Shown here piece by piece: positions 1 through 64,000 of a stretch of DNA of 64,000 nt (positions within the stretch are counted from its first letter, which is position 1; each line of letters opens with the position of its first letter). The notes beneath the pieces are model-generated. The model was not told where the DNA came from and searched no databases. It worked only from the letters and a program-made list of their open reading frames with translations. The position numbers and the translations under genes were made by a program. Origin of the DNA: Gemmatimonadota bacterium (GTDB taxonomy: Bacteria; Gemmatimonadota; Gemmatimonadetes; Palauibacterales; Palauibacteraceae); NCBI GenBank assembly GCA_021295785.1, contig JAGWBR010000011.1, forward strand, positions 1-64,000. Direction: 5' to 3'.

Positions 1-1
1 G

Positions 2-118
2 GCCGGTCTGCGAGTCCACGCCGCGCTGGACACGAGGCCCTATCCTACGGGCGTGAAGGTGACCGAGGCGGAGATGGATGCGATCAGCTTGGTGCGCAAC
101 GAATTTCACGGCGACTAG
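2..118 (+). pseudogene. ISAzo13-family transposase, C-terminal fragment
   Basis: The window opens inside a reading frame that stops at 116-118. The visible 39 residues contain LDTRPYPTGVKVTEAEMDAI followed by LVRNEFHGD, which resembles the conserved C-terminus of ISAzo13-type transposases. Family members normally continue after the FHG motif with a short EWNY-type tail. Here the frame ends at HGD, so the copy seems to lack its last few residues. The N-terminus lies outside the window, so I cannot tell whether the rest is intact. No terminal inverted repeat is obvious downstream. The assignment rests on recognising this short tail. Confidence 0.6.
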
Positions 119-282
119 CAACTAGCACTAGCGATAGCGGAACTCGCGCATGGCGATCCAAGAACCGCTGCGGCAACCAGGCGACCGGTCCAGGCCCGTG
201 GTCCGCTGCTACCAGCAGGCAGACCGTAGTCGCCTTGGGCGAGCTCTCGCGGAGCGTCGCAGGGCTGGCCATGAGTCTATTT

Positions 283-312
283 GGTGAGCATGATGGGTGA
301 ACATGCTCCACC
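283..312. repeat. Inverted repeat upstream of tRNA-Val
   Basis: GAGCATG at 286-292 is perfectly complementary to CATGCTC at 302-308 around a 9-base loop. The stem can be extended by GGT (283-285) with ACC (310-312) across one bulged base. It lies between the transposase fragment and the tRNA. It could be a terminator without a U-run, an operator, or a relic of the insertion element. The sequence does not decide between these. Confidence 0.4.
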
Positions 313-332
313 CGGATTCCGTAAATTCGGGC

Positions 333-407
333 GGGCGCTTAGCTCAGTTGGTTCAGAGCGCCTGCCTTACAAGCAGGAGGTCGGCGGTTCGAATCCGTCA
401 GCGCCCA
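333..407 (+). tRNA. tRNA-Val (anticodon UAC)
   Basis: A full cloverleaf can be drawn. The acceptor strand GGGCGCT (333-339) pairs with AGCGCCC (400-406), and A407 is the discriminator. The D-arm contains AGCTCAGTTGGTT. The anticodon stem CCTGC/GCAGG encloses the loop CTTACAA, giving anticodon UAC, which reads valine GUN codons. The T-arm GGCGG/CCGTC encloses TTCGAAT. CCA is not encoded. tRNA genes are common insertion points, and a transposase relic does lie just upstream. Confidence 0.97.
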
Positions 408-532
408 TTCCCGTCAGCCCCTCCCCCCGCGGTCCACTGTGGCCGCCTTGGGGAACCAGGGCTAGGTTTGCGGACGGGACGGGGTGCGGGGCGGGGTGTT
501 GACGCGAGGAACGAGCAAAGGAGCTGGTTAAG

Positions 533-1717
533 GTGACGCTTTCTCGATCCACCCTTGGGGTGTTGACAGTCCTCGTCATTCTTGGGGGTCTGACCGTCGG
601 TGTCTGGTGGCGGATCCGTCCCGATGTGGAGGAAACAGACGGAGACTCCGACATGTCGGAGGCCGAGGCCGAGGTGGCCGAATCGGTGGTCCAGCAGTTC
701 AACACCGAAGTGGCCGTCCCGGTGACTGGAGTGGTTGTGGTCCGCGACACGCTCCGCATCTCCGCTACAGCCAAGGCTCGCGCGGAGGCGCTGCGCGAGG
801 CCAGGATTTCGGCGCAGGTGTCCGGCATCGTACAGTCCGTCCGCGTGCGGGAAAACCAGACTGTGGCGGGCGGCCAGGTGTTGATCCAGATCGACACCAC
901 CGAGTACGCCCTCGACCTGGCGACGAGCCGGGCCGCTCTCGGGCGGGCGCAGGTGGAGTACGAAGTCCGGCTCCTGCAGGACGAGCGTATTGAGGATCCC
1001 GAGGTCCGGGCAAGGCGGGCGGAACGCGCGCGGTTCCTGACGGGGTTTTCGCAGGCAGAGGTTGACTTGCGTCGCGCCGAGCTCCAGATGGAAAAGACAC
1101 AGGTAGTGGCGCCGTTCGGCGGTCGTATCGCCGATCTGAGGGTCGTTGAGGGCCAATACGTGGCGGCGGGCGAAGAACTTCTCACCGTGGTCACCATTGA
1201 CCCGATCAAGGTGTCGGTGGGCGTATTAGAGACGCTGCTGGTCGACCTGGAAGAGGGCCGGCTGGTATCCTTGGTTTTTGCGGCGCTGCCGGACACCACG
1301 TTCGTGGGCCGTGTCGAAACGATCAACCCCAAGACCGATCTGCAAACCCAGACGACTCGGGTTACGGTGCTGCTGGACAATCCGGGCGGGAGAATTCGGC
1401 CCGGCATGTACGCTAACGCGCAGGTCGAAGCCCGCCAGATTCCCAACGCGATTATCGTGCCTCGGTCATCGATCCGCGAGACCGAAGACCGGCGAACCCA
1501 CGTCTTGGTGCTTGAAGACGGCAGGGCCAAGTGGGTTTACGTTCCCCTGGGGGAGATGAACGACGAGGTGGTGCAACTGCTCGGCGAACCCGGAAGCCAG
1601 TTCTGGGTGGAGCCCGGATCGATCGTCTTGACCGACGGGCACCAATCGATCATTCACGACGCGGCGGTCGAGCTGGTGGAGGACGTTGCCGGGGCCGGTG
1701 GCAGGCCGACCCGGTGA
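533..1717 (+). CDS. RND efflux periplasmic adaptor subunit (HlyD/MFP family)
   Basis: This 394-residue protein would bridge an inner-membrane RND pump to an outer-membrane channel. It has an N-terminal hydrophobic anchor (about residues 8-26), then a lipoyl-like half-motif around the VRVRENQTVAGGQVLIQID stretch, a coiled-coil hairpin rich in Arg, Glu and Leu, the second lipoyl half (VAPFGGRIADLRVVEGQYV) and a C-terminal beta-barrel and membrane-proximal domain. This order matches the MexA/AcrA family at its usual length. The start is GTG, preceded by AAAGGAG (517-523) at good spacing. It is the first gene of a four-gene operon and overlaps the TolC gene by GTGA. The substrate cannot be inferred. 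Confidence 0.93.
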   Translation: MTLSRSTLGVLTVLVILGGLTVGVWWRIRPDVEETDGDSDMSEAEAEVAESVVQQFNTEVAVPVTGVVVVRDTLRISATAKARAEALREARISAQVSGIVQSVRVRENQTVAGGQVLIQIDTTEYALDLATSRAALGRAQVEYEVRLLQDERIEDPEVRARRAERARFLTGFSQAEVDLRRAELQMEKTQVVAPFGGRIADLRVVEGQYVAAGEELLTVVTIDPIKVSVGVLETLLVDLEEGRLVSLVFAALPDTTFVGRVETINPKTDLQTQTTRVTVLLDNPGGRIRPGMYANAQVEARQIPNAIIVPRSSIRETEDRRTHVLVLEDGRAKWVYVPLGEMNDEVVQLLGEPGSQFWVEPGSIVLTDGHQSIIHDAAVELVEDVAGAGGRPTR

Positions 1718-3159
1718 GGGCTGCTTTAGCGGCGGCGGTCTGCACCCTGGGCCCCACAATGGCGGCGGCGGGCTCGGCGGAAGCACTCCGGAGCGGTTCC
1801 GCGGTTCAGGCGCGGATCACGCAGGCCGCGGAGCCCGAGGGGCCCGTCACGGTACTTTCGCTGGACGAGGCAATCCGACTCGCCACCGAACACAACCCGC
1901 AGTATCGCCAGGCCGTGAACCGGCTGGACTTGACCGGCGCACGGTTGCGGCAAGGCTGGGCGGCCTTCCTCCCCACCGTAAACGTCGGATACACCACCGG
2001 GCAGAACTACCAGAGGCAGCCCACCTATCTCGACCTGGAGGGACGGCCCACGGAGAGCACCAATCCAACGTGGGTGGGCTCTTCAAGTGCCAACCTCGGG
2101 GTCTCGGCGAACTTCACCATTTTCGACGGTGGCGCCACCTTGCGAGAGCGCCATCAGATCCAGGCCGAGGTGCGATCAACCAGGCTGGGTGTGCAGGAGC
2201 AGATGGACGGCATCATCGCCTCGGTGGAGACGCAGTACCGCTCGGCGCAGCGGCAAAAGGCGCAGCTGGCTCTTGAGGTTGACCTGTTGGCAGCCCAGGA
2301 GCAGGACCTGGAGGTAGTGAAAGACCGGTTTGAATACGCCCTGGTGCGCCGCCACGACGTTCTGGAGGCGGAGTTCCTGGTCGAACAGCAGCGCGCAGCC
2401 GTCCGGGAATCCCGGGGGGCGGTCGAAACCGCGCTCATTGCTCTGAGGGTGGCCGTGGGGGACCCGGCGCTCGGGCGGGTGGATGTGGACGAGAGCGTGC
2501 CCGAACCCCGCGACCCGGCAACACTCTCTCTGCAGGACCTCCTGGACCGGGCGATGCAGGCCAATCCCGCCGTGGGGACCCGCCGGGCCCAGGTACAAAC
2601 GAGCGAAGCGGCCGTGAGGGCCGTGGACGCTCAGTGGTGGCCGAGAATCTCGGGCAGGTTCAGCTTGGGGCGGTATGATTACCGCACCGGCACAAGCGCG
2701 CTGTTTGACCTGCAGCCGGGCAACAGCTCGAGCGGTACGGCCAGCTGGGATTTCAATTTGTCGATTCCAGTTTTCGATGGGTTCCAGCGCTCCTACAACG
2801 CCGCCAGCGCACGGGTGGACCTGCGGAATGCGCATGAAGACCTGCGCCAGGCGGAACTTCAGCTTGAGCTGGACGTCCGCACCCGGTTCGCCGACCTGAC
2901 CACCGCCTGGGAGAACCTGCGCCAGCGGGACCGGGCCCTGGAGATCGCAGCCGAGCGGCTGGAGTTGGTGCGCGAGGAATACCAGCTGGGCAACGTGGAC
3001 ATCCAGCAGCTCCGGTCCGCCATCACCGACGAAGCGCGCGCCCGCCGGGATGCCCTGGACCAGCGTTTTGAATGTGCGCTGGCCTTGTTGGACCTGTATC
3101 AGGCGGCGGGAATCGTGGGCGAGGAAGCGGGCGTCCGGGCCACAAGAATCCCCGGTTGA
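1714..3159 (+). CDS. TolC family outer-membrane efflux protein
   Basis: A 481-residue outer-membrane channel of the TolC/OEP family. A signal peptide rich in Ala is followed by the typical opening LSLDEAIRLATEHNPQYRQA. Two repeated halves each contain a long Gln/Glu/Arg-rich helical hairpin, and the second begins near LSLQDLLDRAMQANPAVGTR. A GTG at 1714 overlaps the adaptor stop as GTGA and sits directly before the signal peptide, so I prefer it to upstream in-frame starts, which would add a low-complexity Arg/Gly extension. It would complete the tripartite pump with the adaptor upstream and the RND permeases downstream. Confidence 0.92.
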   Translation: MRAALAAAVCTLGPTMAAAGSAEALRSGSAVQARITQAAEPEGPVTVLSLDEAIRLATEHNPQYRQAVNRLDLTGARLRQGWAAFLPTVNVGYTTGQNYQRQPTYLDLEGRPTESTNPTWVGSSSANLGVSANFTIFDGGATLRERHQIQAEVRSTRLGVQEQMDGIIASVETQYRSAQRQKAQLALEVDLLAAQEQDLEVVKDRFEYALVRRHDVLEAEFLVEQQRAAVRESRGAVETALIALRVAVGDPALGRVDVDESVPEPRDPATLSLQDLLDRAMQANPAVGTRRAQVQTSEAAVRAVDAQWWPRISGRFSLGRYDYRTGTSALFDLQPGNSSSGTASWDFNLSIPVFDGFQRSYNAASARVDLRNAHEDLRQAELQLELDVRTRFADLTTAWENLRQRDRALEIAAERLELVREEYQLGNVDIQQLRSAITDEARARRDALDQRFECALALLDLYQAAGIVGEEAGVRATRIPG

Positions 3160-3172
3160 TTGCGGGCTGACG

Positions 3173-6100
3173 GTGCGTGCGTCGGTCTCCCGAGTATGTA
3201 CGAAGCGGCCAGTCGCGGTGGCCATGCTCATTCTGGCGGTGGTGCTCCTCGGGGGCATCTCCTACACCCGCCTGCCGATTGACCTGCTCCCCGAAATCAG
3301 CTTCCCGCGCCTCATTGTCTACACGAGCTATCCCGATGTAGCACCCGCGGAGATTGAGCGGTTGGTGACCGAGCCGATTGAGCAACAGGCCGCGGCCGTC
3401 GCAGGCATCCAGCGGGTCACCTCGGTTTCGCAGGACGGAGTGAGCCTCGTAACGCTCCGGTTCGCGTGGGGCACCGACATGGACTTTGCCGCGCTCAGCG
3501 TGCGGGAGCGGCTGGACAACATCCAGTACAACCTGCCCGAAACGGCGGAACGTCCCATCATCCTGAGAGTCGATCCCCAGTCGGATCCGGTCATGACGGT
3601 GGCGCTGACGGGTGGCAGCGGCCTGCTCAACAACAAGCAGATTGCGGAGCGGGTTTTCCGGCGCCGCCTCGAACAACTTGACGGCGTGGCGCAGGTCTCC
3701 GTGACCGGAGGGCTGGACCGGGAAATTCACGTTGAGTACGACCCGGCGTTGCTCAATGCCTACGACGTGCGCGCCGCGGACCTGGTGGAAGCCATCGGCG
3801 CCGCCAACCATGCGTCGCGCGGGGGTACGATTCTGCAGGGCCGGTACAGATATCCCGTGCGCACGCTGGGCGAGTTCCAGAACGTGGACGAGATCGGCGA
3901 CGTGGTGGTGGGGCGGCAGCAGTTCGACGCCGCCGACCCGTCCGGCCAGGCCCGTGATGACCCCGGTTTCCGCCAGATCCGCGTTCGCGACGTTGCCACC
4001 GTGATCGACGGTTTCGGCGACCGCCAGGAGATCGCCCGCTACAACGGCTTCGAATCGGTGGGCCTGCTCGTATTCAAGGAATCCGGGGCCAATACCGTAG
4101 GGGTGTCGGAGCAGGTCAGGGCGACACTCGAGCTCCTCGCGGAACAGTACCCGGAGTTTACGGCAGAAGTTGCCTACGACCAGGCGATCTTCATCGACGA
4201 GTCAATCAGCAACGTGGCCCAGGCACTGTTGTTGGGGGGACTGCTGGCGTTTGTGGTTCTGTTCCTGTTCCTCAGGGACCCGCGCTACCCGGTGGCCGTC
4301 GCCCTCGCCATCCCCATTTCGGTGATCGGTGCGTTCGGCCTCATGGACGCGTTCGGCGTGTCGCTCAACATCATGAGCCTGGGCGGGCTGGCCCTTGGCG
4401 TGGGCATGCTGGTGGACAACTCCATCATCGTGCTGGAGAACATCTTCAGGCACCGCCAGGCCGGGTTGGGGGCGCTTGAGGCCGCGGCCCGCGGGGCCGA
4501 AGAAGTACAGGGAGCGATTACCGCCTCAACCCTTACCACGATCTCGGTTTTCGGCCCGATCATCTACGTGCAGGGTGTGGCGGGCGAGCTGTTCGGCGCG
4601 CTGTCGCTGGCTGTGGCGTTTTCGCTGCTCGCGAGCCTGGCCGTGGCGCTCACGCTGCTTCCCACGGTGGCAGCCCGTTTTGGCGGGACCAGCGTGAGCG
4701 GACAGGCGCGGGACGCTCAGCACGGCGTGACCGCAAGCGAAGGCGTGGCCGGGGATGATCGACCCGGCCCCCCCGAGTCCGGCCTCCTTCGCGTGCTCTA
4801 CCGGGTGGCCCACGGAATCAACCAGGCCGTCCGCTGGGCGCTGATGGTTCCTTACCTGGCAATCAAACTGCCGGGGTCAGTGGTAATTCAGCTGGTCCGT
4901 TACTGGACCGGGCTCCTCGGGCGGGTGCTGTCGTTCTTGTTCTCGCCGCTGCTGGGAATCTTCGACCAATCGTTCGAGGCTTTCGCACGCTGGTACCACG
5001 GGGTACTGGACAAGGCTCTTGACCGCAGGGGTGTCGTCCTGACCGTGGCGGGGGGGACCCTGGCGGGATGTGTTGCGCTGGCCCTGACCCTTCAGCGGGA
5101 CCTGCTACCCGATGTAGACCAGGGCGCCTTCGCCGTCCAGATGGAACTGGACCGGTCCACTCACCTTGAGGCCACTGCCGATGCCGCTACAGCGCTGGAG
5201 AGCAGACTGCTCGGCGACGAGGCAGTGGTCGCCGTATTCGCTCACGTCGGGCGGGACGTGCAGGCGCTCCGCGACGACGGATCCACCTCGGGGCTCCACA
5301 CGGCTACCCTGCAGGTACGCCTGGACGACCGGGCGCGCACAGACGAAGTGGTTGGCAGGTTGCAGGATGCCGCCGCGGCATCAACGCCCGGGGATCTTTC
5401 GTTCGAGACCGGGCAGGCGACGGCGCTGGGCAGGTTGCTCGGGGGCAGCGAGGCCGACATCGCAGTGCGTGTGATGGGCCCCGATCTACAGCAGGCACAC
5501 GCCTTTGCCCAGACCGTCCGGGACCGGCTTTCGGGCGTCACCGAAATCCGCAACGTGCGAGTGGGGTCCGAACGGGGCCGGCCCCAGTTCCAAGTCGAAA
5601 TCGACACGGAAGCGGCGGCCAGGTTCCAGCTGGCGTCGCGACAAGTGGCGACCACCATCCAGACTGCCATGCTCGGGGCCCGGGCCACGGAGTTCATCGA
5701 ATTCGACCGCAAGATTCCCGTGATGGTGCGACTGCCGCAGCACCTGCGCCAGGATCCCGCCACGCTGCGTGAACTGCGAGTCGGGGCGGTGCCCCTTGCC
5801 GACCTGTCATCCGTCGAAGAGACGCTGGGTCCGGCAGAGATCCACCGCGAGGAGCAGGGCCGTGTCGTGACGGTGTACGCCGATGTGGCCCGCGGTGGGC
5901 TTGGCGCCGCCATATCCGCAGTGGAGGGGGCGCTCGCCGATCTGACCCCGCCGTTCGGCCACCGAATCGAAGTGGGCGGCGAGAACGAAGAGATGGCCCG
6001 GTCGTTCAGGGATCTGGCTTTTGCGTTCGCCCTGGCGCTCCTTCTGGTTTACATGATCCTGGCGGCCCAGTTCGAGTCGTTCATGCACCCGGCGACCATA

Positions 6101-6556
6101 CTCGTGGCCGTTCCGCTGGCCGTGGTGGGCGCGGTACTGGCGTTGGCGATTACCGGGGCGGGTCTCAACACGATGAGTCTCATCGGCGTGGTCATCCTGG
6201 TTGGAATCGTGGTCAACGATGCCATCGTCAAGGTCGATTTCATCAACCAGCGGCGCGCAAAGGGGCTCGCCGTGCGGGCGGCGATTCTGGAAGCGGGCCA
6301 GGTGCGGCTGCGGCCCATCCTGATGACCACGGTGACCACGGTGCTGGGCCTGTTTCCCATGGCGCTGGGGATCGGGCGGGGGGCTGACCTGCGCGCACCA
6401 ATGGCGATTTCGGTAATCGGCGGCCTGATTGTTGCGACCGCGCTCACCCTGATAGTTGTGCCGGTTGTTTACTCCGTGGTCGAGGACCTGCGTCTGGGGT
6501 GGCGGAGGCACCGCCCGCAAGGGGCCGCTGGGCCCGAACCGGTCAAGGCACCGTGA
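3173..6556 (+). CDS. RND efflux transporter permease subunit (first of two), with enlarged central region
   Basis: A 1127-residue inner-membrane pump of the AcrB/MdtBC superfamily, driven by the proton gradient. Two repeated halves each start with a transmembrane helix and a large periplasmic domain. The TM4 signature GMLVDNSIIVLEN (Asp near residue 415) carries DN where AcrB has the DD pair. The second half carries GIVVNDAIVKVDFIN and no Lys matching AcrB K940, as in many HAE1 relatives. Between TM6 and the second half, about residues 505-605 form an insertion with extra hydrophobic stretches (MVPYLAIKLPGSVVIQL) that is longer than usual. The GTG at 3173 directly precedes VRASVSRVCTKRPVAVAM. 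It overlaps the next pump gene as GTGA. Confidence 0.93.
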   Translation: MRASVSRVCTKRPVAVAMLILAVVLLGGISYTRLPIDLLPEISFPRLIVYTSYPDVAPAEIERLVTEPIEQQAAAVAGIQRVTSVSQDGVSLVTLRFAWGTDMDFAALSVRERLDNIQYNLPETAERPIILRVDPQSDPVMTVALTGGSGLLNNKQIAERVFRRRLEQLDGVAQVSVTGGLDREIHVEYDPALLNAYDVRAADLVEAIGAANHASRGGTILQGRYRYPVRTLGEFQNVDEIGDVVVGRQQFDAADPSGQARDDPGFRQIRVRDVATVIDGFGDRQEIARYNGFESVGLLVFKESGANTVGVSEQVRATLELLAEQYPEFTAEVAYDQAIFIDESISNVAQALLLGGLLAFVVLFLFLRDPRYPVAVALAIPISVIGAFGLMDAFGVSLNIMSLGGLALGVGMLVDNSIIVLENIFRHRQAGLGALEAAARGAEEVQGAITASTLTTISVFGPIIYVQGVAGELFGALSLAVAFSLLASLAVALTLLPTVAARFGGTSVSGQARDAQHGVTASEGVAGDDRPGPPESGLLRVLYRVAHGINQAVRWALMVPYLAIKLPGSVVIQLVRYWTGLLGRVLSFLFSPLLGIFDQSFEAFARWYHGVLDKALDRRGVVLTVAGGTLAGCVALALTLQRDLLPDVDQGAFAVQMELDRSTHLEATADAATALESRLLGDEAVVAVFAHVGRDVQALRDDGSTSGLHTATLQVRLDDRARTDEVVGRLQDAAAASTPGDLSFETGQATALGRLLGGSEADIAVRVMGPDLQQAHAFAQTVRDRLSGVTEIRNVRVGSERGRPQFQVEIDTEAAARFQLASRQVATTIQTAMLGARATEFIEFDRKIPVMVRLPQHLRQDPATLRELRVGAVPLADLSSVEETLGPAEIHREEQGRVVTVYADVARGGLGAAISAVEGALADLTPPFGHRIEVGGENEEMARSFRDLAFAFALALLLVYMILAAQFESFMHPATILVAVPLAVVGAVLALAITGAGLNTMSLIGVVILVGIVVNDAIVKVDFINQRRAKGLAVRAAILEAGQVRLRPILMTTVTTVLGLFPMALGIGRGADLRAPMAISVIGGLIVATALTLIVVPVVYSVVEDLRLGWRRHRPQGAAGPEPVKAP

Positions 6557-9500
6557 TTCGCACCGCCTACCGGAGACCGGTGGCGGTGGCCATGGCGTAC
6601 GTGGCCGTTGCTCTGTTGGGCCTGCGTGCCTGGACAGACATACCGATCGAGCGCTTCCCGGACGTTTCGCTGCCCCGCCTGGACATCACCGCCAGCTGGC
6701 GCGGGGCGTCTCCCGAAGCCATGGAGGCCTTCCTCACCTCGCCGGTCGAAGCGACTGTCCAGCTCGTCAGGGGCGTCCAGCGCGTCTCCTCTGAGTCGTC
6801 AGAGAACCTGGCCCGCATCACGGCCTACTTCGGGCGCGACACCCACATGGACTTCGCACGCCTGGAACTCTCCGAGCGTCTGAGGGTTTTCGAGGAAACC
6901 GACATGCCTCCCGGCGCGCGCGTTACCGTGAGCGACTACGTGCCCGAGGAATTCCGCCAGCAGAGCCTGTTGGGCTACACCTTCACCGGGCCGCTGACGC
7001 TGGGGGCGCTGCGCGAGCACCTGGATGAGGTGGTGGTGCCCGAACTCAGCCGGGTGGAGGGGGTGGGCCTCGTCCAGGCGAGCGGGGGCCGGGAACGCGT
7101 TCTGGAGATCGAGATCGACCGAGAAGCCGCGGCGGCGTTCGGGGTGTCTGCCGCCGAGGTGAACGCGGTTCTCGGGTCGCTGGACCTTCGCGGCGTGGCG
7201 GGAGCCGTGCGCCAGGGCGACAGCGAGTGGACGGTGACCATTCTCAACCGTCCCACCTCGGCCCAGGAGGTAGCCAGCGCCATCGTCAGGGCCAGCTCCG
7301 ACCGGGTCATTCGCATCTCCAACATCGGCACCGTGCGCGATACGTGGGAAGACATCACCAGCCACTACCGGATCAACGGCAGGCCGGCCGTCAGTCTGGA
7401 AGTCCTCAAGGAGGCCGGGGCCAACGCGGTGAGGGTGGCCGACGCGGTCAAAGAGCGAATGACGGTGCTGGAAGCGCGCAACCCTCCGAATACCCGGTTC
7501 ATTCTGGACCGGGACGGCAGCGAGGTGATCCGCGAGGAAATGGCCGACCTGCGCAGCCGCGTGTTCATTGCCGTGATGGTGATTTTCGCGGTGCTTCTGG
7601 TTTTTCTGGGTTCGGTCCGGCCCGCCCTGATGGTGTTCGCCACGATCGCGTTTTCCGTGCTGATCGCCCTCAATTTCATCTACTTTGCCGGTTTTTCTCT
7701 GAACCTGCTTACGATGATGGGGCTGGCAATGGGGTTCGGCCTCCTGGTCGACAACTCCATCGTGGTCCTGGAGAACATCTACCGGCGCTGGCAGCGGGGC
7801 GGATCGCGCGAAGAAGCGGCGACGGGCGGCGCGTCCAGGGTGCTTCTTCCCATCATGGCGGCAACGGGAACCAACCTCATCGTGCTGGTCCCGTTCGTAT
7901 ACCTCCAAGACGATTTGCGGCTCTACTATTTCCCGCTGGCGATTGCCATGGGGCTGAGTCTGATGGCCTCGCTGATGGTGGCCTTCAGCTTCATCCCGGC
8001 CGTCGCGGGCCGGCTGTTACCGGTCAGGTCGGCGGGCGGCGCGGCCGCGGCCGCCACGGCGCCTTTGTACGAGAGGTTCTACCGCAGGCTGGTTTCGGGC
8101 ACCTTGCGCTGGCCGTGGCTGACCCTGGCCCTTCCGATCGCGGCTCTGGCGGTGTCCGGCTATCTGTTCAACACCTACGTCGACCGGGGTTTTCGCTGGG
8201 GCGGCTTCGGAGGTTCCGACACCTGGATCAGCATTTCGATCCGGCTTCCCGACGGCACCGACATTGAGCGCACCGACGAGTTCACTCGGTTCTTCGAAGA
8301 CCGGCTGAGCACAATGCCCGAGGTGCGTCGTTTCGTGACGACGGTGGCGGAGACCTCCAGCAGGATCCACGTCACCTTCCCCCCGGAGATAGAACGAACC
8401 CACGTCCCCGTGGGGATCAAGGACCAGCTCTTCGCCTATTCGCTGGGATTTTCAATGGTGGACGTGTACGTGACGGGGTACGGCCCCTCGTTCTACGGAG
8501 GGGGAGGGGGGGGCGCGCCGAACTACCGGATCGAGGTTCTGGGCTACAACTATTTGAGGGTGCGCGACATCGCCGAAGACCTGGGTGGTCGTCTGGAGCG
8601 CATGCCGCGTGTTCGCGAGGTCAACACGAATGCCTCCATGCGCTGGTTTGCCCGGGAGAGATCGACCGAATTTACGGTTGTAATTCGCCGGGACGTTCTT
8701 GCCAACCAAGACCTTACCGCCCGGCAACTGGTGGCGGAGGTGCAGGCGGCGGTGCGCGGCCAGACCAGCGATGCCTTCATCAAGCTTGGCGGGGACGAAC
8801 TGCGCTTCCAGGTCAAAGTGGAGGGGAACAGGGATATCGACCTCTTCGCGCTGGGCGAACGGTTGGTGACCACACCCGGCGGGGAGCCGGTCCGCCTCGG
8901 CAGCCTGGTAGACATTGAGCCGCGCGACGTGTTGGCCACGATCCACCGGGAAGACCAGCAGTACGCGCGGGCGATCGGATACGAGTTCCGCGGTCCGCCC
9001 CGGTACGGCAACTTGGTGCACACAGCGGTGATCGATGCCACTTCCGTGCCGCCGGGCTACGAAGTCAGAGGGGGCAGGGGATACTGGCTGACCGACGAAG
9101 AACGGTCGCAGATCTACCTGGTGCTGGGCGCTTCGATCATTCTGGTGTACATGCTCACGGCGGCCCTGTTCGAGTCACTCCTGCTGCCGCTCTGTGTGTT
9201 GCTCACGGTGCCCATGGCGTTGATCGGCGTGTTCATGATCTTCTTCTACACCGACGCGACGTTTACGCGGGAGGCCTACATCGGCGTGATCATGATGGGG
9301 GGGATCGTGGTGAACAACGCGATTCTCCTTGTTGACCACGTGAACCGCTTGCGACGGGAAGAGGGCGAGTCCCTGCACGGAGGAGTGGTGCGGGGAACCG
9401 TCGAGCGCGTCCGCCCCATTCTCATGACCACGGCCACGACCATCCTGGGCTTGCTCCCCCTGGTGCTTTTCACGGAGTCGGCCAACGCCACGATCTGGAA

Positions 9501-9618
9501 CGCGCTTGCTTTCGTGCTGATCGGGGGGCTGGCGTCGTCTTCGGTCCTGGTGCTTACGGTCACGCCGGCGCTCTACTTCCTGCTTGAGCGGGCCAGAGGC
9601 CGGCGCGCCGTGGCCTAA
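6553..9618 (+). CDS. RND efflux transporter permease subunit (second of two)
   Basis: A 1021-residue RND permease with the standard duplicated architecture. The N-terminal TM1 follows RTAYRRPVAVAM, TM4 contains GFGLLVDNSIVVLENIYRR (Asp near residue 399), and the C-terminal half contains GGIVVNNAILLVDHVNRLRR and the RPILMTTATTILGLLPL helix typical of RND pumps. A Gly/Ala-rich hinge lies near residue 500, and a glycine run (GGGGGG) lies in the second periplasmic domain. It starts at GTG 6553 inside the upstream stop codon, so the two pumps should be made together. They are clearly different proteins and may form a heteromeric pump or serve different substrates. The stop overlaps the convergent gene by 4 bases. 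Confidence 0.93.
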   Translation: MIRTAYRRPVAVAMAYVAVALLGLRAWTDIPIERFPDVSLPRLDITASWRGASPEAMEAFLTSPVEATVQLVRGVQRVSSESSENLARITAYFGRDTHMDFARLELSERLRVFEETDMPPGARVTVSDYVPEEFRQQSLLGYTFTGPLTLGALREHLDEVVVPELSRVEGVGLVQASGGRERVLEIEIDREAAAAFGVSAAEVNAVLGSLDLRGVAGAVRQGDSEWTVTILNRPTSAQEVASAIVRASSDRVIRISNIGTVRDTWEDITSHYRINGRPAVSLEVLKEAGANAVRVADAVKERMTVLEARNPPNTRFILDRDGSEVIREEMADLRSRVFIAVMVIFAVLLVFLGSVRPALMVFATIAFSVLIALNFIYFAGFSLNLLTMMGLAMGFGLLVDNSIVVLENIYRRWQRGGSREEAATGGASRVLLPIMAATGTNLIVLVPFVYLQDDLRLYYFPLAIAMGLSLMASLMVAFSFIPAVAGRLLPVRSAGGAAAAATAPLYERFYRRLVSGTLRWPWLTLALPIAALAVSGYLFNTYVDRGFRWGGFGGSDTWISISIRLPDGTDIERTDEFTRFFEDRLSTMPEVRRFVTTVAETSSRIHVTFPPEIERTHVPVGIKDQLFAYSLGFSMVDVYVTGYGPSFYGGGGGGAPNYRIEVLGYNYLRVRDIAEDLGGRLERMPRVREVNTNASMRWFARERSTEFTVVIRRDVLANQDLTARQLVAEVQAAVRGQTSDAFIKLGGDELRFQVKVEGNRDIDLFALGERLVTTPGGEPVRLGSLVDIEPRDVLATIHREDQQYARAIGYEFRGPPRYGNLVHTAVIDATSVPPGYEVRGGRGYWLTDEERSQIYLVLGASIILVYMLTAALFESLLLPLCVLLTVPMALIGVFMIFFYTDATFTREAYIGVIMMGGIVVNNAILLVDHVNRLRREEGESLHGGVVRGTVERVRPILMTTATTILGLLPLVLFTESANATIWNALAFVLIGGLASSSVLVLTVTPALYFLLERARGRRAVA

Positions 9619-12107
9619 CTGACCGGGCGCCGCCGCCGCAGCACGAACAACCCCTCCTGCATGCTGGTCACGATAACCGTTCCGCTCTCGAAGTAGGGGT
9701 ATACGCTCCAGGCCCCCCCGAACCCCGGTCCCTCCGCGTAGGGGGCGGTGTCGAAGGCTCCCACCTCGCGCGGATTGAGCGGGTCGGAGATGTCGAGCAC
9801 GTGGAGCCCGTAGCGGTAGTTGGCCTGGTAAACGAAGCCGTCTTTGATGTAGAGGTTGTGCGCGCTGGCCGGCAATGACCCCATGTACTCCCTGGCCAGG
9901 ACCGGGTCCTCGATGTCGCTCAGGTCCCAGATCAGGGTGCGCGTGGTCTCGACCGCGCCCGCGATCACGTCGGCCTCGTCGTCCTGGTAGAAGTAACGGT
10001 GGTCCGGGGTGAGCCAGCCCTGGTGGATGTAGGCGGCGTTTGGCGAGGTGGCACGCGAGACGTGAACCGGGTTCTCCTTGTCGGTCACGTCCGCAATCTC
10101 GAAGAAACGACCGTTGGAGTTCAGGCAGAGCTCGCGCCCCTGGTAGCGTTCGTCGGGGCCGCGGTAAACGACGCACTGCGAGTCGTGGGTGCCGCTCTCG
10201 TCCCGGTAGCACCCGGCGAACACCGGTTCTTGCGGGGCGCGGATGTCGATCATGTGCAGACCGCCGCCGCACGATTCGCGACCGGCCCGGCTGCCCACGG
10301 CATATGCGAAACCCGTCTCCTCGTTGATCACGATGTTGTGCGAGCTGGCGACTCCCCGGTAGTGCACGTCGGGCTCAAAAAGCAGGGGCATGTCGTCGGG
10401 TGAGGCCTCCCGCAAACGGGCCAGGTCGAACACCTGCATGCCGTGGTCGCCGGCCCCGTCCGCCACGATGAAGGCGTGGTCCCTGTAGGTCTTGATATCC
10501 CGCCAGAGTTGTGACGGCGGAGTGCCCCCGGGCTTGGGAAGATCCCCGACCAACACCGGGTTGGCGGGGTCGGTGATGTCTACGAACGAGGTGCCGTCGT
10601 TCCGCCCGACAAGAGCGTACTCGCGCCCGGTGGTCGAGTCGGTCCATCCCCAGTTGTCGTTGGCCCGCACGCCGCGTGCGCTGCCGGCGGCCTTGAGGAT
10701 CGACCCGGGAACGTACGAAAGAAGTTCAACTTCGTCGCAGTCGAAGGGGCCAATCTTGCCATCGTCGCAGCGGTGCTCTTCCCCCAGGATCGGGGCGATC
10801 GCATCGGGCGCGGACACCAGTGTCTCGGCCATCGCCCAGGTGCCGTTCTGGTCGGGCTCAAACAGGTGCACCGATCCGGACCGGTGGTGCATGCCCGGCG
10901 CGGACACAGCAACCGCTTCGCCCGTTCCGGCAACCAGGCCCCCGAAGCGGTCTCTTTCGACGGTCTCGTTTTCGGCCAGCGCGAATCGGGTCGGGTTGCC
11001 GGTGGGTTCGCCGTCGGCCAACGGATAGACCCAAATGGAACCGGTTTCCTCTTCCCGCTCGGTCGGGGACCCCACCCAGAGGTTGTGGCCGACTATGGCC
11101 AGCGAGGCTCCGAAGCGGTCGCCTTCCATGCCCCCCGGCGGATCCAGCCTGCGCGGGCTCCCTGGCCCGTCCTCGTGAAACGCGTAGCGAAACACGGCAC
11201 CTTGGCCCTCGTCCATCCCCGGCGCACCGGCGTAGAACCCGCCTTCGTCCATGGCGAGGGCAGCACCGAGGTCTGCATTGACCGCGGGGGTGCTCTCTAT
11301 GGAAGAGGGGGGATCCCACGTGTCGCCCCCGAACGCGGTGTAGTAAATCCGGCCCGCTCCGGAGATTTCGCCTCCGGCACTCCAGCCCGGGGCGGAAACA
11401 ATCAAGCGGTTCTCAAACGCGGCCATGGCGGCACCGAAGCGATCTCCGGCCTCGCCGTCTTCGGGCCCGAGCTCGGTGTGGTGAACCCATCCGCCGGCTG
11501 TGTTGCGGTAAACGTGCACCGCGCCCCGCGGGGGCTCCTCGTCGCCTGCCGGGCCCGCTCCCGCCGAGGGTCCCGGAGCGCCCACCATCAGCCACCGGCC
11601 GCTGGCCGCCAGCGTGATCCCGAAGTCGGTGCCGCAGTACCCGTCAAAGCTGCACGACGGCGAGGATCCGGCCACCCGGGCGTCGGCGATTTGGGCCACG
11701 TGCGACCACGATCCGGCCGAGCGCCCGAAGATGTGGACCGGGCCTCCGCGCTGGCCCACAAACAGATGGTTGTCCGACATGGCGAGCACAGTCCCGAAAC
11801 CGTCGGCGATCTCTGGCTCCGGGGCGTTCAGCACCTGGGCCACGTCCCACTCCCCGTCCGACTTTCGGTATACGTAAACGGTACCCGGTCGGAAGTTCGT
11901 TGTCGGTTCGGCGACGACTATCTCCCCGTCCGCGACCACCACCGAGTGTCCAAACGATCCGGATTGGGCAGTTACCGGAACGGCGAAGATGGCCGCTGTC
12001 GCGCCGGCAAAGAAAGCCGCGGCAGCGAGGCCGCGGCCAAGCGGTGCCGCGTGGATCAAGAAGGAGTGGGATGCGGGGGTTCCGGCGGCGGTTCGGTTCA
12101 TGATCAT
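9615..12107 (-). CDS. Choice-of-anchor B family protein with N-terminal FG-GAP-like propeller
   Basis: An 830-residue secreted protein. A signal peptide ends near AVPVTAQS. Residues about 50-420 hold seven related units of the form [D/S][R/L]FG..LA....L.VG.PG...G.V.vY, consistent with an integrin-like seven-bladed FG-GAP propeller. The C-terminal 370 residues have LVIVD-type repeats (SFVDITDPANPVLVGDLP, LIWDLSDIEDPVLAREYMG, HVLDISDPLNPREVGAFD), the mark of the choice-of-anchor B family. Eight cysteines lie mostly in the C-terminal half. It has no catalytic motif I recognise, and a surface or extracellular binding role is inferred. A second start, ATG at 12101, is equally possible. Confidence 0.8.
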   Translation of the reverse strand: MIMNRTAAGTPASHSFLIHAAPLGRGLAAAAFFAGATAAIFAVPVTAQSGSFGHSVVVADGEIVVAEPTTNFRPGTVYVYRKSDGEWDVAQVLNAPEPEIADGFGTVLAMSDNHLFVGQRGGPVHIFGRSAGSWSHVAQIADARVAGSSPSCSFDGYCGTDFGITLAASGRWLMVGAPGPSAGAGPAGDEEPPRGAVHVYRNTAGGWVHHTELGPEDGEAGDRFGAAMAAFENRLIVSAPGWSAGGEISGAGRIYYTAFGGDTWDPPSSIESTPAVNADLGAALAMDEGGFYAGAPGMDEGQGAVFRYAFHEDGPGSPRRLDPPGGMEGDRFGASLAIVGHNLWVGSPTEREEETGSIWVYPLADGEPTGNPTRFALAENETVERDRFGGLVAGTGEAVAVSAPGMHHRSGSVHLFEPDQNGTWAMAETLVSAPDAIAPILGEEHRCDDGKIGPFDCDEVELLSYVPGSILKAAGSARGVRANDNWGWTDSTTGREYALVGRNDGTSFVDITDPANPVLVGDLPKPGGTPPSQLWRDIKTYRDHAFIVADGAGDHGMQVFDLARLREASPDDMPLLFEPDVHYRGVASSHNIVINEETGFAYAVGSRAGRESCGGGLHMIDIRAPQEPVFAGCYRDESGTHDSQCVVYRGPDERYQGRELCLNSNGRFFEIADVTDKENPVHVSRATSPNAAYIHQGWLTPDHRYFYQDDEADVIAGAVETTRTLIWDLSDIEDPVLAREYMGSLPASAHNLYIKDGFVYQANYRYGLHVLDISDPLNPREVGAFDTAPYAEGPGFGGAWSVYPYFESGTVIVTSMQEGLFVLRRRRPVS

Positions 12108-12409
12108 GCTCGCATGCTGGTCAACGGTTTGAAGGCCCGGACGTGGCGGCCACTTCCGAACCTAGGCTGATCTGGCTTGGCCTGGCGGCGGCGGGTCAGG
12201 GGACGCGCCCCATTTGGGCGGTTAGATTGCTGAAATGTCCCCCATCCTTCGCCTGCTCTTGAAGCGCCGCGTCCCCCGCGCGGTCGCGATTCATGCCGAG
12301 GCATTCCTGGGCGGCCGCCGAGTTCGTGGCGTTTGCCGTGAACGAGTTCCGTTTCTCCCCGCACCTTGCCCTTGGTGGCCCACCCACTCCTGAAGGAAGA
12401 CGACAAACG
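12108..12409. other. Divergent intergenic region, no gene recognised
   Basis: About 300 bases separate two divergently transcribed secreted-protein genes and must carry both promoters. A GC-rich region near 12197-12220 can fold (CGCCC against GGGCG around CATTT). An antisense open frame crosses it but resembles no family I know and has a composition expected of a chance frame. A purine-rich GAAGGAAGA just before 12410 serves the right-hand gene. No -10/-35 pair is convincing. Confidence 0.5.
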
Positions 12410-13660
12410 ATGAGACCGTTGCAATCAGCAAACCGGGATGCAGGGACGGTTTCCCTCATCACCGCGACGACTCTGCTGGTGGTGTTGGCACTTGGCGCCA
12501 GAGCCGATGCCGCATCAGCCCAGGACTCCTACATCATCCGCGACAGCGCGGGCGTTCTCATCGTCGAAAACAGCGGTCAGGGCTGGTCCCCTGGGCAAGA
12601 ATGGCGCATTGAGCCGCATCCCGTTCTGCGGGTCGGAACGGTCGACGGCGATCCGAACTACATGTTCGAACAGGTTCGTGGTGCTACGCGCATGGACGAC
12701 GGGACAATCGTGGTCCTGGAGGGCGGTACGAATGAACTCCGGCTGTTCGACGGCAACGGCGGTTTCGTCCGAACCCTCGGCGGAACCGGAGAGGGACCCG
12801 GGGAGTTTCGTTTTCTGACGGAGATGTGGGTGAGCGGCGATACCATTTTCGGGTTCTGCAGCCTGCAGAAACGGATTTCGGTCTTTGGGCGGAGCGGAGA
12901 TATTCTCGAGACGATTCGAGTCGATGCGGCGCCGGGAGTGGGTAACCCGGCGGCGGAGTCTCAGTTCGGCGATGGTACACTCCTGGTTCTCAGCGCGCCC
13001 AGCAGGGGACTCGCCTTCACTCTTGGCATCATCCAGGGGAACACCTGGCGGATCGACCGGTTTTCGCGCGCCGGAGCGTTCATGAACGAGATTGCCTTCG
13101 TGAAGGAGTCGAATCGCTGGGGACACGACATTTCCGGCATCCCATCTTTCCCGTATCTCCCGTTGTCCCTGGGGATCAGTCCCTACGCGGCGAGCGGCGA
13201 CCATGTCCATGCGGGAGATCCGGCTGAAGGGAGCATCCAACGCTGGAGCGTCGGCGGCGACCTGGTGCGCGTGATTCGCTGGCCGACCCCGGAAGTCCGT
13301 GTGACTGACCGGGACAGGAGCCGCTATCGCGAGGCTCGCTCTGAGCCACCTCGGGGCATCGATCGTGCGGCCTGGAACCGCTACCTGCGCGACACGCCGT
13401 TTCCAGAGGGAATGCCCGCATACCGGAGATTGTTGGTCGATTCCCTCGGGAATCTCTGGGCCGAGCGCTTCCGGCCACCCTGGGCCGAAGAGGAGCCCTC
13501 GTGGTACGTCTTCGACGAACAGGGAGCGTGGCTTGGCGAAATCACGACTCCGAGGGGTCTATGGGTTTTCGAGATCGGCGCCGACTACGTCCTCGGCTTG
13601 GAGCGGGACCAACTCCATGTTCCATTCGTTGTCATGATCCCGCTGGCGCGTGAAGAGTGA
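12410..13660 (+). CDS. 6-bladed beta-propeller protein (NHL-like, secreted)
   Basis: A 416-residue secreted protein. The signal peptide (LITATTLLVVLALGA...ASA) is followed by YIIRDSAGVLIVENSG, a motif that opens many 6-bladed propeller proteins in Gemmatimonadota. Later blades have the usual FDGNGGFVRTLGGTGEGPGEF motif and a closing FDEQGAWLGEI strand. The ATG at 12410 is preceded by GAAGGAAGA, which fits a ribosome binding site and places the signal peptide correctly. Upstream in-frame codons would give an unlikely 39-residue extension. The function is unknown; such proteins are often considered binding or sensory propellers. Confidence 0.8.
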   Translation: MRPLQSANRDAGTVSLITATTLLVVLALGARADAASAQDSYIIRDSAGVLIVENSGQGWSPGQEWRIEPHPVLRVGTVDGDPNYMFEQVRGATRMDDGTIVVLEGGTNELRLFDGNGGFVRTLGGTGEGPGEFRFLTEMWVSGDTIFGFCSLQKRISVFGRSGDILETIRVDAAPGVGNPAAESQFGDGTLLVLSAPSRGLAFTLGIIQGNTWRIDRFSRAGAFMNEIAFVKESNRWGHDISGIPSFPYLPLSLGISPYAASGDHVHAGDPAEGSIQRWSVGGDLVRVIRWPTPEVRVTDRDRSRYREARSEPPRGIDRAAWNRYLRDTPFPEGMPAYRRLLVDSLGNLWAERFRPPWAEEEPSWYVFDEQGAWLGEITTPRGLWVFEIGADYVLGLERDQLHVPFVVMIPLAREE

Positions 13661-13741
13661 CGCGCTTCCACTCCGAAGGGAGTTCACCATGAACATTGCA
13701 CAGCGCACCCGGGGCGTACCAGACGGGAGACTGAAATATTC

Positions 13742-14680
13742 GTGACCCAAGACGGGATCGCCACGCTTGCGGGATGGGGGGGGCGGTGGGTGGTAACCGC
13801 TGGCGTGGCCATCTGCGCGGGCGCGGTGACCTTCCAGATGTTCATCCTGCCGCGGGTGAATTTCGGACCTGTGCCCGCGGCCCAAGTCCGGAGGCAGCTC
13901 ACGACGCGGGCAACCCGGTTGGGCGGAACCGGCGCAGTCTTGGTAGTTGTGGGTGCCGGCCTGCGTCTGTGGGAACAGGCCCGGACGTTTGCGGACCCTT
14001 ATGAACCGCTCGCGGACGAGATGTCGCTCTTGGTATTCGGAACATCCTGGGGGTTTGGGTGGATCGGCCAGATCGCGGCGGGGGCGTTGGCGGCAGGTGC
14101 GTTCTGGCTGGCGCGGCGGGAGTCGGCCATACGGGCCGAGACCGGCTGGTTTCTGGCGCTCCTCGCCGTGGTGGCGCTCGCGTTCGCCCCGGCCATGGTG
14201 TCGCATGCTCTGGTTTCGGAGCATTTCGTAGTGCCGGGGGTGGTCGCGCATGTGATTCATGTGGTGGCGGCGTCGGTCTGGATCGGCAGTTTGGCGGTGA
14301 TCGGCTGGGTGGCCACGGACCTCGGAAAGTGGCCCGGTCGCCGGCTCCCCGTCGGGTGGCTAGTCAGCACGGTGGCTGCGTTTTCGCCGCTGGCGCTGGG
14401 CTGCGCGGTAGTATTGGCCGCAACGGGGGCATTCGCGTCCTGGCTGCACGTCCGCGAGCCGGCCCTTTTGTTTTCGGACCCCTACGGGCAGCGCCTTTTG
14501 GCCAAGCTGGCCCTGGTTTGCGTCATGGCCGGTTTCGGGTTCTGGAACTGGCGGCGTGCCCGCGGGCGAATCGCCGAGTCCGGACGACTGCCGCGGCAGG
14601 TATGGGTGGAACTGGGGCTGGCGCTGGCCATACTGGGAGTCACCGCTTCGCTGGTTGTGACCCCCCCGCCGGCCCACTAG
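13742..14680 (+). CDS. CopD-like copper resistance D domain integral membrane protein
   Basis: A 312-residue integral membrane protein with about eight hydrophobic segments. Conserved features of the CopD domain include a His in the GVVAHVIHVVAASVWIGSL helix and the LLAKLALVCVMAGFGFWNW segment near the C-terminus. CopD proteins are linked to copper uptake or handling. The GTG start at 13742 is the only sensible one before the first helix, though no strong ribosome binding site is seen. Copper-related genes (cutA, SCO, ctaG) occur 26 kb further on, so a functional link is only a guess. Confidence 0.72.
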   Translation: MTQDGIATLAGWGGRWVVTAGVAICAGAVTFQMFILPRVNFGPVPAAQVRRQLTTRATRLGGTGAVLVVVGAGLRLWEQARTFADPYEPLADEMSLLVFGTSWGFGWIGQIAAGALAAGAFWLARRESAIRAETGWFLALLAVVALAFAPAMVSHALVSEHFVVPGVVAHVIHVVAASVWIGSLAVIGWVATDLGKWPGRRLPVGWLVSTVAAFSPLALGCAVVLAATGAFASWLHVREPALLFSDPYGQRLLAKLALVCVMAGFGFWNWRRARGRIAESGRLPRQVWVELGLALAILGVTASLVVTPPPAH

Positions 14681-14870
14681 GGGCTTGACTCCGGACAAGC
14701 CGCGGGGAGGATCGTCAGGCCCGCTGACTCGCGGTCACCCGGAGGGGCCCGGGGGCACTCCGAAGGCGGCAGTTTGGACGCTGGCGGGCTAGATTCGCGC
14801 CGCTCGCCCCGGGGGCCAGGCTCTATAGAGAATTTTCCGGGAGAAACACAGTAAGAACCGAGGCAAGTAG

Positions 14871-16109
14871 ATGATTCGACCGTCCATCCGCCAGTTCCTT
14901 CCAGCGGGAATCGCCGGCAGGGGCACCTTCCGCCGTTCCGCGGCCGCCAGGTTCGCGTTTGCAGCCGCCGTGATTGGCCACCCCTTGTCGGCCGCGTGCG
15001 CTCCCCAGGGGGCCATGCCCGACGAAAACGGCACATACCAGACCGTGCATCACGACTACAGGGTGGTGACGGTGGCCGACGGCCTCATGAACCCGTGGTC
15101 GATCGCGTTTGTGCCGGGCGGAGACATTCTGGTCACCGAACGCCCGGGCCGGCTGAGGGTGGTCAGGGACGGCATGCTTCTGCCAGATCCCGTGGCAGGG
15201 GTCCCCGAGGTCTACGCCAGGGGGCAGGGCGGACTGCTGGACGTAGTACTCCATCCGGACTTTGAATCGAACAACCTCATCTACCTCAGCTACGCCAAAC
15301 CGCGGGAGGACGGAGGGTCCACCACCCAGGTTGTGCGGGGCACCTTTGACGGGTCCGCCTTCACCCAGACCGACGTCATATTTGAGGCAGTGTCCAGCGG
15401 ACGCGGCCACTACGGCTGCCGGCTGGCCTTCGATGGCGACGGTTATCTGTTTCTCAGCATCGGCGACCGGCAAGCCCCTCCGAGAGGGGACCTTGCCGCC
15501 CACCCCGCGCAGGACCTGAGCAACCACCATGGGGTAATCGCGAGGCTTCACGAAGACGGAAGCATACCCCAAGACAACCCCTTCGTGGGAGTCGAAGGCG
15601 CGCTGCCCGAGATCTGGAGCTACGGCCACCGCAACCCGCAGGGTGTGGCGGTCCACCCCGAGACGGGTGCCGTGTGGCTGACCGAGCACGGACCCCAGGG
15701 CGGTGACGAAGTCAACGTGGCCAAACCAGGACTCAATTACGGTTGGCCGGTCATTGGCTACGGAGTCAACTACGGAAGCGGCACGCCGATCCACGCCACC
15801 ACCTTCCAGGACGGGATGGAACAGCCGGTGCATTACTGGGTGCCGTCGATCGGCGCCTCGGGATTGCTGTTCTACACGGGCGACCAGTTCCCGGGGTGGA
15901 AAGGGAAGCTTCTGGCCGGTGGACTGGCCCTGAGGCGGGTGGACTTGCTGACCCTGGACGGTGAGACGGTCACCGCCAGTGAAACCGTGGTCAGCGGGAT
16001 TGGCCGGGTCCGCGACGTCAGGCAGGGGCCCGACGGTTTTGTCTACCTGGCCATCGACAGCCGGTCGGAAGAGGCCACCACCATCGTCCGTCTCGAACCC
16101 ACCGAGTGA
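14871..16109 (+). CDS. PQQ-dependent sugar dehydrogenase family protein (soluble aldose dehydrogenase type)
   Basis: A 412-residue exported protein of the glucose/sorbosone dehydrogenase family, which folds as a six-bladed propeller and oxidises aldoses with PQQ in the periplasm. Family motifs include NPWSIAFVPGGDILVTERPG, RNPQGVAVHPETG and TEHGPQGGDEVNVAKPGLNY. The N-terminus has a long Arg-containing signal region ending at LSAAC, so it could be a lipoprotein. No PQQ biosynthesis genes are in the window. The stop codon overlaps the GTG start of the aminotransferase downstream, so the two are translationally coupled. Confidence 0.85.
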   Translation: MIRPSIRQFLPAGIAGRGTFRRSAAARFAFAAAVIGHPLSAACAPQGAMPDENGTYQTVHHDYRVVTVADGLMNPWSIAFVPGGDILVTERPGRLRVVRDGMLLPDPVAGVPEVYARGQGGLLDVVLHPDFESNNLIYLSYAKPREDGGSTTQVVRGTFDGSAFTQTDVIFEAVSSGRGHYGCRLAFDGDGYLFLSIGDRQAPPRGDLAAHPAQDLSNHHGVIARLHEDGSIPQDNPFVGVEGALPEIWSYGHRNPQGVAVHPETGAVWLTEHGPQGGDEVNVAKPGLNYGWPVIGYGVNYGSGTPIHATTFQDGMEQPVHYWVPSIGASGLLFYTGDQFPGWKGKLLAGGLALRRVDLLTLDGETVTASETVVSGIGRVRDVRQGPDGFVYLAIDSRSEEATTIVRLEPTE

Positions 16110-17497
16110 GCGCGGCCCCCGTGACGGCCCCGGCGCAGCGAGATACCGCTGCGTGGCAGCAAGCCGACCGGCGTCACCACGTCCATCCGTTCGTCGATCC
16201 GGCGATCCTCAAGGAAAAGGGCCCTCGGGTAGTAAAGGGAGCGGAGGGCTGTTACCTCATCGACAGCGATGGGCGGCGCATCCTGGACGGGATGGCCGGG
16301 CTCTGGTGCGTTAACGTGGGCTACGGCAGGCGGGAACTTGTAGAGGCGGCCCGCAAGCAGATGGAGGAGCTACCCTATTACAATACGTTCTTCCGTTCGG
16401 CCCCGACCACCACGATCCGGTTGACCGAGCGGCTCAGCGAGCTGGCCCCCGGCAACCTCCGGCACGTGTTTTTCTCGTCGTCCGGTTCAGAGGCCAACGA
16501 TACCGTGGTGAGGTTGATCAGGCGTTACTGGGACCTGAAGGGACGGCCGGAGAAGACCACGTTCATCAGCAGGACCTATGCCTACCACGGCAGCACCATG
16601 GCCGCCGCGAGTCTGGGTGGTTTCGATGCGATGCACGCAGTGGGCGGGCTTCCCCTGCCCGGGTTCGCTCACATCATGCCCCCTTATTGGTTTGTCTTTG
16701 CCGAGGAGGGCGAGACCCCGGACCAGCTCGGGATGCGCGCCGCAACCGCACTGGAGGCGAAGATCGATGAACTCGGGCCCGACAAGGTGGCCGCGTTCAT
16801 CGGCGAGCCGGTGCAGGGGGCCGGCGGCGTCATTCCCCCGCCCGCGGGTTACTGGGCGGAAGTCCAGAGGATCTGTCGCGAGCGTGACATCCTGCTGGTT
16901 GCCGACGAAGTGATTACCGGGTTTGGGCGGACGGGGCGCTGGTTCGGGTCGGAGACCTTCGACATCCAGCCCGACGTGATGACCACCGCCAAGGGCCTGA
17001 GCTCCGGCTACTGCCCGATCTCGGGTGTGATTCTGAGCGACCCGATTTTCGCGGCACTGGAAGACGGCGGGGCCATTCCGCACGGCTACACCTATTCCGG
17101 GCACCCGGTGTCGGCGGCCGTGGCCCTGGAGAACCTGCGGATCATTGAAGAAGAGAAGCTTCCCGAGCGCGTGAGGGACGATATCGGTCCCTACTTCCAC
17201 CGGCGGGCCGCGGAACTGCGCGACCACCCGTTGGTCGGGGAGGTGCGGGGATGCGGCATGCTGTTGGCCGTGGAACTCTCACCGGACCGGGAGTCGCGGG
17301 CGCTGTTCGATCCCCAGGGAACGGTGGCGGCGCTCTGCCACGAGCTCTGCTGGGAAGAGGGCGTGGTGATCCGCAACATGCGCGATGTGATGTGTGCGGC
17401 GCCCCCCCTCACGATTTCGCGCGCGGAGGTTGACGAGTTGTTTGAGAAGTTCCGCGGGGCGCTGGACAGGACCGCGGCGGAGGCAGGCCGGGGCTAA
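16106..17497 (+). CDS. Class III aminotransferase (omega-amino acid/diamine--pyruvate type)
   Basis: A 463-residue PLP enzyme of fold type I, class III. Visible motifs are the PLP-phosphate-binding SSSGSEANDTVVRLIRRYW, the TYAYHGSTMAAASLGG segment, the DEVITGFGRTG loop whose Asp holds the pyridine nitrogen, and TTAKGLSSGYCPISGVI with the Schiff-base Lys. The length and the pattern RILDGMAGLWCVNVGYGR are those of beta-alanine/putrescine/taurine--pyruvate aminotransferases; the exact amino donor is not determined. GTG at 16106 overlaps the upstream stop (GTGA). Coupling to a sugar dehydrogenase is unusual and may only reflect shared expression. Confidence 0.88.
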   Translation: MSAAPVTAPAQRDTAAWQQADRRHHVHPFVDPAILKEKGPRVVKGAEGCYLIDSDGRRILDGMAGLWCVNVGYGRRELVEAARKQMEELPYYNTFFRSAPTTTIRLTERLSELAPGNLRHVFFSSSGSEANDTVVRLIRRYWDLKGRPEKTTFISRTYAYHGSTMAAASLGGFDAMHAVGGLPLPGFAHIMPPYWFVFAEEGETPDQLGMRAATALEAKIDELGPDKVAAFIGEPVQGAGGVIPPPAGYWAEVQRICRERDILLVADEVITGFGRTGRWFGSETFDIQPDVMTTAKGLSSGYCPISGVILSDPIFAALEDGGAIPHGYTYSGHPVSAAVALENLRIIEEEKLPERVRDDIGPYFHRRAAELRDHPLVGEVRGCGMLLAVELSPDRESRALFDPQGTVAALCHELCWEEGVVIRNMRDVMCAAPPLTISRAEVDELFEKFRGALDRTAAEAGRG

Positions 17498-17538
17498 TCG
17501 CTCTGGCCGGCCGGGGAGTTTTCTGGTCGGCTAGGAAG

Positions 17539-19266
17539 CTAGATGTCTCCCTGGCTGGCGAAACGGGCGATGTGTTCACCGGCCCGGAACGCCAGGGCCA
17601 TGATGGTCATGGTGGGTTGACCCCGGCTGGACGAGACCATGCTTGACCCGTCGCAGATGAACAGGTTCGGCACATCGTGCGCCCGGTGGTACCGATCCAC
17701 CACCGAGGCCGCGGGGTCGTCGCCCATGCGGCACGTGCCCAGCAGGTGCGCGGTGCTGGTCTGGGGCCGGACAGGCTGTTTCCACACTCGCCTGGCCCCG
17801 GCGGCTTCCAGCACCTCCGCCCCCCGGTCGCGCAGAAACCGCATGGTTGCCAGGTCGTCATCATGGTCGCGGTAGGTGATGCGGATCCCCGGCCGGCCGT
17901 ATACGTCCTTGTGCGTCGGGTCGAGCGTGACATTGTTGGAGGCGACGGGCAGCGACGTGGCGTGCGTGGTCATGTCCATGGTGTAGTTGAAGTACTCGCC
18001 CAGCATGCGCTTGTACCGGGCACCCCACCGCGGAGCATCCGGCGGCAGCCCACCCAGGCCGAACGTGACCGGGAAGTCGATCCATCGTCCGTCGATGCCT
18101 CCTCCTCCGTAGAACCCTCGCTCCGGATCGGTCTCGTAGAAGTCCATCGCGATGCGGGTAACCTGCACGCTCTTGAACTCGTTGAGCGGTTCGTCGAAAA
18201 CCGCCCTCGCCGACGAGCCCCCGTTGAACATGAGGTACTTCCCGACAAGACCGCTGGAGTTGGCCAGGCCGTGGGGGAATCGGGATGACTCCGACATCAG
18301 CAACAGCCGGGAAGTCTCGGCGCCGTTGGCCGACAGCACTACCGCCCGGGCACGCTGCAGGTGTTCGCGCCCGTCAGAGTCGAAGTAGGCGACGCCCGTT
18401 ACCCGCCCGTCGTCATCGGTTGGGACCCGGCAAGCAGTGGCGCCGGTGCGGATCTCGCACCGCCCGGTGGCCTCGGCTTCGGGGATCGTGGTGAACAGAG
18501 TGGACGACTTGGCCCCAAACTCGCACCCGAACCCGAGGCAGAACCCGCAGTGGTAACACCGCCTGCGCCCGTTGTAGTTGCGCGACAGAATGGCCATCGG
18601 GGCAGCCTGCGGGTGAAGGCCCAGGGCCCGGCAGCCTTTCTCAAACAGAACGCCGGATGACTTGACGGGGAGGGGGGGCAGGGGATAGGGCCGCGATCTT
18701 GGCGGGTCAAAAGGCCCCGGCTCGCCCGACACCCCAATCTCCCAGTCGACCTTCGTGTAATACGGCTCGAGTTCCTGGTAGGCGATCGGCCAGTCGGCGA
18801 AACCGGTCCCCGGAATGTCTCCCAGAAGGCTGCGCTCCTTGAAATCGAGGGGCCGGAGTCTCCAGAAATTGCCGGTGAAATGGGCGCTGCTCCCGCCCAC
18901 GGTGCGCGCGTAGTTGGCGACCGGCCCTCCCGTGGCCTTCGCGGCAACCTCGTGTTCCGATGCGCGGAAGGTCTGGGGGTCATCGTCCAGCGAACCCGTC
19001 AGGGCGCGGTCAGGCGTCTTGACCATCGTGGCGAAATCGTCATGGTGTTCGAAGTCCTCCGCCCGCCGGTAGAGTCCCTGTTCAAGGACGACGACAGAAA
19101 ACCCGGCCACGGAGAGTTCGCGGGCCAGAATACCGCCGGCCGATCCCGAGCCGACGATCACAAAATCAACTTCTTGACGCCGTTGGTAACGCACGCCCCC
19201 GTGCCGGCCCGGGGCCAGTGAGAGCGGCACCGGCTTACCCACCTTCGGTTTCCCCGTCGTAGGCAC
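17539..19266 (-). CDS. GMC family FAD-dependent oxidoreductase (gluconate/sorbosone dehydrogenase large-subunit type)
   Basis: A 575-residue flavoprotein. The FAD-binding motif FVIVGSGSAGGILARELS lies near residue 35, and the C-terminal GMC signature includes LLGTCRMGDDPAASVVD and NLFICDGSSMVSSSRGQPT. A Cys-containing stretch, RRCYHCGFCLGFGCEFGAKS, is typical of the gluconate 2-dehydrogenase large-subunit group. The gene follows a subunit-3 gene and overlaps it, so the two proteins probably form one membrane-associated dehydrogenase. The start at 19266 is GTG; alternatives at 19242 and 19230 would reduce the 32-base overlap. The usual cytochrome c subunit is not seen nearby. Confidence 0.86.
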   Translation of the reverse strand: MPTTGKPKVGKPVPLSLAPGRHGGVRYQRRQEVDFVIVGSGSAGGILARELSVAGFSVVVLEQGLYRRAEDFEHHDDFATMVKTPDRALTGSLDDDPQTFRASEHEVAAKATGGPVANYARTVGGSSAHFTGNFWRLRPLDFKERSLLGDIPGTGFADWPIAYQELEPYYTKVDWEIGVSGEPGPFDPPRSRPYPLPPLPVKSSGVLFEKGCRALGLHPQAAPMAILSRNYNGRRRCYHCGFCLGFGCEFGAKSSTLFTTIPEAEATGRCEIRTGATACRVPTDDDGRVTGVAYFDSDGREHLQRARAVVLSANGAETSRLLLMSESSRFPHGLANSSGLVGKYLMFNGGSSARAVFDEPLNEFKSVQVTRIAMDFYETDPERGFYGGGGIDGRWIDFPVTFGLGGLPPDAPRWGARYKRMLGEYFNYTMDMTTHATSLPVASNNVTLDPTHKDVYGRPGIRITYRDHDDDLATMRFLRDRGAEVLEAAGARRVWKQPVRPQTSTAHLLGTCRMGDDPAASVVDRYHRAHDVPNLFICDGSSMVSSSRGQPTMTIMALAFRAGEHIARFASQGDI

Positions 19267-19867
19267 CGAACGGCGGCACCCAGGTGTGCCGGTCGTCGAA
19301 CCCCAGGATCCGCCAGCCGATCTGGTCCTGATTCCCTCCGTAGGAGGGGAGGGCGAACGTGCCGACCACCGTCAGCCACCGGACAAGCTCGAAAAACTCG
19401 CTCCCCTCAATGCGGCTCAGCAGATCGTCCTGGCGCTGTTGGGAAAGCTCCGAAAACAGCGGGGCGTTGTTGCCGCCAGGGTCGGTCGTGTCCGCTCCGG
19501 CGGGTTCGCCGGCGCTGCCCGCGGCTGCGACGAGCGCCTGCAGCTCGGAAAGCCCCCGCCGGGCCGCCGGCAGGTCCGGGGCGCGGAACGAGGCGAACGC
19601 CTGGTCGATGAAACGACCGATTCCAGCCTCGCGCGCACCGGGGGTATCGGTCTCAGGGATGATGCGGGCCGCAATGGCTTCCAGTTCGGTGAATTCGTGA
19701 GAGGTCAGGGATGCCAGTGGGCTGCCCGATGCCGCAGCCTCGCGTGCCTGGAGGGCGGCCGCCCTGAAAACGGGGGCCTGCAAAGCGAGCCACGCCCCGC
19801 CCGCGCCCGCTGCTCCGGCCCCAAGGAACCACCGTCTCGAATGAGTCAACCCGTCCCTGCTTTTCAT
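19235..19867 (-). CDS. Gluconate 2-dehydrogenase subunit 3 family protein (Tat-exported)
   Basis: A 210-residue small subunit. The N-terminus has a twin-arginine signal (SRRWFLGAGAAGAGGAWLALQ), so it is probably exported folded and may carry the GMC partner with it. The mature part has the family pattern FTELEAIAARIIPETDTPGAREAGIGRFID, followed by a helical body and the C-terminal YGGNQDQIGWRILGFDD motif. In known dehydrogenases of this type, subunit 3 is required for translocation and stability of the flavin subunit. It lies 51 bases downstream of batE on the same strand and could share its transcript. Confidence 0.87.
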   Translation of the reverse strand: MKSRDGLTHSRRWFLGAGAAGAGGAWLALQAPVFRAAALQAREAAASGSPLASLTSHEFTELEAIAARIIPETDTPGAREAGIGRFIDQAFASFRAPDLPAARRGLSELQALVAAAGSAGEPAGADTTDPGGNNAPLFSELSQQRQDDLLSRIEGSEFFELVRWLTVVGTFALPSYGGNQDQIGWRILGFDDRHTWVPPFGAYDGETEGG

Positions 19868-19918
19868 TGGCGGGGCAAAGATGCCGGAAGAGGCGCCGGC
19901 GGCGCAAACCTCCGGGAA

Positions 19919-20731
19919 TCAGATGGTTTCGGCGGTGTCGGCAGGGATCCAGCCCACCTGCCCGTCTTCCAGCACGATCTCAAGCCACCCGTCGGCCCTG
20001 CGGTCGATACGCACCACCGCGCCCTCGTGGATGGTGAACAGGCGCAGCGCGGGATCGTCCGAAGGCGCGCTCTGAACGGGAACCGACTCCGCGAGGAGCA
20101 CGGCCCGTTCGGTCTGTGCCATGCCCAGTTCTCTGACCGCCAGGTTGGCTCCCGTCAGTGCGGCGGCCGCCAAAGCTGTTGCGGCAAGGGGACGTACCCA
20201 CCGCCCCGCCCGGCGTGCCAAGAGGACCACGGCAAAAAGAACGCAGGCCGCGGCATACCCTCCTAGCGCGCCTCCAATCAAGAGGGGTCTCGGCGCGAGG
20301 TTAACGACCCAGCGGACGGCCTGGACTACCCAGAACTCGGGCAGCGGAATGATGTCATCCGCGGTGAGAGAACGGGCCAGCACCAGGTTCGCGCGGATGT
20401 TCTCGTCGCCGGGCGCCGCGCGGCGAGCCCGCTCGTAGTGCAGGATGGCGCTCCCCAACTTGCCCAGCCTGAAGTGGGCGTTGCCGATGTTGTAGTCGAG
20501 TGCGGGGCTGGAGAGTCCGGTGACTTGCACGGCCAGGTAGGCGCTCAGCGCCCCGGAGTAGTCTTCGGCCTGATAGAGCCGGTTCCCTTCGTGAAACAGG
20601 GCTTCCGCGTTGTCCTGGCCGAGCGCCGGGGGCTGCTCCTGGCCGAGAGGGTCCGGCTGGGCGCTGCTCGCCGGGGGGGCGAGTCCCGCTAAGGCGGCCC
20701 AGGTGAGGGCGAGCCCGAACGCCCGGCTCAC
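19919..20731 (-). CDS. batE: BatE-like protein: TPR region, membrane helices and SH3 domain
   Basis: A 270-residue protein, last of the Bat operon. After a signal peptide, TPR-like repeats span about residues 40-115 (AEALFHEGNRLYQAEDYSGALSAYL; YNIGNAHFRLGKLGSAILHYERA). Two hydrophobic segments follow (LLIGGALGGYAAACVLFAVVLL; PLAATALAAAALTGANLAV). The C-terminal 65 residues form a bacterial SH3-like domain ending GWLEIVLEDGQVGWIPADTAE. This order is the BatE layout. It overlaps batD by ATGA. The Bat system has been linked to aerotolerance and stress survival in Bacteroides and Leptospira; the molecular role is not settled. Confidence 0.85.
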   Translation of the reverse strand: MSRAFGLALTWAALAGLAPPASSAQPDPLGQEQPPALGQDNAEALFHEGNRLYQAEDYSGALSAYLAVQVTGLSSPALDYNIGNAHFRLGKLGSAILHYERARRAAPGDENIRANLVLARSLTADDIIPLPEFWVVQAVRWVVNLAPRPLLIGGALGGYAAACVLFAVVLLARRAGRWVRPLAATALAAAALTGANLAVRELGMAQTERAVLLAESVPVQSAPSDDPALRLFTIHEGAVVRIDRRADGWLEIVLEDGQVGWIPADTAETI

Positions 20732-22605
20732 CGGCGCGTCTCCCGCTCAAGGTCGGACAGCACCTTCCGGCAGTCGCGGAGAACGTCCTGCTGCCGTGAC
20801 GTGCCAGGCGTGCCGGGGGCAAAACGCTGCCGGTCGCACTCTTCCAGAAGTGCAACGAACCGGTCGGTCGTTGCGCCGGATGCCCCGCGCCCGCGCAGCT
20901 GATCGGGGAGCTTTGACCGAACCAGACCGGCCACGGCCACATCCAGTTTGTCTGCCGCGAACCCCTCCAGCGCCGCCGAAGCCTCGGCAAAGCAACCGCG
21001 CGAATCGGTTTCCTTGATGAGCGCATGGGCTCTGGCGAGCCGCTGTCGGGCTCTTCTGGAGGCCCTGCGGTCGCGGTGGGCGGCGCGGTCGGCACCCAGC
21101 CGGTCGCGCCGCCGCCTGAGTCCAGCCGCACCCGCGACCACCGCGGCGGGGGCAAGCAGGGCGGCCCAGAGCACAGCGCCGCCAACGGGCGAATCGCCGG
21201 GCCCGCGAAACCGTCCGGTCTGCAGGCTGATGAACCTGATGTCGTCCCTCAGGGTTTCGATGGAGGTCCGGGTCCGCCCTTCACCCCCGCCTGCCGCACC
21301 CGCGGCGCCACCCGTCACGACCAGCCGTGATGCGGGCGCCCGGGCGACCCGGTATTCGTCGGCATCGGGGTCGTAATAACCCATTTGAACGGCCGGGATC
21401 GTGATCAACCCCGGTTCCCGGGGGACCAGCACGAACTCGAATCGCCTGGAACCGGAAAGGCCACGCTCGCCACCGATCAGGGTTTCGGATGTCTCCGGGG
21501 GGAACGCCTCAACGGTGGCGGGGAAGTTGATAGACGGGGCAGGGAGGCCGCGCATGTTACCCCGGCCCTGCACGCGCACCGTCAGGGTGACGGCCTCGTT
21601 GGCGGCCACGCTGTCACGGTCGAGTTCGGCCGCGACAGCGAGGTCGCCAACGAGGCCCGTGAAATCGGGCGGCCGCCCGGCTTCGGGGAGCGGCAGCACG
21701 TCGATCTCCACCGGAGGCGTGGCTACCCCCACCGGCGCGGTGCGGCTGAACAGCGAGCTGCCGAAAGAACCCAGGCCCCCGAAGGGATTGCTGGAATCCT
21801 TCACCCTGGCTTCCATGGAGAGTGGTTCGAGAGTTTTGCGTCCGGTGCTTGTCGGGAAGAGCACGGTCCTCCGCACCACGGCCGATGCGTACTGAATGCC
21901 GCCGCGCTGAACCCTCTCTACCTGAAGCGGGCCGGCGAGATCCAGTTCCTCTACCCAGAATCCGGTGTAGGGGGGCAGGTCGGTGAAGTTGTAGCTGTCC
22001 ACGTCGCGTCGGGTGAACAACCGGTACTCCAACAGCACGGGTTCGTTGACGAGCACCTGCGTGCGAGCCGGTTCGGCAAGCATGAACAGTTCTGGCAGGC
22101 CCTCCCCGTCGCCGCCCGGCGCAGCTCCAACGGCGGGCTGACCACCGGCGGCACCGGGGCCCGCGGCCGAACCGCTGCTTGGCGGAGCGGCTTGGGCCAG
22201 AACCGAAAACTCAACCGGATCCGTGGACAACGCCTGCCCGCCAGCGCGCATTTGAAGGGACCCAATCTCAAACGTGCCCTCCCGAATGGCCTGGTACCGG
22301 AAGCGGACTTCGACCGACATCATTGTGACGCCGCCAGACATTTGAAACGAAGTCGAGCTGCTGCTGCCCCGGTAGCTGGCATGGGGAGAGAGGTCCGGTG
22401 CCGCGGGCCACTCCTCCAGACTTTGTACGCCGGAAACGTTCACGATCACCGAGAACAGATCGCCCGGGCGCGCCCGGGCCGGGTCGGTGTATGCGTAGGC
22501 AGACACGTCCTGGGCCCACGCACCCGTCGCGCCGGCAAGGCTGGCACCCAGCGAAATCGCAAGGCATGCGAGGCGGACGGCTCCCGGCCCGGACGCAGAA
22601 ATCAT
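20728..22605 (-). CDS. batD: BatD family protein
   Basis: A 625-residue protein with a signal peptide, several immunoglobulin-like beta domains and one or more transmembrane helices near residue 460 (VGGAVLWAALLAPAAVVAGAAGL). Family motifs are visible: ARPGDLFSVIVNVSG near the N-terminus, NEPVLLEYRLFTRRDV, and EAVTLTVRVQGRGNMRGLPAP. A Gly/Ala/Pro-rich linker (residues 135-165) separates early domains. The cytoplasmic C-terminus is helical. In this family the large domain is periplasmic. It lies between batC and batE with a 3-base gap and a 4-base overlap respectively, so all are cotranslated. Confidence 0.85.
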   Translation of the reverse strand: MISASGPGAVRLACLAISLGASLAGATGAWAQDVSAYAYTDPARARPGDLFSVIVNVSGVQSLEEWPAAPDLSPHASYRGSSSSTSFQMSGGVTMMSVEVRFRYQAIREGTFEIGSLQMRAGGQALSTDPVEFSVLAQAAPPSSGSAAGPGAAGGQPAVGAAPGGDGEGLPELFMLAEPARTQVLVNEPVLLEYRLFTRRDVDSYNFTDLPPYTGFWVEELDLAGPLQVERVQRGGIQYASAVVRRTVLFPTSTGRKTLEPLSMEARVKDSSNPFGGLGSFGSSLFSRTAPVGVATPPVEIDVLPLPEAGRPPDFTGLVGDLAVAAELDRDSVAANEAVTLTVRVQGRGNMRGLPAPSINFPATVEAFPPETSETLIGGERGLSGSRRFEFVLVPREPGLITIPAVQMGYYDPDADEYRVARAPASRLVVTGGAAGAAGGGEGRTRTSIETLRDDIRFISLQTGRFRGPGDSPVGGAVLWAALLAPAAVVAGAAGLRRRRDRLGADRAAHRDRRASRRARQRLARAHALIKETDSRGCFAEASAALEGFAADKLDVAVAGLVRSKLPDQLRGRGASGATTDRFVALLEECDRQRFAPGTPGTSRQQDVLRDCRKVLSDLERETRR

Positions 22606-22608
22606 TCG

Positions 22609-23460
22609 CTACCAGTCTTTGCGGGGGCGCACCCCGCGGGCGTCGGTCCGGGGGCGACGGTTCACTTCGTCCTGGTCTTCTTCAATTGCATCCAGGAGCC
22701 GCTCGGCCTCTTCGGGCGTCATCTCGCCTTCGCGGGGCTGGGGCGAGTCCTGGTCTTCCCGCGGGTCTTCCTGCTCCGGCGGCTGCTGCTGGCCCGACTG
22801 CTGGTCCCGCTGAAGGTGTTCGTCAGATTCTGACTGTTCGGGCTGTTGTTGCTGCCGGGAGTCTTGCTGGTCCTGCTGTCCCCGTTGGTCTTCCTTTTCT
22901 TCTTGATCCTGCTCCTGCTCCCCCTGCTGCTGATCTTGCTGCCGCGGAGGTTGTCGCTGGAGCATGGCCAGCACGCGTTCCAGGTTGTGCTTGGCGTCGG
23001 CGTGCGACGGATTTACGCGCAGGGCCTGTTTGTAGGCTTCCGCGCTCTCGGCCAGCTGACCGGAGTGGTACAGGGCACTCCCAGCGTTGTACCAGGCGTC
23101 GCTCGCCAGTTCCGGATCTTCCGAGGCAACCGCCTCGCCCCATGCCTCAAGGGCCGATTCGTAATCTCCCTGGCGGTAGAGGGCCGCGCCGTTGTTGAAC
23201 CGGACGACGTCCGACTGGGGGGCCTCGCGCAGCGCGTCCAGATACCGGGCCTGCGCTTCGTCAAAACGGCCTTCGCCGTAGAGCCGGTTGCCTTCTTCGT
23301 TGGCGGCGCGACCCGCCTGCCCGGCGACCGCCGCGGGCACTGGGCCCGAAAGCACCACGGCGGACACGACCGCCGCCCCCAGCACCCTCCGGTAAGCGGG
23401 CAGGGAGTCGCCACGCGAGCGATCTCGCTCAGCCCCGGTCCCGCGACCCGTGCGAATCAT
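22609..23460 (-). CDS. batC: BatC-like TPR protein with Gln/Glu-rich tail
   Basis: A 283-residue protein. A signal region is followed by three TPR units (residues about 52-165, such as ANEEGNRLYGEGRFDEAQARYLDAL). The next roughly 100 residues are almost only Gln, Glu, Asp, Arg and Pro, a low-complexity tail often seen in BatC. The ATG at 23460 lies inside the end of batB (32-base overlap) but is preceded by GGAGGAGG at good spacing, which supports it over later starts. TPR domains here probably mediate contacts with the VWA proteins BatA and BatB. Confidence 0.85.
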   Translation of the reverse strand: MIRTGRGTGAERDRSRGDSLPAYRRVLGAAVVSAVVLSGPVPAAVAGQAGRAANEEGNRLYGEGRFDEAQARYLDALREAPQSDVVRFNNGAALYRQGDYESALEAWGEAVASEDPELASDAWYNAGSALYHSGQLAESAEAYKQALRVNPSHADAKHNLERVLAMLQRQPPRQQDQQQGEQEQDQEEKEDQRGQQDQQDSRQQQQPEQSESDEHLQRDQQSGQQQPPEQEDPREDQDSPQPREGEMTPEEAERLLDAIEEDQDEVNRRPRTDARGVRPRKDW

Positions 23461-24535
23461 GCAAACCTCCTCCCCATTCTTCGTGATCCTGTCTTGAGCA
23501 CCGCCTGTCGGGAACCACTCCCTCCACCATCAACATCAACAGGGCAAATCCCAAGAACACTTGAAACTGCTCCTCGAACACGGTCACTCGCCGTTCGTCG
23601 TCCTCACCAGCTCGAAGGCCCTGGATCGTTTCCAACAACTCGGTCAGCTGCGTTCCGTCCGCTCCGCTCCGGTACACGCGTCCGCCCGTTGGCACAGCCA
23701 GCGATTCAAGCATGCCCGGATTGACGCGGGTCGTTACCACCGCACCCGACTCGTCGCGTTTGAACCCGCGCCTGCTGCCGGAAGCCGCGAACTCCGGGAT
23801 CGGCAGCCCCGATTCCGTGCCGATGGCGACGGCGTGAATCTCTACCCCGGCTGCCCGGGCCATCGCCGCGGCCTGGTCCACGCCTCCCTCGTGGTCCTCA
23901 CCGTCTGTAATGAGGACAATGACCCTCTGCGCTTGGTTCGCCGGGCTGGTCGAGGCGCCCTGACCCCCCTGCCGGGAGGCGTTTCGAAGCGCCTCCAGAG
24001 CCAGTTGCACGGCAGCGCCTATGTCGGTTCCCTGCACGGGCATCAGATCGGTATCCATCGCCCCCAGGAACAACCGGGCCGCGGCGTAGTCCGAGGTCAG
24101 GGGACTCTGCACGAACGCCTGCCCGCCAAAAGCCACAAGGCCGGCGCGGTCTCCGTCAAGAGCGCCGAGAATTCTCTGAATTTCGAGTTTCGCACGCCCG
24201 AGTCTGTTTGGCGATACGTCTTCGGCCAACATCGAAACCGAGAGATCCAGGGCAATCATGATGTCGGCACCCTCGCGCCGGACGGTTTCCACTCGCGTCC
24301 CGAACTGGGGCTGGGCGGCGGCCAGACCCGCGAGGGCACCCGCGCAGACTACGAGAGCCCTCCGAACCAGCCGGACCCGGGGATTGAGCGTCCCGGTCAG
24401 CCGGGCAACCAACTGCGAGTCCGCAAACTTCTCCAGCGCCCGCCGCCGGCCGGCTGCACCGCGCCAGTAGAGCAGTGCGAACAAAGGCGCCAGCGCAACC
24501 GCGGCCAGCCAGACGGGGGACGCGAAACGGAACAC
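23429..24535 (-). CDS. batB: BatB-like VWA domain membrane protein
   Basis: A 368-residue protein with two N-terminal transmembrane helices (about 8-24 and 60-75), a VWA domain and a C-terminal helix (FLGFALLMLMVEGVV). The metal-ion site is intact: DLSVS at residues 97-101, the Thr in PVQGTDIGAAV, and the Asp in VLITDGEDHEGG. The linker SPNRLGRAKLEIQRIL is shared with BatA, as expected for paralogs. The extreme C-terminus is charged and overlaps batC. The gene follows batA by 15 bases. Confidence 0.88.
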   Translation of the reverse strand: MFRFASPVWLAAVALAPLFALLYWRGAAGRRRALEKFADSQLVARLTGTLNPRVRLVRRALVVCAGALAGLAAAQPQFGTRVETVRREGADIMIALDLSVSMLAEDVSPNRLGRAKLEIQRILGALDGDRAGLVAFGGQAFVQSPLTSDYAAARLFLGAMDTDLMPVQGTDIGAAVQLALEALRNASRQGGQGASTSPANQAQRVIVLITDGEDHEGGVDQAAAMARAAGVEIHAVAIGTESGLPIPEFAASGSRRGFKRDESGAVVTTRVNPGMLESLAVPTGGRVYRSGADGTQLTELLETIQGLRAGEDDERRVTVFEEQFQVFLGFALLMLMVEGVVPDRRCSRQDHEEWGGGLHDSHGSRDRG

Positions 24536-24550
24536 GCTAATCTGCCCTGC

Positions 24551-25546
24551 TCACGGAAGCCGTCGCAAAAAGGTCTGACCCAGCAAAACCGCCCCAGTCA
24601 GCAAGAAAAGACCTGCCGCCAGCGGGAAGTGGAAGAGCTCGGCGTAGACCGTGTAGATTTCGGTATCGGCCTCCGAGGTCTCAAGTTGATCGATCTCTGC
24701 GTAGATGCGGGCAAGGCTCTGGTTGTCGGTGGCCCTGAAGTACCGCCCTCCGGTGATTTCGGCCACGTCGCGCAGGGTTTCTTCGTCTATCTGGAAATTG
24801 CCGGTTACGTACCGCCGACCGAACACCGGGTCATCGACGGGGATGCGTGCCGGCCCGTCGGACCCCGCGCCGATGGTGTATACGCGCACCCCGAGGGCTT
24901 GTGCTGCCTGTGCGGCGGTCCGCGGGTCGATCTCCCCCCGGTTATTCTGGCCGTCGGTCAGCAGCAAGACCAGCCTCGACTCGCCGGTGCTGTTCTCGAG
25001 CCGCTTGAGGGCGGTCGCAAGCCCGAGGCCGATGGCGGTCCCGTCGGGAGCCATGGAAACGTCAAGTTCCGCCAGCAGAAACTCCAGCGCGTTCTGGTCC
25101 AGAGTCGGTGGGGCCTGGGTAAACGCTTCGCCGCCGAACACGACCAGGCCGATACGGTCGTCAGGCCTGGCCCGAACGAACGACGACGCCACTTGCTTGG
25201 CGGCTTCCAGACGGTTGGGCGACAGATCCTCGGCCAGCATCGAACTGGAAATGTCCATCGCCAGAATGATGTCGACACCTTCGGTACGGACGGAGTAATT
25301 CGACGCCCCGCTCTGGGGCCGGGCCATGGCCGCCACAAGGGCAACAACGGCCGTGAGCCGCATCGCGAGCAAAAGGTGTCGGCGCCGGCCCGTCTTCTCG
25401 GCACCAGCCCTCCGAAGCAGGTCGAACCCGCTGTACCTGACGGCACCCCCCGGCCTGAGCGAACGAGACACGGGCCTCAGTGCAAGCAGCACCGCGGGTA
25501 CCAGCAGGAGCAGGAACCAGGGGTCTTCGAATCGAAGTATGGTCAT
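24551..25546 (-). CDS. batA: BatA-like VWA domain membrane protein
   Basis: A 331-residue protein with an N-terminal helix (WFLLLLVPAVLLAL), a second helix (residues 58-75), a VWA domain and a C-terminal helix before the stop. The metal-ion site is complete: DISSS at residues 98-102, Thr in APDGTAIGLGL, Asp in LLLTDGQNNRG. The ATG at 25546 overlaps the preceding stop as ATGA and matches the family N-terminus (MTILRFEDPWFLL). The same frame stays open far upstream, but that translation is Arg/Gly-rich shadow sequence of the preceding gene. Confidence 0.9.
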   Translation of the reverse strand: MTILRFEDPWFLLLLVPAVLLALRPVSRSLRPGGAVRYSGFDLLRRAGAEKTGRRRHLLLAMRLTAVVALVAAMARPQSGASNYSVRTEGVDIILAMDISSSMLAEDLSPNRLEAAKQVASSFVRARPDDRIGLVVFGGEAFTQAPPTLDQNALEFLLAELDVSMAPDGTAIGLGLATALKRLENSTGESRLVLLLTDGQNNRGEIDPRTAAQAAQALGVRVYTIGAGSDGPARIPVDDPVFGRRYVTGNFQIDEETLRDVAEITGGRYFRATDNQSLARIYAEIDQLETSEADTEIYTVYAELFHFPLAAGLFLLTGAVLLGQTFLRRLP

Positions 25547-26544
25547 GCCGCGGCTGCCTCTCCGGCCACCTCGTCGGCCGTCTCTTCCGTGGGGGGAGGG
25601 GGCGCCGTGGCCAGTACCAGCTGCCTGGCCTGCACCAGCCTCTCTCCGCAGGCTGCGGCCCCGGGGCGGTGCCTGGCGAACTTCACCAGATCGCACGACT
25701 GCAGAAACGACCGGATGCGGTGGTGTTCGTCCTGGAGGCGGTTCACCCGGCGGCCCCCGGCCCGGCGCAACCGATCCATGACCTCGCCCGTGGTCATTTC
25801 CAGCGCGCCCACGTCGAAGCCGTCCTCCATGTACTGGCGGAAAATCTGGGACACTTCGATGTGAAACTCCTTGATCCGCCCCCGCTGGACGAGCGGCGAC
25901 TGCTCCAACCGGTCCAGAGCCGAGAGCGCCGCCTCGTGGGCGGGGACGGCCGGCGCAAAAGGGCCGCGGGCGCCGTTTGCCGAGCGGTGCCGGAGAAGCC
26001 AGCGTCTCAGGAACAGGCCCCCCCCCACCACCGCAAGCAGAAGCAGGGCCCACGGCCACGCCAAAAGCCAGTTTCGGGCTATCGACCGCGGACCGCGCAC
26101 ATCGCGGAGGGTGTCTCCGGCATCCAGGCCGACGCTCATCACGCCGATCCCGACAGCGCCCGAAACCAAGCGTATGGTGTCGGGGGAATCCACGACCAGC
26201 ACCTCGACCGGTGGGAATTCCAGTTCCCCCAGCTCGAAGGCGGTCACGGTGATCCGCGCCTCGGTCCGGTCTGGCGCGACGGGCCGGAACGCCACGTGTG
26301 CAACCTCGAACGGTGCCACGCCGAACGTGTCGGGCCACAGCACTTCGGCACCGGGAGGATGGTCCACCAGGAAGCTCAGAATCAGCTGATCCCCAAGGTG
26401 CATCGCGGTGGTATCGGCCCGAACGGTAATCGCGGGTTCCGCGGCTTGAGACGAAGGCTCCGCGGCTTGCCCGGCCACGCCGGGGGCCAGAGCACCGGCC
26501 AACGCGGTCAGCGCCGCCAGCGCGTCGCCACCGGCCGGCATCAC
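25543..26544 (-). CDS. BatA-associated membrane protein (DUF4381-like position and layout)
   Basis: A 333-residue protein with a signal peptide, a beta-rich periplasmic part (residues about 40-160), a single helix (LLAWPWALLLLAVVGGGLFL) and a cytoplasmic helical domain (EFHIEVSQIFRQYMEDGFDVGALEMTTGEVMDRL). The last region resembles the C-terminal cytoplasmic part of proteins that sit between DUF58 and BatA in such operons. Sequence identity to a named family is not certain; position and layout are the main evidence. GTG start; both ends overlap neighbours by 4 bases. Confidence 0.65.
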   Translation of the reverse strand: MMPAGGDALAALTALAGALAPGVAGQAAEPSSQAAEPAITVRADTTAMHLGDQLILSFLVDHPPGAEVLWPDTFGVAPFEVAHVAFRPVAPDRTEARITVTAFELGELEFPPVEVLVVDSPDTIRLVSGAVGIGVMSVGLDAGDTLRDVRGPRSIARNWLLAWPWALLLLAVVGGGLFLRRWLLRHRSANGARGPFAPAVPAHEAALSALDRLEQSPLVQRGRIKEFHIEVSQIFRQYMEDGFDVGALEMTTGEVMDRLRRAGGRRVNRLQDEHHRIRSFLQSCDLVKFARHRPGAAACGERLVQARQLVLATAPPPPTEETADEVAGEAAAA

Positions 26545-27416
26545 GCGCGCGCCGCCCGTTCGCGGAAAAACCGCATAAGGGGCCGGACGTAGGGCTCACC
26601 CGGACTCAGATCGACCAAATCCACGCCCGACCGTTTGAACACCTCGTCGGTCTCGGCCCGCGCAAGCGCGACCGTCTGTTCAAACGCCCGCCGAAACCGT
26701 TTGCCGGACGTGTCAACCCACATCTGGTCGCCCGTTTCGGCATCCAGCAATTCCAGCATCCCAACATTGGGCAGCGTGCGTTCGTGACGATCGGTCACCC
26801 GGAAAGCGATCACGTCGTGCCGCCGGGCAGCGGCCGCCAGGGCCCGGTCGAACGGTGCCGAAGCGAAATCCGAGACCAGAAAAACCACGGCCCGGCGTTT
26901 CAGCACCTTGGACAAGTACTCCAGCGCGGTCCTGATGTCGGTTCCCCGGCCCGCGGGCTTGTGGTAGAGCATCTCCCTGAGCACTCGCAGCGCGTGGCGA
27001 CGGCCCTTGCGGGGCGGCACAAACTTCTCGGGGGTCTCGCTGAATATCAGCAGGCCGACCTTGTCGTTATTCTTGATCGCGCTGAACGCCAGGAGCGAGC
27101 AAACCTCGACCGCCAGCTCTCCCTTCACGCGTTCCCGCGTGCCGAAGCTGCCCGAGGCGCTGACGTCCACCGCCAGCACTACGGTGAGCTCGCGCTCTTC
27201 CTCGAACACCTTCACATGAGGGGCGCCGGTCCGGGCGGTGACGTTCCAGTCGATACTGCGGATGTCGTCGCCGTGGGTGTACTCGCGGACCTCGGCGAAG
27301 CTCATCCCGCGCCCCTTGAAGACCGAGTGGTACTCCCCGGAGAACACATCGTTGACCAGTCCGCGGGTCCTGATCTCGATGCGGCGAACGTGTCGAAGAA
27401 TCTCGCGCGCAATCAC
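26541..27416 (-). CDS. DUF58 domain-containing protein
   Basis: A 291-residue cytoplasmic protein with the DUF58 signature GRGMSFAEVREYTHGDDIRSIDWNVTAR and a VWA-like fold (LAVDVSASGSFG; VFLVSDF). The first Ser of the VWA metal site is present (DVSAS). It occurs between moxR and the bat genes, the normal position. MoxR ATPases and DUF58/VWA proteins are thought to work as chaperone pairs that activate or assemble metalloenzymes or membrane complexes. GTG start; 4-base overlap with the next gene. Confidence 0.92.
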   Translation of the reverse strand: MIAREILRHVRRIEIRTRGLVNDVFSGEYHSVFKGRGMSFAEVREYTHGDDIRSIDWNVTARTGAPHVKVFEEERELTVVLAVDVSASGSFGTRERVKGELAVEVCSLLAFSAIKNNDKVGLLIFSETPEKFVPPRKGRRHALRVLREMLYHKPAGRGTDIRTALEYLSKVLKRRAVVFLVSDFASAPFDRALAAAARRHDVIAFRVTDRHERTLPNVGMLELLDAETGDQMWVDTSGKRFRRAFEQTVALARAETDEVFKRSGVDLVDLSPGEPYVRPLMRFFRERAARA

Positions 27417-27434
27417 GCCACCACCGTCGATGGC

Positions 27435-28424
27435 CTAGGGAACCTCGATCGTGTCAAGGATGCGACCCACCAGGTCGTCGCTCGAAATCTCTTCCGCTTC
27501 GGCCTCGTAGGTGACCAGCACGCGGTGCCGAAGCACGTCGGGGGCCACCGACCGGACATCCTCCGGGGTCACGTAACCCCGGCGGCGCAGGAACGCGTGT
27601 GCCCGGGCCGCCCGCGCCAGGCAAATGCTGGCCCGGGGAGACGCCCCGTATGCGATCAGGTCGGTCAGGTCGGCCAGACCGTGTCCGGCCGGTTCACGCG
27701 ACGAAAACACCAGTTCGACGATATAACGCTCCACCTGCGCGTCCATGTAAATCAGGTTGGCGGCCCGGCGGGCGCTGAGGATCTCGTCGGAAGTCGCGAC
27801 GGGTTTCGCAGACGGCACGCTTCCGCCGGACATGCGCCGCAGGATTGACAGCTCTTCGCGTTTGTTCGGATAGTCCACCCGCAGCTTCAGCATGAATCGG
27901 TCGACCTGCGCCTCGGGCAGCGGGTAGGTGCCCTCCTGCTCGATGGGGTTCTGGGTGGCCAGGACCAGAAAGGGCTCTTCCAGCGGGTATGTGGCGTCTC
28001 CGATGGTGACGGTTCGCTCCTGCATGGCCTCCAGCAGGGCCGACTGCACCTTGGCCGGCGAGCGGTTGATCTCGTCGGCCAGGATGATGTTCGAGAAGAT
28101 CGGCCCCTTCTTCGTCTTGAAGTCGCCGCCCCGGGGATCGTAGATCAACGTCCCGATCAGGTCGGCGGGCAGCAGGTCGGGCGTAAACTGGATACGCTGA
28201 AAACCGGTACTGAGCGCGCCGGCCAGCGTTCGCACGGTCAGCGTCTTGGCCAGCCCCGGCACGCCTTCCATCAGAACGTGCCCTCCCGCCAGCATCCCGA
28301 TCAGCAGCCGCTCGACCATATGACTCTGGCCCACGATCACACCGGCTATCTCGGACAGGAGGCGCTCCACGAAAGCGCTCTCCTGCTCGATTCTTGCCTG
28401 GATTACTTCGATGTCGCCGCTCAT
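27435..28424 (-). CDS. moxR: MoxR family AAA+ ATPase
   Basis: A 329-residue ATPase. Walker A GVPGLAKT (residues 54-61), Walker B IILADEIN (113-120), sensor region FLVLATQNPIEQEGTYPLPEAQ and the arginine-finger segment DRFMLKL are all intact. The lid domain ends with ARAHAFLRRRGYVTPEDVR. It heads the Bat operon; GGTAGGAC precedes the ATG. The protein should hydrolyse ATP to drive conformational work on the VWA proteins encoded downstream. Confidence 0.95.
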   Translation of the reverse strand: MSGDIEVIQARIEQESAFVERLLSEIAGVIVGQSHMVERLLIGMLAGGHVLMEGVPGLAKTLTVRTLAGALSTGFQRIQFTPDLLPADLIGTLIYDPRGGDFKTKKGPIFSNIILADEINRSPAKVQSALLEAMQERTVTIGDATYPLEEPFLVLATQNPIEQEGTYPLPEAQVDRFMLKLRVDYPNKREELSILRRMSGGSVPSAKPVATSDEILSARRAANLIYMDAQVERYIVELVFSSREPAGHGLADLTDLIAYGASPRASICLARAARAHAFLRRRGYVTPEDVRSVAPDVLRHRVLVTYEAEAEEISSDDLVGRILDTIEVP

Positions 28425-28518
28425 TGTCCTACCGCGGAACCCCCCTCACGATCAAACTCAATTCATGGTGATCTGCCGCGTGATATGACAGGTTTTTCGC
28501 CCGGTCGGTTGCCCGGGA

Positions 28519-29013
28519 CTAGTTGGCGACAGTGATCGTGACCGTGTCCGCCACGGGCGGGTCCAGCGGGATGTGCGCCGGATTCGCCACAACGGCGATG
28601 AGCCGGTGTTCGCCGGGCTCCAGTCCCTCCAAGAGGTGCTCTGATGTGCCGTCACCCTTGTGGATGATCATGGGGTTGTCGGAGGGGATCACCCTGTTCC
28701 AGGCGGCAACATCTTCGTCCACGTAGATGTGATGATGCCCCGTTCCGGGAACCGGCGGCGTGATCGAGAGGATCTCGATACCCTCGGTTTCAAGGACAAC
28801 CCGAACATCGGGGCCGGTGTTGGCACCGTCCGCGGGCTCCGCGAACCAGACCCTGACTCCGCCCCCGGCGGCCCCGCCTTCGGCCATGGTCATTTCCTCC
28901 CCGGCCATGGCTTCGTCAGTCGCTTCTCCTTCCTCGGCTTCTTCACCACCGCCACAGGACCATCCCAGCACAGCCGCCAACAGAACCGCCCCTGCATAGT
29001 GTCCGCCACGCAT
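28519..29013 (-). CDS. DUF4399 domain-containing putative lipoprotein
   Basis: A 164-residue exported protein. The signal peptide ends at LGWSCGGG, a possible though imperfect lipobox. A Glu/Ala/Met-rich linker follows (residues 22-50), then a compact domain with VWFAEPADGANTGPDVRVVLE, GTGHHHIYVDED and HLLEGLEPGEHRLIAVVAN. This is the DUF4399 pattern, whose His-rich GHHH strand may bind metal. ATG at 29013 has GGGAG seven bases upstream. It is transcribed away from the DUF5916 gene. Confidence 0.8.
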   Translation of the reverse strand: MRGGHYAGAVLLAAVLGWSCGGGEEAEEGEATDEAMAGEEMTMAEGGAAGGGVRVWFAEPADGANTGPDVRVVLETEGIEILSITPPVPGTGHHHIYVDEDVAAWNRVIPSDNPMIIHKGDGTSEHLLEGLEPGEHRLIAVVANPAHIPLDPPVADTVTITVAN

Positions 29014-29039
29014 TTCCGTCTCCCGGGTTCGCGAAGAGG

Positions 29040-29070
29040 TTGACCGTGTAACCCAAGCGGGCAATATAAG
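29040..29070 (+). promoter_or_regulatory. Candidate promoter for the DUF5916 gene
   Basis: TTGACC (29040-29045) matches a -35 box. A TATAAG at 29065-29070 is 19 bases away, and the overlapping AATATA at 29063-29068 is 17 bases away. Either would place transcription start roughly 25-35 bases upstream of the ATG at 29107. It lies in the 93-base gap between divergent genes. Evidence is motif match only. Confidence 0.4.
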
Positions 29071-29106
29071 GTTCAACGTCAGGTCCTCCCCAACCGTTGA
29101 TTCGGC

Positions 29107-31446
29107 ATGAACAACAAACTCCTCCCCGGCTCGCGGGGCGCGGTTGGAACGCTGGCGCCGGGTGCCCTTATTCTCTCCGCTCTTCTGTTCCGAGCGGCGG
29201 TCGGTCAGGCGCAGGAATCTCCGGCGGCGCCGGGCCCCGAACGGACGGCGGGCGGACAGACCGATGTGGTACAGGCCGAACCTCTGGCGGACGGCGAGCG
29301 GATTCGGCTGGACGGGGTCCTGGACGAACCGGCATGGGGCCGGGCGCTTGCGATTTCCGGGTTCAGCCAGCAGGAACCAGTTGAGGGCGGGACCCCTTCG
29401 CAGCTCACCGAGGTTTGGGTCGCCTACAGCAGCAGGAACCTCTACATCGCCGCCATCATTCACGATGATCCGCGGGAGGTGCTTGCCCACCAGCGCGAGC
29501 GCGACGCGTGGTTGTTCACCGACGACAGATTCGCATGGGTGCTCGATACTTTCCGTGACGGGCGGACCGGGTATTTCTTCGAGACCAACGCGGCCGGTGT
29601 CCTGAGCGACGGAATTATCGGAGGCGGCGGAGGCAGGGGCGGCGGCGGTTTTGGCGGCGTCAACCGCAGCTGGGACGGGATTTGGGAAGTCCGCACCTCC
29701 CGCGGCGAATACGGATGGTCTCTGGAGGCGGCGGTCCCGTTCAGGACGCTCAATTTCGATCCGGCGAGCGATACCTGGGGAATCAACTTCCAACGGTCAA
29801 TTCGCAGGCACAACGAAGAGATTCTGTGGCGCGGGTGGCGGCGCAACGAAGGGCTAACCCGGCTCGTTTTCGCGGGCAGCCTGACCGGCCTTGCGGGGAT
29901 GTCGCAGGGAGTGGGCATGGAGGCGCGACTGTCGGGCATCGGCAGTTGGCGGAACCAGGTCGACTCGGATCCCGTTGACACTTATCCGGGCGACGCCAGC
30001 CTTGATCTGAGTTACAGCATCACGCCGGGGCTGCGGGCCTCGCTCAGCCTGAACACCGATTTTGCCGAGGTTGAGAGCGATCAGCGGCGGGTCAACCTCA
30101 CCCGGTTTCCGCTGCGGTTTCCCGAGAGACGGAGTTTCTTCCTGGAGGGTTCGGGGGTGTTCAGCTTTGCGCCCAGAAGTGGTCCCTCGCCCTTCTTTTC
30201 CCGCAGAATCGGCATCTCCGGGGGCGAGCAGATTCCCATCAACTACGGACTGCGCCTGACGGGGCAGGTGGAGGGCGCGGACCTGGGGTTCTACCAGATG
30301 GGCACGGGGAGCCACACGCTTGCGGAGGACCAAGGCACGGTGGAACGCGAGGCGTTTTCGGTAGCCCGGGTCCGGGTTCCGATCCTGGAACAGTCGGCGG
30401 TCGGAGCCATTTACACACGGCGCGCGACCGCGGCCGATTCGCTGGGGGTGGTCCCGGCCGACCGGCACACGGCGGGAATGGACATCGATTTCAAGACATC
30501 CAACTTTCCGGGTGGCAACAACTTCGAAATCGAGGCGTTCTACGTGTGGAACTCCAACCACGACTCCGAAGACGAGAAAACGCTCGGGGATCTGACGGCG
30601 CGGGGTTTCCGGTTCAATTTCCCCAACGACATCTGGCAGTGGCACCTTTCGTACCGTGAGTTCGGCGACGACTACAGCCCGGCCGTGGGGTTTGTTACGC
30701 GGAACGATTTCCGGCGGGTCGAGCCGCGATTCGCGTGGGCACCGCGGCCCGCGGTCAGCTGGCTCCGGCAACTGCAATTCTCGGCCCAGTACAGGCGGCT
30801 GTGGGGCTTGGGGAGCGGGGTTGTGGAAGAAGAAACCTGGGACCTTGGCCTGCTGGAATTCGATTTTGAGAGCGGCGACAACATCTCGGTCGAGGCGAGC
30901 AGAGTGTACGAGTATCTGGATAACGGATTCGAGGTCAGCGACGGCGTCGACATCGAAGGCGGGGAGTACACCAACTGGGAGGTTCAACTTCGCGCCCGGA
31001 CGGCGAGTCGCCGCGCGGTTTCGCTCCGGGCCGGCGTAAACCGCGGCGGGTTCTGGAACGGCGAACGGACCCGGATGGACGCCAACGTCACCTTCAGGCC
31101 GTATCCCGGGATCACCGTCGAGACGAGCTTCGAGCACAACAACGTTGATCTGCCCCAGGGCGATTTTCGCACGAACCTGGCCCGGCTCGAAGGCGGCTGG
31201 AATCTTTCTCCCTGGGTTAGCGCGACCAACCAGTTGCAATACGACGACGTGAGCCGGCTGGTGGGGTTGTTCGCCCGGTTCCGCTGGATCCTCCGCCCGG
31301 GGAACGATATCTACCTGGTTTACACCCACAACTGGCAGCGCCTGGATTCGGGCCTGCTGGACGATGACGACGAAATGACCGTCGACGGTTTCCGTACCCT
31401 CTCGCGCGGCGGGTCGGTCAAGCTCAACTACACCTACCGGTTCTAA
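29107..31446 (+). CDS. Carbohydrate-binding family 9-like / DUF5916 outer-membrane protein
   Basis: A 779-residue secreted protein. After a signal peptide, residues about 55-210 form a CBM9-like domain (IRLDGVLDEPAWGRALAISG; NLYIAAIIHDDPREVLAH; a WGINFQRSIRR strand). The rest is DUF5916, a beta-barrel-like region with FPERRSFFLEGSGVFSFAPR and SRRIGIS, many alternating aromatic strands and a C-terminal aromatic strand ending in Phe (TYRF), as in outer-membrane barrels. A glycine-rich insertion (GGGGGRGGGGFGG) lies near residue 180. The ligand and function are unknown. Length is normal for the family. Confidence 0.88.
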   Translation: MNNKLLPGSRGAVGTLAPGALILSALLFRAAVGQAQESPAAPGPERTAGGQTDVVQAEPLADGERIRLDGVLDEPAWGRALAISGFSQQEPVEGGTPSQLTEVWVAYSSRNLYIAAIIHDDPREVLAHQRERDAWLFTDDRFAWVLDTFRDGRTGYFFETNAAGVLSDGIIGGGGGRGGGGFGGVNRSWDGIWEVRTSRGEYGWSLEAAVPFRTLNFDPASDTWGINFQRSIRRHNEEILWRGWRRNEGLTRLVFAGSLTGLAGMSQGVGMEARLSGIGSWRNQVDSDPVDTYPGDASLDLSYSITPGLRASLSLNTDFAEVESDQRRVNLTRFPLRFPERRSFFLEGSGVFSFAPRSGPSPFFSRRIGISGGEQIPINYGLRLTGQVEGADLGFYQMGTGSHTLAEDQGTVEREAFSVARVRVPILEQSAVGAIYTRRATAADSLGVVPADRHTAGMDIDFKTSNFPGGNNFEIEAFYVWNSNHDSEDEKTLGDLTARGFRFNFPNDIWQWHLSYREFGDDYSPAVGFVTRNDFRRVEPRFAWAPRPAVSWLRQLQFSAQYRRLWGLGSGVVEEETWDLGLLEFDFESGDNISVEASRVYEYLDNGFEVSDGVDIEGGEYTNWEVQLRARTASRRAVSLRAGVNRGGFWNGERTRMDANVTFRPYPGITVETSFEHNNVDLPQGDFRTNLARLEGGWNLSPWVSATNQLQYDDVSRLVGLFARFRWILRPGNDIYLVYTHNWQRLDSGLLDDDDEMTVDGFRTLSRGGSVKLNYTYRF

Positions 31447-31452
31447 CTTCGC

Positions 31453-31458
31453 TATAAT
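31453..31458 (+). promoter_or_regulatory. Possible -10 element within a small hairpin
   Basis: A perfect TATAAT lies 7 bases after the DUF5916 stop codon. It is also the loop of a short stem (AC-TCGC with GCGAGT, one bulge), followed by CGGGCA and six T. No good -35 box is found 16-18 bases upstream. It could be the promoter of the aminotransferase gene at 31550 or part of a weak terminator. Confidence 0.25.
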
Positions 31459-31549
31459 GCGAGTCGGGCATTTTTTGAGGGAATCCCAAAATTCCCGCAC
31501 CGCCCCGTGTCGCCAACCGCCTAACCGATCGATGCCCAGGAGACATTCA

Positions 31550-32734
31550 ATGGCAATGACCGCCGATGTTACCCGCCGCCGTTTCATGGGAAGTGCCGCC
31601 GCTGCGCTGGCCGCCATCGGGCTCAAGCCCGATAGCAAGGTGTGGGCGCAACCGGGGCGCGCCCCCACCTTCCCGATGAGTCGCGATGATGAGTACGATT
31701 CGCTGATCAAGCTTGCGTCCAACGAGAACCCCTGGGGCCCGTCGGAGGCCATGATGGAGGCCATGAACTCGGCCTGGAAGTATTCAAACCGTTACGGTTA
31801 CCCCGATGGCAACGTGCGCGAAGTGATCGCCGAACATCACGGGGTGCGGCCCGAGAACATTCTCCTGCATGCGGGATCGGCGGAGACACTCAGGGTGGCG
31901 GGGCTCACTTTTCTGGGCCACGACGAAAAGGTGGTCGGGGTTGAACCCACTTTCACCACGGTTTATCAGGCTGCTTCGGGAATAGACGCGGATGTGGTCG
32001 CGCTGCCGTTGAACGACGACGCCACGCAGAACATCGACGAGATGATTCGCGTGACGCGGCGGAACTACCGCGATGTCGGGATGGTTTATCTCTGCAACCC
32101 CAATAACCCGACCGGCATCACCGTCTCTTCCCACGACGTGCAGAAACTGCTTGACGGTATCCCGGAGGATATCCCCGTTCTGATCGACGAGGCGTATCAC
32201 CACTTCATCATGGACCCGTCGTATGCCACCGCGGTGCCCTACGTGAAGGAGGGCCGCAAGGTCCTGGTGACGCGCACCTTCTCGAAGATCTACGGGATGG
32301 CCGGCATGCGGCTGGGCTACGGGATCGCTCCGCGCGACATGATCTCCGACATGCGGCGCTACACCACCGGCACCGTGAACGCTCTCGCCAAGTGGGGCGG
32401 CGTGGCGGCTCTGGCCGACACCGAGACCGAGCACTGGGTGCGCGACGAGACGATCCGCGTTCGCGAGGAGACGAGGGAAGCCCTCATCGAGATGGGCTTC
32501 AAGGTCCTTCCCAGCGACACCAATTTCTTCATGGTCCACACGGGTCGCATGGCTTCGGAGGTCCGGGGGGAGTTCCGCCGCCGCAACATCGCGGTGGGAC
32601 GCGACTTCCCGCCGATGCTCGACTACCTGCGGGTTTCGATCAGCACCGAAGAAGACATGGACAAGTTCATGGAGGCCTGGCAGGAGATTTTCCCCGACGG
32701 TATGACTGCCGACGCGGGGACAAGAGGGAACTGA
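31550..32734 (+). CDS. Tat-exported class I/II aminotransferase (histidinol-phosphate aminotransferase-like)
   Basis: A 394-residue fold-type I PLP enzyme. Conserved parts are KLASNENPWGPSEAMMEAM, the NPNNPTG motif, the DEAYHHF aspartate strand and RTFSKIYGMAGMRLGYG with the PLP-binding Lys. These resemble HisC-type aminotransferases. Unusually, the N-terminus is a twin-arginine signal (TRRRFMGSAAAALAAIGL), so the folded holoenzyme should be exported. ATG 31550 has CCAGGAGA at 31537-31543 with ideal spacing; earlier in-frame codons are less likely. The substrate is unknown, and a role in histidine synthesis would not fit export. It is coupled by CTGA to the next gene. Confidence 0.85.
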   Translation: MAMTADVTRRRFMGSAAAALAAIGLKPDSKVWAQPGRAPTFPMSRDDEYDSLIKLASNENPWGPSEAMMEAMNSAWKYSNRYGYPDGNVREVIAEHHGVRPENILLHAGSAETLRVAGLTFLGHDEKVVGVEPTFTTVYQAASGIDADVVALPLNDDATQNIDEMIRVTRRNYRDVGMVYLCNPNNPTGITVSSHDVQKLLDGIPEDIPVLIDEAYHHFIMDPSYATAVPYVKEGRKVLVTRTFSKIYGMAGMRLGYGIAPRDMISDMRRYTTGTVNALAKWGGVAALADTETEHWVRDETIRVREETREALIEMGFKVLPSDTNFFMVHTGRMASEVRGEFRRRNIAVGRDFPPMLDYLRVSISTEEDMDKFMEAWQEIFPDGMTADAGTRGN

Positions 32735-33390
32735 CCGCCTCACCGGCGCGACGCGCCGCCGCCGCGGTTGCGGCGGCGCTCGGCGCCCTGTTTGCCGCCG
32801 CGGCGTTCTTGGGGCCGACCCCGGTTTCGGCCCAGGAGGTTGAGGTCGGTTTCAAGGGGGGCGCGAATTTCAACGATGCACGGGTCCCCAGGGCCGGGAT
32901 GCGCCGGGGGTTGTCGGTGGGCGCGTTCGTAAACGTCCGTGGCCTGGAGTGGCTGGGGGTGCAGGTCGAGACCGTGTATTCGCGCCGCGGCGCGGGGCTG
33001 CGGTCCGCCCGGCAATCAGGTGATATCAGGATTGACTATATGGACATCCCGGTCATGATGCGCGGCTCGGTGACCGATCCCCGTCGCCGGTTCAGGTTTT
33101 CGCTGATGGGCGGTTGGTACTACGGAGTGGAGGTGGGCTGCGGACTGACGGAACCTCCCGAAGACCCCGAAGGCGCCGTCTGCGATGCCGCGCTTCCCAA
33201 CCGTGGTTCCACGGACACGGGGCCCGTGGGGGCATTGGTGTTCGATGTCGGGCTGACCGGCCGTTACTACTTCACGGTTGATTTGCGCTACAGCCGGGGC
33301 CTCCTCACCGAATGGGATGAGGAGGGAGGTGATCCCAGCTCCCGCAATTTCGCGCTCATGGCGGGCATCGGAATCCTGCTGGGGATCTAG
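32731..33390 (+). CDS. Small outer-membrane beta-barrel protein (PorT/OmpW-like), apparent CTG start
   Basis: A 219-residue protein with a clear signal peptide (RRAAAAVAAALGALFAAAAFLG...VSAQE) and about eight amphipathic strands, starting EVEVGFKGGANFND and ending FALMAGIGILLGI. This is the layout of PorT-family outer-membrane barrels. In this frame there is no ATG, GTG or TTG between the upstream gene and the signal peptide. CTG at 32731 overlaps the upstream TGA as CTGA and has AGAGGGA just before it, so I choose CTG. Translation is probably coupled to the aminotransferase gene. Confidence 0.75.
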   Translation: MTASPARRAAAAVAAALGALFAAAAFLGPTPVSAQEVEVGFKGGANFNDARVPRAGMRRGLSVGAFVNVRGLEWLGVQVETVYSRRGAGLRSARQSGDIRIDYMDIPVMMRGSVTDPRRRFRFSLMGGWYYGVEVGCGLTEPPEDPEGAVCDAALPNRGSTDTGPVGALVFDVGLTGRYYFTVDLRYSRGLLTEWDEEGGDPSSRNFALMAGIGILLGI

Positions 33391-33452
33391 CCCCCGAGGC
33401 TTCAGCGGACGCCGGGCGACGAGGCATTGGTGGTGGGCGCGCATCGAGATGG

Positions 33453-33480
33453 CCGTCGATCTTGACGTGAGGATCGACGG
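33453..33480. terminator. Candidate bidirectional hairpin terminator
   Basis: CCGTCGATC (33453-33461) and GATCGACGG (33472-33480) form a perfect 9-base stem around a 10-base loop. It sits in the 138-base gap between two convergent genes, where a shared terminator is expected. There is no T-run on either side, so it is not a classic intrinsic terminator. Confidence 0.45.
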
Positions 33481-33528
33481 AGCCCGGCAGACGCTGGCTT
33501 CAGATAGGCTTGGCGAAACGGGGCGCCG

Positions 33529-34434
33529 TCACGACCCGCCCGCTTGCCGCCGATAGGCCCGCGCCGGCGGCACCCGCAGATCCCACACCAGCCTCATTTT
33601 CTCCAACCCCTTCAACACATGGTGCGTGACGTCCAATTCCCACCAGTAGAACCCCTGCCGCTCCGAAGTCGGATAGCGGTGGTGGTTGTTGTGCCACCCT
33701 TCGCCCAGGGTCAGCAACGCGACCCACCAGTTGTTGCGCGAATGGTCCTTCGTGGCGTAGCGCCGGCGTCCCCACATGTGGGTAACCGAGTTGACCAGGA
33801 AAGTCACGTGGTATAGCAGGACGGTGCTGACGAACAGTCCCCAACCCAGCATCTGCCAGCGCGTGGTGCCGAGTCCGGGAAACGCCACCTCGAACCACCA
33901 GCCGAGCCCGAAGAGGACGATGGCGACGCTGAGCGGTGCCAGCATGTGTAGCCGATCAAGCAGGCGCAGTTCGGGGAACCGACGCAGATCCCGCACCAGG
34001 GATGTATCGTAGCCGTCGTAGCGACGCGACATGATCCAGCCGGCGTGCGCCCACCAGAACCCCTTGAGTCCCGGTGGATGGATGTCGTCCTCGGTGTCGG
34101 CGTGGCGGTGGTGAAGCCGGTGGTGCGACACCCACCAGAGCGGCCCGTTCTGTCCGGCACTCGCGCCGAGCCAAGCCAGCGCGAACTGGAATGGACGGCT
34201 CGTCTTGAACGACTGGTGCGCGAAGTAGCGGTGATAACCGGCGGTGATCCCGAAGAGGCGCACCCAGAAGGTGATCAGGCAGACGAGCAACGCCGGGATG
34301 CTCAACCCGGTGAACAGGAAGGCGAACGCCAGGATGTGCATGCCCACGAACGCATAGCTGCACAGAAAATCGATCCGGTCAGTCGGCGCAAGTGAATCGG
34401 TATCGACGTGGTCGCGTGCGGCGGTCTCTATCAT
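33529..34434 (-). CDS. Acyl-CoA/lipid delta-9-type fatty acid desaturase
   Basis: A 301-residue membrane di-iron desaturase. The three histidine boxes are intact: HRYFAH (residues 68-73), HHRLHH (104-109) and HNNHH (248-252), with four hydrophobic helices around them. Such enzymes insert a cis double bond into a saturated acyl chain. The ATG at 34434 overlaps the upstream stop by one base (TGATG); the longer open frame upstream is a shadow of the methyltransferase gene. As the last gene of the lipid-modification operon, it may supply the unsaturated substrate for the two methyltransferases. Confidence 0.92.
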   Translation of the reverse strand: MIETAARDHVDTDSLAPTDRIDFLCSYAFVGMHILAFAFLFTGLSIPALLVCLITFWVRLFGITAGYHRYFAHQSFKTSRPFQFALAWLGASAGQNGPLWWVSHHRLHHRHADTEDDIHPPGLKGFWWAHAGWIMSRRYDGYDTSLVRDLRRFPELRLLDRLHMLAPLSVAIVLFGLGWWFEVAFPGLGTTRWQMLGWGLFVSTVLLYHVTFLVNSVTHMWGRRRYATKDHSRNNWWVALLTLGEGWHNNHHRYPTSERQGFYWWELDVTHHVLKGLEKMRLVWDLRVPPARAYRRQAGGS

Positions 34435-35474
34435 CAGGCAGGCTTTCTGAATCGATGGTGTGAAACCCCCCACTCCCGACCGCCGCCGTAGGCGAAGGTC
34501 TCGGCTACCGCCAGGAAGAACAGTCGCCAGCGCTGCACCCAGCGGGCGGAGGACGCGGGACCATAGGTCTCGGCGAAGATCGACGCCACCCCGCCTCGCT
34601 CTCTGTCCAGGTTGGCGAGCCAGGCTTCCGAGGTGCGTGCGTAGTGCGTTCCCGGCACGAACCAATCGTCCTCGGGCTCGAGTTCACTCCGGAACTTCGG
34701 CACCAGCGTCGGACTTGGCATGAGGCCGCCGGTGAAGAACTCTCGCGCCATCCAGTCCCCCGGCCCCTCGCGGCAGAAGCGGTAGGCGCGGGCGTGATGG
34801 CAGAACACGTGAACGAAGAGCCGGGCCCGGGGCCGCATCCAGTTTGCAATTCTCTTCAAAAGGAGGGCATGGTTGTTCATGTGCTCGAACATCTCGACCG
34901 ATACGACGCGGTCGAATCGCTCGCTCGCGAAATGAAGGTCTGAGACGTCCGCCGTGACGACGAGGACGTTGTCCAGTCCCCGCCGTCGCGCCCGCGCCCC
35001 GATATGGCGGCGCTGCGAGGCCGAGTGGGAAACCGCGACGATGCGGCTGCCCGGATAGCGTTCGGCGGCGAAGAGGGTGAGCGCGCCCCAGCCGCAGCCG
35101 AGATCGAGGATATCCTGTCCATCGGAGAGCCCGGCACGCGCGCACGTGACCTCGAGCATGGCGAGTTCGGCATCGGCGAGGGTGAGTTCGCGGTCGCCAT
35201 CCGGCCACAGGCAGCAGGAGTACTTGTGCCAGGGTCCCAGAACCAGTTCGAAGAACGCAGCGGGGACCTCGTAGTGTTGCTCGTTCGCCTCGCGCGGGGC
35301 TGGAGCGATGGGGCCGGTGCGCAGCGTGTCCTCGTCGAGGGGCGGTTCGGTGGCCAGGGAACGCAGCCGTCCCCGCAGCAGGGCCCGGATCCCGGCCCGA
35401 ACGGCGAAGTCGGGGACCCGGCCCGACTCGGCGGCCGCCAGGGCACCCCGCACGACCGCTCCGGCAATGCTCAT
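34434..35474 (-). CDS. SAM-dependent methyltransferase, CFA/coclaurine-N-methyltransferase-like
   Basis: A 346-residue methyltransferase. NEQHYEVPAAFFELVLGP precedes KYSCCLW, then the SAM motif LDLGCGWGALTLFA (124-137). The VEMFEHMNNHALLLKRIA and LFVHVFCHH segments match the coclaurine-NMT-like branch of the cyclopropane synthase superfamily. This branch differs clearly from the CFA-like enzyme encoded in the same operon. The ATG at 35474 overlaps the DUF1295 stop as ATGA. It may methylate an unsaturated acyl chain or another small acceptor; the family name does not fix the substrate. Confidence 0.88.
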   Translation of the reverse strand: MSIAGAVVRGALAAAESGRVPDFAVRAGIRALLRGRLRSLATEPPLDEDTLRTGPIAPAPREANEQHYEVPAAFFELVLGPWHKYSCCLWPDGDRELTLADAELAMLEVTCARAGLSDGQDILDLGCGWGALTLFAAERYPGSRIVAVSHSASQRRHIGARARRRGLDNVLVVTADVSDLHFASERFDRVVSVEMFEHMNNHALLLKRIANWMRPRARLFVHVFCHHARAYRFCREGPGDWMAREFFTGGLMPSPTLVPKFRSELEPEDDWFVPGTHYARTSEAWLANLDRERGGVASIFAETYGPASSARWVQRWRLFFLAVAETFAYGGGREWGVSHHRFRKPA

Positions 35475-36259
35475 GGGTCGCGCCGCGGGAACCAGGGGAT
35501 GAACGCGTTCGTGGTTCGCTGGTAGCGGCGGTATTCCTCGCCGCGCCGCTCGACCGACCGCCGCTCGATGGGCGGGATGCCCGTCACGAACCGGATCGAG
35601 AACAACAGCAGAACCGGTGCGAAGAGGATGGCCCACGGGGGAGCGTGGCCATGCGCGACCGGCACGTACGCCAGCCACTGCAGCCACTCGAAAAAGTAGT
35701 TGGGATGCCGCGAATATCGCCACAGGCCCACCCTGCACACCCGTTGCTCGTTGCCGGGTGTAGCCCGGAAGCGCCGCAACTGGCGGTCCGCGACAGACTC
35801 GCCGACCAGTGAAACAAACCAGATCGCCACCCCCACGAGGTCCATCGCACGCAGCGACGGATCCGGCGACCGCATGGCGAGCAGGAAGTGCACCGAAAGC
35901 ACGATCACCAGCGCAGCCTGGACCTGGAAGAAGACGAAGAACCTGACCGGTGCACCGCGTCCCCACTTCACCCGCAGGTCCCGGTAGCGCCCATCCTCGC
36001 TCGGCGACCTGACCCGTCGGAGCAGGTGCGCGGCCAGGCGCAGCGACCACAACCCCGCCATCGCGGCCACCATCCAGCGCCGCCACCCCATCCCCACCGG
36101 CACCGCCGCCGCGTAGAACACCGCCGCGCCACCCAGACCCACCGTCCACGCCAGGTCCACCACGTCGGCCTCGCGGGTGCGCAGTTGCCGGTACCACAGC
36201 AGGACCATGACCGGTATGATCGTCACGGCCACCGTCGCGACCGCGAATGGAGCGCTCAT
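35471..36259 (-). CDS. DUF1295 domain integral membrane protein (steroid 5-alpha-reductase-like)
   Basis: A 262-residue membrane protein with about six helices. DUF1295 motifs near the C-terminus include RVGLWRYSRHPNYFFEWLQWL and a final ERRGEEYRRYQRTTNAFIPW. The RHPNYF motif is part of the NADPH-binding region in steroid reductase and isoprenylcysteine methyltransferase-like proteins. In this operon it could reduce a double bond such as a methylene or dienyl intermediate; that is inference. It is 1 base from the CFA-like gene and overlaps the next gene by 4 bases. Confidence 0.88.
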   Translation of the reverse strand: MSAPFAVATVAVTIIPVMVLLWYRQLRTREADVVDLAWTVGLGGAAVFYAAAVPVGMGWRRWMVAAMAGLWSLRLAAHLLRRVRSPSEDGRYRDLRVKWGRGAPVRFFVFFQVQAALVIVLSVHFLLAMRSPDPSLRAMDLVGVAIWFVSLVGESVADRQLRRFRATPGNEQRVCRVGLWRYSRHPNYFFEWLQWLAYVPVAHGHAPPWAILFAPVLLLFSIRFVTGIPPIERRSVERRGEEYRRYQRTTNAFIPWFPRRDP

Positions 36260-36260
36260 G

Positions 36261-37571
36261 TCATCCTCTCCGTTCCAGCACGAGCTGCCAGTCGGCTACA
36301 TGGCGGGTTCGGAACGCTGCCTCACAGTACGCAAAGTAGAACTCCCACCTCCGCAAGAATGCCTCGTCGAACCCCAGGTCGAACAGGGCGTTCCGCCGTT
36401 CCAGCAACCGCCGTCTCCACATGACCAGCGTAAGAGCGTAGTGGGCGGCGACATCCTCGCGGTCCCTGATTCGGAGGGCCGTCGGGCTCAGCGCGCGGGT
36501 CAGCGCCCCCAGCGAAGGAAGGTGCGCGCCGGGAAAGATGAAGCGCTGGATGTAGTCGGGGCGAAGCCGGTAGCGGAGGTAGCGGCTGTCAGGAATCGTG
36601 ATCACCTGGATGACCGCGCGCCCGCCGGGCGCGAGCACGCCGTCACACTTGCGGAAGTACGCCGGCAGGAACCGGTGACCCACCGCTTCGAGCATCTCGA
36701 TCGATACGACGGAATCGTACATGCCCGTGATCTCGCGATAATCCATTAGCTCGATCGAGACCCTGTCCGCGAGCCCCGCGCGGGCCATGCGCTCACGCGC
36801 GTAGGCCGCCTGCTCGCGCGAAATCGTCACTCCGGTCACTCGGCACCCGAATTCCGACGCCGCGACCTCGGCGAACCCGCCCCACCCACAGCCGATCTCC
36901 AGGACGTGCGAACCGGGGCGGAGGCCGACTTTGGTCGCCAGCAACCGGTATTTCGTCAACTGGGCGCGGTGCAGGGCCTGCATGTCGACCATGGACGGGG
37001 CCGAATCCCCGCCAGCCCCACGTGCCGAGGTCGGCGTCGCGCCTGCATCGGCCTCCAGCCGCTCCTCGTCAAAGTATGCGCACGAATACGTCATTGACGG
37101 ATCGAGAAAGAGGGCGAAAAACTCGTTACCCAAATCGTAATGATCGCGGATGTTACGGCGTGATCCCGACACCGTGTTCGATCGGAACTTGTGCGCCATC
37201 CACGCCGCCCCCGCCGCCGGCCACAGTAGGGGCGCCAGAGGCCTCGGAAAGCGGCGGTTCAGAATGCCCAGACGCACCGCGTCCATCGCCGAATCCGCCG
37301 ACCACTCACCCCGCATGTACGCCTCCCCGGCCCCGACCTCTCCGTCCGCCAGCATTCGCCGGAAGAAACGGGGATGGTGCACGCTGATCGTGGCCTCAGG
37401 CCCAGGCTGGAGGCCTCCGAATCGATACACCGTGCCATCGGGGGTACGGATCCGCAGGCACCCCCTCTTGAGGCGGCGCAGGGAACCGAGAACGACCGCG
37501 CGCCCGATACGGTCCACCATGCCGGAAGCCAGTCCGGCTGAGCTCACCTGCCGCCGCTGCGCGCCGTTCAT
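36261..37571 (-). CDS. Cyclopropane-fatty-acyl-phospholipid synthase-like methyltransferase
   Basis: A 436-residue CFA-type methyltransferase. An N-terminal lipid-binding domain (residues 20-125) is followed by NIRDHYDLGNEFFALFLDP, TYSCAYF (Cys164, matching E. coli Cys139), the SAM motif LEIGCGWGG (224-232) and VVSIEMLEAVG (Glu295, matching Glu239). In E. coli CFA synthase a His of the HTIG motif helps bind bicarbonate; the equivalent segment here is IQVITI, with Gln322. That change is seen in relatives clustered with DUF1365 and FAD oxidoreductases, so the product may not be a plain cyclopropane. A low-complexity insertion lies at residues 173-195. ATG 37571 overlaps the DUF1365 stop. Confidence 0.9.
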   Translation of the reverse strand: MNGAQRRQVSSAGLASGMVDRIGRAVVLGSLRRLKRGCLRIRTPDGTVYRFGGLQPGPEATISVHHPRFFRRMLADGEVGAGEAYMRGEWSADSAMDAVRLGILNRRFPRPLAPLLWPAAGAAWMAHKFRSNTVSGSRRNIRDHYDLGNEFFALFLDPSMTYSCAYFDEERLEADAGATPTSARGAGGDSAPSMVDMQALHRAQLTKYRLLATKVGLRPGSHVLEIGCGWGGFAEVAASEFGCRVTGVTISREQAAYARERMARAGLADRVSIELMDYREITGMYDSVVSIEMLEAVGHRFLPAYFRKCDGVLAPGGRAVIQVITIPDSRYLRYRLRPDYIQRFIFPGAHLPSLGALTRALSPTALRIRDREDVAAHYALTLVMWRRRLLERRNALFDLGFDEAFLRRWEFYFAYCEAAFRTRHVADWQLVLERRG

Positions 37572-38371
37572 CGCATCCCCCGCCTTCCCCGCCGCCAACC
37601 CCCAAGCCCATTGTCCGGCGGCTCGGGCTTGCGAAAGAACGGAACACGCTTGGCCCACAGCTTCGCGGCCTGCAAGTGGATCAGGAAGATTGTCCGCGCC
37701 GTCAGGTGCGGATTGCTGAGCATCGCCCGGGCGAGGCTTGCGGTGGTAAGGGGCTGGCGGACCAGGTTCAACGTCGCGTCGAAGTACTTCTCGTCCCCCT
37801 CGAACTCGTCGATGTGGATGGTGAGACGGTCGCCGGGCGGCGTCACGATCCATTCGTAGTGGACCCCGTCGATCTGCATGAACGGCGAGACGTGGAACCG
37901 CTTGTCCACACGTGAACGGACCGCCTGCCCCCCCACCGGATCGCTGCCGTCGAGCAGATAGCAGTATGCCTCGCCGAAGGTGTTGGAGACCTCGGCCACC
38001 GTGAAGCGGAGCCCGCCCGCACCGTCCAGAAAAAAGAAGTAAGACACCGGGTTGAAAACGTAGCCGAGAACGCGGGGGTTAGTGAGCAGCATGACCCGCG
38101 AGTCACCCAGGTCGCGTCCCTGCGCGCGCAGCCAGCGAGCGAGCTTGTCTCGCAACGGTTCGTCCGTGCCCCCCATATGGTCCCGGTCGTGAAACGAGAT
38201 GAGTCCGGCGCGGTTATAGCCGAAGAACCCGATCTCGCGATCGAGCGCCGCAAGTTCGGAGAGGTCCAGGAGCAACTGGTAGACCCTGTACTGGAACGAG
38301 TTATGACGAGGCACGCGGCGCCGGTGCCGGACCGTGCCCAAGTAGAGCCCGGAGCGAAGCGGATTGCTCAT
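37568..38371 (-). CDS. DUF1365 domain-containing protein
   Basis: A 267-residue protein of the DUF1365 family, whose activity is unknown. Family features are LYLGTVRHRRRVPRHNSFQYRVY at the N-terminus, RVLGYVFNPVSYFFFLD, EVSNTFGEAYCYLL and KRFHVSPFMQIDGVHYEW. The family almost always neighbours an FAD amine-oxidase-like protein and a CFA-like methyltransferase, as here. ATG at 38371 overlaps the FAD gene stop as ATGA. It is predicted cytoplasmic or peripheral to the membrane. Confidence 0.93.
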   Translation of the reverse strand: MSNPLRSGLYLGTVRHRRRVPRHNSFQYRVYQLLLDLSELAALDREIGFFGYNRAGLISFHDRDHMGGTDEPLRDKLARWLRAQGRDLGDSRVMLLTNPRVLGYVFNPVSYFFFLDGAGGLRFTVAEVSNTFGEAYCYLLDGSDPVGGQAVRSRVDKRFHVSPFMQIDGVHYEWIVTPPGDRLTIHIDEFEGDEKYFDATLNLVRQPLTTASLARAMLSNPHLTARTIFLIHLQAAKLWAKRVPFFRKPEPPDNGLGGWRRGRRGMR

Positions 38372-39609
38372 TCGAACCTCCCGCCGAGTTGTTCGGCAGC
38401 CACGACCGCCGATCGCAACCCGTCCTCGTGGAAGCCGAAGCCGAGGTAGGCGCCGCAGAAATACGTGCCACGCCGGCCGTTGAGCGCGGAAATGGCCGAC
38501 TGGGTGGAGGCCGACGCCACCGTATAGACCGGATGGGTATAGCTGACGCGATCGTGGGCGTGGTTCGGGGGCCGCGGAGGGTTCAAGGTGACGAGAAAGG
38601 GCGTGGCCGGATCGAGGCCTTGAAGACGGTTGAGGTTGTACGTCATGGTAGTTGCCGGGGAGGGGTTCCGACAATCGCCAACATGATAGTTCCAGGAGGC
38701 CCGCGCCGCCGCGCGCGAGGGCAGGTACCCGGGATCGGAGTGGATCCAGGTATCGTTGGTCGCGTACCGCCATGCGCCCAGTAATTCCCGTTCGGTGTCG
38801 GAGGGTTCCCGCAGGAGGGCGAGGGCCTCGTCGGCGTGCGTGGCCAGGATGACCCGGTCGAACTCCTGGCTGGCGCCGTCCGCGAAGTGCAGCCGGCAAG
38901 CCGTCTCCCCGCGAACCACTGAACTGACCGGGAGGCCCGTGTGGACACGCCCCTCTAGCCGACCCAGCATCGCTTCCACGTAGGTCCTGCTTCCCCCGGG
39001 GATCGACCGCCACTGGAGCCGCCCGCGTAACTGGAAGAGTCCGTGACGGCGAAAGAAGTCGACGAACCTCGCGGCCGGAAACCCGGTCACGGTTGGAATC
39101 CCCGTCGACCACAGCGCCGAAGCCAAGGGATAGGCATAGTGACGCCCAAGCACCTCCGAACCGGCCTGTGCGACGAGATCACGCAACGTCCGACCATCCC
39201 AGGTGGCGCCGCCCCGCCGGCCGGCGGCGTGAAATCGCCGGATCTGCGCCAGGAATCTCAGAAATCCCGGTCGAAACGCATTATGCGGATCGGCGAAGAC
39301 CCCCTTCACACCCAACCCGCTGTACACCACCCGGCATCGCTCGCACTCGAAAGAGAACGACATGTCGCTCGGTCTGGAGCGCACCCCGAGCGCCGCAAAG
39401 AGTCTCGCCAAGAGGGGATAGGTCTCCTCGTTGTAGACGATGAACCCGGAGTCGACCGCGATGGAGCCCCAGGGTCCGGCGACCCGGTGGGTGTGGGTGT
39501 GGCCGCCGATTCGCGTCTCGCGCTCGAAGACGTGCAGGTCATGTTTCGGGGCGAGCAGCCAGGCCGCTCCGAGACCCGAGATACCGGTTCCGACAACAGC
39601 TATCCTCAT
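38368..39609 (-). CDS. FAD-dependent amine-oxidase-like oxidoreductase
   Basis: A 413-residue flavoprotein. VVGTGISGLGAAWLL (residues 5-19) is the dinucleotide-binding motif, followed by FERETRIGGHTHTH and SGFIVYNEETYPLL. The C-terminal TYFCGAYLGFGFHEDGLRSA closes the FAD site. This is the oxidoreductase that accompanies DUF1365 and CFA-like enzymes. It is the first gene of the six-gene lipid operon. A weak TATGTT lies 6 bases before the ATG without a clear -35 partner. It could desaturate or oxidise a methylated acyl chain. Confidence 0.9.
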   Translation of the reverse strand: MRIAVVGTGISGLGAAWLLAPKHDLHVFERETRIGGHTHTHRVAGPWGSIAVDSGFIVYNEETYPLLARLFAALGVRSRPSDMSFSFECERCRVVYSGLGVKGVFADPHNAFRPGFLRFLAQIRRFHAAGRRGGATWDGRTLRDLVAQAGSEVLGRHYAYPLASALWSTGIPTVTGFPAARFVDFFRRHGLFQLRGRLQWRSIPGGSRTYVEAMLGRLEGRVHTGLPVSSVVRGETACRLHFADGASQEFDRVILATHADEALALLREPSDTERELLGAWRYATNDTWIHSDPGYLPSRAAARASWNYHVGDCRNPSPATTMTYNLNRLQGLDPATPFLVTLNPPRPPNHAHDRVSYTHPVYTVASASTQSAISALNGRRGTYFCGAYLGFGFHEDGLRSAVVAAEQLGGRFE

Positions 39610-39628
39610 TTCCAGAACATAGTCGATA

Positions 39629-39739
39629 TTACGGTGAGTCCCGCCGCTCTTCCCGCCGCCCCGTCAGCCCGGTCTCGCGCCCGTCGGGGGTCCACAGCCA
39701 CAGGTTGTGGTCCCGGATGAACACCCACCGCCACCTCGG
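39629..39739 (-). pseudogene. Possible remnant of an S9-type (DPP IV-like) peptidase propeller
   Basis: A short minus-strand frame reads RWVFIRDHNLWLWTPDGRET followed by GLTG and soon a stop. This resembles one blade of the N-terminal propeller in S9 peptidases (SPDG..VFVRDHNLW...G...LT). No start codon, no further blades and no catalytic domain are found. The fragment lies in the gap before the lipid operon and in front of the cutA gene. It is either a decayed gene piece or a chance match. Confidence 0.35.
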
Positions 39740-39894
39740 TCCCCCCGGCGACCGAACTGCGGTACCAGAACAGCCCCGGCCGCATATTGGGGCTGTTACC
39801 GGAAAGTGCGATTTTCGTGAACTTCTTGCGGGCGGCAGTGAATCCGCGGGAAACTGTCATGGGACCCGGTCCATTTGGGAGGAATGCGGCAATA

Positions 39895-40197
39895 ATGAAA
39901 GTGGTTCTGATGAGCGGCCCGGACGCCGAAACGCTGCGTCGCCTGGGCCGGCAACTGGTGGAGGAAAGGCTCGCGGCCTGTGTGACCGTTCTGCCGGAGG
40001 CTGTGTCGGTCTACCGGTGGGAGGGCGAATTGCGTGAAGAGGACGAAGCGATGGCGATCGCCAAGACCGCCCACCCGGACCGTCTGGTCCAAAGAGCCGC
40101 GGAGCTCCATCCGTATGACACCCCCGAGGTCCTGGTACTGCCCGTGGAGTCGGGGCTCGACCGCTATATCGACTGGGTGCGGTCAGCGGGAGGTTGA
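39895..40197 (+). CDS. cutA: Divalent-cation tolerance protein CutA
   Basis: A 100-residue protein of the CutA family, a small trimeric cytoplasmic protein linked to copper tolerance. Motifs are LVEERLAACVTVLP (with Cys29) and YRWEGELREEDEAMAIAKT, followed by HPYDTPEVLVLPVESGLDRY near the C-terminus. The ATG at 39895 is preceded by GGGAGG (39878-39883) and gives the normal family length. The stop overlaps the convergent ctaG gene by 15 bases. Confidence 0.95.
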   Translation: MKVVLMSGPDAETLRRLGRQLVEERLAACVTVLPEAVSVYRWEGELREEDEAMAIAKTAHPDRLVQRAAELHPYDTPEVLVLPVESGLDRYIDWVRSAGG

Positions 40198-40968
40198 AAA
40201 CAACGGTTTCTTGCCTCCGGCGGGTCCGTCGCGGTCTGTCTGGTACCACCGCCAAAAACACACACCGGTCGCGGTCCACAGAACAATACCGCCCCCGATC
40301 CGCATCAACAGACCGGCCATCCGCTGGTCTTCCGCCGACGAAAGCGGGCCGACGGGCGGGGCCAGTTCGTAGGTGGCGTAGAACGGGAGTTCGGCGAAAG
40401 TGAGGAAGATGTAGGGGAGCGTCAGCAGAACCGTGCTCGCCAGCAGATAGACGGCCTGCATTCCGAAGTGCATGGGCCGCGCCGGGCGCACGAGAGGTGC
40501 CCAGAACGCCAGCCCGGCCGCCAACCACACGATGTCAAACGCGAACGACCCCGTTTGGGTGGCCATCATCCCGTCCACGATCGCCGGCCAGTGCGTGGCG
40601 ACCACCACCGTGTGGAACACGGCGAGGCCGACTCCGGGTCGCACCGGAAGGCGCACCCGGGCCGGCAGCCCGGTCAGCAGCAGGGGCGGAGCGACAAGGG
40701 CGATCAGCAGGAACTGCACCATGTGGACCCAGGCCAGATAACCGGATCCCAGCGCGCCAACAGGCCAGTCCAGGGCGATCCAGAGGGTCAGAACGCCCAG
40801 ACCGAAACTCGCTTTCCGTAGCAGCCACCGCGGCCCGGCGTCGTACCAAGGGCGGGCCGCGGCGAGCCAGTAGCTGCCGGCGAGGGCTCCGACGAACAGC
40901 CAGACGCCGGGATATGCCTGCCACTGCCAAGACCACGCAGCGCCCTGGGCGGCGCACCACCACCTCAC
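40183..40968 (-). CDS. ctaG: Cytochrome c oxidase assembly protein, CtaG (caa3-type) family
   Basis: A 261-residue membrane protein with about seven helices. The segments LDWPVGALGSGYLAWVHMVQF and HFGMQAVYLLASTVLLTLPYIFLTF are typical of the Caa3 CtaG family found in Gram-positive and many Gram-negative bacteria. These proteins help assemble cytochrome c oxidase, probably its copper centre. The GTG start overlaps the SCO stop as GTGA, so both act in the same pathway and are cotranslated. Confidence 0.88.
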   Translation of the reverse strand: MRWWCAAQGAAWSWQWQAYPGVWLFVGALAGSYWLAAARPWYDAGPRWLLRKASFGLGVLTLWIALDWPVGALGSGYLAWVHMVQFLLIALVAPPLLLTGLPARVRLPVRPGVGLAVFHTVVVATHWPAIVDGMMATQTGSFAFDIVWLAAGLAFWAPLVRPARPMHFGMQAVYLLASTVLLTLPYIFLTFAELPFYATYELAPPVGPLSSAEDQRMAGLLMRIGGGIVLWTATGVCFWRWYQTDRDGPAGGKKPLFSTSR

Positions 40969-41657
40969 CCTCCGTTGCCGTCGCCAGCCGCCCGGGAGAT
41001 CATGATCGGCAAGTCATGCCGCCAGTCGGTTTGACGCACGCCCATGGGATACATCGCACGCACCGAGTCTCCGTAGACCGCGACCACCGGGGTGGCGTGA
41101 CCGGGCTCGCCCCCGGGCGACATGACCGAAGGCGGCAGCCCCAGCGCCACCTGAACTGCGTTGACGGAGTCCAGATCATCACGAAGGCCGATGAACCGCC
41201 GGTCAAAGGTGTCGAGCCACTGCCGGATCTGCTCGGGCGTGTCGCGCTCCGGGTCGACGCTGGCGAACACCACCCGCACCCGGGACCGCTCAGCGTGCGA
41301 CAGGTTAGACAACGCCTGGCTCAATACCGCCATTTGGACGGGGCAAATGTCGGGGCAGTTGGTGAACCCGAAGAAAAACAGCGCGAGCTTGTCGGAGACG
41401 TCATCGGGAAAGTCGAACGCCACAGGCTCGGTCCCGGTCAGCTCGATGCCGGTCAGGGTGAATGGTTCCACGGGCAGCGGCCTGTCAAGCTCAAGCCCCC
41501 TCAGCCCGGCCCGTCCTTCGGTGCGATCGAATCCGCCGCCCACCGCTTCCGAGTCGGACTCGGAGGCCGGCCCGCAGGCGGAAGCCGCGACCGCCGCCAC
41601 AAGTGCAAACAGGGCCGCCATCACCCGGGGGAAACGAACCTGCCTCGGTGTCTTCAA
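40965..41657 (-). CDS. SCO1/SenC family copper chaperone (lipoprotein)
   Basis: A 230-residue thioredoxin-fold protein for maturation of the Cu-A site of cytochrome oxidase. The copper-binding CPDIC motif (Cys101, Cys105) and the later His (GHAT, His187) are present. The N-terminus has a signal peptide with a lipobox (ASAC, Cys28). The best start is TTG at 41657: it overlaps the preceding stop as TTGA and has GGGAGG eight bases upstream. The longer open frame before it translates to sequence without a signal peptide at its start. Confidence 0.88.
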   Translation of the reverse strand: MKTPRQVRFPRVMAALFALVAAVAASACGPASESDSEAVGGGFDRTEGRAGLRGLELDRPLPVEPFTLTGIELTGTEPVAFDFPDDVSDKLALFFFGFTNCPDICPVQMAVLSQALSNLSHAERSRVRVVFASVDPERDTPEQIRQWLDTFDRRFIGLRDDLDSVNAVQVALGLPPSVMSPGGEPGHATPVVAVYGDSVRAMYPMGVRQTDWRHDLPIMISRAAGDGNGG

Positions 41658-42586
41658 GGGAAGAGCCTCCCGCCATAGTTCATGAGCACCACCATGCCTC
41701 CCGCCGCCGCTCCGATCACGTACCCCAGGCGGACGATGATCTGAAGCTCGCTTCGGCCCAACCCGTGGATCAGGGATCCGAGTTTGTCGGGGGGTAGGGC
41801 ATTCACGTTGTCGGCAATCCGGTCGGCCACCTGAATCCGTTGGGCAATGCGCGGTACCTGCGTGGCTACCCACTCCCAGGCGCCGGGCCCGATCGACTCG
41901 GCTGCCCTGAAGGCGGCTTCCGGCCCCACGTACCGGTCCAAACGCCCGATGGGTTTGCTGAGGAAACTGTCAACCAGATTCACCGCCGCGGTCTGGGAAA
42001 GCGCCCTGGCGGTTCCAGAGTTGAGCAGCGCTGCCAGCCAGCCGGCTATCCTGTCGGGTGGCACCAGATGAAGCATCTCCGTCCACCCCGATTTCGGAGA
42101 CTTGCCGGCGGCCGACCGAAGCCACTCCACGAGAGCCTGCCTCGAGGCCGCGTCCCTGGCCTGGGCGGTCTCCTTCAATTGGACCACCGCGGCATCGCGA
42201 CCCTTTGCAAGCAGATTGACCAGCACAAACCTGACCTCTTGGAGAGCCGGTTCGGGGATGATCTCTGCCAGAGGGGGATGCGACTCCGAAACGAGGTCGG
42301 ACATCATTTCGCGCAGCCGCGCCAGGAACTCCTCCTCCAACCCGCGGAGCTCGTCCTTGATGTCAGAAGACGTCAGCAGTGAACCGCTCACCGTATTCCC
42401 GATGGAGGCCGCCAACCGGTCCTGGTTCTTGGGAATTGCGCCCTGGAGCCATTTCACTTCCCGCCCGAAGATCCGGGGGGGAACGCTGGGCTTGAACAGC
42501 ATGGTTACCGCAATCCGGTTGGTTACGCCCCCGGTCAGCGAGGCCGCCAGGATGGTGATGCCGGCGGTGAGCCAGTCAAATTCCAC
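41654..42586 (-). CDS. DUF445 family membrane protein
   Basis: A 310-residue protein of the DUF445 (YheB-like) family. It has hydrophobic helices at both ends (residues 8-30 and about 287-305) and a long amphipathic helical middle. The opening TGGVTNRIAVTMLFKPSVPPRIFGREVKWLQGAIPKNQDRLA corresponds to the family motif in which N..A..MLF.P is conserved. GTG start. It is the first of three coupled genes with SCO and ctaG. Its function is unknown. Confidence 0.82.
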   Translation of the reverse strand: MEFDWLTAGITILAASLTGGVTNRIAVTMLFKPSVPPRIFGREVKWLQGAIPKNQDRLAASIGNTVSGSLLTSSDIKDELRGLEEEFLARLREMMSDLVSESHPPLAEIIPEPALQEVRFVLVNLLAKGRDAAVVQLKETAQARDAASRQALVEWLRSAAGKSPKSGWTEMLHLVPPDRIAGWLAALLNSGTARALSQTAAVNLVDSFLSKPIGRLDRYVGPEAAFRAAESIGPGAWEWVATQVPRIAQRIQVADRIADNVNALPPDKLGSLIHGLGRSELQIIVRLGYVIGAAAGGMVVLMNYGGRLFP

Positions 42587-42618
42587 GCACGCCCCTCAAG
42601 TGCGGTGCCACGCGGTTC

Positions 42619-43581
42619 TCACGGCAGCGCCAGTCCGGCGGTAAGTCCGCGCACCGCAAAGTCCGCGCCGTCCGCGTCCACTCGTACCGTGCCCCGCAGG
42701 GCAGCCAGGCCCGGTCCGCCCCCGGTGCCCCCGGTCCGCCCCTGGCCGTCTAGCTGCAGCTCGCCCGACAATCCGATTTCGGGAAAGGAGAAGGTCCATT
42801 GATCGGGCCCGCCGGCCAGTTCGATTTCCGCTGCCTCTGTCTCGGTGCCGGCAAAGAAGGCGTGCCCGGTGGAAGGGGCCCGGCCGAGCCCTTCGTAAAG
42901 GATAATCGAACGGTCCTCCCCTGCCGTGAGCAGGAACACGCGTGCGACCGACCGGCTTCGCGGCAGGTCAAGCTGCTGGGCTCCCCTTCGGAAGAACGCC
43001 AACCCGGAAAACACCTCGCCGGCGTGCTCCAGGCTGGCGCTGGCCAACCACTCTCCCTGCCCCGTGGGGCTGGGCCAGGTGCCCAGGCGGCTCAGAAAGG
43101 TCAACCGGACTCCCCCGCCCGGAGCATCCGTGCGAAGCGCGGCCAGCGACCCGTCTCCTTCCACTCCGACCGCCAGGCCCTGGGAAGGGAGGATCCGCCA
43201 GGCGGCCCGGGAAGCGGGAAGCGTGTCGGATACGCCCAAGGTCTGCTGCCAGATACCACCAAGGCGCGTCCAGGCAGCGTAGTCGGTAGCGAGCACGCCA
43301 CCGGAGACGGACTGATCGAAAACGCCCAAAAAAGCGGGTCCTTCGGGAGCCACGAACATCAGGTGGGCCAAGTACCGTGATGCGGGTTCTGCAACGGCGA
43401 CACGCTCTTCCTGGTTGTTGTCTGGATTCCCGGGCGCGCCGTCGGCATCGCCGCCGCAACCGGCTGCCACTACAAAGGCGACCCGCGCGGCACCCCGCGC
43501 CGTCCGGCGTACGGGGCCGCGCCCGGGCTGCCCGTGCGCGGCAATCACCAAAGGCGCATTACGCGCTGACCCGCCGGTCAA
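42619..43581 (-). CDS. Uncharacterised putative lipoprotein
   Basis: I do not recognise this protein. Up to 320 residues, with an Arg-rich N-terminus followed by VAFVVAAGCGGD, a lipobox-like motif. The body alternates hydrophobic and polar residues in a beta-rich pattern with WQQTLGV and FLSRLGTWPSP stretches. The start is uncertain: TTG 43581 overlaps the upstream gene by 23 bases, and TTG 43551 or GTG 43548 would place the signal peptide closer to the N-terminus. It precedes DUF445 by 32 bases on the same strand. Confidence 0.6.
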   Translation of the reverse strand: MTGGSARNAPLVIAAHGQPGRGPVRRTARGAARVAFVVAAGCGGDADGAPGNPDNNQEERVAVAEPASRYLAHLMFVAPEGPAFLGVFDQSVSGGVLATDYAAWTRLGGIWQQTLGVSDTLPASRAAWRILPSQGLAVGVEGDGSLAALRTDAPGGGVRLTFLSRLGTWPSPTGQGEWLASASLEHAGEVFSGLAFFRRGAQQLDLPRSRSVARVFLLTAGEDRSIILYEGLGRAPSTGHAFFAGTETEAAEIELAGGPDQWTFSFPEIGLSGELQLDGQGRTGGTGGGPGLAALRGTVRVDADGADFAVRGLTAGLALP

Positions 43582-43894
43582 GATTCGCCAAGAAGGCCTT
43601 AACCAGCCGGGCGGAGTGTTCGGGGCGCGGCTTCATCGTGGCGGTTGCGGTCGCGGTCACTTGGGTAAGGCCGTTGTGGTCCAGCGAAACGCGAACCCGC
43701 ACATCGTTCTTGTTCTTCCCCCGGAGTCCTGTCGCGCGGGTGGCCCAGATTTCCCCCACTTCCTCGTCTGCCTGCACCAGCTCCCAGCGGCGTTTCGAGG
43801 CGATGTGGTCGAGCACCGCATCCCAGACGGATGCGAACGAAATCAGGTAGACTCTTGTCAGGCCTGCGCCCGCCCCGGAACTTGGTTCGATCAT
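43559..43894 (-). CDS. Uncharacterised small protein, possibly DUF1499/Bet v1-like fold
   Basis: A 111-residue protein. The central part, YLISFASVWDAVLDHIASKR, then WELVQADEEVGEIWAT and DVRVRVSLDHNGLTQVTATATA, followed by a helical C-terminus (LVKAFLANL), resembles small alpha/beta proteins of the DUF1499 or Bet v1 type, but the match is weak. The ATG at 43894 shares bases with the start codon of the divergent nucleotidyltransferase gene. A near-consensus promoter (43902-43929) places the start of transcription at this ATG, which argues for it over the in-frame ATG at 43927. Confidence 0.6.
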   Translation of the reverse strand: MIEPSSGAGAGLTRVYLISFASVWDAVLDHIASKRRWELVQADEEVGEIWATRATGLRGKNKNDVRVRVSLDHNGLTQVTATATATMKPRPEHSARLVKAFLANLDRRVSA

Positions 43895-44858
43895 GCAGGC
43901 CATTATACCGCTAGCGGGCAAGGGCACAAGAGTCCGGCCACATACCCACTCCCGGGCGAAACCCCTGCTGAGGGTGGCGAATCGCCCGGTCCTGTCCTAC
44001 ATAATCGAACAGCTTCGGGCGGAGGGCGTGGACGAGGTGATCGCCGTCACCGGTCACCTCGGCGGGCAGGTCGAGCAGTGGCTTCGGGCGCAGTTCCCGA
44101 ACCTTCTGGTCCGTGTCGTCCCCCAGGCAGAGCAGAGGGGCACGGCCGACGCCATTGCGGTTGCCGAACCGTGGGTGACGGGGCCGAGTTTCATCGCGTT
44201 CGCCGATACGCTATTCGACGCCGATTTTTCCGCCGTGCGCCGGTTCAGGGGTGCCGATGCGATATTCTGGACCCGCGAAACCGATGACTGGAGCAGTTTC
44301 GGTGTTGCGGTTGCCGACGCGGGGGGACGCATCCGGAGGCTCGTCGAGAAACCGACCGAGCTTGTGTCGCGGCTGGTCACGATTGGGCTGTTCCTGGTAT
44401 CGGACCATCGGCTCATGTTTGAGGGTGTGCACGACGTACTGTCGCGTCCTCCGAATCGGGGGGAATATTATTTGACCGACGCCTTCCAGTACATGATAGA
44501 CCAGGGCGCTGACATTCGGACCGCCCCCGCCCGGGGATGGCATGACTGCGGCACGGTCGGGGGACTTCTTGACACGAACAGGATCATGCTCGACCGGGGG
44601 CATGGGATCCTGCGGCAAGACGGGCCCCCGCTGGTCGCTCTGGCGGAAGGCGTGGAGACCAGCGGGTCCCGGATGGGTCCTTACGTCAGCGTGGCGGAAA
44701 ACACCCGGGTGCGGGGGTCGCGGCTGCAAAACACCATCGTCGGTTCGGACTGCGTGATTGAGGACTGCGACCTCAGGGACTCGGTGATTGGTGACCACGT
44801 GAAGCTCCGGGGGGTCTCGGGCACGACCAACATCGGTGATCACGGGGAAGTCTCCTGA
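43893..44858 (+). CDS. Sugar-phosphate nucleotidyltransferase (NTP_transferase family)
   Basis: A 321-residue enzyme that should transfer a nucleotide to a sugar 1-phosphate. The signature PLAGKGTRVRPHTHSRAKPL is at residues 6-25, followed by EQRGTADAIAVAE (base-binding loop) and VEKPTE. The C-terminal 70 residues contain GSRMGPYVSVAENTRVRGS and a hexapeptide-like pattern (TIVGSDCVIEDCDLRDSVIGD), as in GlmU or RmlA-like long forms. The product (dTDP-, UDP- or GDP-sugar) is not determinable. The start codon overlaps the divergent ATG within CATG. Heptose and LPS genes lie downstream. Confidence 0.88.
   Translation: MQAIIPLAGKGTRVRPHTHSRAKPLLRVANRPVLSYIIEQLRAEGVDEVIAVTGHLGGQVEQWLRAQFPNLLVRVVPQAEQRGTADAIAVAEPWVTGPSFIAFADTLFDADFSAVRRFRGADAIFWTRETDDWSSFGVAVADAGGRIRRLVEKPTELVSRLVTIGLFLVSDHRLMFEGVHDVLSRPPNRGEYYLTDAFQYMIDQGADIRTAPARGWHDCGTVGGLLDTNRIMLDRGHGILRQDGPPLVALAEGVETSGSRMGPYVSVAENTRVRGSRLQNTIVGSDCVIEDCDLRDSVIGDHVKLRGVSGTTNIGDHGEVS
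43902..43929 (-). promoter_or_regulatory. Near-consensus sigma-70 promoter giving a leaderless transcript
   Basis: On the minus strand TTGTGC (43929-43924) is followed after 16 bases by a perfect TATAAT (43907-43902). Seven bases separate this -10 box from the ATG at 43894, so transcription should start on or next to the A of the start codon. The promoter lies entirely inside the first codons of the divergent gene at 43893. Confidence 0.65.
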
Positions 44859-46120
44859 CCGCTCCGAAGGAGATTTCCGGCCCGTCCGACCTGATCCACG
44901 ACTGGAACCGGGAGGGGGGCGGTTTTGACTACTCGTCGGCCGCGGTGGAACTCAACGACGAGACGCTGAGAGACGGTCTCCAGAGCCCGTCGGTCCGGGA
45001 CCCCGGCATCGAAGAAAAGAAGGCCCTGTTGCACTGCATGGACGGGCTCGGCATTGAGGCCGCCGACATCGGCCTGCCGGGCGCCGGGCCCCGGGCCAAC
45101 GAGGCGGCCCGCACGCTGGCCGTGGAAATCGCGCGGACGAACTTGTCCATCAAGCCGAACTGCGCCGCTCGCACGGTGATCAGCGACATCGAGCCGATCG
45201 CGCGCATCCAGCAGGCGGCGGGGATACCGCTGGAGGTAGCCACATTCATCGGCAGTTCCCCGGTCCGTCAGTACGCCGAGGACTGGAACATCGACCAGAT
45301 CCTCCAACACACGCACCGGGCCGTGTCGTACGCGGCGGGCGAGGGGCTGGACGTGATGTACGTGACGGAAGACACCACCCGTTCGCGACCCCGCACCCTT
45401 GACAAGCTGTTTCGGACGGCGATCGAGGCGGGCGCCAAGCGCATTTGTCTGGCCGACACGGTGGGGCACGCAACGCCCCGGGGGGTGCGGCAGCTGGTGC
45501 GGTTCGCCCGGGGCGTGGCGGCGGCAACGGAAGAACCCGTGCTGGTGGACTGGCACGGACACCGCGATCGGGGCCTGGGCCTGGCAAACGCGCTGGCGGC
45601 GATTGAGGAAGGCGTGAGCCGCGTGCACGCCACGGCGCTGGGCATTGGCGAGCGGGTGGGTAACACCGAGATGGACCTGATGCTGGTGAACCTGTATCTG
45701 CTCGGGGTGCGCTCGCGGCCGCTGACCCGGCTCGACGAGTACTGCCGGCTGGCTTCGGAGATGTGCGGAGTCGAAATCGGTCCGGCCTATCCCGTGGTGG
45801 GAAGAGATGCGTTCCGGACGGGCACCGGCGTCCACGCCGCGGCGATCATCAAGGCGATGAAGAAGGGAGATTCGTGGCTCCAGGATTTGGTGTACAGCGG
45901 CGTGCCGGCGTCGCTTGTCGGCAGGGAACAGCAGGTTGAGGTGTCGCCGGTGTCTGGTCTTAGCAACGTGCGGTTCTGGCTGGAAGTGAACGGATACGAT
46001 TCTGACGATGACCATCTCTGCCAGGCGGTTTTCGGATTGGCCAAGCGGACGGACCACGCGCTGACCGACGAGGAAATCGAGGCCGAACTGGCGGCCGTGG
46101 GCGCGGAACCGTCCGAGTGA
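44855..46120 (+). CDS. Isopropylmalate/homocitrate synthase-like pyruvate carboxyltransferase, apparent CTG start
   Basis: A 421-residue TIM-barrel enzyme of the DRE-TIM (HMGL-like) family. LNDETLRDGLQSPSV is the substrate site, WHGHRDRGLGLANAL carries the metal-binding His pair, and GIGERVGNTEMDLML follows. The conserved N-terminal segment DLIHDWNREGGGFDYSS lies upstream of the first GTG (44945), so that GTG is too late. The only start in frame before it is CTG at 44855, overlapping the upstream stop as CTGA and preceded by GGGGAAG. It should condense an acyl-CoA with a 2-oxoacid; the exact substrate is unknown. Confidence 0.82.
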   Translation: MTAPKEISGPSDLIHDWNREGGGFDYSSAAVELNDETLRDGLQSPSVRDPGIEEKKALLHCMDGLGIEAADIGLPGAGPRANEAARTLAVEIARTNLSIKPNCAARTVISDIEPIARIQQAAGIPLEVATFIGSSPVRQYAEDWNIDQILQHTHRAVSYAAGEGLDVMYVTEDTTRSRPRTLDKLFRTAIEAGAKRICLADTVGHATPRGVRQLVRFARGVAAATEEPVLVDWHGHRDRGLGLANALAAIEEGVSRVHATALGIGERVGNTEMDLMLVNLYLLGVRSRPLTRLDEYCRLASEMCGVEIGPAYPVVGRDAFRTGTGVHAAAIIKAMKKGDSWLQDLVYSGVPASLVGREQQVEVSPVSGLSNVRFWLEVNGYDSDDDHLCQAVFGLAKRTDHALTDEEIEAELAAVGAEPSE

Positions 46121-46425
46121 AGACGGTGACCCGTCACATCGGCAGTCACTTCGTGGCGCTCGTGGTCACTCTGCCCTTCGCCATTTGGATTTCTCGCGTG
46201 GCGACCACCGACGTGTTGCAGCCGGGTGCGTGGGCGCTTCCGCTTGTGGCGGCCTATTACCTGGGAATGCGCATTGGCGGAGAACTGATGAAGGGCTACG
46301 CCCGCTGGCGGACCGCCGACCGGCGCGACCGGTTCAGTCCCGGACGCGGGCGAAACGAAGGCAACGGCGATGACGACGGCGACCAGGAACCCAAATTGAG
46401 GATGAGATGGCGTTCGAAGGAGTAG
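46117..46425 (+). CDS. Small membrane protein of unknown function
   Basis: A 102-residue protein with two hydrophobic segments (FVALVVTLPFAIWISRV and ALPLVAAYYLGMRIGG) and a highly charged C-terminal tail rich in Arg, Asp and Asn. GTG 46117 overlaps the upstream stop (GTGA), and the stop overlaps the acyl-CoA dehydrogenase gene by 19 bases. I recognise no family. Its place in the operon suggests it is real. Confidence 0.65.
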   Translation: MKTVTRHIGSHFVALVVTLPFAIWISRVATTDVLQPGAWALPLVAAYYLGMRIGGELMKGYARWRTADRRDRFSPGRGRNEGNGDDDGDQEPKLRMRWRSKE

Positions 46426-47588
46426 ACTACTTTCGGCTGGATGATCTGCTGGACGATGAAGAAGTCGCTGTTCGGGACCTGGTGCGCGAGTGGGTGGAAG
46501 ACCAGGTCATGCCGGTCATCGCCAAGCACTACGTCAACAAGACCTTCCCCAGGGATCTGATTCCCCAGATGGGAGAGATGGGGTTTCTGGGGGCCACACT
46601 TCCCGAGGAGTACGGCTGCGCCGGACTGAACTCGGTGGCTTACGGCCTGATCATGCAAGAGCTGGAGCGGGCCGATTCGGGGCTGCGCTCGTTCGCATCG
46701 GTTCAGGGGGCACTGGTCATGTACCCCGTTTGGGCGTTCGGGTCGGAAGAACAACGGCGGAACTGGCTGCCCCGGCTGGCCTCCGGCGAGGCGATTGGCT
46801 GCTTCGGGCTCACCGAGCCCGACTTTGGTTCCAACCCCGGCGGAATGATCACCCGCGCGGCCCGCACGGACGGCGGCTGGCTCCTCAACGGCGCGAAGAT
46901 GTGGATCACCAACGGGTCGATGGCCGATGTGGCCGTGGTGTGGGCGAAGACCGGCGAGCTGGACGACGCCAGTTCGATCCGCGGGTTCCTGGTGGAAACC
47001 GGTACGCCGGGATTCTCGGCGAAAGACCAGGAAGGGAAGTTGTCGCTGCTGGCGTCCGACACCTCCGAGCTCGTTCTGAGCGATGTTGAGGTGCCCGAGG
47101 ACGCGATCCTGCCCGAGAGCAAAGGACTGAAGAGCCCCCTTATGTGCCTGACGCAGGCCCGCTACGGGATTGCGTGGGGGGCGATCGGCGCGGCCATGGC
47201 CTGTTACTGCGAAGCTCTGGACTATGCCGGGAACAGGGTGCAGTTCGGCGACCGGCCCATCGCCGGAAAACAGATCCAGCAGGTTCGGTTGGCCGAAATG
47301 CTCACCGAGATCACCAAGGCCCAGCTGTTGGCGCTGCGCCTGGGACGCATGAAGGACGCGGGGACGATGCGGCCGCAGCATGTGTCGATGGCCAAACGCA
47401 ACAACGTCCATATCGCGTGCGAGTGCGCCCGGGAGGCCCGCCGGCTGCTGGGGGCCAACGGGATTCTGGCCGAGTACGGTGCGATGCGGCACATGGCCAA
47501 CCTCGAATCCGTTTACACCTACGAAGGTACGCACGACATCCATGCCCTTGTGCTGGGCCAGGATGTCACGGGGTTGCCGGCCTACTGA
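46407..47588 (+). CDS. Acyl-CoA dehydrogenase, glutaryl-CoA dehydrogenase-like
   Basis: A 393-residue flavoenzyme of the acyl-CoA dehydrogenase family. FGLTEPDFGSNPGGM and WITNGSMADVAVVWAKT are FAD-binding signatures, and LESVYTYEGTHDIHALVLG contains the catalytic Glu (YEGT). The FGLTEPDFGSNPGGM and EYGCAGLNSVAYGLIMQELE patterns are closer to glutaryl-CoA dehydrogenases than to straight-chain ones. It would oxidise and perhaps decarboxylate glutaryl-CoA in lysine or tryptophan breakdown. No electron-transfer flavoprotein is nearby. The stop overlaps the next gene as CTGA. Confidence 0.87.
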   Translation: MAFEGVDYFRLDDLLDDEEVAVRDLVREWVEDQVMPVIAKHYVNKTFPRDLIPQMGEMGFLGATLPEEYGCAGLNSVAYGLIMQELERADSGLRSFASVQGALVMYPVWAFGSEEQRRNWLPRLASGEAIGCFGLTEPDFGSNPGGMITRAARTDGGWLLNGAKMWITNGSMADVAVVWAKTGELDDASSIRGFLVETGTPGFSAKDQEGKLSLLASDTSELVLSDVEVPEDAILPESKGLKSPLMCLTQARYGIAWGAIGAAMACYCEALDYAGNRVQFGDRPIAGKQIQQVRLAEMLTEITKAQLLALRLGRMKDAGTMRPQHVSMAKRNNVHIACECAREARRLLGANGILAEYGAMRHMANLESVYTYEGTHDIHALVLGQDVTGLPAY

Positions 47589-48331
47589 CTCCGCGGGGGC
47601 GCCCCACCGGGGCACTGGCTGTTCTGCGCCTCTCTCACATCGGCGATGTGTGCATGACCGTGCCGGCCGTGCGAAGGGCCGCGGCGGTGGGGCGCGCCCC
47701 CGAGACCACCTGGATCATCGGGTCGGTTGAGGCGGCACTGCTGCGCCACTTGAGCGAGTTCGACCTGGTTGAAGTGGACCGGTCGGCGGGTCGGCGGGGT
47801 ATCCAGGCGGCCCACGGGCGTTTGCGGGGGAGGCGGTACGGCACACTTCTGCACATGCACCCCTCGTTTCGGGCCAATCTGGTCAGCCTCGGCGTGAGGG
47901 CGCGCCGGCGTGTCGGCGTCCCAAAGGCACGGTCGAAAGACCTGCACCGGGCCTTTGTCCACGAGCGCGTTCCGCGGGGCCAGTCCCCCGCGAGGGTTCA
48001 CTTCGCTGCCGAGATGCTGCGTTTTGTACGGGCTCTGGGAGCGAATGAACCGCCCGGAGGCCCCGCGCGGGCGCACGCAGACGGCCCGGCGCTCCCGCAC
48101 CGAATTCCGATTCCCGAGGAGCAGCGCGACCGGGCGCGCCAGACGCGGGTCGATCTGGACGCCCGGTCAGCCCGTTCGCCAGCGGCGGCCCCGCTGACGA
48201 ACGGGCTTGGCCCCTGGAGCGCTACGCCGCTGTGGCCCGGACCGCGGCACGGAAACACGGGGCCGTGGTTGCCATCACCGGCTCACCGGCCCCCTGGCAG
48301 ACAAACGCCGCCCGCCGCCTGTCAGAAATGA
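47585..48331 (+). pseudogene. Glycosyltransferase family 9 (heptosyltransferase-like), N-terminal half before a frameshift
   Basis: The frame opens with LAVLRLSHIGDVCMTVPAVR, the start of GT-B heptosyltransferases (GT9), and continues through YGTLLHMHPSFRANLVSLG and HFAAEMLRFVRALG. After VDLDA (near 48160) homology is lost in this frame and resumes one frame back as VSPFASGGPADERAWPLERY. Adding one C to the CCC run at 48162-48164 would restore a continuous protein. The open frame runs on to 48331 with random sequence. CTG at 47585 overlaps the upstream stop (CTGA); no ATG, GTG or TTG precedes the conserved region. Confidence 0.75.
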
Positions 48332-49119
48332 GCGGCGCCTCCAACCTGTGCGGACAAACTTCGCTGGTTCAGCTCCTGGGCCTCTGCGCGGAGGCCGATG
48401 CCGTGGTCGCCCCCGACTCCGGAACCGCCCACGTGTGTGCGGCGGCGGGCGGCCGCGTGGTTGGCCTGTACGCGGCGACGAGCCCGGGGCATACGGGGCC
48501 TCTGGGGGAGGGACACGTGATCGTGGATCGTCACGCCGACGCCCTGAACATGACCGGCGGCAAAGGAACTTGGGGGCGGCGAATCCGGCAGCCCGGCGCA
48601 ATGGATCTGATATCCGTTGAGGAGGTAACCAGGGCCCTGGACGCGGTTATCGCGGACACTGCGTGGAACCGGGCGGCACGGAAGGTTGCGCAGTGGCGGG
48701 CGGGCGGTGACGGAATCGTGTTAACCAACGGGTGCTTTGACCTGCTCCACCCCGGCCATCGAGCGGCGCTGAAACAGGCCGCCGCCCACGGCGACCGTCT
48801 GGTGGTGGGTCTGAACACCGACGCTTCGGTGCGGGGGCTGAAAGGGCCGGGGCGACCCGTACAGCCACTCGCCCCGCGCGCGGAGGCGCTCGAACAGCTT
48901 CCGGAGGTGGACCGGGTGGTTCCGTTCGACCAGGCGGACCCGGCGGAGCTCATCCGCTTCCTGCGCCCCGACGTGCTCGCCAAGGGGGCCGACTACAGCC
49001 GGGGCGACCTTCCCGGGGCCTGGGACGTGGAAAGTCGCGGCGGCGAGGTAGTGTTCACGGAGATCGTGCCCGGTTACAGCACAACTGCTTTGCTGGAGGC
49101 CGGGGCCGTTAAGCGCTGA
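48232..49119 (+). CDS. Heptosyltransferase C-terminal half fused to RfaE2-type heptose-1-phosphate adenylyltransferase
   Basis: From about 48160 this frame holds the second GT-B domain (HGAVVAITGSPAPW; VAPDSGTAHVCAAAGGRVVGLYA), the nucleotide-sugar-binding half of GT9. A linker then leads to a nucleotidyltransferase domain at about residues 165-295: VLTNGCFDLLHPGHRAALKQ, LVVGLNTDASVRGLKGPGRP and LRPDVLAKGADYS. These motifs are those of RfaE domain II, which makes ADP-heptose. GTG at 48232 is only the first possible internal start; the full protein probably began at 47585. The RfaE2 domain itself looks intact and could still be functional. Confidence 0.82.
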   Translation: MARTAARKHGAVVAITGSPAPWQTNAARRLSEMSGASNLCGQTSLVQLLGLCAEADAVVAPDSGTAHVCAAAGGRVVGLYAATSPGHTGPLGEGHVIVDRHADALNMTGGKGTWGRRIRQPGAMDLISVEEVTRALDAVIADTAWNRAARKVAQWRAGGDGIVLTNGCFDLLHPGHRAALKQAAAHGDRLVVGLNTDASVRGLKGPGRPVQPLAPRAEALEQLPEVDRVVPFDQADPAELIRFLRPDVLAKGADYSRGDLPGAWDVESRGGEVVFTEIVPGYSTTALLEAGAVKR

Positions 49120-49621
49120 TCCGGCTGCGTGCCCTCCCGGCACCGCCGGACTGGCCGGGCCTCGTCTGGTTGGTGGAGGGGGGCTCTTCCCGCCGGAGTG
49201 ACATCAGGTGCGCCGAGACCGCCACGGCCACGAGCAGCAGAAGCGCCAGGATCCACAACTGCCGGGCGAACAGGACGGCAGACAACCCGATCGAGACCCA
49301 CAACACCATGAGCGCTCCGCGGCGCACCCGGTACGAGATCACGCCCCGTTCACGGTAGGCACTGAGGTACCGGCCGAACAACCGGTTACGGTACAGCCAG
49401 GCCTCGGCCCGTGGCGAACTCCGGGCGAAACACCATCCGGCCAGGAGCAGGAAACAGGTCGTCGGCCAGAGCGGAACCACAATACCAATGATTCCCGCCG
49501 CCACGCTGGCCCCGCCCACGATCCGAAACAACAGCCGGCGCGCCGGCCCCGGAATGGACGAAGCAGCCCGTTCGGCGCCTTCGTGGTTGATCGGGCAACT
49601 GCCCGGGTTTTTCTGGTTCAT
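49109..49621 (-). CDS. DUF454 (YbaN) family inner-membrane protein
   Basis: A 170-residue protein with three helices. The family motif spans IVGIVVPLWPTTCFLLLAGWCFARSSPRAEAWL-like sequence: here GIIGIVVPLWPTTCFLLLAG then CFARSSPRAEAWLYRNRLFG. This matches DUF454. The function is unknown; E. coli YbaN is the model member. It converges with the heptose gene (11-base overlap). The N-terminus is about 40 residues longer than E. coli YbaN, so a later start is possible. Confidence 0.85.
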   Translation of the reverse strand: MNQKNPGSCPINHEGAERAASSIPGPARRLLFRIVGGASVAAGIIGIVVPLWPTTCFLLLAGWCFARSSPRAEAWLYRNRLFGRYLSAYRERGVISYRVRRGALMVLWVSIGLSAVLFARQLWILALLLLVAVAVSAHLMSLRREEPPSTNQTRPGQSGGAGRARSRISA

Positions 49622-49821
49622 CGATTCCGTCGCGGGGGCTCCCTCGGTATTCGCGCCGAGGCGGTAACTACTTGCTCCACCCGCGTAACGCTACCCGGAA
49701 ACGGCAACTTGGCGCAATGCAACATGCGCCCGGGATCCGGCTACCGCAGTTTGAAAGCCGATTCCCGGACGAGGTCCACGGTTCCGCGGAGGCCTCGAAC
49801 ACCGAATACGAGAGAGGGAAC

Positions 49822-50400
49822 GTGAATAATCAATTACCTGTGGGTTCAGGCCCCGGCCAGGCAGTGTACCGAACTGCTTTTCTTGCGGCGGCCGTGCTGG
49901 GCGCCGTCGTCAGCCCCGGCGTTGCCAGAGCGCAGGTCGAGGCGGATCCGGCCGATGTCGAGTCCATAGACGGCATTGTCGCGGCACTGTACGACGTCAT
50001 CTCCGGCGAAGCGGGAGAAGCCAGAGACTGGGGGAGGTTCGAGTCCCTGTTCGTTTCCGATGGCCGGCTGATGCCCACGTGGTCTCAGGAATCGCGCGCG
50101 CAACGGCTTTCGTGGGGGCCGGCCGAATACGGCGAAGCGGTGACCGAATCGCTCGAACGAAGCGGTTTTTTCGAGACCGAACTCCACAGAGAGGTGCAGC
50201 AGTTCGGCCAGGTGGCGCATGTCTTTTCCACCTACGAATCGCGGAACAGCCCGGAGGACGAAACTCCGTTTGCCCGCGGCATCAACTCCATCCAGCTGTT
50301 CCATGACGGCACCAGGTGGTGGATCGTGACCGTTTTCTGGGCGAGCGAGCGGCCAGATTTGCCCGTCCCGGCCGAGTACCTGCCCGGGGACGGCGGCTGA
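49822..50400 (+). CDS. Secreted NTF2-like (SnoaL/DUF4440-type) protein
   Basis: A 192-residue protein. The signal peptide (FLAAAVLGAVVSPGVARAQ) is followed by an NTF2-like cone fold pattern: SIDGIVAALYDVISG, DWGRFESLFVSDGRL, and a C-terminal AHVFSTYESRN...INSIQLFHDGTRWWIVTVFW. Such folds can be enzymes or binding proteins; no catalytic residues stand out. GTG at 49822 is preceded by GAGGGA and gives a proper signal peptide; earlier in-frame starts add 50 residues without a hydrophobic core. The stop overlaps CTG 50397 of the next gene. Confidence 0.75.
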   Translation: MNNQLPVGSGPGQAVYRTAFLAAAVLGAVVSPGVARAQVEADPADVESIDGIVAALYDVISGEAGEARDWGRFESLFVSDGRLMPTWSQESRAQRLSWGPAEYGEAVTESLERSGFFETELHREVQQFGQVAHVFSTYESRNSPEDETPFARGINSIQLFHDGTRWWIVTVFWASERPDLPVPAEYLPGDGG

Positions 50401-53400
50401 CCCAGCCGGCGCCCCCGGCTTTGCGGGTCGTGGCGGTGGTCGCTGCCGCGGCGGCCGCCGCATGCGGGTCCGAGCCTTCCCGACCCGGGCCCTGGGTTCA
50501 GGAAGACGGCTACCGGTGGAGGTCGTTGCCACGTCCGCGGGGCGGGGGGGAAGACGCGGGGTTTTCTTCGGTTGCGCCGTTCGATTTCGTCAACACGCTT
50601 TCTGAATCGGCACTGTTGGAGAACGAGCTCCTGGCCAACGGTTCGGGGGTTGCGATTGGTGACGCCGATGGTGACGGACTCCCCGACATCTACCTGTGCC
50701 GTCTGACGGGTCCGAACATCCTCTACCGGAACCTGGGCGGCTGGCGCTTCGAGGCGGCCGAATCGGGAGCGGCCATGGAGGGTCGGATGTCGCGGGGGGC
50801 CGTGTTCGCCGACCTCGACGGCGACTCCGATTTGGACCTCTTGGTGACTACACACGGCGACGGCGATTACTTGTTTCTCAACGACGGCCGCGGCACGTTC
50901 ACCGAGACGGCCATGCTCGGCCCGCCGGGTGCCAGCACGACGCCCACGCTGGCCGACACCGACGGTGACGGAGACCTGGACCTGTTTGTGACGCGGTACA
51001 AGGAGCGGTGGGTTCGCGATCTGTTCGCGCCCGCCGAGCGGACAATGGACCGGACGGTTGAGACGACGGACGCCGGGCCGGTGGTTCGACCTGAATTCCG
51101 GGAACACTTTCGCATGATCCGCGAACACGGCGAGTGGATGCGGTACGAGTTCGGCGAGAGCGATGTCTTCTACGTGAACGAGTCGGGTGGCGTGCCAGGC
51201 GAGGCGGTGATCTTCCGCCCGGTCACGCCCGAAGACGGTTTGTTCCGCGACGAGGCCGGGGTGCCGGTGACGGACATGCCCGACGACTGGGGGCTTGCCG
51301 CGCGCTTCCGCGATTTCGATTTGGACGGCGACCCTGACTTGTGGGTGGCCAACGACATCAACAGCCCGGACCGAATCTGGTTGAACCACGACGGCGTTTT
51401 TCATGCGGCGCCGCCCGAAGTGATTCGCACCATTAGCGCCTCGGCCATGTCGGTCGATTTTTCGGACCTCAATCAAGACGGGTACCCAGAGGTTTTTGTG
51501 GCGGAGATGCTGGGGATGGACTCCCGCACGCGGAAGACGCAGGTCCCCGAGCGGCAGCCGGAGCTCCAGGCGCCCGGCGACATCGACAGCCGACCCCAGG
51601 TTGACCGCAACACCCTGCAGCTTAACAGAGGCGACGGCACGTTCGCGGAGATTGGCCAGTATTCCGGGCTTGAGGCGTCCGGGTGGACTTGGGGAGTGAT
51701 GTTCATGGACGTGGACCTTGACGGTCTCGACGACCTGTTGGCCGCGAACGGGAACATCCTCGACATTCTGGACGGCGACACGAGCGAGAGGATAGCCGCG
51801 GCGCCGGCCGGCGCGGAGTGGCGACGCGCCCGGCTTCAGTTCGGCGCGCTGCAAACGCCGAACGCCGCGTTCCGCAATCTGGGTGGGCTCAAGTTCGCGC
51901 CGGCCGGCAATGAATGGCGATTCGCCGGGGAAGCGGACATTTCGCACGGCATCGCCGCGGGGGACCTCGACGGCGACGGTGATCTGGACGTCGTCGTGAC
52001 TCGCCTGAACCGTCCAGCTCTGGTACTGGAGAACTTGGCCACCGAGCCGCGGTTGGCCGTGCGCCTGGTGGGCGCCCCGCCCAACACCAGCGCGGTCGGG
52101 GCCAGGGTGACCCTGCGCGGGGGCCCGGCGGCCCTTCAGACCAGGGAGGTGTCGGCAGGAGGGCTCTACCTGTCGCATTCCGACCACCAGATGACCTTCG
52201 CCGCTGCCGGCGAGGAACTGGCTCTGGAGGTTGACTGGCCGGGAGGTACGCGCACCGAAATCGCCGGTGTGCTGCCGGGCCGTCTCTACGAGATAAACCG
52301 GTCCTCCTCGCGGCTGGTGTCCGGAACGGAGGCCGCCTGGAACGGGGCGCGGTCAGGCCAACAGCCCGCTGCCGGAACCCTGTTCGACGAGGTGGTGTCC
52401 GGGGCCGTTCACACGGACCTGGTCTTCAACGATTTCACTCGGCAGCCCATGTTGCCGGTCAGACTGTCGCAGCTGGGGCCGGGCGTCAGTTGGCTGGACG
52501 TGGACTCGGACGGAGATCCCGACCTGGTGCAGCCGACCGGGGCCGGCGGGCGTCTGACCTGGCTGCGCAACGACGGGGGATCGTTCACGCTCGCCGACAT
52601 GGGGCCGGCGGCCGCGGCCACGCTTGACCAGACTGCCGCGGTGGCGCTGCCCAGACCCGCTGGACCTCCGGCGATCCTTATTGGACAGTCGAACCAACAG
52701 GCCCCCGATCCCGAGTCGGCCCGGTCGGCCGCCTCTGTGCTGAGCTTCTCCACGGGGGCGCGGGCGGCAGAGGCCGCCGCCGGAAATGCAAGTACGACGG
52801 GGCCGCTCGCCCTTGCCGACGTTGACATGGACGGCGACCTGGACCTGTTCGTGGGGGGTCGGTCAATTCCCGCGGCCTACCCGGTTCCGGCGTCGTCCAG
52901 GGTGTTCTTGAACGACGACGGGGAATTGTCGCCGGACGAGTCCAACAACGCCGCGCTCCAATCGACGGGCATGGTGTCGGGGGCCGTGTTCACCGATTTC
53001 GATGGTGACGGGGATCCCGACCTGGTCCTGGCCGTGGACTGGGGGCCGGTGTCGGTGTTCGAGAACCGACGGGGCCGGCTTGTCGATGCGACCGCCGCGC
53101 TGGGCCTTGCCGGGCACACTGGCCGGTGGAACGGTGTGGCCAGCGGCGATTTCAACGAGGACGGCCGCCCGGACTTGATCGCCACCAACTGGGGGGAAAA
53201 CACCGCCGCCGGCCCCGGTCGGAACGCCCCGCTGCAGCTGGTGTACGGAGACTTTGACCGAAACGGCTTCCTGGACCTGTTGGAGGCCAGACACGACGAT
53301 CGACTCGGGGCCGTGGCCCCCGTGCGCCCGCTCGCACAACTGGTCGGCGGATTGCCCTACCTCCGCGGGATAACACCCACCCACGGCCGGTTTGCGGACG

Positions 53401-54128
53401 CCACGATGGAACAGTTGCTCCGGGGGTTCGGGGCCGACGCGCGGGTCAAGGAAGCCGCGACACTTTCGCACCACGTGTTCATCAACACTCCCGACGGATT
53501 CGAGCCACGCCCGCTCCCGCGGGTGACGCAGTTTGCGCCGGCCACGGCGGCGGTGGTCGCCGACGCCGACGGTGACGGACACGAAGACGTTTTCATTGGT
53601 CAAAACTTCTTCGCGCTTGATTTGGACACGCCCCGCCAGGACGCCGGGAGGGGCGTGTGGTTGCGGGGCGACGGAGCCGGGGGTTTTGAACCGATGGCGG
53701 CACACCGGTCCGGCGTGGCGGTTTACGGCGAAGCTCGCGGCGCGGCCAGTGCCGATTTTGATGGCGATGGACGGATTGACCTGGCCGTGGCGCAAAACGG
53801 TGCCGCGCTGAAGCTTTACCGCAACGTGGGGGCCGCCCCGGGATTGCTCGTGACTCTTCGGGGAGGGCCGCTCAACCCCGGTGCCACGGGAGCCAAGTTG
53901 CGCGTGCGATATGCTGACGGCACACTGGGTCCCCTCCGCGAGGTTCAGGGGGGAAGCGGATACTGGTCTCACAACGGCGCTGAACAGGTGCTGGGCCTGG
54001 CCGGGCAGCCGACGGGGCTCACGGTCTGGTGGCCGGGCGGGCAGGTGCGCACCTACGAGGTTTCGGGGCCGGGCCGGGTAGAGTTGACACCCGATGGCGG
54101 AAGGGAGTCCGCCGCCGATCCGCGATAG
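50397..54128 (+). CDS. CRTAC1-like FG-GAP/ASPIC-UnbV repeat lipoprotein (first of tandem pair)
   Basis: About 1240 residues. A short signal peptide ends in a lipobox-like AAAACGS. The protein has two related halves. Each contains several FG-GAP/VCBS repeats with calcium-type motifs (DADGDGLPD, DLDGDSDLD, DVDSDGDPD, DFDGDGDPD) and ends in an ASPIC/UnbV domain (SAVGARVTLRGG...; GATGAKLRVRYADG...). The product is probably a large extracellular beta-propeller protein. The start is CTG 50397 (CTGA overlap) or TTG 50421, which also gives a usable signal peptide. The neighbour downstream is a paralog with the same layout. Confidence 0.85.
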   Translation: MTQPAPPALRVVAVVAAAAAAACGSEPSRPGPWVQEDGYRWRSLPRPRGGGEDAGFSSVAPFDFVNTLSESALLENELLANGSGVAIGDADGDGLPDIYLCRLTGPNILYRNLGGWRFEAAESGAAMEGRMSRGAVFADLDGDSDLDLLVTTHGDGDYLFLNDGRGTFTETAMLGPPGASTTPTLADTDGDGDLDLFVTRYKERWVRDLFAPAERTMDRTVETTDAGPVVRPEFREHFRMIREHGEWMRYEFGESDVFYVNESGGVPGEAVIFRPVTPEDGLFRDEAGVPVTDMPDDWGLAARFRDFDLDGDPDLWVANDINSPDRIWLNHDGVFHAAPPEVIRTISASAMSVDFSDLNQDGYPEVFVAEMLGMDSRTRKTQVPERQPELQAPGDIDSRPQVDRNTLQLNRGDGTFAEIGQYSGLEASGWTWGVMFMDVDLDGLDDLLAANGNILDILDGDTSERIAAAPAGAEWRRARLQFGALQTPNAAFRNLGGLKFAPAGNEWRFAGEADISHGIAAGDLDGDGDLDVVVTRLNRPALVLENLATEPRLAVRLVGAPPNTSAVGARVTLRGGPAALQTREVSAGGLYLSHSDHQMTFAAAGEELALEVDWPGGTRTEIAGVLPGRLYEINRSSSRLVSGTEAAWNGARSGQQPAAGTLFDEVVSGAVHTDLVFNDFTRQPMLPVRLSQLGPGVSWLDVDSDGDPDLVQPTGAGGRLTWLRNDGGSFTLADMGPAAAATLDQTAAVALPRPAGPPAILIGQSNQQAPDPESARSAASVLSFSTGARAAEAAAGNASTTGPLALADVDMDGDLDLFVGGRSIPAAYPVPASSRVFLNDDGELSPDESNNAALQSTGMVSGAVFTDFDGDGDPDLVLAVDWGPVSVFENRRGRLVDATAALGLAGHTGRWNGVASGDFNEDGRPDLIATNWGENTAAGPGRNAPLQLVYGDFDRNGFLDLLEARHDDRLGAVAPVRPLAQLVGGLPYLRGITPTHGRFADATMEQLLRGFGADARVKEAATLSHHVFINTPDGFEPRPLPRVTQFAPATAAVVADADGDGHEDVFIGQNFFALDLDTPRQDAGRGVWLRGDGAGGFEPMAAHRSGVAVYGEARGAASADFDGDGRIDLAVAQNGAALKLYRNVGAAPGLLVTLRGGPLNPGATGAKLRVRYADGTLGPLREVQGGSGYWSHNGAEQVLGLAGQPTGLTVWWPGGQVRTYEVSGPGRVELTPDGGRESAADPR

Positions 54129-57100
54129 TACCCGCCCCGTCGCCCGGCTCCTCGTGGCCACCGCACTGACCGGCGCCGCTGCCTGCGGTGACGCACGCCC
54201 CGGCGAGTGGATGGAAGAGGACGGGCACCGCTGGCGGGAGCTGTCGCGGGCGTCCGGGGCCGCCGGCGGGGGATACAGCAGGCTCGACGCCGCGGCGCGG
54301 GGCATCGATTTCGTCTACGCCGTTTCCGTGGAGGACCGGACAAGCAATCGCATCCTCGCGGAAGGGCAGGGGGCGGCGGTCGGAGACGTAAACGGGGACG
54401 GGCTGGCGGACATCGTGCTGGCCGGCTTCCAACAGCCCGTTCGGCTCTACATCAACCAGGGCGATTGGCGTTTCTCGAAAGCTCCAGGCGGTACGCTGCC
54501 GGAGGTGGCCATGGCCCGGGGGGTCACTCTGGCCGACGCCAACGGTGACGGGCACCTGGACATGTTCCTGGCCGTACACGGAGCCCCGAACCGTCTGCTC
54601 TCGGGCGACGGGACCGGATCGTTTACCGACGGTGGCCCGCTTGGCTCCCACTCCCGGGGTTCGGTCACATTCGCAGTCGCGGACATTGACTCCGATGGCG
54701 ACCTGGACGCCTACGCCTCCAACTACAAGACCGCCAGGGTGGACGACCAGTTTCCGCCCGAGATGCTGGACATCGGCCTGGTGACCCGCGACGGAGACAC
54801 GGTGTCGGTGCCGGAACGCCTGCAAGAGGTCTACGACCAGCACTACAGGATCGAGTTTGACGGGCGGTTTGTGCGGCGGTTTGAGCTGGGAGAGGCCGAC
54901 GAGCTTTACATCAACCAGGGCGGCGGGATGTTCCGGGCTGTCGACCCGCTGGAGGTGTTGGAAGGGGAGCCACTGTCCGGGGACCCGGCGTGGGGGCTGG
55001 CCGCGAAGTTCGCCGACTGGAACGGAGACGGAAACGCGGATCTGTATGTGGCCAACGACTTCGCCACGCCGGACCGGATCTGGCTGGGCCGCGGCGACGG
55101 AAGTTTCGAGGAAGCTCCTTGGCAAGCAGTGCGCACGACCAGCCTGTCTTCGATGGCAGTGGCCGCGGCTGATCTGGACCGGGACGGCCACGTGGACCTG
55201 CTGACCACCGACATGCTGGCCCGGGAGCCCGATGAGCGGCGTACTCAGACCCACGGTTTTGAGGCCCTTCCAGACCCTCCGGGCCAGATCCGCGAGCGGG
55301 TCCAGGTGAATCGAAACACTCTGCAGCTCAACCGGGGCGACGGGACTTTTTCCGAGGCCGCTTACCAAATGGGGTTGCCGGCGTCGGGTTGGTCATGGGC
55401 TGCCCTCGCTCTTGATGCCGACTTGGATGGGTGGCAGGACATCCTGATCGCCACCGGCCACCTCTGGAATCAACTGGACGGAGACGCCAGCGCCCGCATC
55501 TCCCAGATCCCGAATCCGCCCGCGCGGCAGGCTCTGGCGATGCTGCCGGCGCTGCGCCAGGAAAATGTGGCGTTTCTCGGCGGTCCCGGCGGGTTCCGGC
55601 CCGCTGCCCCCGAGTGGGGGTGGGGCGGGGAGGAAGACATCACCCACGGGTTGGCGGCAGGGGATCTGGATCAGGACGGGGACCTGGACGTGATCGCGAC
55701 CCGGTTCGGCGAGCCTCCGGTGCTTTACCGAAACGAATCCTCCTCGCCCAGGATCCTGGTAAGGCTGGCCGGCCGCCCGCCCAACACACGCGGTATCGGC
55801 GCCCGGATCACGCTGACCGGCCCCGACTCGGTGGTCCAGCTTCGCCTGATCAGCGCCGGCGGGGACTATCTTTCCTCGTCCGATCCGGTCGCGAGCCTGG
55901 CGGCCCTGGCGGAAGAGTCGCGCCTGCGCGTGATCTGGCCCGGCGGTGCGGTGACCGAGCTCGGCGGCATCCGCGCAAATCGTGAATACGAACTGCACCA
56001 GCCCCCTCCGGGTCCCACGCCTCCCGCCGGCTCCAAGGGCCATCTGGATTCGCGGTCGCCCCTGGCGGACCCGTGGTTCGAGGATGTGTCGGCGCTCCTG
56101 GGGCACGTCCATACAGACACGACGCATCACCGGCGGTCCCTTCAACCGTTGTTGCCGCTGGCGCTGGACCGGTTGGGCCCGGGCGTGACGTGGGCCGATC
56201 CGGACTCTGACGGCGATGCGGACCTGGTTGTCGGCGCAGGAGCGGGCGGCGTGGTCGTGATGATTCCCAACCGGCACGGTGAACCGGCCGGTGGCGGATT
56301 CGGGGCGGAAATCCCGCTGACGGAAGTGCTCGAAGTTGACGCTGCGACCCTGTTGCCCCTGCCGCGAGACGGTGCCGGCGAACCCGGGTTCCCGGTTCGT
56401 TTCGGTGCCGGGTTGACCATGGGAATCGGTTCGCGGGAAACGGGAGGCGTATCCGCGGGACCGATGTCGGCGGCGGACATAGACCTGGACGGAGTACTGG
56501 ACCTGTTCGTCGGGGGCCGCGAAATGCCCGGCCGCTACCCGCGGGCGGCCGATTCGTACATCCTGCGAAGCGGTTCCCGGCCGGATCCGCGGCTCTCCGA
56601 GCCGTTCCGCTCGCTGGGGCTGGTGTCGGGTTCGCTGTTCACCGACATCGACCTGGACGGCGACCCGGACTTGGCCCTGGCTCTGGAGTGGGGTCCGCCG
56701 ACAGTGTTTCTGAACGACGGCGCGGGAGGGTTCACCGACGCAACCGAGCGCCTCGGTCTGGCGGGGCTTTCGGGGCGGTGGAACGGCATCGCCGCAGCGG
56801 ATTTCAACGGCGACGGACGGCAAGACCTCGCCCTGTCGGCCTGGGGCAACAACCTTGACCTGCCCAGCACATACTCCGTGGTGCACGGCGATTTCAACCG
56901 CGACGGAGTCTGGGATGTGGTCGAGGTTGACCCGGGGGGTTACCCGCTCCGCGGGCGGGACGCGCTGGTACGGCCCTGGCCGCTGGGGGAGGCAGGACCG
57001 GGCCTGCCCGAGCTCGTCACCGTGTCGTACGCGGATTTCGCGGCCCGCCCCCTGGCGCAGTCCCTGCCGGCCGCCGCGTCGGCACAGCGCCTGACGGCGT

Positions 57101-57765
57101 CCACTCTGCTGCACACGGTCCTGTTGGCGGAAACCGGCCAGGGGGGTGAACTGCGATTCCGGGCCGTGCCCCTGCCAGCCGGGGCGCAGCGGTCTCCGGC
57201 ATTCGGGATAGCGGCGGCCGACCTTGACGGTGACGGAAACGAAGACCTCCTACTGGCACAGAATTCTTACGGCGGACGCCCCGGCACCCCCAGGTATGAT
57301 GGGGGGCGCAGCTTGTGGCTGCGAGGCGACGGGCGCGGGAACTTCGAAGCGGTCGAGAATGCCGGGATTGCCGTCTACGGCGATGCCCGGGCGGTAGCTC
57401 TGGCCGACTACGGCCAAGACGGCCGAGTAGATGTTGCGATCGGCGTAAACGGGGGCGCGACCCGGCTCTACCGCAACCTGCGGGCTCGTCCGGGACTAAG
57501 GGTGTCGCCTCCCGTGCGACCCGGGGCCGCCGCTCTGGCGGTGGGTACCCGGCTCCGTGTGATTTACGACGACGGGCGGCTCGGCCCAGCCCGGGAAATC
57601 CGGATGGGCGAGGGCTACCGGGCCGTGAACGAGGTCGCCCAGACCTTGGGCCTGGGCGGTGGCGTGCCTGCAGCGCTGCAGGTCACATGGCCGGGCGGTG
57701 TGGTAGACACCCTAACGGTGACGCCGGGACAGCCGGAGCTGGTTCTGCCGGAGCCCCCGGGCTAA
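54094..57765 (+). CDS. CRTAC1-like FG-GAP/ASPIC-UnbV repeat lipoprotein (second of tandem pair)
   Basis: A 1223-residue paralog of the preceding protein. After the lipobox (GAAACGD) comes GEWMEEDGHRWRELS, paralleling WVQEDGYRWRSLP in its neighbour. FG-GAP repeats with Ca-binding loops (DVNGDGLADI, DIDSDGDLDA, DIDLDGVLDL, DIDLDGDPDLA) lead to two ASPIC/UnbV domains (GIGARITLTGPDS...; AVGTRLRVIYDDGR...). ATG at 54094 lies 35 bases inside the upstream gene. Tandem duplication is the simplest origin. The role is unknown; such proteins may bind surfaces or other cells. Confidence 0.87.
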   Translation: MAEGSPPPIRDSTRPVARLLVATALTGAAACGDARPGEWMEEDGHRWRELSRASGAAGGGYSRLDAAARGIDFVYAVSVEDRTSNRILAEGQGAAVGDVNGDGLADIVLAGFQQPVRLYINQGDWRFSKAPGGTLPEVAMARGVTLADANGDGHLDMFLAVHGAPNRLLSGDGTGSFTDGGPLGSHSRGSVTFAVADIDSDGDLDAYASNYKTARVDDQFPPEMLDIGLVTRDGDTVSVPERLQEVYDQHYRIEFDGRFVRRFELGEADELYINQGGGMFRAVDPLEVLEGEPLSGDPAWGLAAKFADWNGDGNADLYVANDFATPDRIWLGRGDGSFEEAPWQAVRTTSLSSMAVAAADLDRDGHVDLLTTDMLAREPDERRTQTHGFEALPDPPGQIRERVQVNRNTLQLNRGDGTFSEAAYQMGLPASGWSWAALALDADLDGWQDILIATGHLWNQLDGDASARISQIPNPPARQALAMLPALRQENVAFLGGPGGFRPAAPEWGWGGEEDITHGLAAGDLDQDGDLDVIATRFGEPPVLYRNESSSPRILVRLAGRPPNTRGIGARITLTGPDSVVQLRLISAGGDYLSSSDPVASLAALAEESRLRVIWPGGAVTELGGIRANREYELHQPPPGPTPPAGSKGHLDSRSPLADPWFEDVSALLGHVHTDTTHHRRSLQPLLPLALDRLGPGVTWADPDSDGDADLVVGAGAGGVVVMIPNRHGEPAGGGFGAEIPLTEVLEVDAATLLPLPRDGAGEPGFPVRFGAGLTMGIGSRETGGVSAGPMSAADIDLDGVLDLFVGGREMPGRYPRAADSYILRSGSRPDPRLSEPFRSLGLVSGSLFTDIDLDGDPDLALALEWGPPTVFLNDGAGGFTDATERLGLAGLSGRWNGIAAADFNGDGRQDLALSAWGNNLDLPSTYSVVHGDFNRDGVWDVVEVDPGGYPLRGRDALVRPWPLGEAGPGLPELVTVSYADFAARPLAQSLPAAASAQRLTASTLLHTVLLAETGQGGELRFRAVPLPAGAQRSPAFGIAAADLDGDGNEDLLLAQNSYGGRPGTPRYDGGRSLWLRGDGRGNFEAVENAGIAVYGDARAVALADYGQDGRVDVAIGVNGGATRLYRNLRARPGLRVSPPVRPGAAALAVGTRLRVIYDDGRLGPAREIRMGEGYRAVNEVAQTLGLGGGVPAALQVTWPGGVVDTLTVTPGQPELVLPEPPG

Positions 57766-57796
57766 CCCGGGGGAGGGGTTTACAGGAGAGGGTACG

Positions 57797-58480
57797 CTAC
57801 CTGATCCCCAGCCCGAACCCCACGGCGATGTCGGTCTGCCGATCGATCCCGTCGGGACCGTCCCTGAAGGCCATCATCCCCCGCACCTCGGTGCGGAGCC
57901 ACACGCCGGTCCTCACCCTGACCCGCATGCCACCGGCCAACACCGCCGAGGGGTCAAGCGCGGCCTCGACCACATCCGCGGCGGCGGGGCTGAAGTCGAT
58001 CTGCCGGGCACCTCCACCAATTGAGATGTACGGCTCGATTCCCGAGGCGGTACCCGAATCGGGAATCCGAAAAGTGAGCGCGGCGCTCGCGGCCATGTAG
58101 TCCACTCCACCAAAATCGGTCACCACGCCGTCGGTGCGCGCCACGCCGGTGAGTTCCGCGGGAGCGTAGCTGCCGTTGATCTCGATGCCCACGTGGCTGC
58201 CAACCCAGTACATCACCTGCCCCGCAAAGATCACGTCGGGGCTGAGCACGGCCCCGGGGTCGGGCGAGTTGGCCAGGTTGGTGAGAGGCATGAGGAGCCC
58301 CACGAAAGTGCCCAGCTCAATGCCCTGGCCAGCCACATCGGCCTCTTCGGTCTCCGTCGCCGACATCGAGACCTGGGCCCGCGCCTCCGGTGCCGCTCCG
58401 AAAAAAGCCGTCCCGGCAAGAACCAGGCCTGCGAGCGCCATACCCCTGGCGCGGCTCCCCCTCCACATGGAATCCGTCAT
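57797..58480 (-). CDS. Outer-membrane beta-barrel protein
   Basis: A 227-residue protein with signal peptide (LAGLVLAGTAFFGAAPEARAQ) and alternating strands such as HVGIEINGSYAPAEL, YMAASAALTFRIPD and VRTGVWLRTEVRGMM. The chain ends QTDIAVGFGLGIR, like the terminal strand of a small OmpA/OmpX-type barrel. No ligand is predictable. It overlaps the upstream gene by ATGA and is probably made together with it. Confidence 0.72.
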   Translation of the reverse strand: MTDSMWRGSRARGMALAGLVLAGTAFFGAAPEARAQVSMSATETEEADVAGQGIELGTFVGLLMPLTNLANSPDPGAVLSPDVIFAGQVMYWVGSHVGIEINGSYAPAELTGVARTDGVVTDFGGVDYMAASAALTFRIPDSGTASGIEPYISIGGGARQIDFSPAAADVVEAALDPSAVLAGGMRVRVRTGVWLRTEVRGMMAFRDGPDGIDRQTDIAVGFGLGIR

Positions 58481-61461
58481 CTAATCCTCGTGATTGTGAT
58501 CTGTGTCCGGTCCAGGCCCGCGGGCGTCCCGGTTTCGTCAATTCCGACAGACAACGCCAGGGCCGGCGACTCTGGCTCCAGTGCCAACCGGAAGAAAGCC
58601 GCCCCGGAAGGGTGTACGTCGAAATGCCAGGCCGAAGCTTCAAGTGTCACCGGCGAGGGCCGGAGCGGATAGCTGGCACCAAATCCGAGGACCGCTTCGC
58701 CGAGCCGGGGTTCAAGCTGTTCAAACACTCCTGGCAAGTCCCACGTTGGAGCGGGAACGCCCTCGGGACCCGGATCCGATGGCCGAGAGAACGGCCGGTT
58801 CGACACCGAGTCCTCCGGGTTCGCGGGTTCTGAAAGGCCAGCGAGTGAGGCCGCGAGCCCTCCCATCAACTCCGCCCAAGTCCGGTTCGAGACCCGCTCC
58901 AGGTTGGCTACGCCGCGCGTCAACCTCTGCCCCCCCAACGCCAACGACCTGAACAGCACCCGTTCGTCGCCGCCCACGGTGTCGGCCATCCACCGCACCG
59001 TCAGCCACCCAAAACCGCGCGGCCCCAGGGCATCGACTCCAACCGGGATTTCCTCCCCTCCGCGCCCCGCTCCCGGGTCGGCCAGGTAGGCCCCAACCTG
59101 GGCAAACAACGGGCGCAAGTAGGCATCGAAGGTGGCCAGAGCCGGCGCCGGCGCGCTGCTCAGATCAAGCCCGGTTGTGCCGGGGCGCAAGCCGAGAACG
59201 GCCCGCCCAGCGGCCTCCTGAGCCACCGCCGACAGAGCTTCCTCCAGCCATGTTTCGTCCAGCACGCCGAAGCCCCCGCCCGGCGCGGAGAGCCTCCGCC
59301 CGGTCGAAATCAGGTGCTGGAGTTCGTGCGCGGCGACCCGGCGGGAGGCCTGCAATGCATCTTCCACCGACCACACGGGCCCGTCTGCTCCGCGCGGGTC
59401 GGGCGACCTCACGTAGATGATCTCCGCCTCATTGCCGGCCGGGCACAACTGCACACCCTCCGACTCATCTTCGCCGTCGACCGAAGCGACCGGCCTGGCG
59501 GCAGCCAGGTCCAGCGGCAAAAAGAACCCCTCCGGCCGCCACTCGTTGGTTGCAAGGCGGTTCACGCGTGGCGTGAACAACAGAACCACGCGGCGGTTGC
59601 CGTCCAGGTCTCCCGGCTCCCCGAAATACGCCATCACGGCGGGCAGGGCCGTGTTGTCCAGTTCGTTGCCCAGCGCGGTCCATTGTTCGGGCGACGGACT
59701 GGTTGTCAGGGCCGCGGTATCCTCCGCAAGTATGATGTTCCTGCCCGCCCACCTGACTACGCTGCGCACCGGGGCCACGGCCGCCTCGCAGTTGATTGAA
59801 GGCCCGGGTCCGACCGGGAAAAAGTGCCTCAGGGTGTCGCCGGGCAGGGGAGGTCGAAATAGCGAGTTGGACGCTGCGGTCGACCCTCCGGCAACCCGGC
59901 TCCCCGCCGCCGGTTCGCCGGGGAGGTCCCGGTCGGCGGGATCGCCCGAAAGCCCCTCATCTCGCGGCCGGGCGGGGGAAGCACGTCTCCGCAGCAACTC
60001 GTCGACCGCCATCCGGCGCAATACGGCGTTCCCCGGGTCATATTGCAGCAGCGCACGAGCGGCCTCCGCCGAGAGGGTCTCGGAGAGTCTTTCGATACGC
60101 CTGGAGGCATCCGGCGCAGTTTCTCCGGCCGCTGCAGTCCCCGTCGCGGCCACGGCATGGGGCAAACCGTCACCCGGCGCGCGGGCAGCGCCCGGAAGCG
60201 CCGAAAGGTTGTAGGCGACGTCCTCGCCGTCGGCCAGGCTTGTGTTCCCGACTGCAATCAAGAACTGTCTGGCGTTGGCCGAAGCAGAAATCTGGAGGCA
60301 CGCAGCCGCCTCGCCGGCGAGGGTTGCCGACTGCCCGACTTCCAGGTCCACCGGGGTCTCGACCGGTTCGAGAAGGGCGAACTCACCGTTGCTGAGCTCA
60401 CCGCCGTTAATCACCCGCACGCCCACCGACCGGGCAGGCTCGCAGCCCCCCTCAAACGCCGGCACCCGAATCAACAGGTCGCGCGGCGAGGCACCGAGCA
60501 CGGCAGCCTGCCGACCACCGATCCACACCCTGTTGTCGCTGGCTATCGGGCTGAACCCGCTCCCGAAGAGCACTGTCTGGCCACCCGCCGGCAGCCGGGA
60601 GGCACGCACGGAGTCCAGTCGTACCGATCCGACGAACAGAGGGAGGACGATCGCGGGAATCCGGACCGTGTCGGAGGCCGACACCCCCTCCGCGAAGGCC
60701 TCGACAACGATCTGGCCGGTCTCGGAGCCGAGCCGGAGAACCGTGCGGGCCTGGCCGTCGCTCCCGGTCAAACCGGTGCCCCGCGTCAGGCTCGGGGCAA
60801 TAAAGACCGGCTCGTCTCCCGCATCTTCGGCCTCGCCCGGATCGCCGTTCGACGCGGCACCGGCGGCGGTCTCGCTTTCCGGGTCCTGCTCGCGCGGAGC
60901 AATACGGAAACGAATCGCGACACCGCCCGCCGGGGAGCCGTAGACGGTCTCCGCCGCCACCACCAACGGCAGCGGAAGCTCGCTGGCGGTCTCGGCACTC
61001 TGTTCGGCACCGGAAACGATGGTGAGCACCACCGAATCCGCGGGCTCGATCCGGACCGGCAGCACCAGCGGCACGACGGCCGGGGCGCTGGGAATGTCGA
61101 CCGTGATCTCGGCGAGGCCGGGCGTGGGCCCTGCCCGGAACGCTGCCTGTGCCACACCGTTGGGACCGGTGACGGCGACGCCGGTTTCGATCAAACCCTC
61201 ACCCTGGGTACGGACGAACCTGACCGGGACCCCTTCCAGCGGTCGACCGGAGGCAGCCGTGACCAAGGCAACCAGAGGAGGATCGGTCAATCCACCGGTG
61301 ACGGCGAAATACTCGCCCTCATATGCCGCCGACACATTGGACGGCGACAAACCGGGAATGGACGTCGTGACGGCGTCTTCGCAGGCGCCGGCGAGGGTGA
61401 TGGACAGCAGCAGCGTAACGGCGGGCCAAATGAAATTACTGCGGACTTTGGCGTGTGGCAT
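58477..61461 (-). CDS. Ig/IPT-domain lipoprotein with M30-like zinc metalloprotease motif
   Basis: A 994-residue exported protein. The signal peptide ends near LAGACED (possible lipobox). Residues about 40-280 contain Ig-like repeats (big bacterial Ig type). Residues about 285-340 contain an IPT/TIG domain (VLFGSGFSPIASDNRVWIGG). Around residue 712 AAHELQHLIS has the HExxH zinc motif, and 28 residues later WLEEALSAVAQE supplies a likely third ligand Glu. HELQHL plus W.EE.LS is the pattern of hyicolysin-type (M30) peptidases. A secreted metalloprotease is likely but not proven. The C-terminal 250 residues look beta-rich. Confidence 0.78.
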   Translation of the reverse strand: MPHAKVRSNFIWPAVTLLLSITLAGACEDAVTTSIPGLSPSNVSAAYEGEYFAVTGGLTDPPLVALVTAASGRPLEGVPVRFVRTQGEGLIETGVAVTGPNGVAQAAFRAGPTPGLAEITVDIPSAPAVVPLVLPVRIEPADSVVLTIVSGAEQSAETASELPLPLVVAAETVYGSPAGGVAIRFRIAPREQDPESETAAGAASNGDPGEAEDAGDEPVFIAPSLTRGTGLTGSDGQARTVLRLGSETGQIVVEAFAEGVSASDTVRIPAIVLPLFVGSVRLDSVRASRLPAGGQTVLFGSGFSPIASDNRVWIGGRQAAVLGASPRDLLIRVPAFEGGCEPARSVGVRVINGGELSNGEFALLEPVETPVDLEVGQSATLAGEAAACLQISASANARQFLIAVGNTSLADGEDVAYNLSALPGAARAPGDGLPHAVAATGTAAAGETAPDASRRIERLSETLSAEAARALLQYDPGNAVLRRMAVDELLRRRASPARPRDEGLSGDPADRDLPGEPAAGSRVAGGSTAASNSLFRPPLPGDTLRHFFPVGPGPSINCEAAVAPVRSVVRWAGRNIILAEDTAALTTSPSPEQWTALGNELDNTALPAVMAYFGEPGDLDGNRRVVLLFTPRVNRLATNEWRPEGFFLPLDLAAARPVASVDGEDESEGVQLCPAGNEAEIIYVRSPDPRGADGPVWSVEDALQASRRVAAHELQHLISTGRRLSAPGGGFGVLDETWLEEALSAVAQEAAGRAVLGLRPGTTGLDLSSAPAPALATFDAYLRPLFAQVGAYLADPGAGRGGEEIPVGVDALGPRGFGWLTVRWMADTVGGDERVLFRSLALGGQRLTRGVANLERVSNRTWAELMGGLAASLAGLSEPANPEDSVSNRPFSRPSDPGPEGVPAPTWDLPGVFEQLEPRLGEAVLGFGASYPLRPSPVTLEASAWHFDVHPSGAAFFRLALEPESPALALSVGIDETGTPAGLDRTQITITRIR

Positions 61462-61673
61462 ACGGATTACGGACGTTGGCTTTCCTCCGTCGGAGCCTCA
61501 GGTTGCCTACTACTCATCAATCCGACACTGAACATAGATTTGGGGGAGCGCTTCAACAAGGTTGCAGCCGAAAGGTTGTAACCAACGCAGGCCCGAAGGA
61601 TGGTGAAGTCTGGCCCCGAGAGGCCGGACCAGGGTCGAGCGCCTGCGGATAACAGACCGAGACCGGTCCCATC

Positions 61674-62060
61674 GGAGGGAGAGGAGGTCGCGGACGGGTG
61701 CCTTGCGGCGCGCCGTTCGAGGAAAGTCCGGGCTTCACAGGGCACGGCGCCGGGTAACTCCCGGGCGTCGAGAGGCGACGGAAAGTGCAACAGAGAACAG
61801 ACCGCCGATGGCGCGTGTTTGCCCTCCGGGGCGGCGGCGCACAGGCAAGGGTGAAACGGTGGGGTAAGAGCCCACCGCGTTTCCTGGAAACAGGGACGGC
61901 ATGGTAAACCCCGCCGGAAGCAAGGCCAAGCAGGAACCAGTGGCGGCCCGCCGCGCACGAGTTCCGGGTAGGCCGCAAGAGGCCTCGGGAGACCGAGGTC
62001 CCAGACAGATGACCTCGGGCCGGCGCGAGCCGGTCAACAGAACCCGGCTTATCTCCCTCC
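61674..62060 (+). ncRNA. rnpB: RNase P RNA, type A
   Basis: The ends pair: GGAGGGAG (61674-61681) with CTCCCTCC (62053-62060), forming P1. The universal CR-I segment GAGGAAAGTCCGGGCTTCAC starts at 61719, and the 3' conserved ACAGAACCCGGCTTAT is at 62037-62052. Between them are the conserved GGTAAACCCC-type motif (near 61905) and the AGACAGATGACCTC region. Total length about 387 nt, normal for type A. The promoter lies in 61462-61673, where I see no clear boxes. A peptidase gene follows 31 bases downstream. Confidence 0.96.
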
Positions 62061-62091
62061 ATGCCGGTCGGGTCAGGGGAAGGAAAAACCG

Positions 62092-63372
62092 TTGCGGTTA
62101 GATATCCGCTGTAGTCGGCTGGACAACGGTCTTCGAGTCGTGCTCCAGCCAGATGATTCTGTTCCGCTGGTGGCGGTACACGTCATGTACCACGTGGGTT
62201 CCAGGAACGAACCGCCCGGCCGGACTGGGTTCGCGCACCTCTTCGAACACCTGCTTTTCCAGGGATCGGAGAACGTGCCGCGCGAAGGCCACTTCAAATA
62301 CATCCAGGACGCGGGCGGCACCCTTAACGGGACAACCTGGTTTGACCGCACCAATTATTTCGAGACCGTCCCGGCGAATGAGCTCGACCTGGCCCTGTGG
62401 CTCGAGTCGGACCGCATGGGCTTCTTCAAGACGGGTATCACGCAGGAGAAACTGGACAACCAGCGGGAGGTCGTGAAGAACGAGCGCCGGCAGTCCTACG
62501 AGAACCGTCCCTACGGGATGGCTTTCGAGACGCTTCTCCACAACGCCTTTCCGAAGGGTCACCCGTACCGCCATCCCACGATCGGCTACATGGAGGACCT
62601 GGAAGCCGCGACCCTCGACGATGTGAGAGGGTTTTTCGACACCTACTACGCCCCAAGCAACGCCGTCGTGGTTCTGTGCGGCCGCTTTGATCCGGTGGAG
62701 GCCATGAACCGGGTCAACGCCTGGTTCGGCCCCGTTCCGCGGCGGACGACCCCGGGTCGCCCCGACATTCCGAAGATGACGCTCGAGCCGTCGCGCGAGG
62801 TGTTGGAGGACCGGGTTCAGTCGCCGCGCGTGTATCTGATGTTCCATTCTCCGGCCTTCACCGACCCCCGATTCGAGGCCACGGATGCGCTGATGGCGCT
62901 GCTCAGCGAGGGCGCCAGCACACCCCTCAACCGCGACCTTGTTTACGAACAGCAGATTGCAGCGGGGGTGTCGACTTTCACCTGGCCAACCGAGGACGCC
63001 GGGATGTGCTTCGCCGTGGCGACGGGTCGCCCGGGCGGGTGCGCCGACGAGCTGGAGGACGCCCTCCGCAGGTCAATCGCGAACTCCGTCGAAAGCGGCG
63101 TTACAAAAGAGGCGACCGCGGGCGCAGTGAACAGAACGCGCCTGGCGTTGGTGAACCGGGTGGCGGACGTGGGCGAACGGGCGGACGCTCTGGCCCACGC
63201 CGCTATCCTGCGGCAGGATCCCTATTACGTGAACGACAGCTTCGGCCGGTACGAGAGCCTGACTCGCACGGACCTTTTGGAGGCCGCGGCGGTACTAGAC
63301 CTTGACCGAGCCAACGTTGTTCAGGTCATTCCGGGGAAGTCAGGGCGGGAGACCGAGCAGGAGACCGAGTGA
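62092..63372 (+). CDS. M16 family zinc metallopeptidase, catalytic subunit
   Basis: A 426-residue peptidase of the pitrilysin/processing-peptidase family. The inverted zinc motif HLFEH is at residues 49-53, followed by the third-ligand segment VVKNERRQSYENRPYG. The C-terminal half contains a second M16 domain (RVYLMFHSPAFTD). No signal peptide is seen at this start. TTG 62092 is preceded by AGGGGAAGGA, a strong ribosome binding site. The next gene encodes the non-catalytic partner and overlaps it as GTGA. Confidence 0.92.
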   Translation: MRLDIRCSRLDNGLRVVLQPDDSVPLVAVHVMYHVGSRNEPPGRTGFAHLFEHLLFQGSENVPREGHFKYIQDAGGTLNGTTWFDRTNYFETVPANELDLALWLESDRMGFFKTGITQEKLDNQREVVKNERRQSYENRPYGMAFETLLHNAFPKGHPYRHPTIGYMEDLEAATLDDVRGFFDTYYAPSNAVVVLCGRFDPVEAMNRVNAWFGPVPRRTTPGRPDIPKMTLEPSREVLEDRVQSPRVYLMFHSPAFTDPRFEATDALMALLSEGASTPLNRDLVYEQQIAAGVSTFTWPTEDAGMCFAVATGRPGGCADELEDALRRSIANSVESGVTKEATAGAVNRTRLALVNRVADVGERADALAHAAILRQDPYYVNDSFGRYESLTRTDLLEAAAVLDLDRANVVQVIPGKSGRETEQETE

Positions 63373-64000
63373 GCGAAGACCCCATGGCCGAAGAGCCCGA
63401 AAACGCCGAAGGGTCCGAAGACGCGGAAGAGCCCGAAGACGGTGCGGAGCGCGGTCCGATGTTCTCCGGCCAGCCGCTGGCCGCCCACAAACTGCTACCG
63501 CTGGAGAAGATCCCCCCGGTGGACAGGACCCGCCGGCCGCCGCCGAGCCCGCCGCTGGGCCTCACGGTTCCCGAGTTCCAGGAGAGGTGCCTGGGCAACG
63601 GGGTCATTATCGAATGCGCCCACCGGCCGAACATCCCGGAGGTCGCCATTCAGATGATTCTTGAGGCGGGTGCCGAGTCCGAGGATTCGGGGTCCGCGGG
63701 TCTTGCGGAACTCACTGCCTCGCTCGTCACGGAGGGGTCGGGCGAGATGGGGGCGATGGAGATGGCCGAGCGGCTGGACTACCTGGGAGCCGATTTCCGC
63801 GTGGGTGCCGATTACGCCGTCACCTCGGCCAGCCTGCACTGTTTGCCCGACATGTTGCGCGACGCCCTGAATTTCATGGGCGATTGCGTAATCCATCCCT
63901 CCTTCCCGCCGAGCGAGTTCACCCGAGTCAGGCAGGAACACCTCGACGGGATCGCCATGCGGCTGGACGACCCCGCCTCTGCCGCGATGATCTCGCTGCT
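63369..64000 (+). CDS. M16 family peptidase partner lacking HXXEH (partial)
   Basis: The first 210 residues are visible; the gene continues past the window. GTG at 63369 overlaps the upstream stop. An acidic N-terminal stretch with repeated Glu-Asp-Pro units (AEEPENAEGSEDAEEPEDGA) spans residues 6-26. The M16 fold begins near residue 80. Where the catalytic subunit has HLFEH, this protein reads AGLAELTAS, so the zinc site is absent. Such pairs form a heterodimer in which only one subunit is catalytic. Confidence 0.88.
   Translation, partial: MSEDPMAEEPENAEGSEDAEEPEDGAERGPMFSGQPLAAHKLLPLEKIPPVDRTRRPPPSPPLGLTVPEFQERCLGNGVIIECAHRPNIPEVAIQMILEAGAESEDSGSAGLAELTASLVTEGSGEMGAMEMAERLDYLGADFRVGADYAVTSASLHCLPDMLRDALNFMGDCVIHPSFPPSEFTRVRQEHLDGIAMRLDDPASAAMISL

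Follow-up and report, generated by a model that had tools for sequence, protein, structure and literature searches.

A six-gene operon on the minus strand of a Gemmatimonadota contig likely encodes a self-contained cassette for the synthesis of furan fatty acids on membrane acyl chains, judging from the families to which its products belong. Furan fatty acids have been described in plants, in fish and in a small number of bacteria; in other bacteria, such lipids are made against light and oxygen damage. The operon spans positions 33529–39609 of the window, the stretch of 64,000 nucleotides analyzed here, and brings together, as adjacent genes, the three core families of furan synthesis: an FAD protein of the amine-oxidase type, a DUF1365 protein and a CFA-like methyltransferase. 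From the FAD gene onwards, its genes are as follows:

38368–39609, minus strand: FAD protein, UfaD-like; 413 aa; PF01593, E = 1.2e-20
37568–38371, minus strand: DUF1365 protein, UfaO-like; 267 aa; 4-base overlap; PF07103, E = 1.1e-77
36261–37571, minus strand: CFA-like SAM methyltransferase, UfaM-type; 436 aa; 4-base overlap; PF02353, E = 5e-80
35471–36259, minus strand: DUF1295 integral membrane protein; 262 aa; 1 base apart; PF06966, E = 5.2e-64, and PF02544, E = 1.3e-10
34434–35474, minus strand: second SAM methyltransferase, coclaurine-NMT/LIME-like; 346 aa; 4-base overlap
33529–34434, minus strand: Delta9-type acyl desaturase; 301 aa; 1-base overlap; PF00487, E = 6.2e-23

All six open reading frames are present and each has a strong family match above the Pfam cut-off, in the order Amino_oxidase, DUF1365, CMAS, DUF1295, CMAS and FA_desaturase. 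The junctions consist of 4-base (ATGA) or 1-base overlaps and a single 1-base gap; coordinates and family matches agree with the initial annotation, which had described six minus-strand genes overlapping by 1–4 bases or lying 1 base apart. The same combination of genes is found again in further Gemmatimonadota and in numerous other phyla, and the arrangement is thus not due to chance. Upstream of the operon, the window carries CtaG, SCO1/SenC and DUF445 genes (40183–42586).

The enzymes UfaM, UfaD and UfaO of Rhodobacter sphaeroides and Rhodopseudomonas palustris convert phospholipid-bound cis-vaccenate first into a methylated trans-ene, then into a methylated conjugated diene and finally into a monomethyl furan, whose ring oxygen comes from O2 and to which FufM adds a second methyl; in these two alphaproteobacteria, the three Ufa enzymes together are necessary and sufficient for furan synthesis, as is FufM for dimethylation (Lemke 2020, PMC7380195). 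The window operon contains the same three families, encoded in R. palustris by genes with consecutive locus numbers, but also a desaturase, a DUF1295 protein and a second methyltransferase; its substrate is probably a Delta9 chain rather than cis-vaccenate, and no ChrR scores over the cut-off. In the proposed pathway, the desaturase would introduce a cis double bond, probably at Delta9, into a saturated chain. The UfaM-type enzyme would then add a methyl group from SAM and shift the double bond without closing a cyclopropane ring, and the UfaD-like flavoprotein would create a second, conjugated double bond. From the resulting methylated diene and O2, the UfaO-like DUF1365 protein would form the monomethyl furan, to which the coclaurine-type methyltransferase would add a second methyl, as FufM does; DUF1295 would act as an accessory membrane reductase, probably NADPH-dependent. 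This is in essence the route proposed initially, from a saturated through an unsaturated and methylated chain to an oxidized product such as a furan lipid, and the matches to the Ufa families make it the best-supported reading; the additional genes, however, are not peculiar to this operon and their order varies.

The FAD protein carries a GxGxxG motif at residue 7, has LkcE as its closest solved protein and shares 42% identity with the FAD protein of Rhizobium tropici that adjoins DUF1365 and CFA genes. As a member of the Amino_oxidase family, it appears to be a UfaD-like desaturase/dehydrogenase of acyl chains. Identities of the operon proteins to their alphaproteobacterial homologues range from 36 to 47%, and substrate choice could differ accordingly. 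The DUF1365 protein is predicted to be the O2-dependent, furan-forming enzyme, akin to UfaO. Its AlphaFold model (pLDDT 92.9) bears a weak likeness to FABP/lipocalin-like barrels (best E = 1.6e-3), and its profile has no match among the sequences of solved structures. The formula balance of the predicted reaction closes, with diene C19H34O2 and O2 yielding furan C19H32O3 and H2O; the UfaO step would thus need no external reductant, which fits the published report in which none had to be added. We infer that the reaction proceeds via a dioxygenated intermediate.

The desaturase, with its three histidine boxes (HRYFAH, HHRLHH and HNNHH) and SCD1, the stearoyl-CoA Delta9 desaturase, as closest solved relative, is predicted to supply the double bond of the pathway. 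No second FA_desaturase was found in the genome, which is 85% complete, so that further ones could be missing; FabA does not pass the cut-off in any of the 12 genomes searched. The operon thus probably supplies its own unsaturated chains. Starting from a self-supplied Delta9-type double bond, the furan ring is predicted at C8–C11 instead of C10–C13, and the products would be 7-(3-methyl- or 3,4-dimethyl-5-pentyl/heptylfuran-2-yl)heptanoate, as against the 9M5 and 9D5 of Rhodobacter and Rhodopseudomonas. If true, Delta9-derived dimethyl furan fatty acids would occupy ring positions that have not been described for the tested bacteria.

Among solved proteins, the second methyltransferase is closest to coclaurine N-methyltransferase (E = 1.1e-61) and its plant N-methyltransferase relatives, with CFA synthases far behind (E = 1e-24). 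FufM (RPA0924), the 9M5-FuFA methylase, is also coclaurine-type, as is plant LIME1, which we take to be a member of the same group; FufM is present in only a subset of the genomes with the core, and in R. palustris it lies away from the core by locus number, whereas its window counterpart is located inside the operon. LIME1 is a lipid-droplet protein sharing 37.9% identity with FufM (PMC10940516). Of 298 Gemmatimonadota genomes, 44 encode DUF1365; 34 of these 44, and no others, also encode the second methyltransferase, a count that is inflated by linkage. In other groups, each of 19 genomes examined that have the second methyltransferase encodes exactly one DUF1365 protein; 18 of these 19 have no DUF1365 near the methyltransferase locus, and this count is mostly free of linkage. 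The second methyltransferase was thus never found without DUF1365 among these 34 Gemmatimonadota and 19 other genomes. Such a confinement fits a methylase acting after UfaO, and the protein is predicted to be a FufM-type furan methylase, the likeness to FufM being one of group rather than of directly aligned sequences.

The CFA-like methyltransferase possesses Cys and Glu at the columns of C139 and E239 of Escherichia coli CFA, and in the sequence alignment its Gln322 (436-aa numbering) falls on His266 at the bicarbonate site. The initial annotation had placed all three residues correctly but had treated Gln322 as an oddity, which it is not: every one of the 103 CFA-like proteins compared has Gln in the His266 column. 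These proteins, nearly all drawn from such clusters, originate from Gemmatimonadota, Proteobacteria, Planctomycetota, Verrucomicrobiota, Bacteroidota and Streptomyces. The residue thus marks a branch instead of being peculiar to the window protein. We take it to be the signature of a UfaM-type branch, not of cyclopropane synthases, the membership of UfaM being our own assignment; it constitutes a candidate sequence marker to tell likely furan-pathway methyltransferases from cyclopropane synthases.

Membership of the CFA family and the presence of a desaturase would also suit an ordinary operon for cyclopropane fatty acids. This reading is, however, extremely unlikely: the CFA-like protein scores 266 bits against a curated CFA synthase cut-off of 400, and neither of the two CMAS proteins of the operon reaches the cut-off of any curated CFA synthase model. 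Besides His266 to Gln, the replacements Gly236 to Glu and His240 to Ala are invariant across the cluster branch (103/103), while the Cys139 column varies between Cys, Ser and Ala; His266 is kept in three solved CFA synthases. It is also very improbable that the operon makes 10-methyl saturated (tuberculostearic-type) fatty acids in the manner of BfaA/BfaB, with the remaining genes being incidental. The BfaAB operon does share with the window a flavoprotein and a CFA-like methyltransferase, and a 4-base gene overlap (PMC5660069), but it leads to a saturated methyl-branched product without DUF1365, a protein for which this reading has no role, and the window flavoprotein is of the amine-oxidase type. 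Moreover, BfaB-type genes are recognized by a conserved Cfa bicarbonate site (PMC7791843), and the window enzyme and all its 103 relatives instead have Gln at His266 of this site.

A third alternative concerns DUF1295, which is probably an NADPH reductase with a steroid-5-alpha-reductase-like fold. Its AlphaFold model (pLDDT 96) finds sterol/steroid reductases as best Foldseek matches at modest E values (4e-3 to 5e-2), ICMT being another weak match. The motif sought in DUF1295 was the N-x-x-x-E cofactor motif of steroid 5-alpha-reductase-like NADPH reductases; in the profile match to 7c83 (E = 9.9e-6), the invariant HPNYxxE of DUF1295 aligns with PNYxxE of steroid 5-alpha-reductase. The reductase-type character of DUF1295, together with the frequent position of its gene immediately ahead of that of the second methyltransferase, also at loci away from the core, raises the question as to whether the end product is another oxidized methyl-branched lipid, in which DUF1295 would reduce the oxygenated product of DUF1365 and the second methyltransferase would act there, not on a furan. 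The identity of only 36–47% to homologues of the tested enzymes leaves room for such a scheme. It is nonetheless unlikely, as those core-family proteins that have been tested yield furans (PMC7380195) and DUF1295 is tied to neither partner: it is missing near many otherwise complete clusters and also found beside a core without the second methyltransferase, a pattern that makes it accessory. Furan synthesis is thus the reading we retain, and within it one may speculate that DUF1295 acts on the enedione formed by furan oxidation. Two incompletely understood proteins would thereby gain testable roles, DUF1295 and, as an oxygenase without external reductant, DUF1365. A more far-reaching version combines a portable, self-sufficient cassette, control by a B12 light sensor in related Gemmatimonadota, Delta9-derived dimethyl furans, and a DUF1295 that regenerates or detoxifies the furan after singlet oxygen quenching; that all of this should hold together is decidedly doubtful.

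Operons of this kind are already known and widespread. Members of the Gemmatimonadota, Proteobacteria, Planctomycetota, Verrucomicrobiota and further groups have all six genes, in differing orders, so that the search for the same six-gene order across Gemmatimonadota, which the initial annotation had put forward as a check, recovers the set but not a fixed order. When named genomes were scanned for the second methyltransferase, 80 loci were obtained, of which 53 have FAD, DUF1365 and CFA genes nearby and 25 have all six families. In R. tropici, UfaD-, UfaO- and UfaM-type genes lie together, beside a DUF1295–methyltransferase pair and sigma-70/ChrR; related genes also adjoin sigma-70/ChrR in R. 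johnstonii. In one Gemmatimonadota genome, the cluster is present twice, on separate contigs (L032 on G266:C35 and L055 on G266:C14). This distribution implies a furan pathway with its own desaturase across many phyla, including Planctomycetota, Verrucomicrobiota and Gemmatimonadota. In Stenotrophomonas maltophilia, the nine genes smlt2375-2367 are induced by sigma-Ec, and a chrR mutant depends on them to tolerate superoxide (PMC11832516). By gene order and annotation only, they resemble the window operon in having a desaturase, an FAD oxidoreductase, two CFA-type enzymes and hypothetical proteins where DUF1365 and DUF1295 would fit; the S. maltophilia cluster differs in also encoding a lipocalin and other proteins and in its control by sigma-Ec/ChrR. 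While the addition of a desaturase, a DUF1295 protein and a second methyltransferase in one unit is real, it is thus not special to this DNA. To our knowledge, the new elements are Gln at the His266 column as a marker, a second methyltransferase that strictly depends on DUF1365, a cassette transferred as a whole and, in Gemmatimonadota, an association with B12 light sensors.

By sequence comparison, the window copy is a horizontal acquisition, and the transferred unit is:

33531–39661, no strand assigned: horizontal transfer unit; about 90% DNA identity to the genome of another family; likeness stops at the operon edges

Identity over this unit to genome G058, from that other family, is 90.1%, and the flanks have about 65–77% DNA identity to the window's own genus, on one side up to about position 39900. 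The operon is present in 3 of the 17 genomes of the genus, the window's own included. In a tree of the six proteins, the window copy pairs with that of G058 (support 0.999), nested inside the other genus; the donor is thus most likely on the side of the other family. The cassette would thus be able to move between families as one operon. A misbinned contig was rejected because both flanks resemble the window's own genus and keep local collinearity with it; the notion that the genus simply lacks the operon is ruled out by the two further congeners, which have an older copy with 60–74% protein identity to that of the window. There is still a small chance of a chimeric join, which reads would reveal. 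No tRNA was found within 28000–46000, and the operon ends show no long terminal repeats by which transfer could be explained. Next to the junction (39880–40200) lies a gene that appears by eye to be of CutA type and is conserved in congeners.

The initial annotation had linked the operon both to the Rhodobacter Ufa enzymes and to the singlet-oxygen regulon. The former link agrees with the family matches; the latter does not carry over, as no ChrR scores over the curated cut-off in 12 genomes (the window's own and eleven related). RpoE or ECF-type promoter motifs show no upstream enrichment either, and control by ChrR/RpoE in Gemmatimonadota was rejected on these two grounds. Instead of ChrR, the local regulatory link in related loci would be provided by CarH/LitR-like B12 regulators. 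Among 45 related Gemmatimonadota neighborhoods, 15 contain a gene for a MerR-B12 regulator, and 14 of these 15 regulators have the Wx9EH motif, which we take to be that of CarH/LitR light sensors:

L036:4529–5476: MerR-B12-binding regulator, with homologues in L039–L042, L050, L051, L053–L055, L057, L062, L066, L067 and L070

The WERR[YF] signature of this regulator was not found in the window, so that the transferred copy may have arrived without its light switch. The literature yielded no paper joining furan, LitR and cyclopropane. Photolyase-like, fasciclin, DUF2177 and MsrP-like genes recur near related clusters, the photolyase-like call being made by eye, as Pfam gave no match. Beside clusters lies an MsrP/MsrQ-like pair, a molybdopterin oxidoreductase and a ferric-reductase-like membrane protein (L033:4644–6274); the MsrP-like gene is present in 6 loci, which suggests a common context of oxidative-damage repair. 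A fasciclin-domain protein is encoded near the cluster at L036:5260–6132 and in nine other loci; in R. sphaeroides, the fasciclin gene RSP_1409 is induced by singlet oxygen (PMC7074977).
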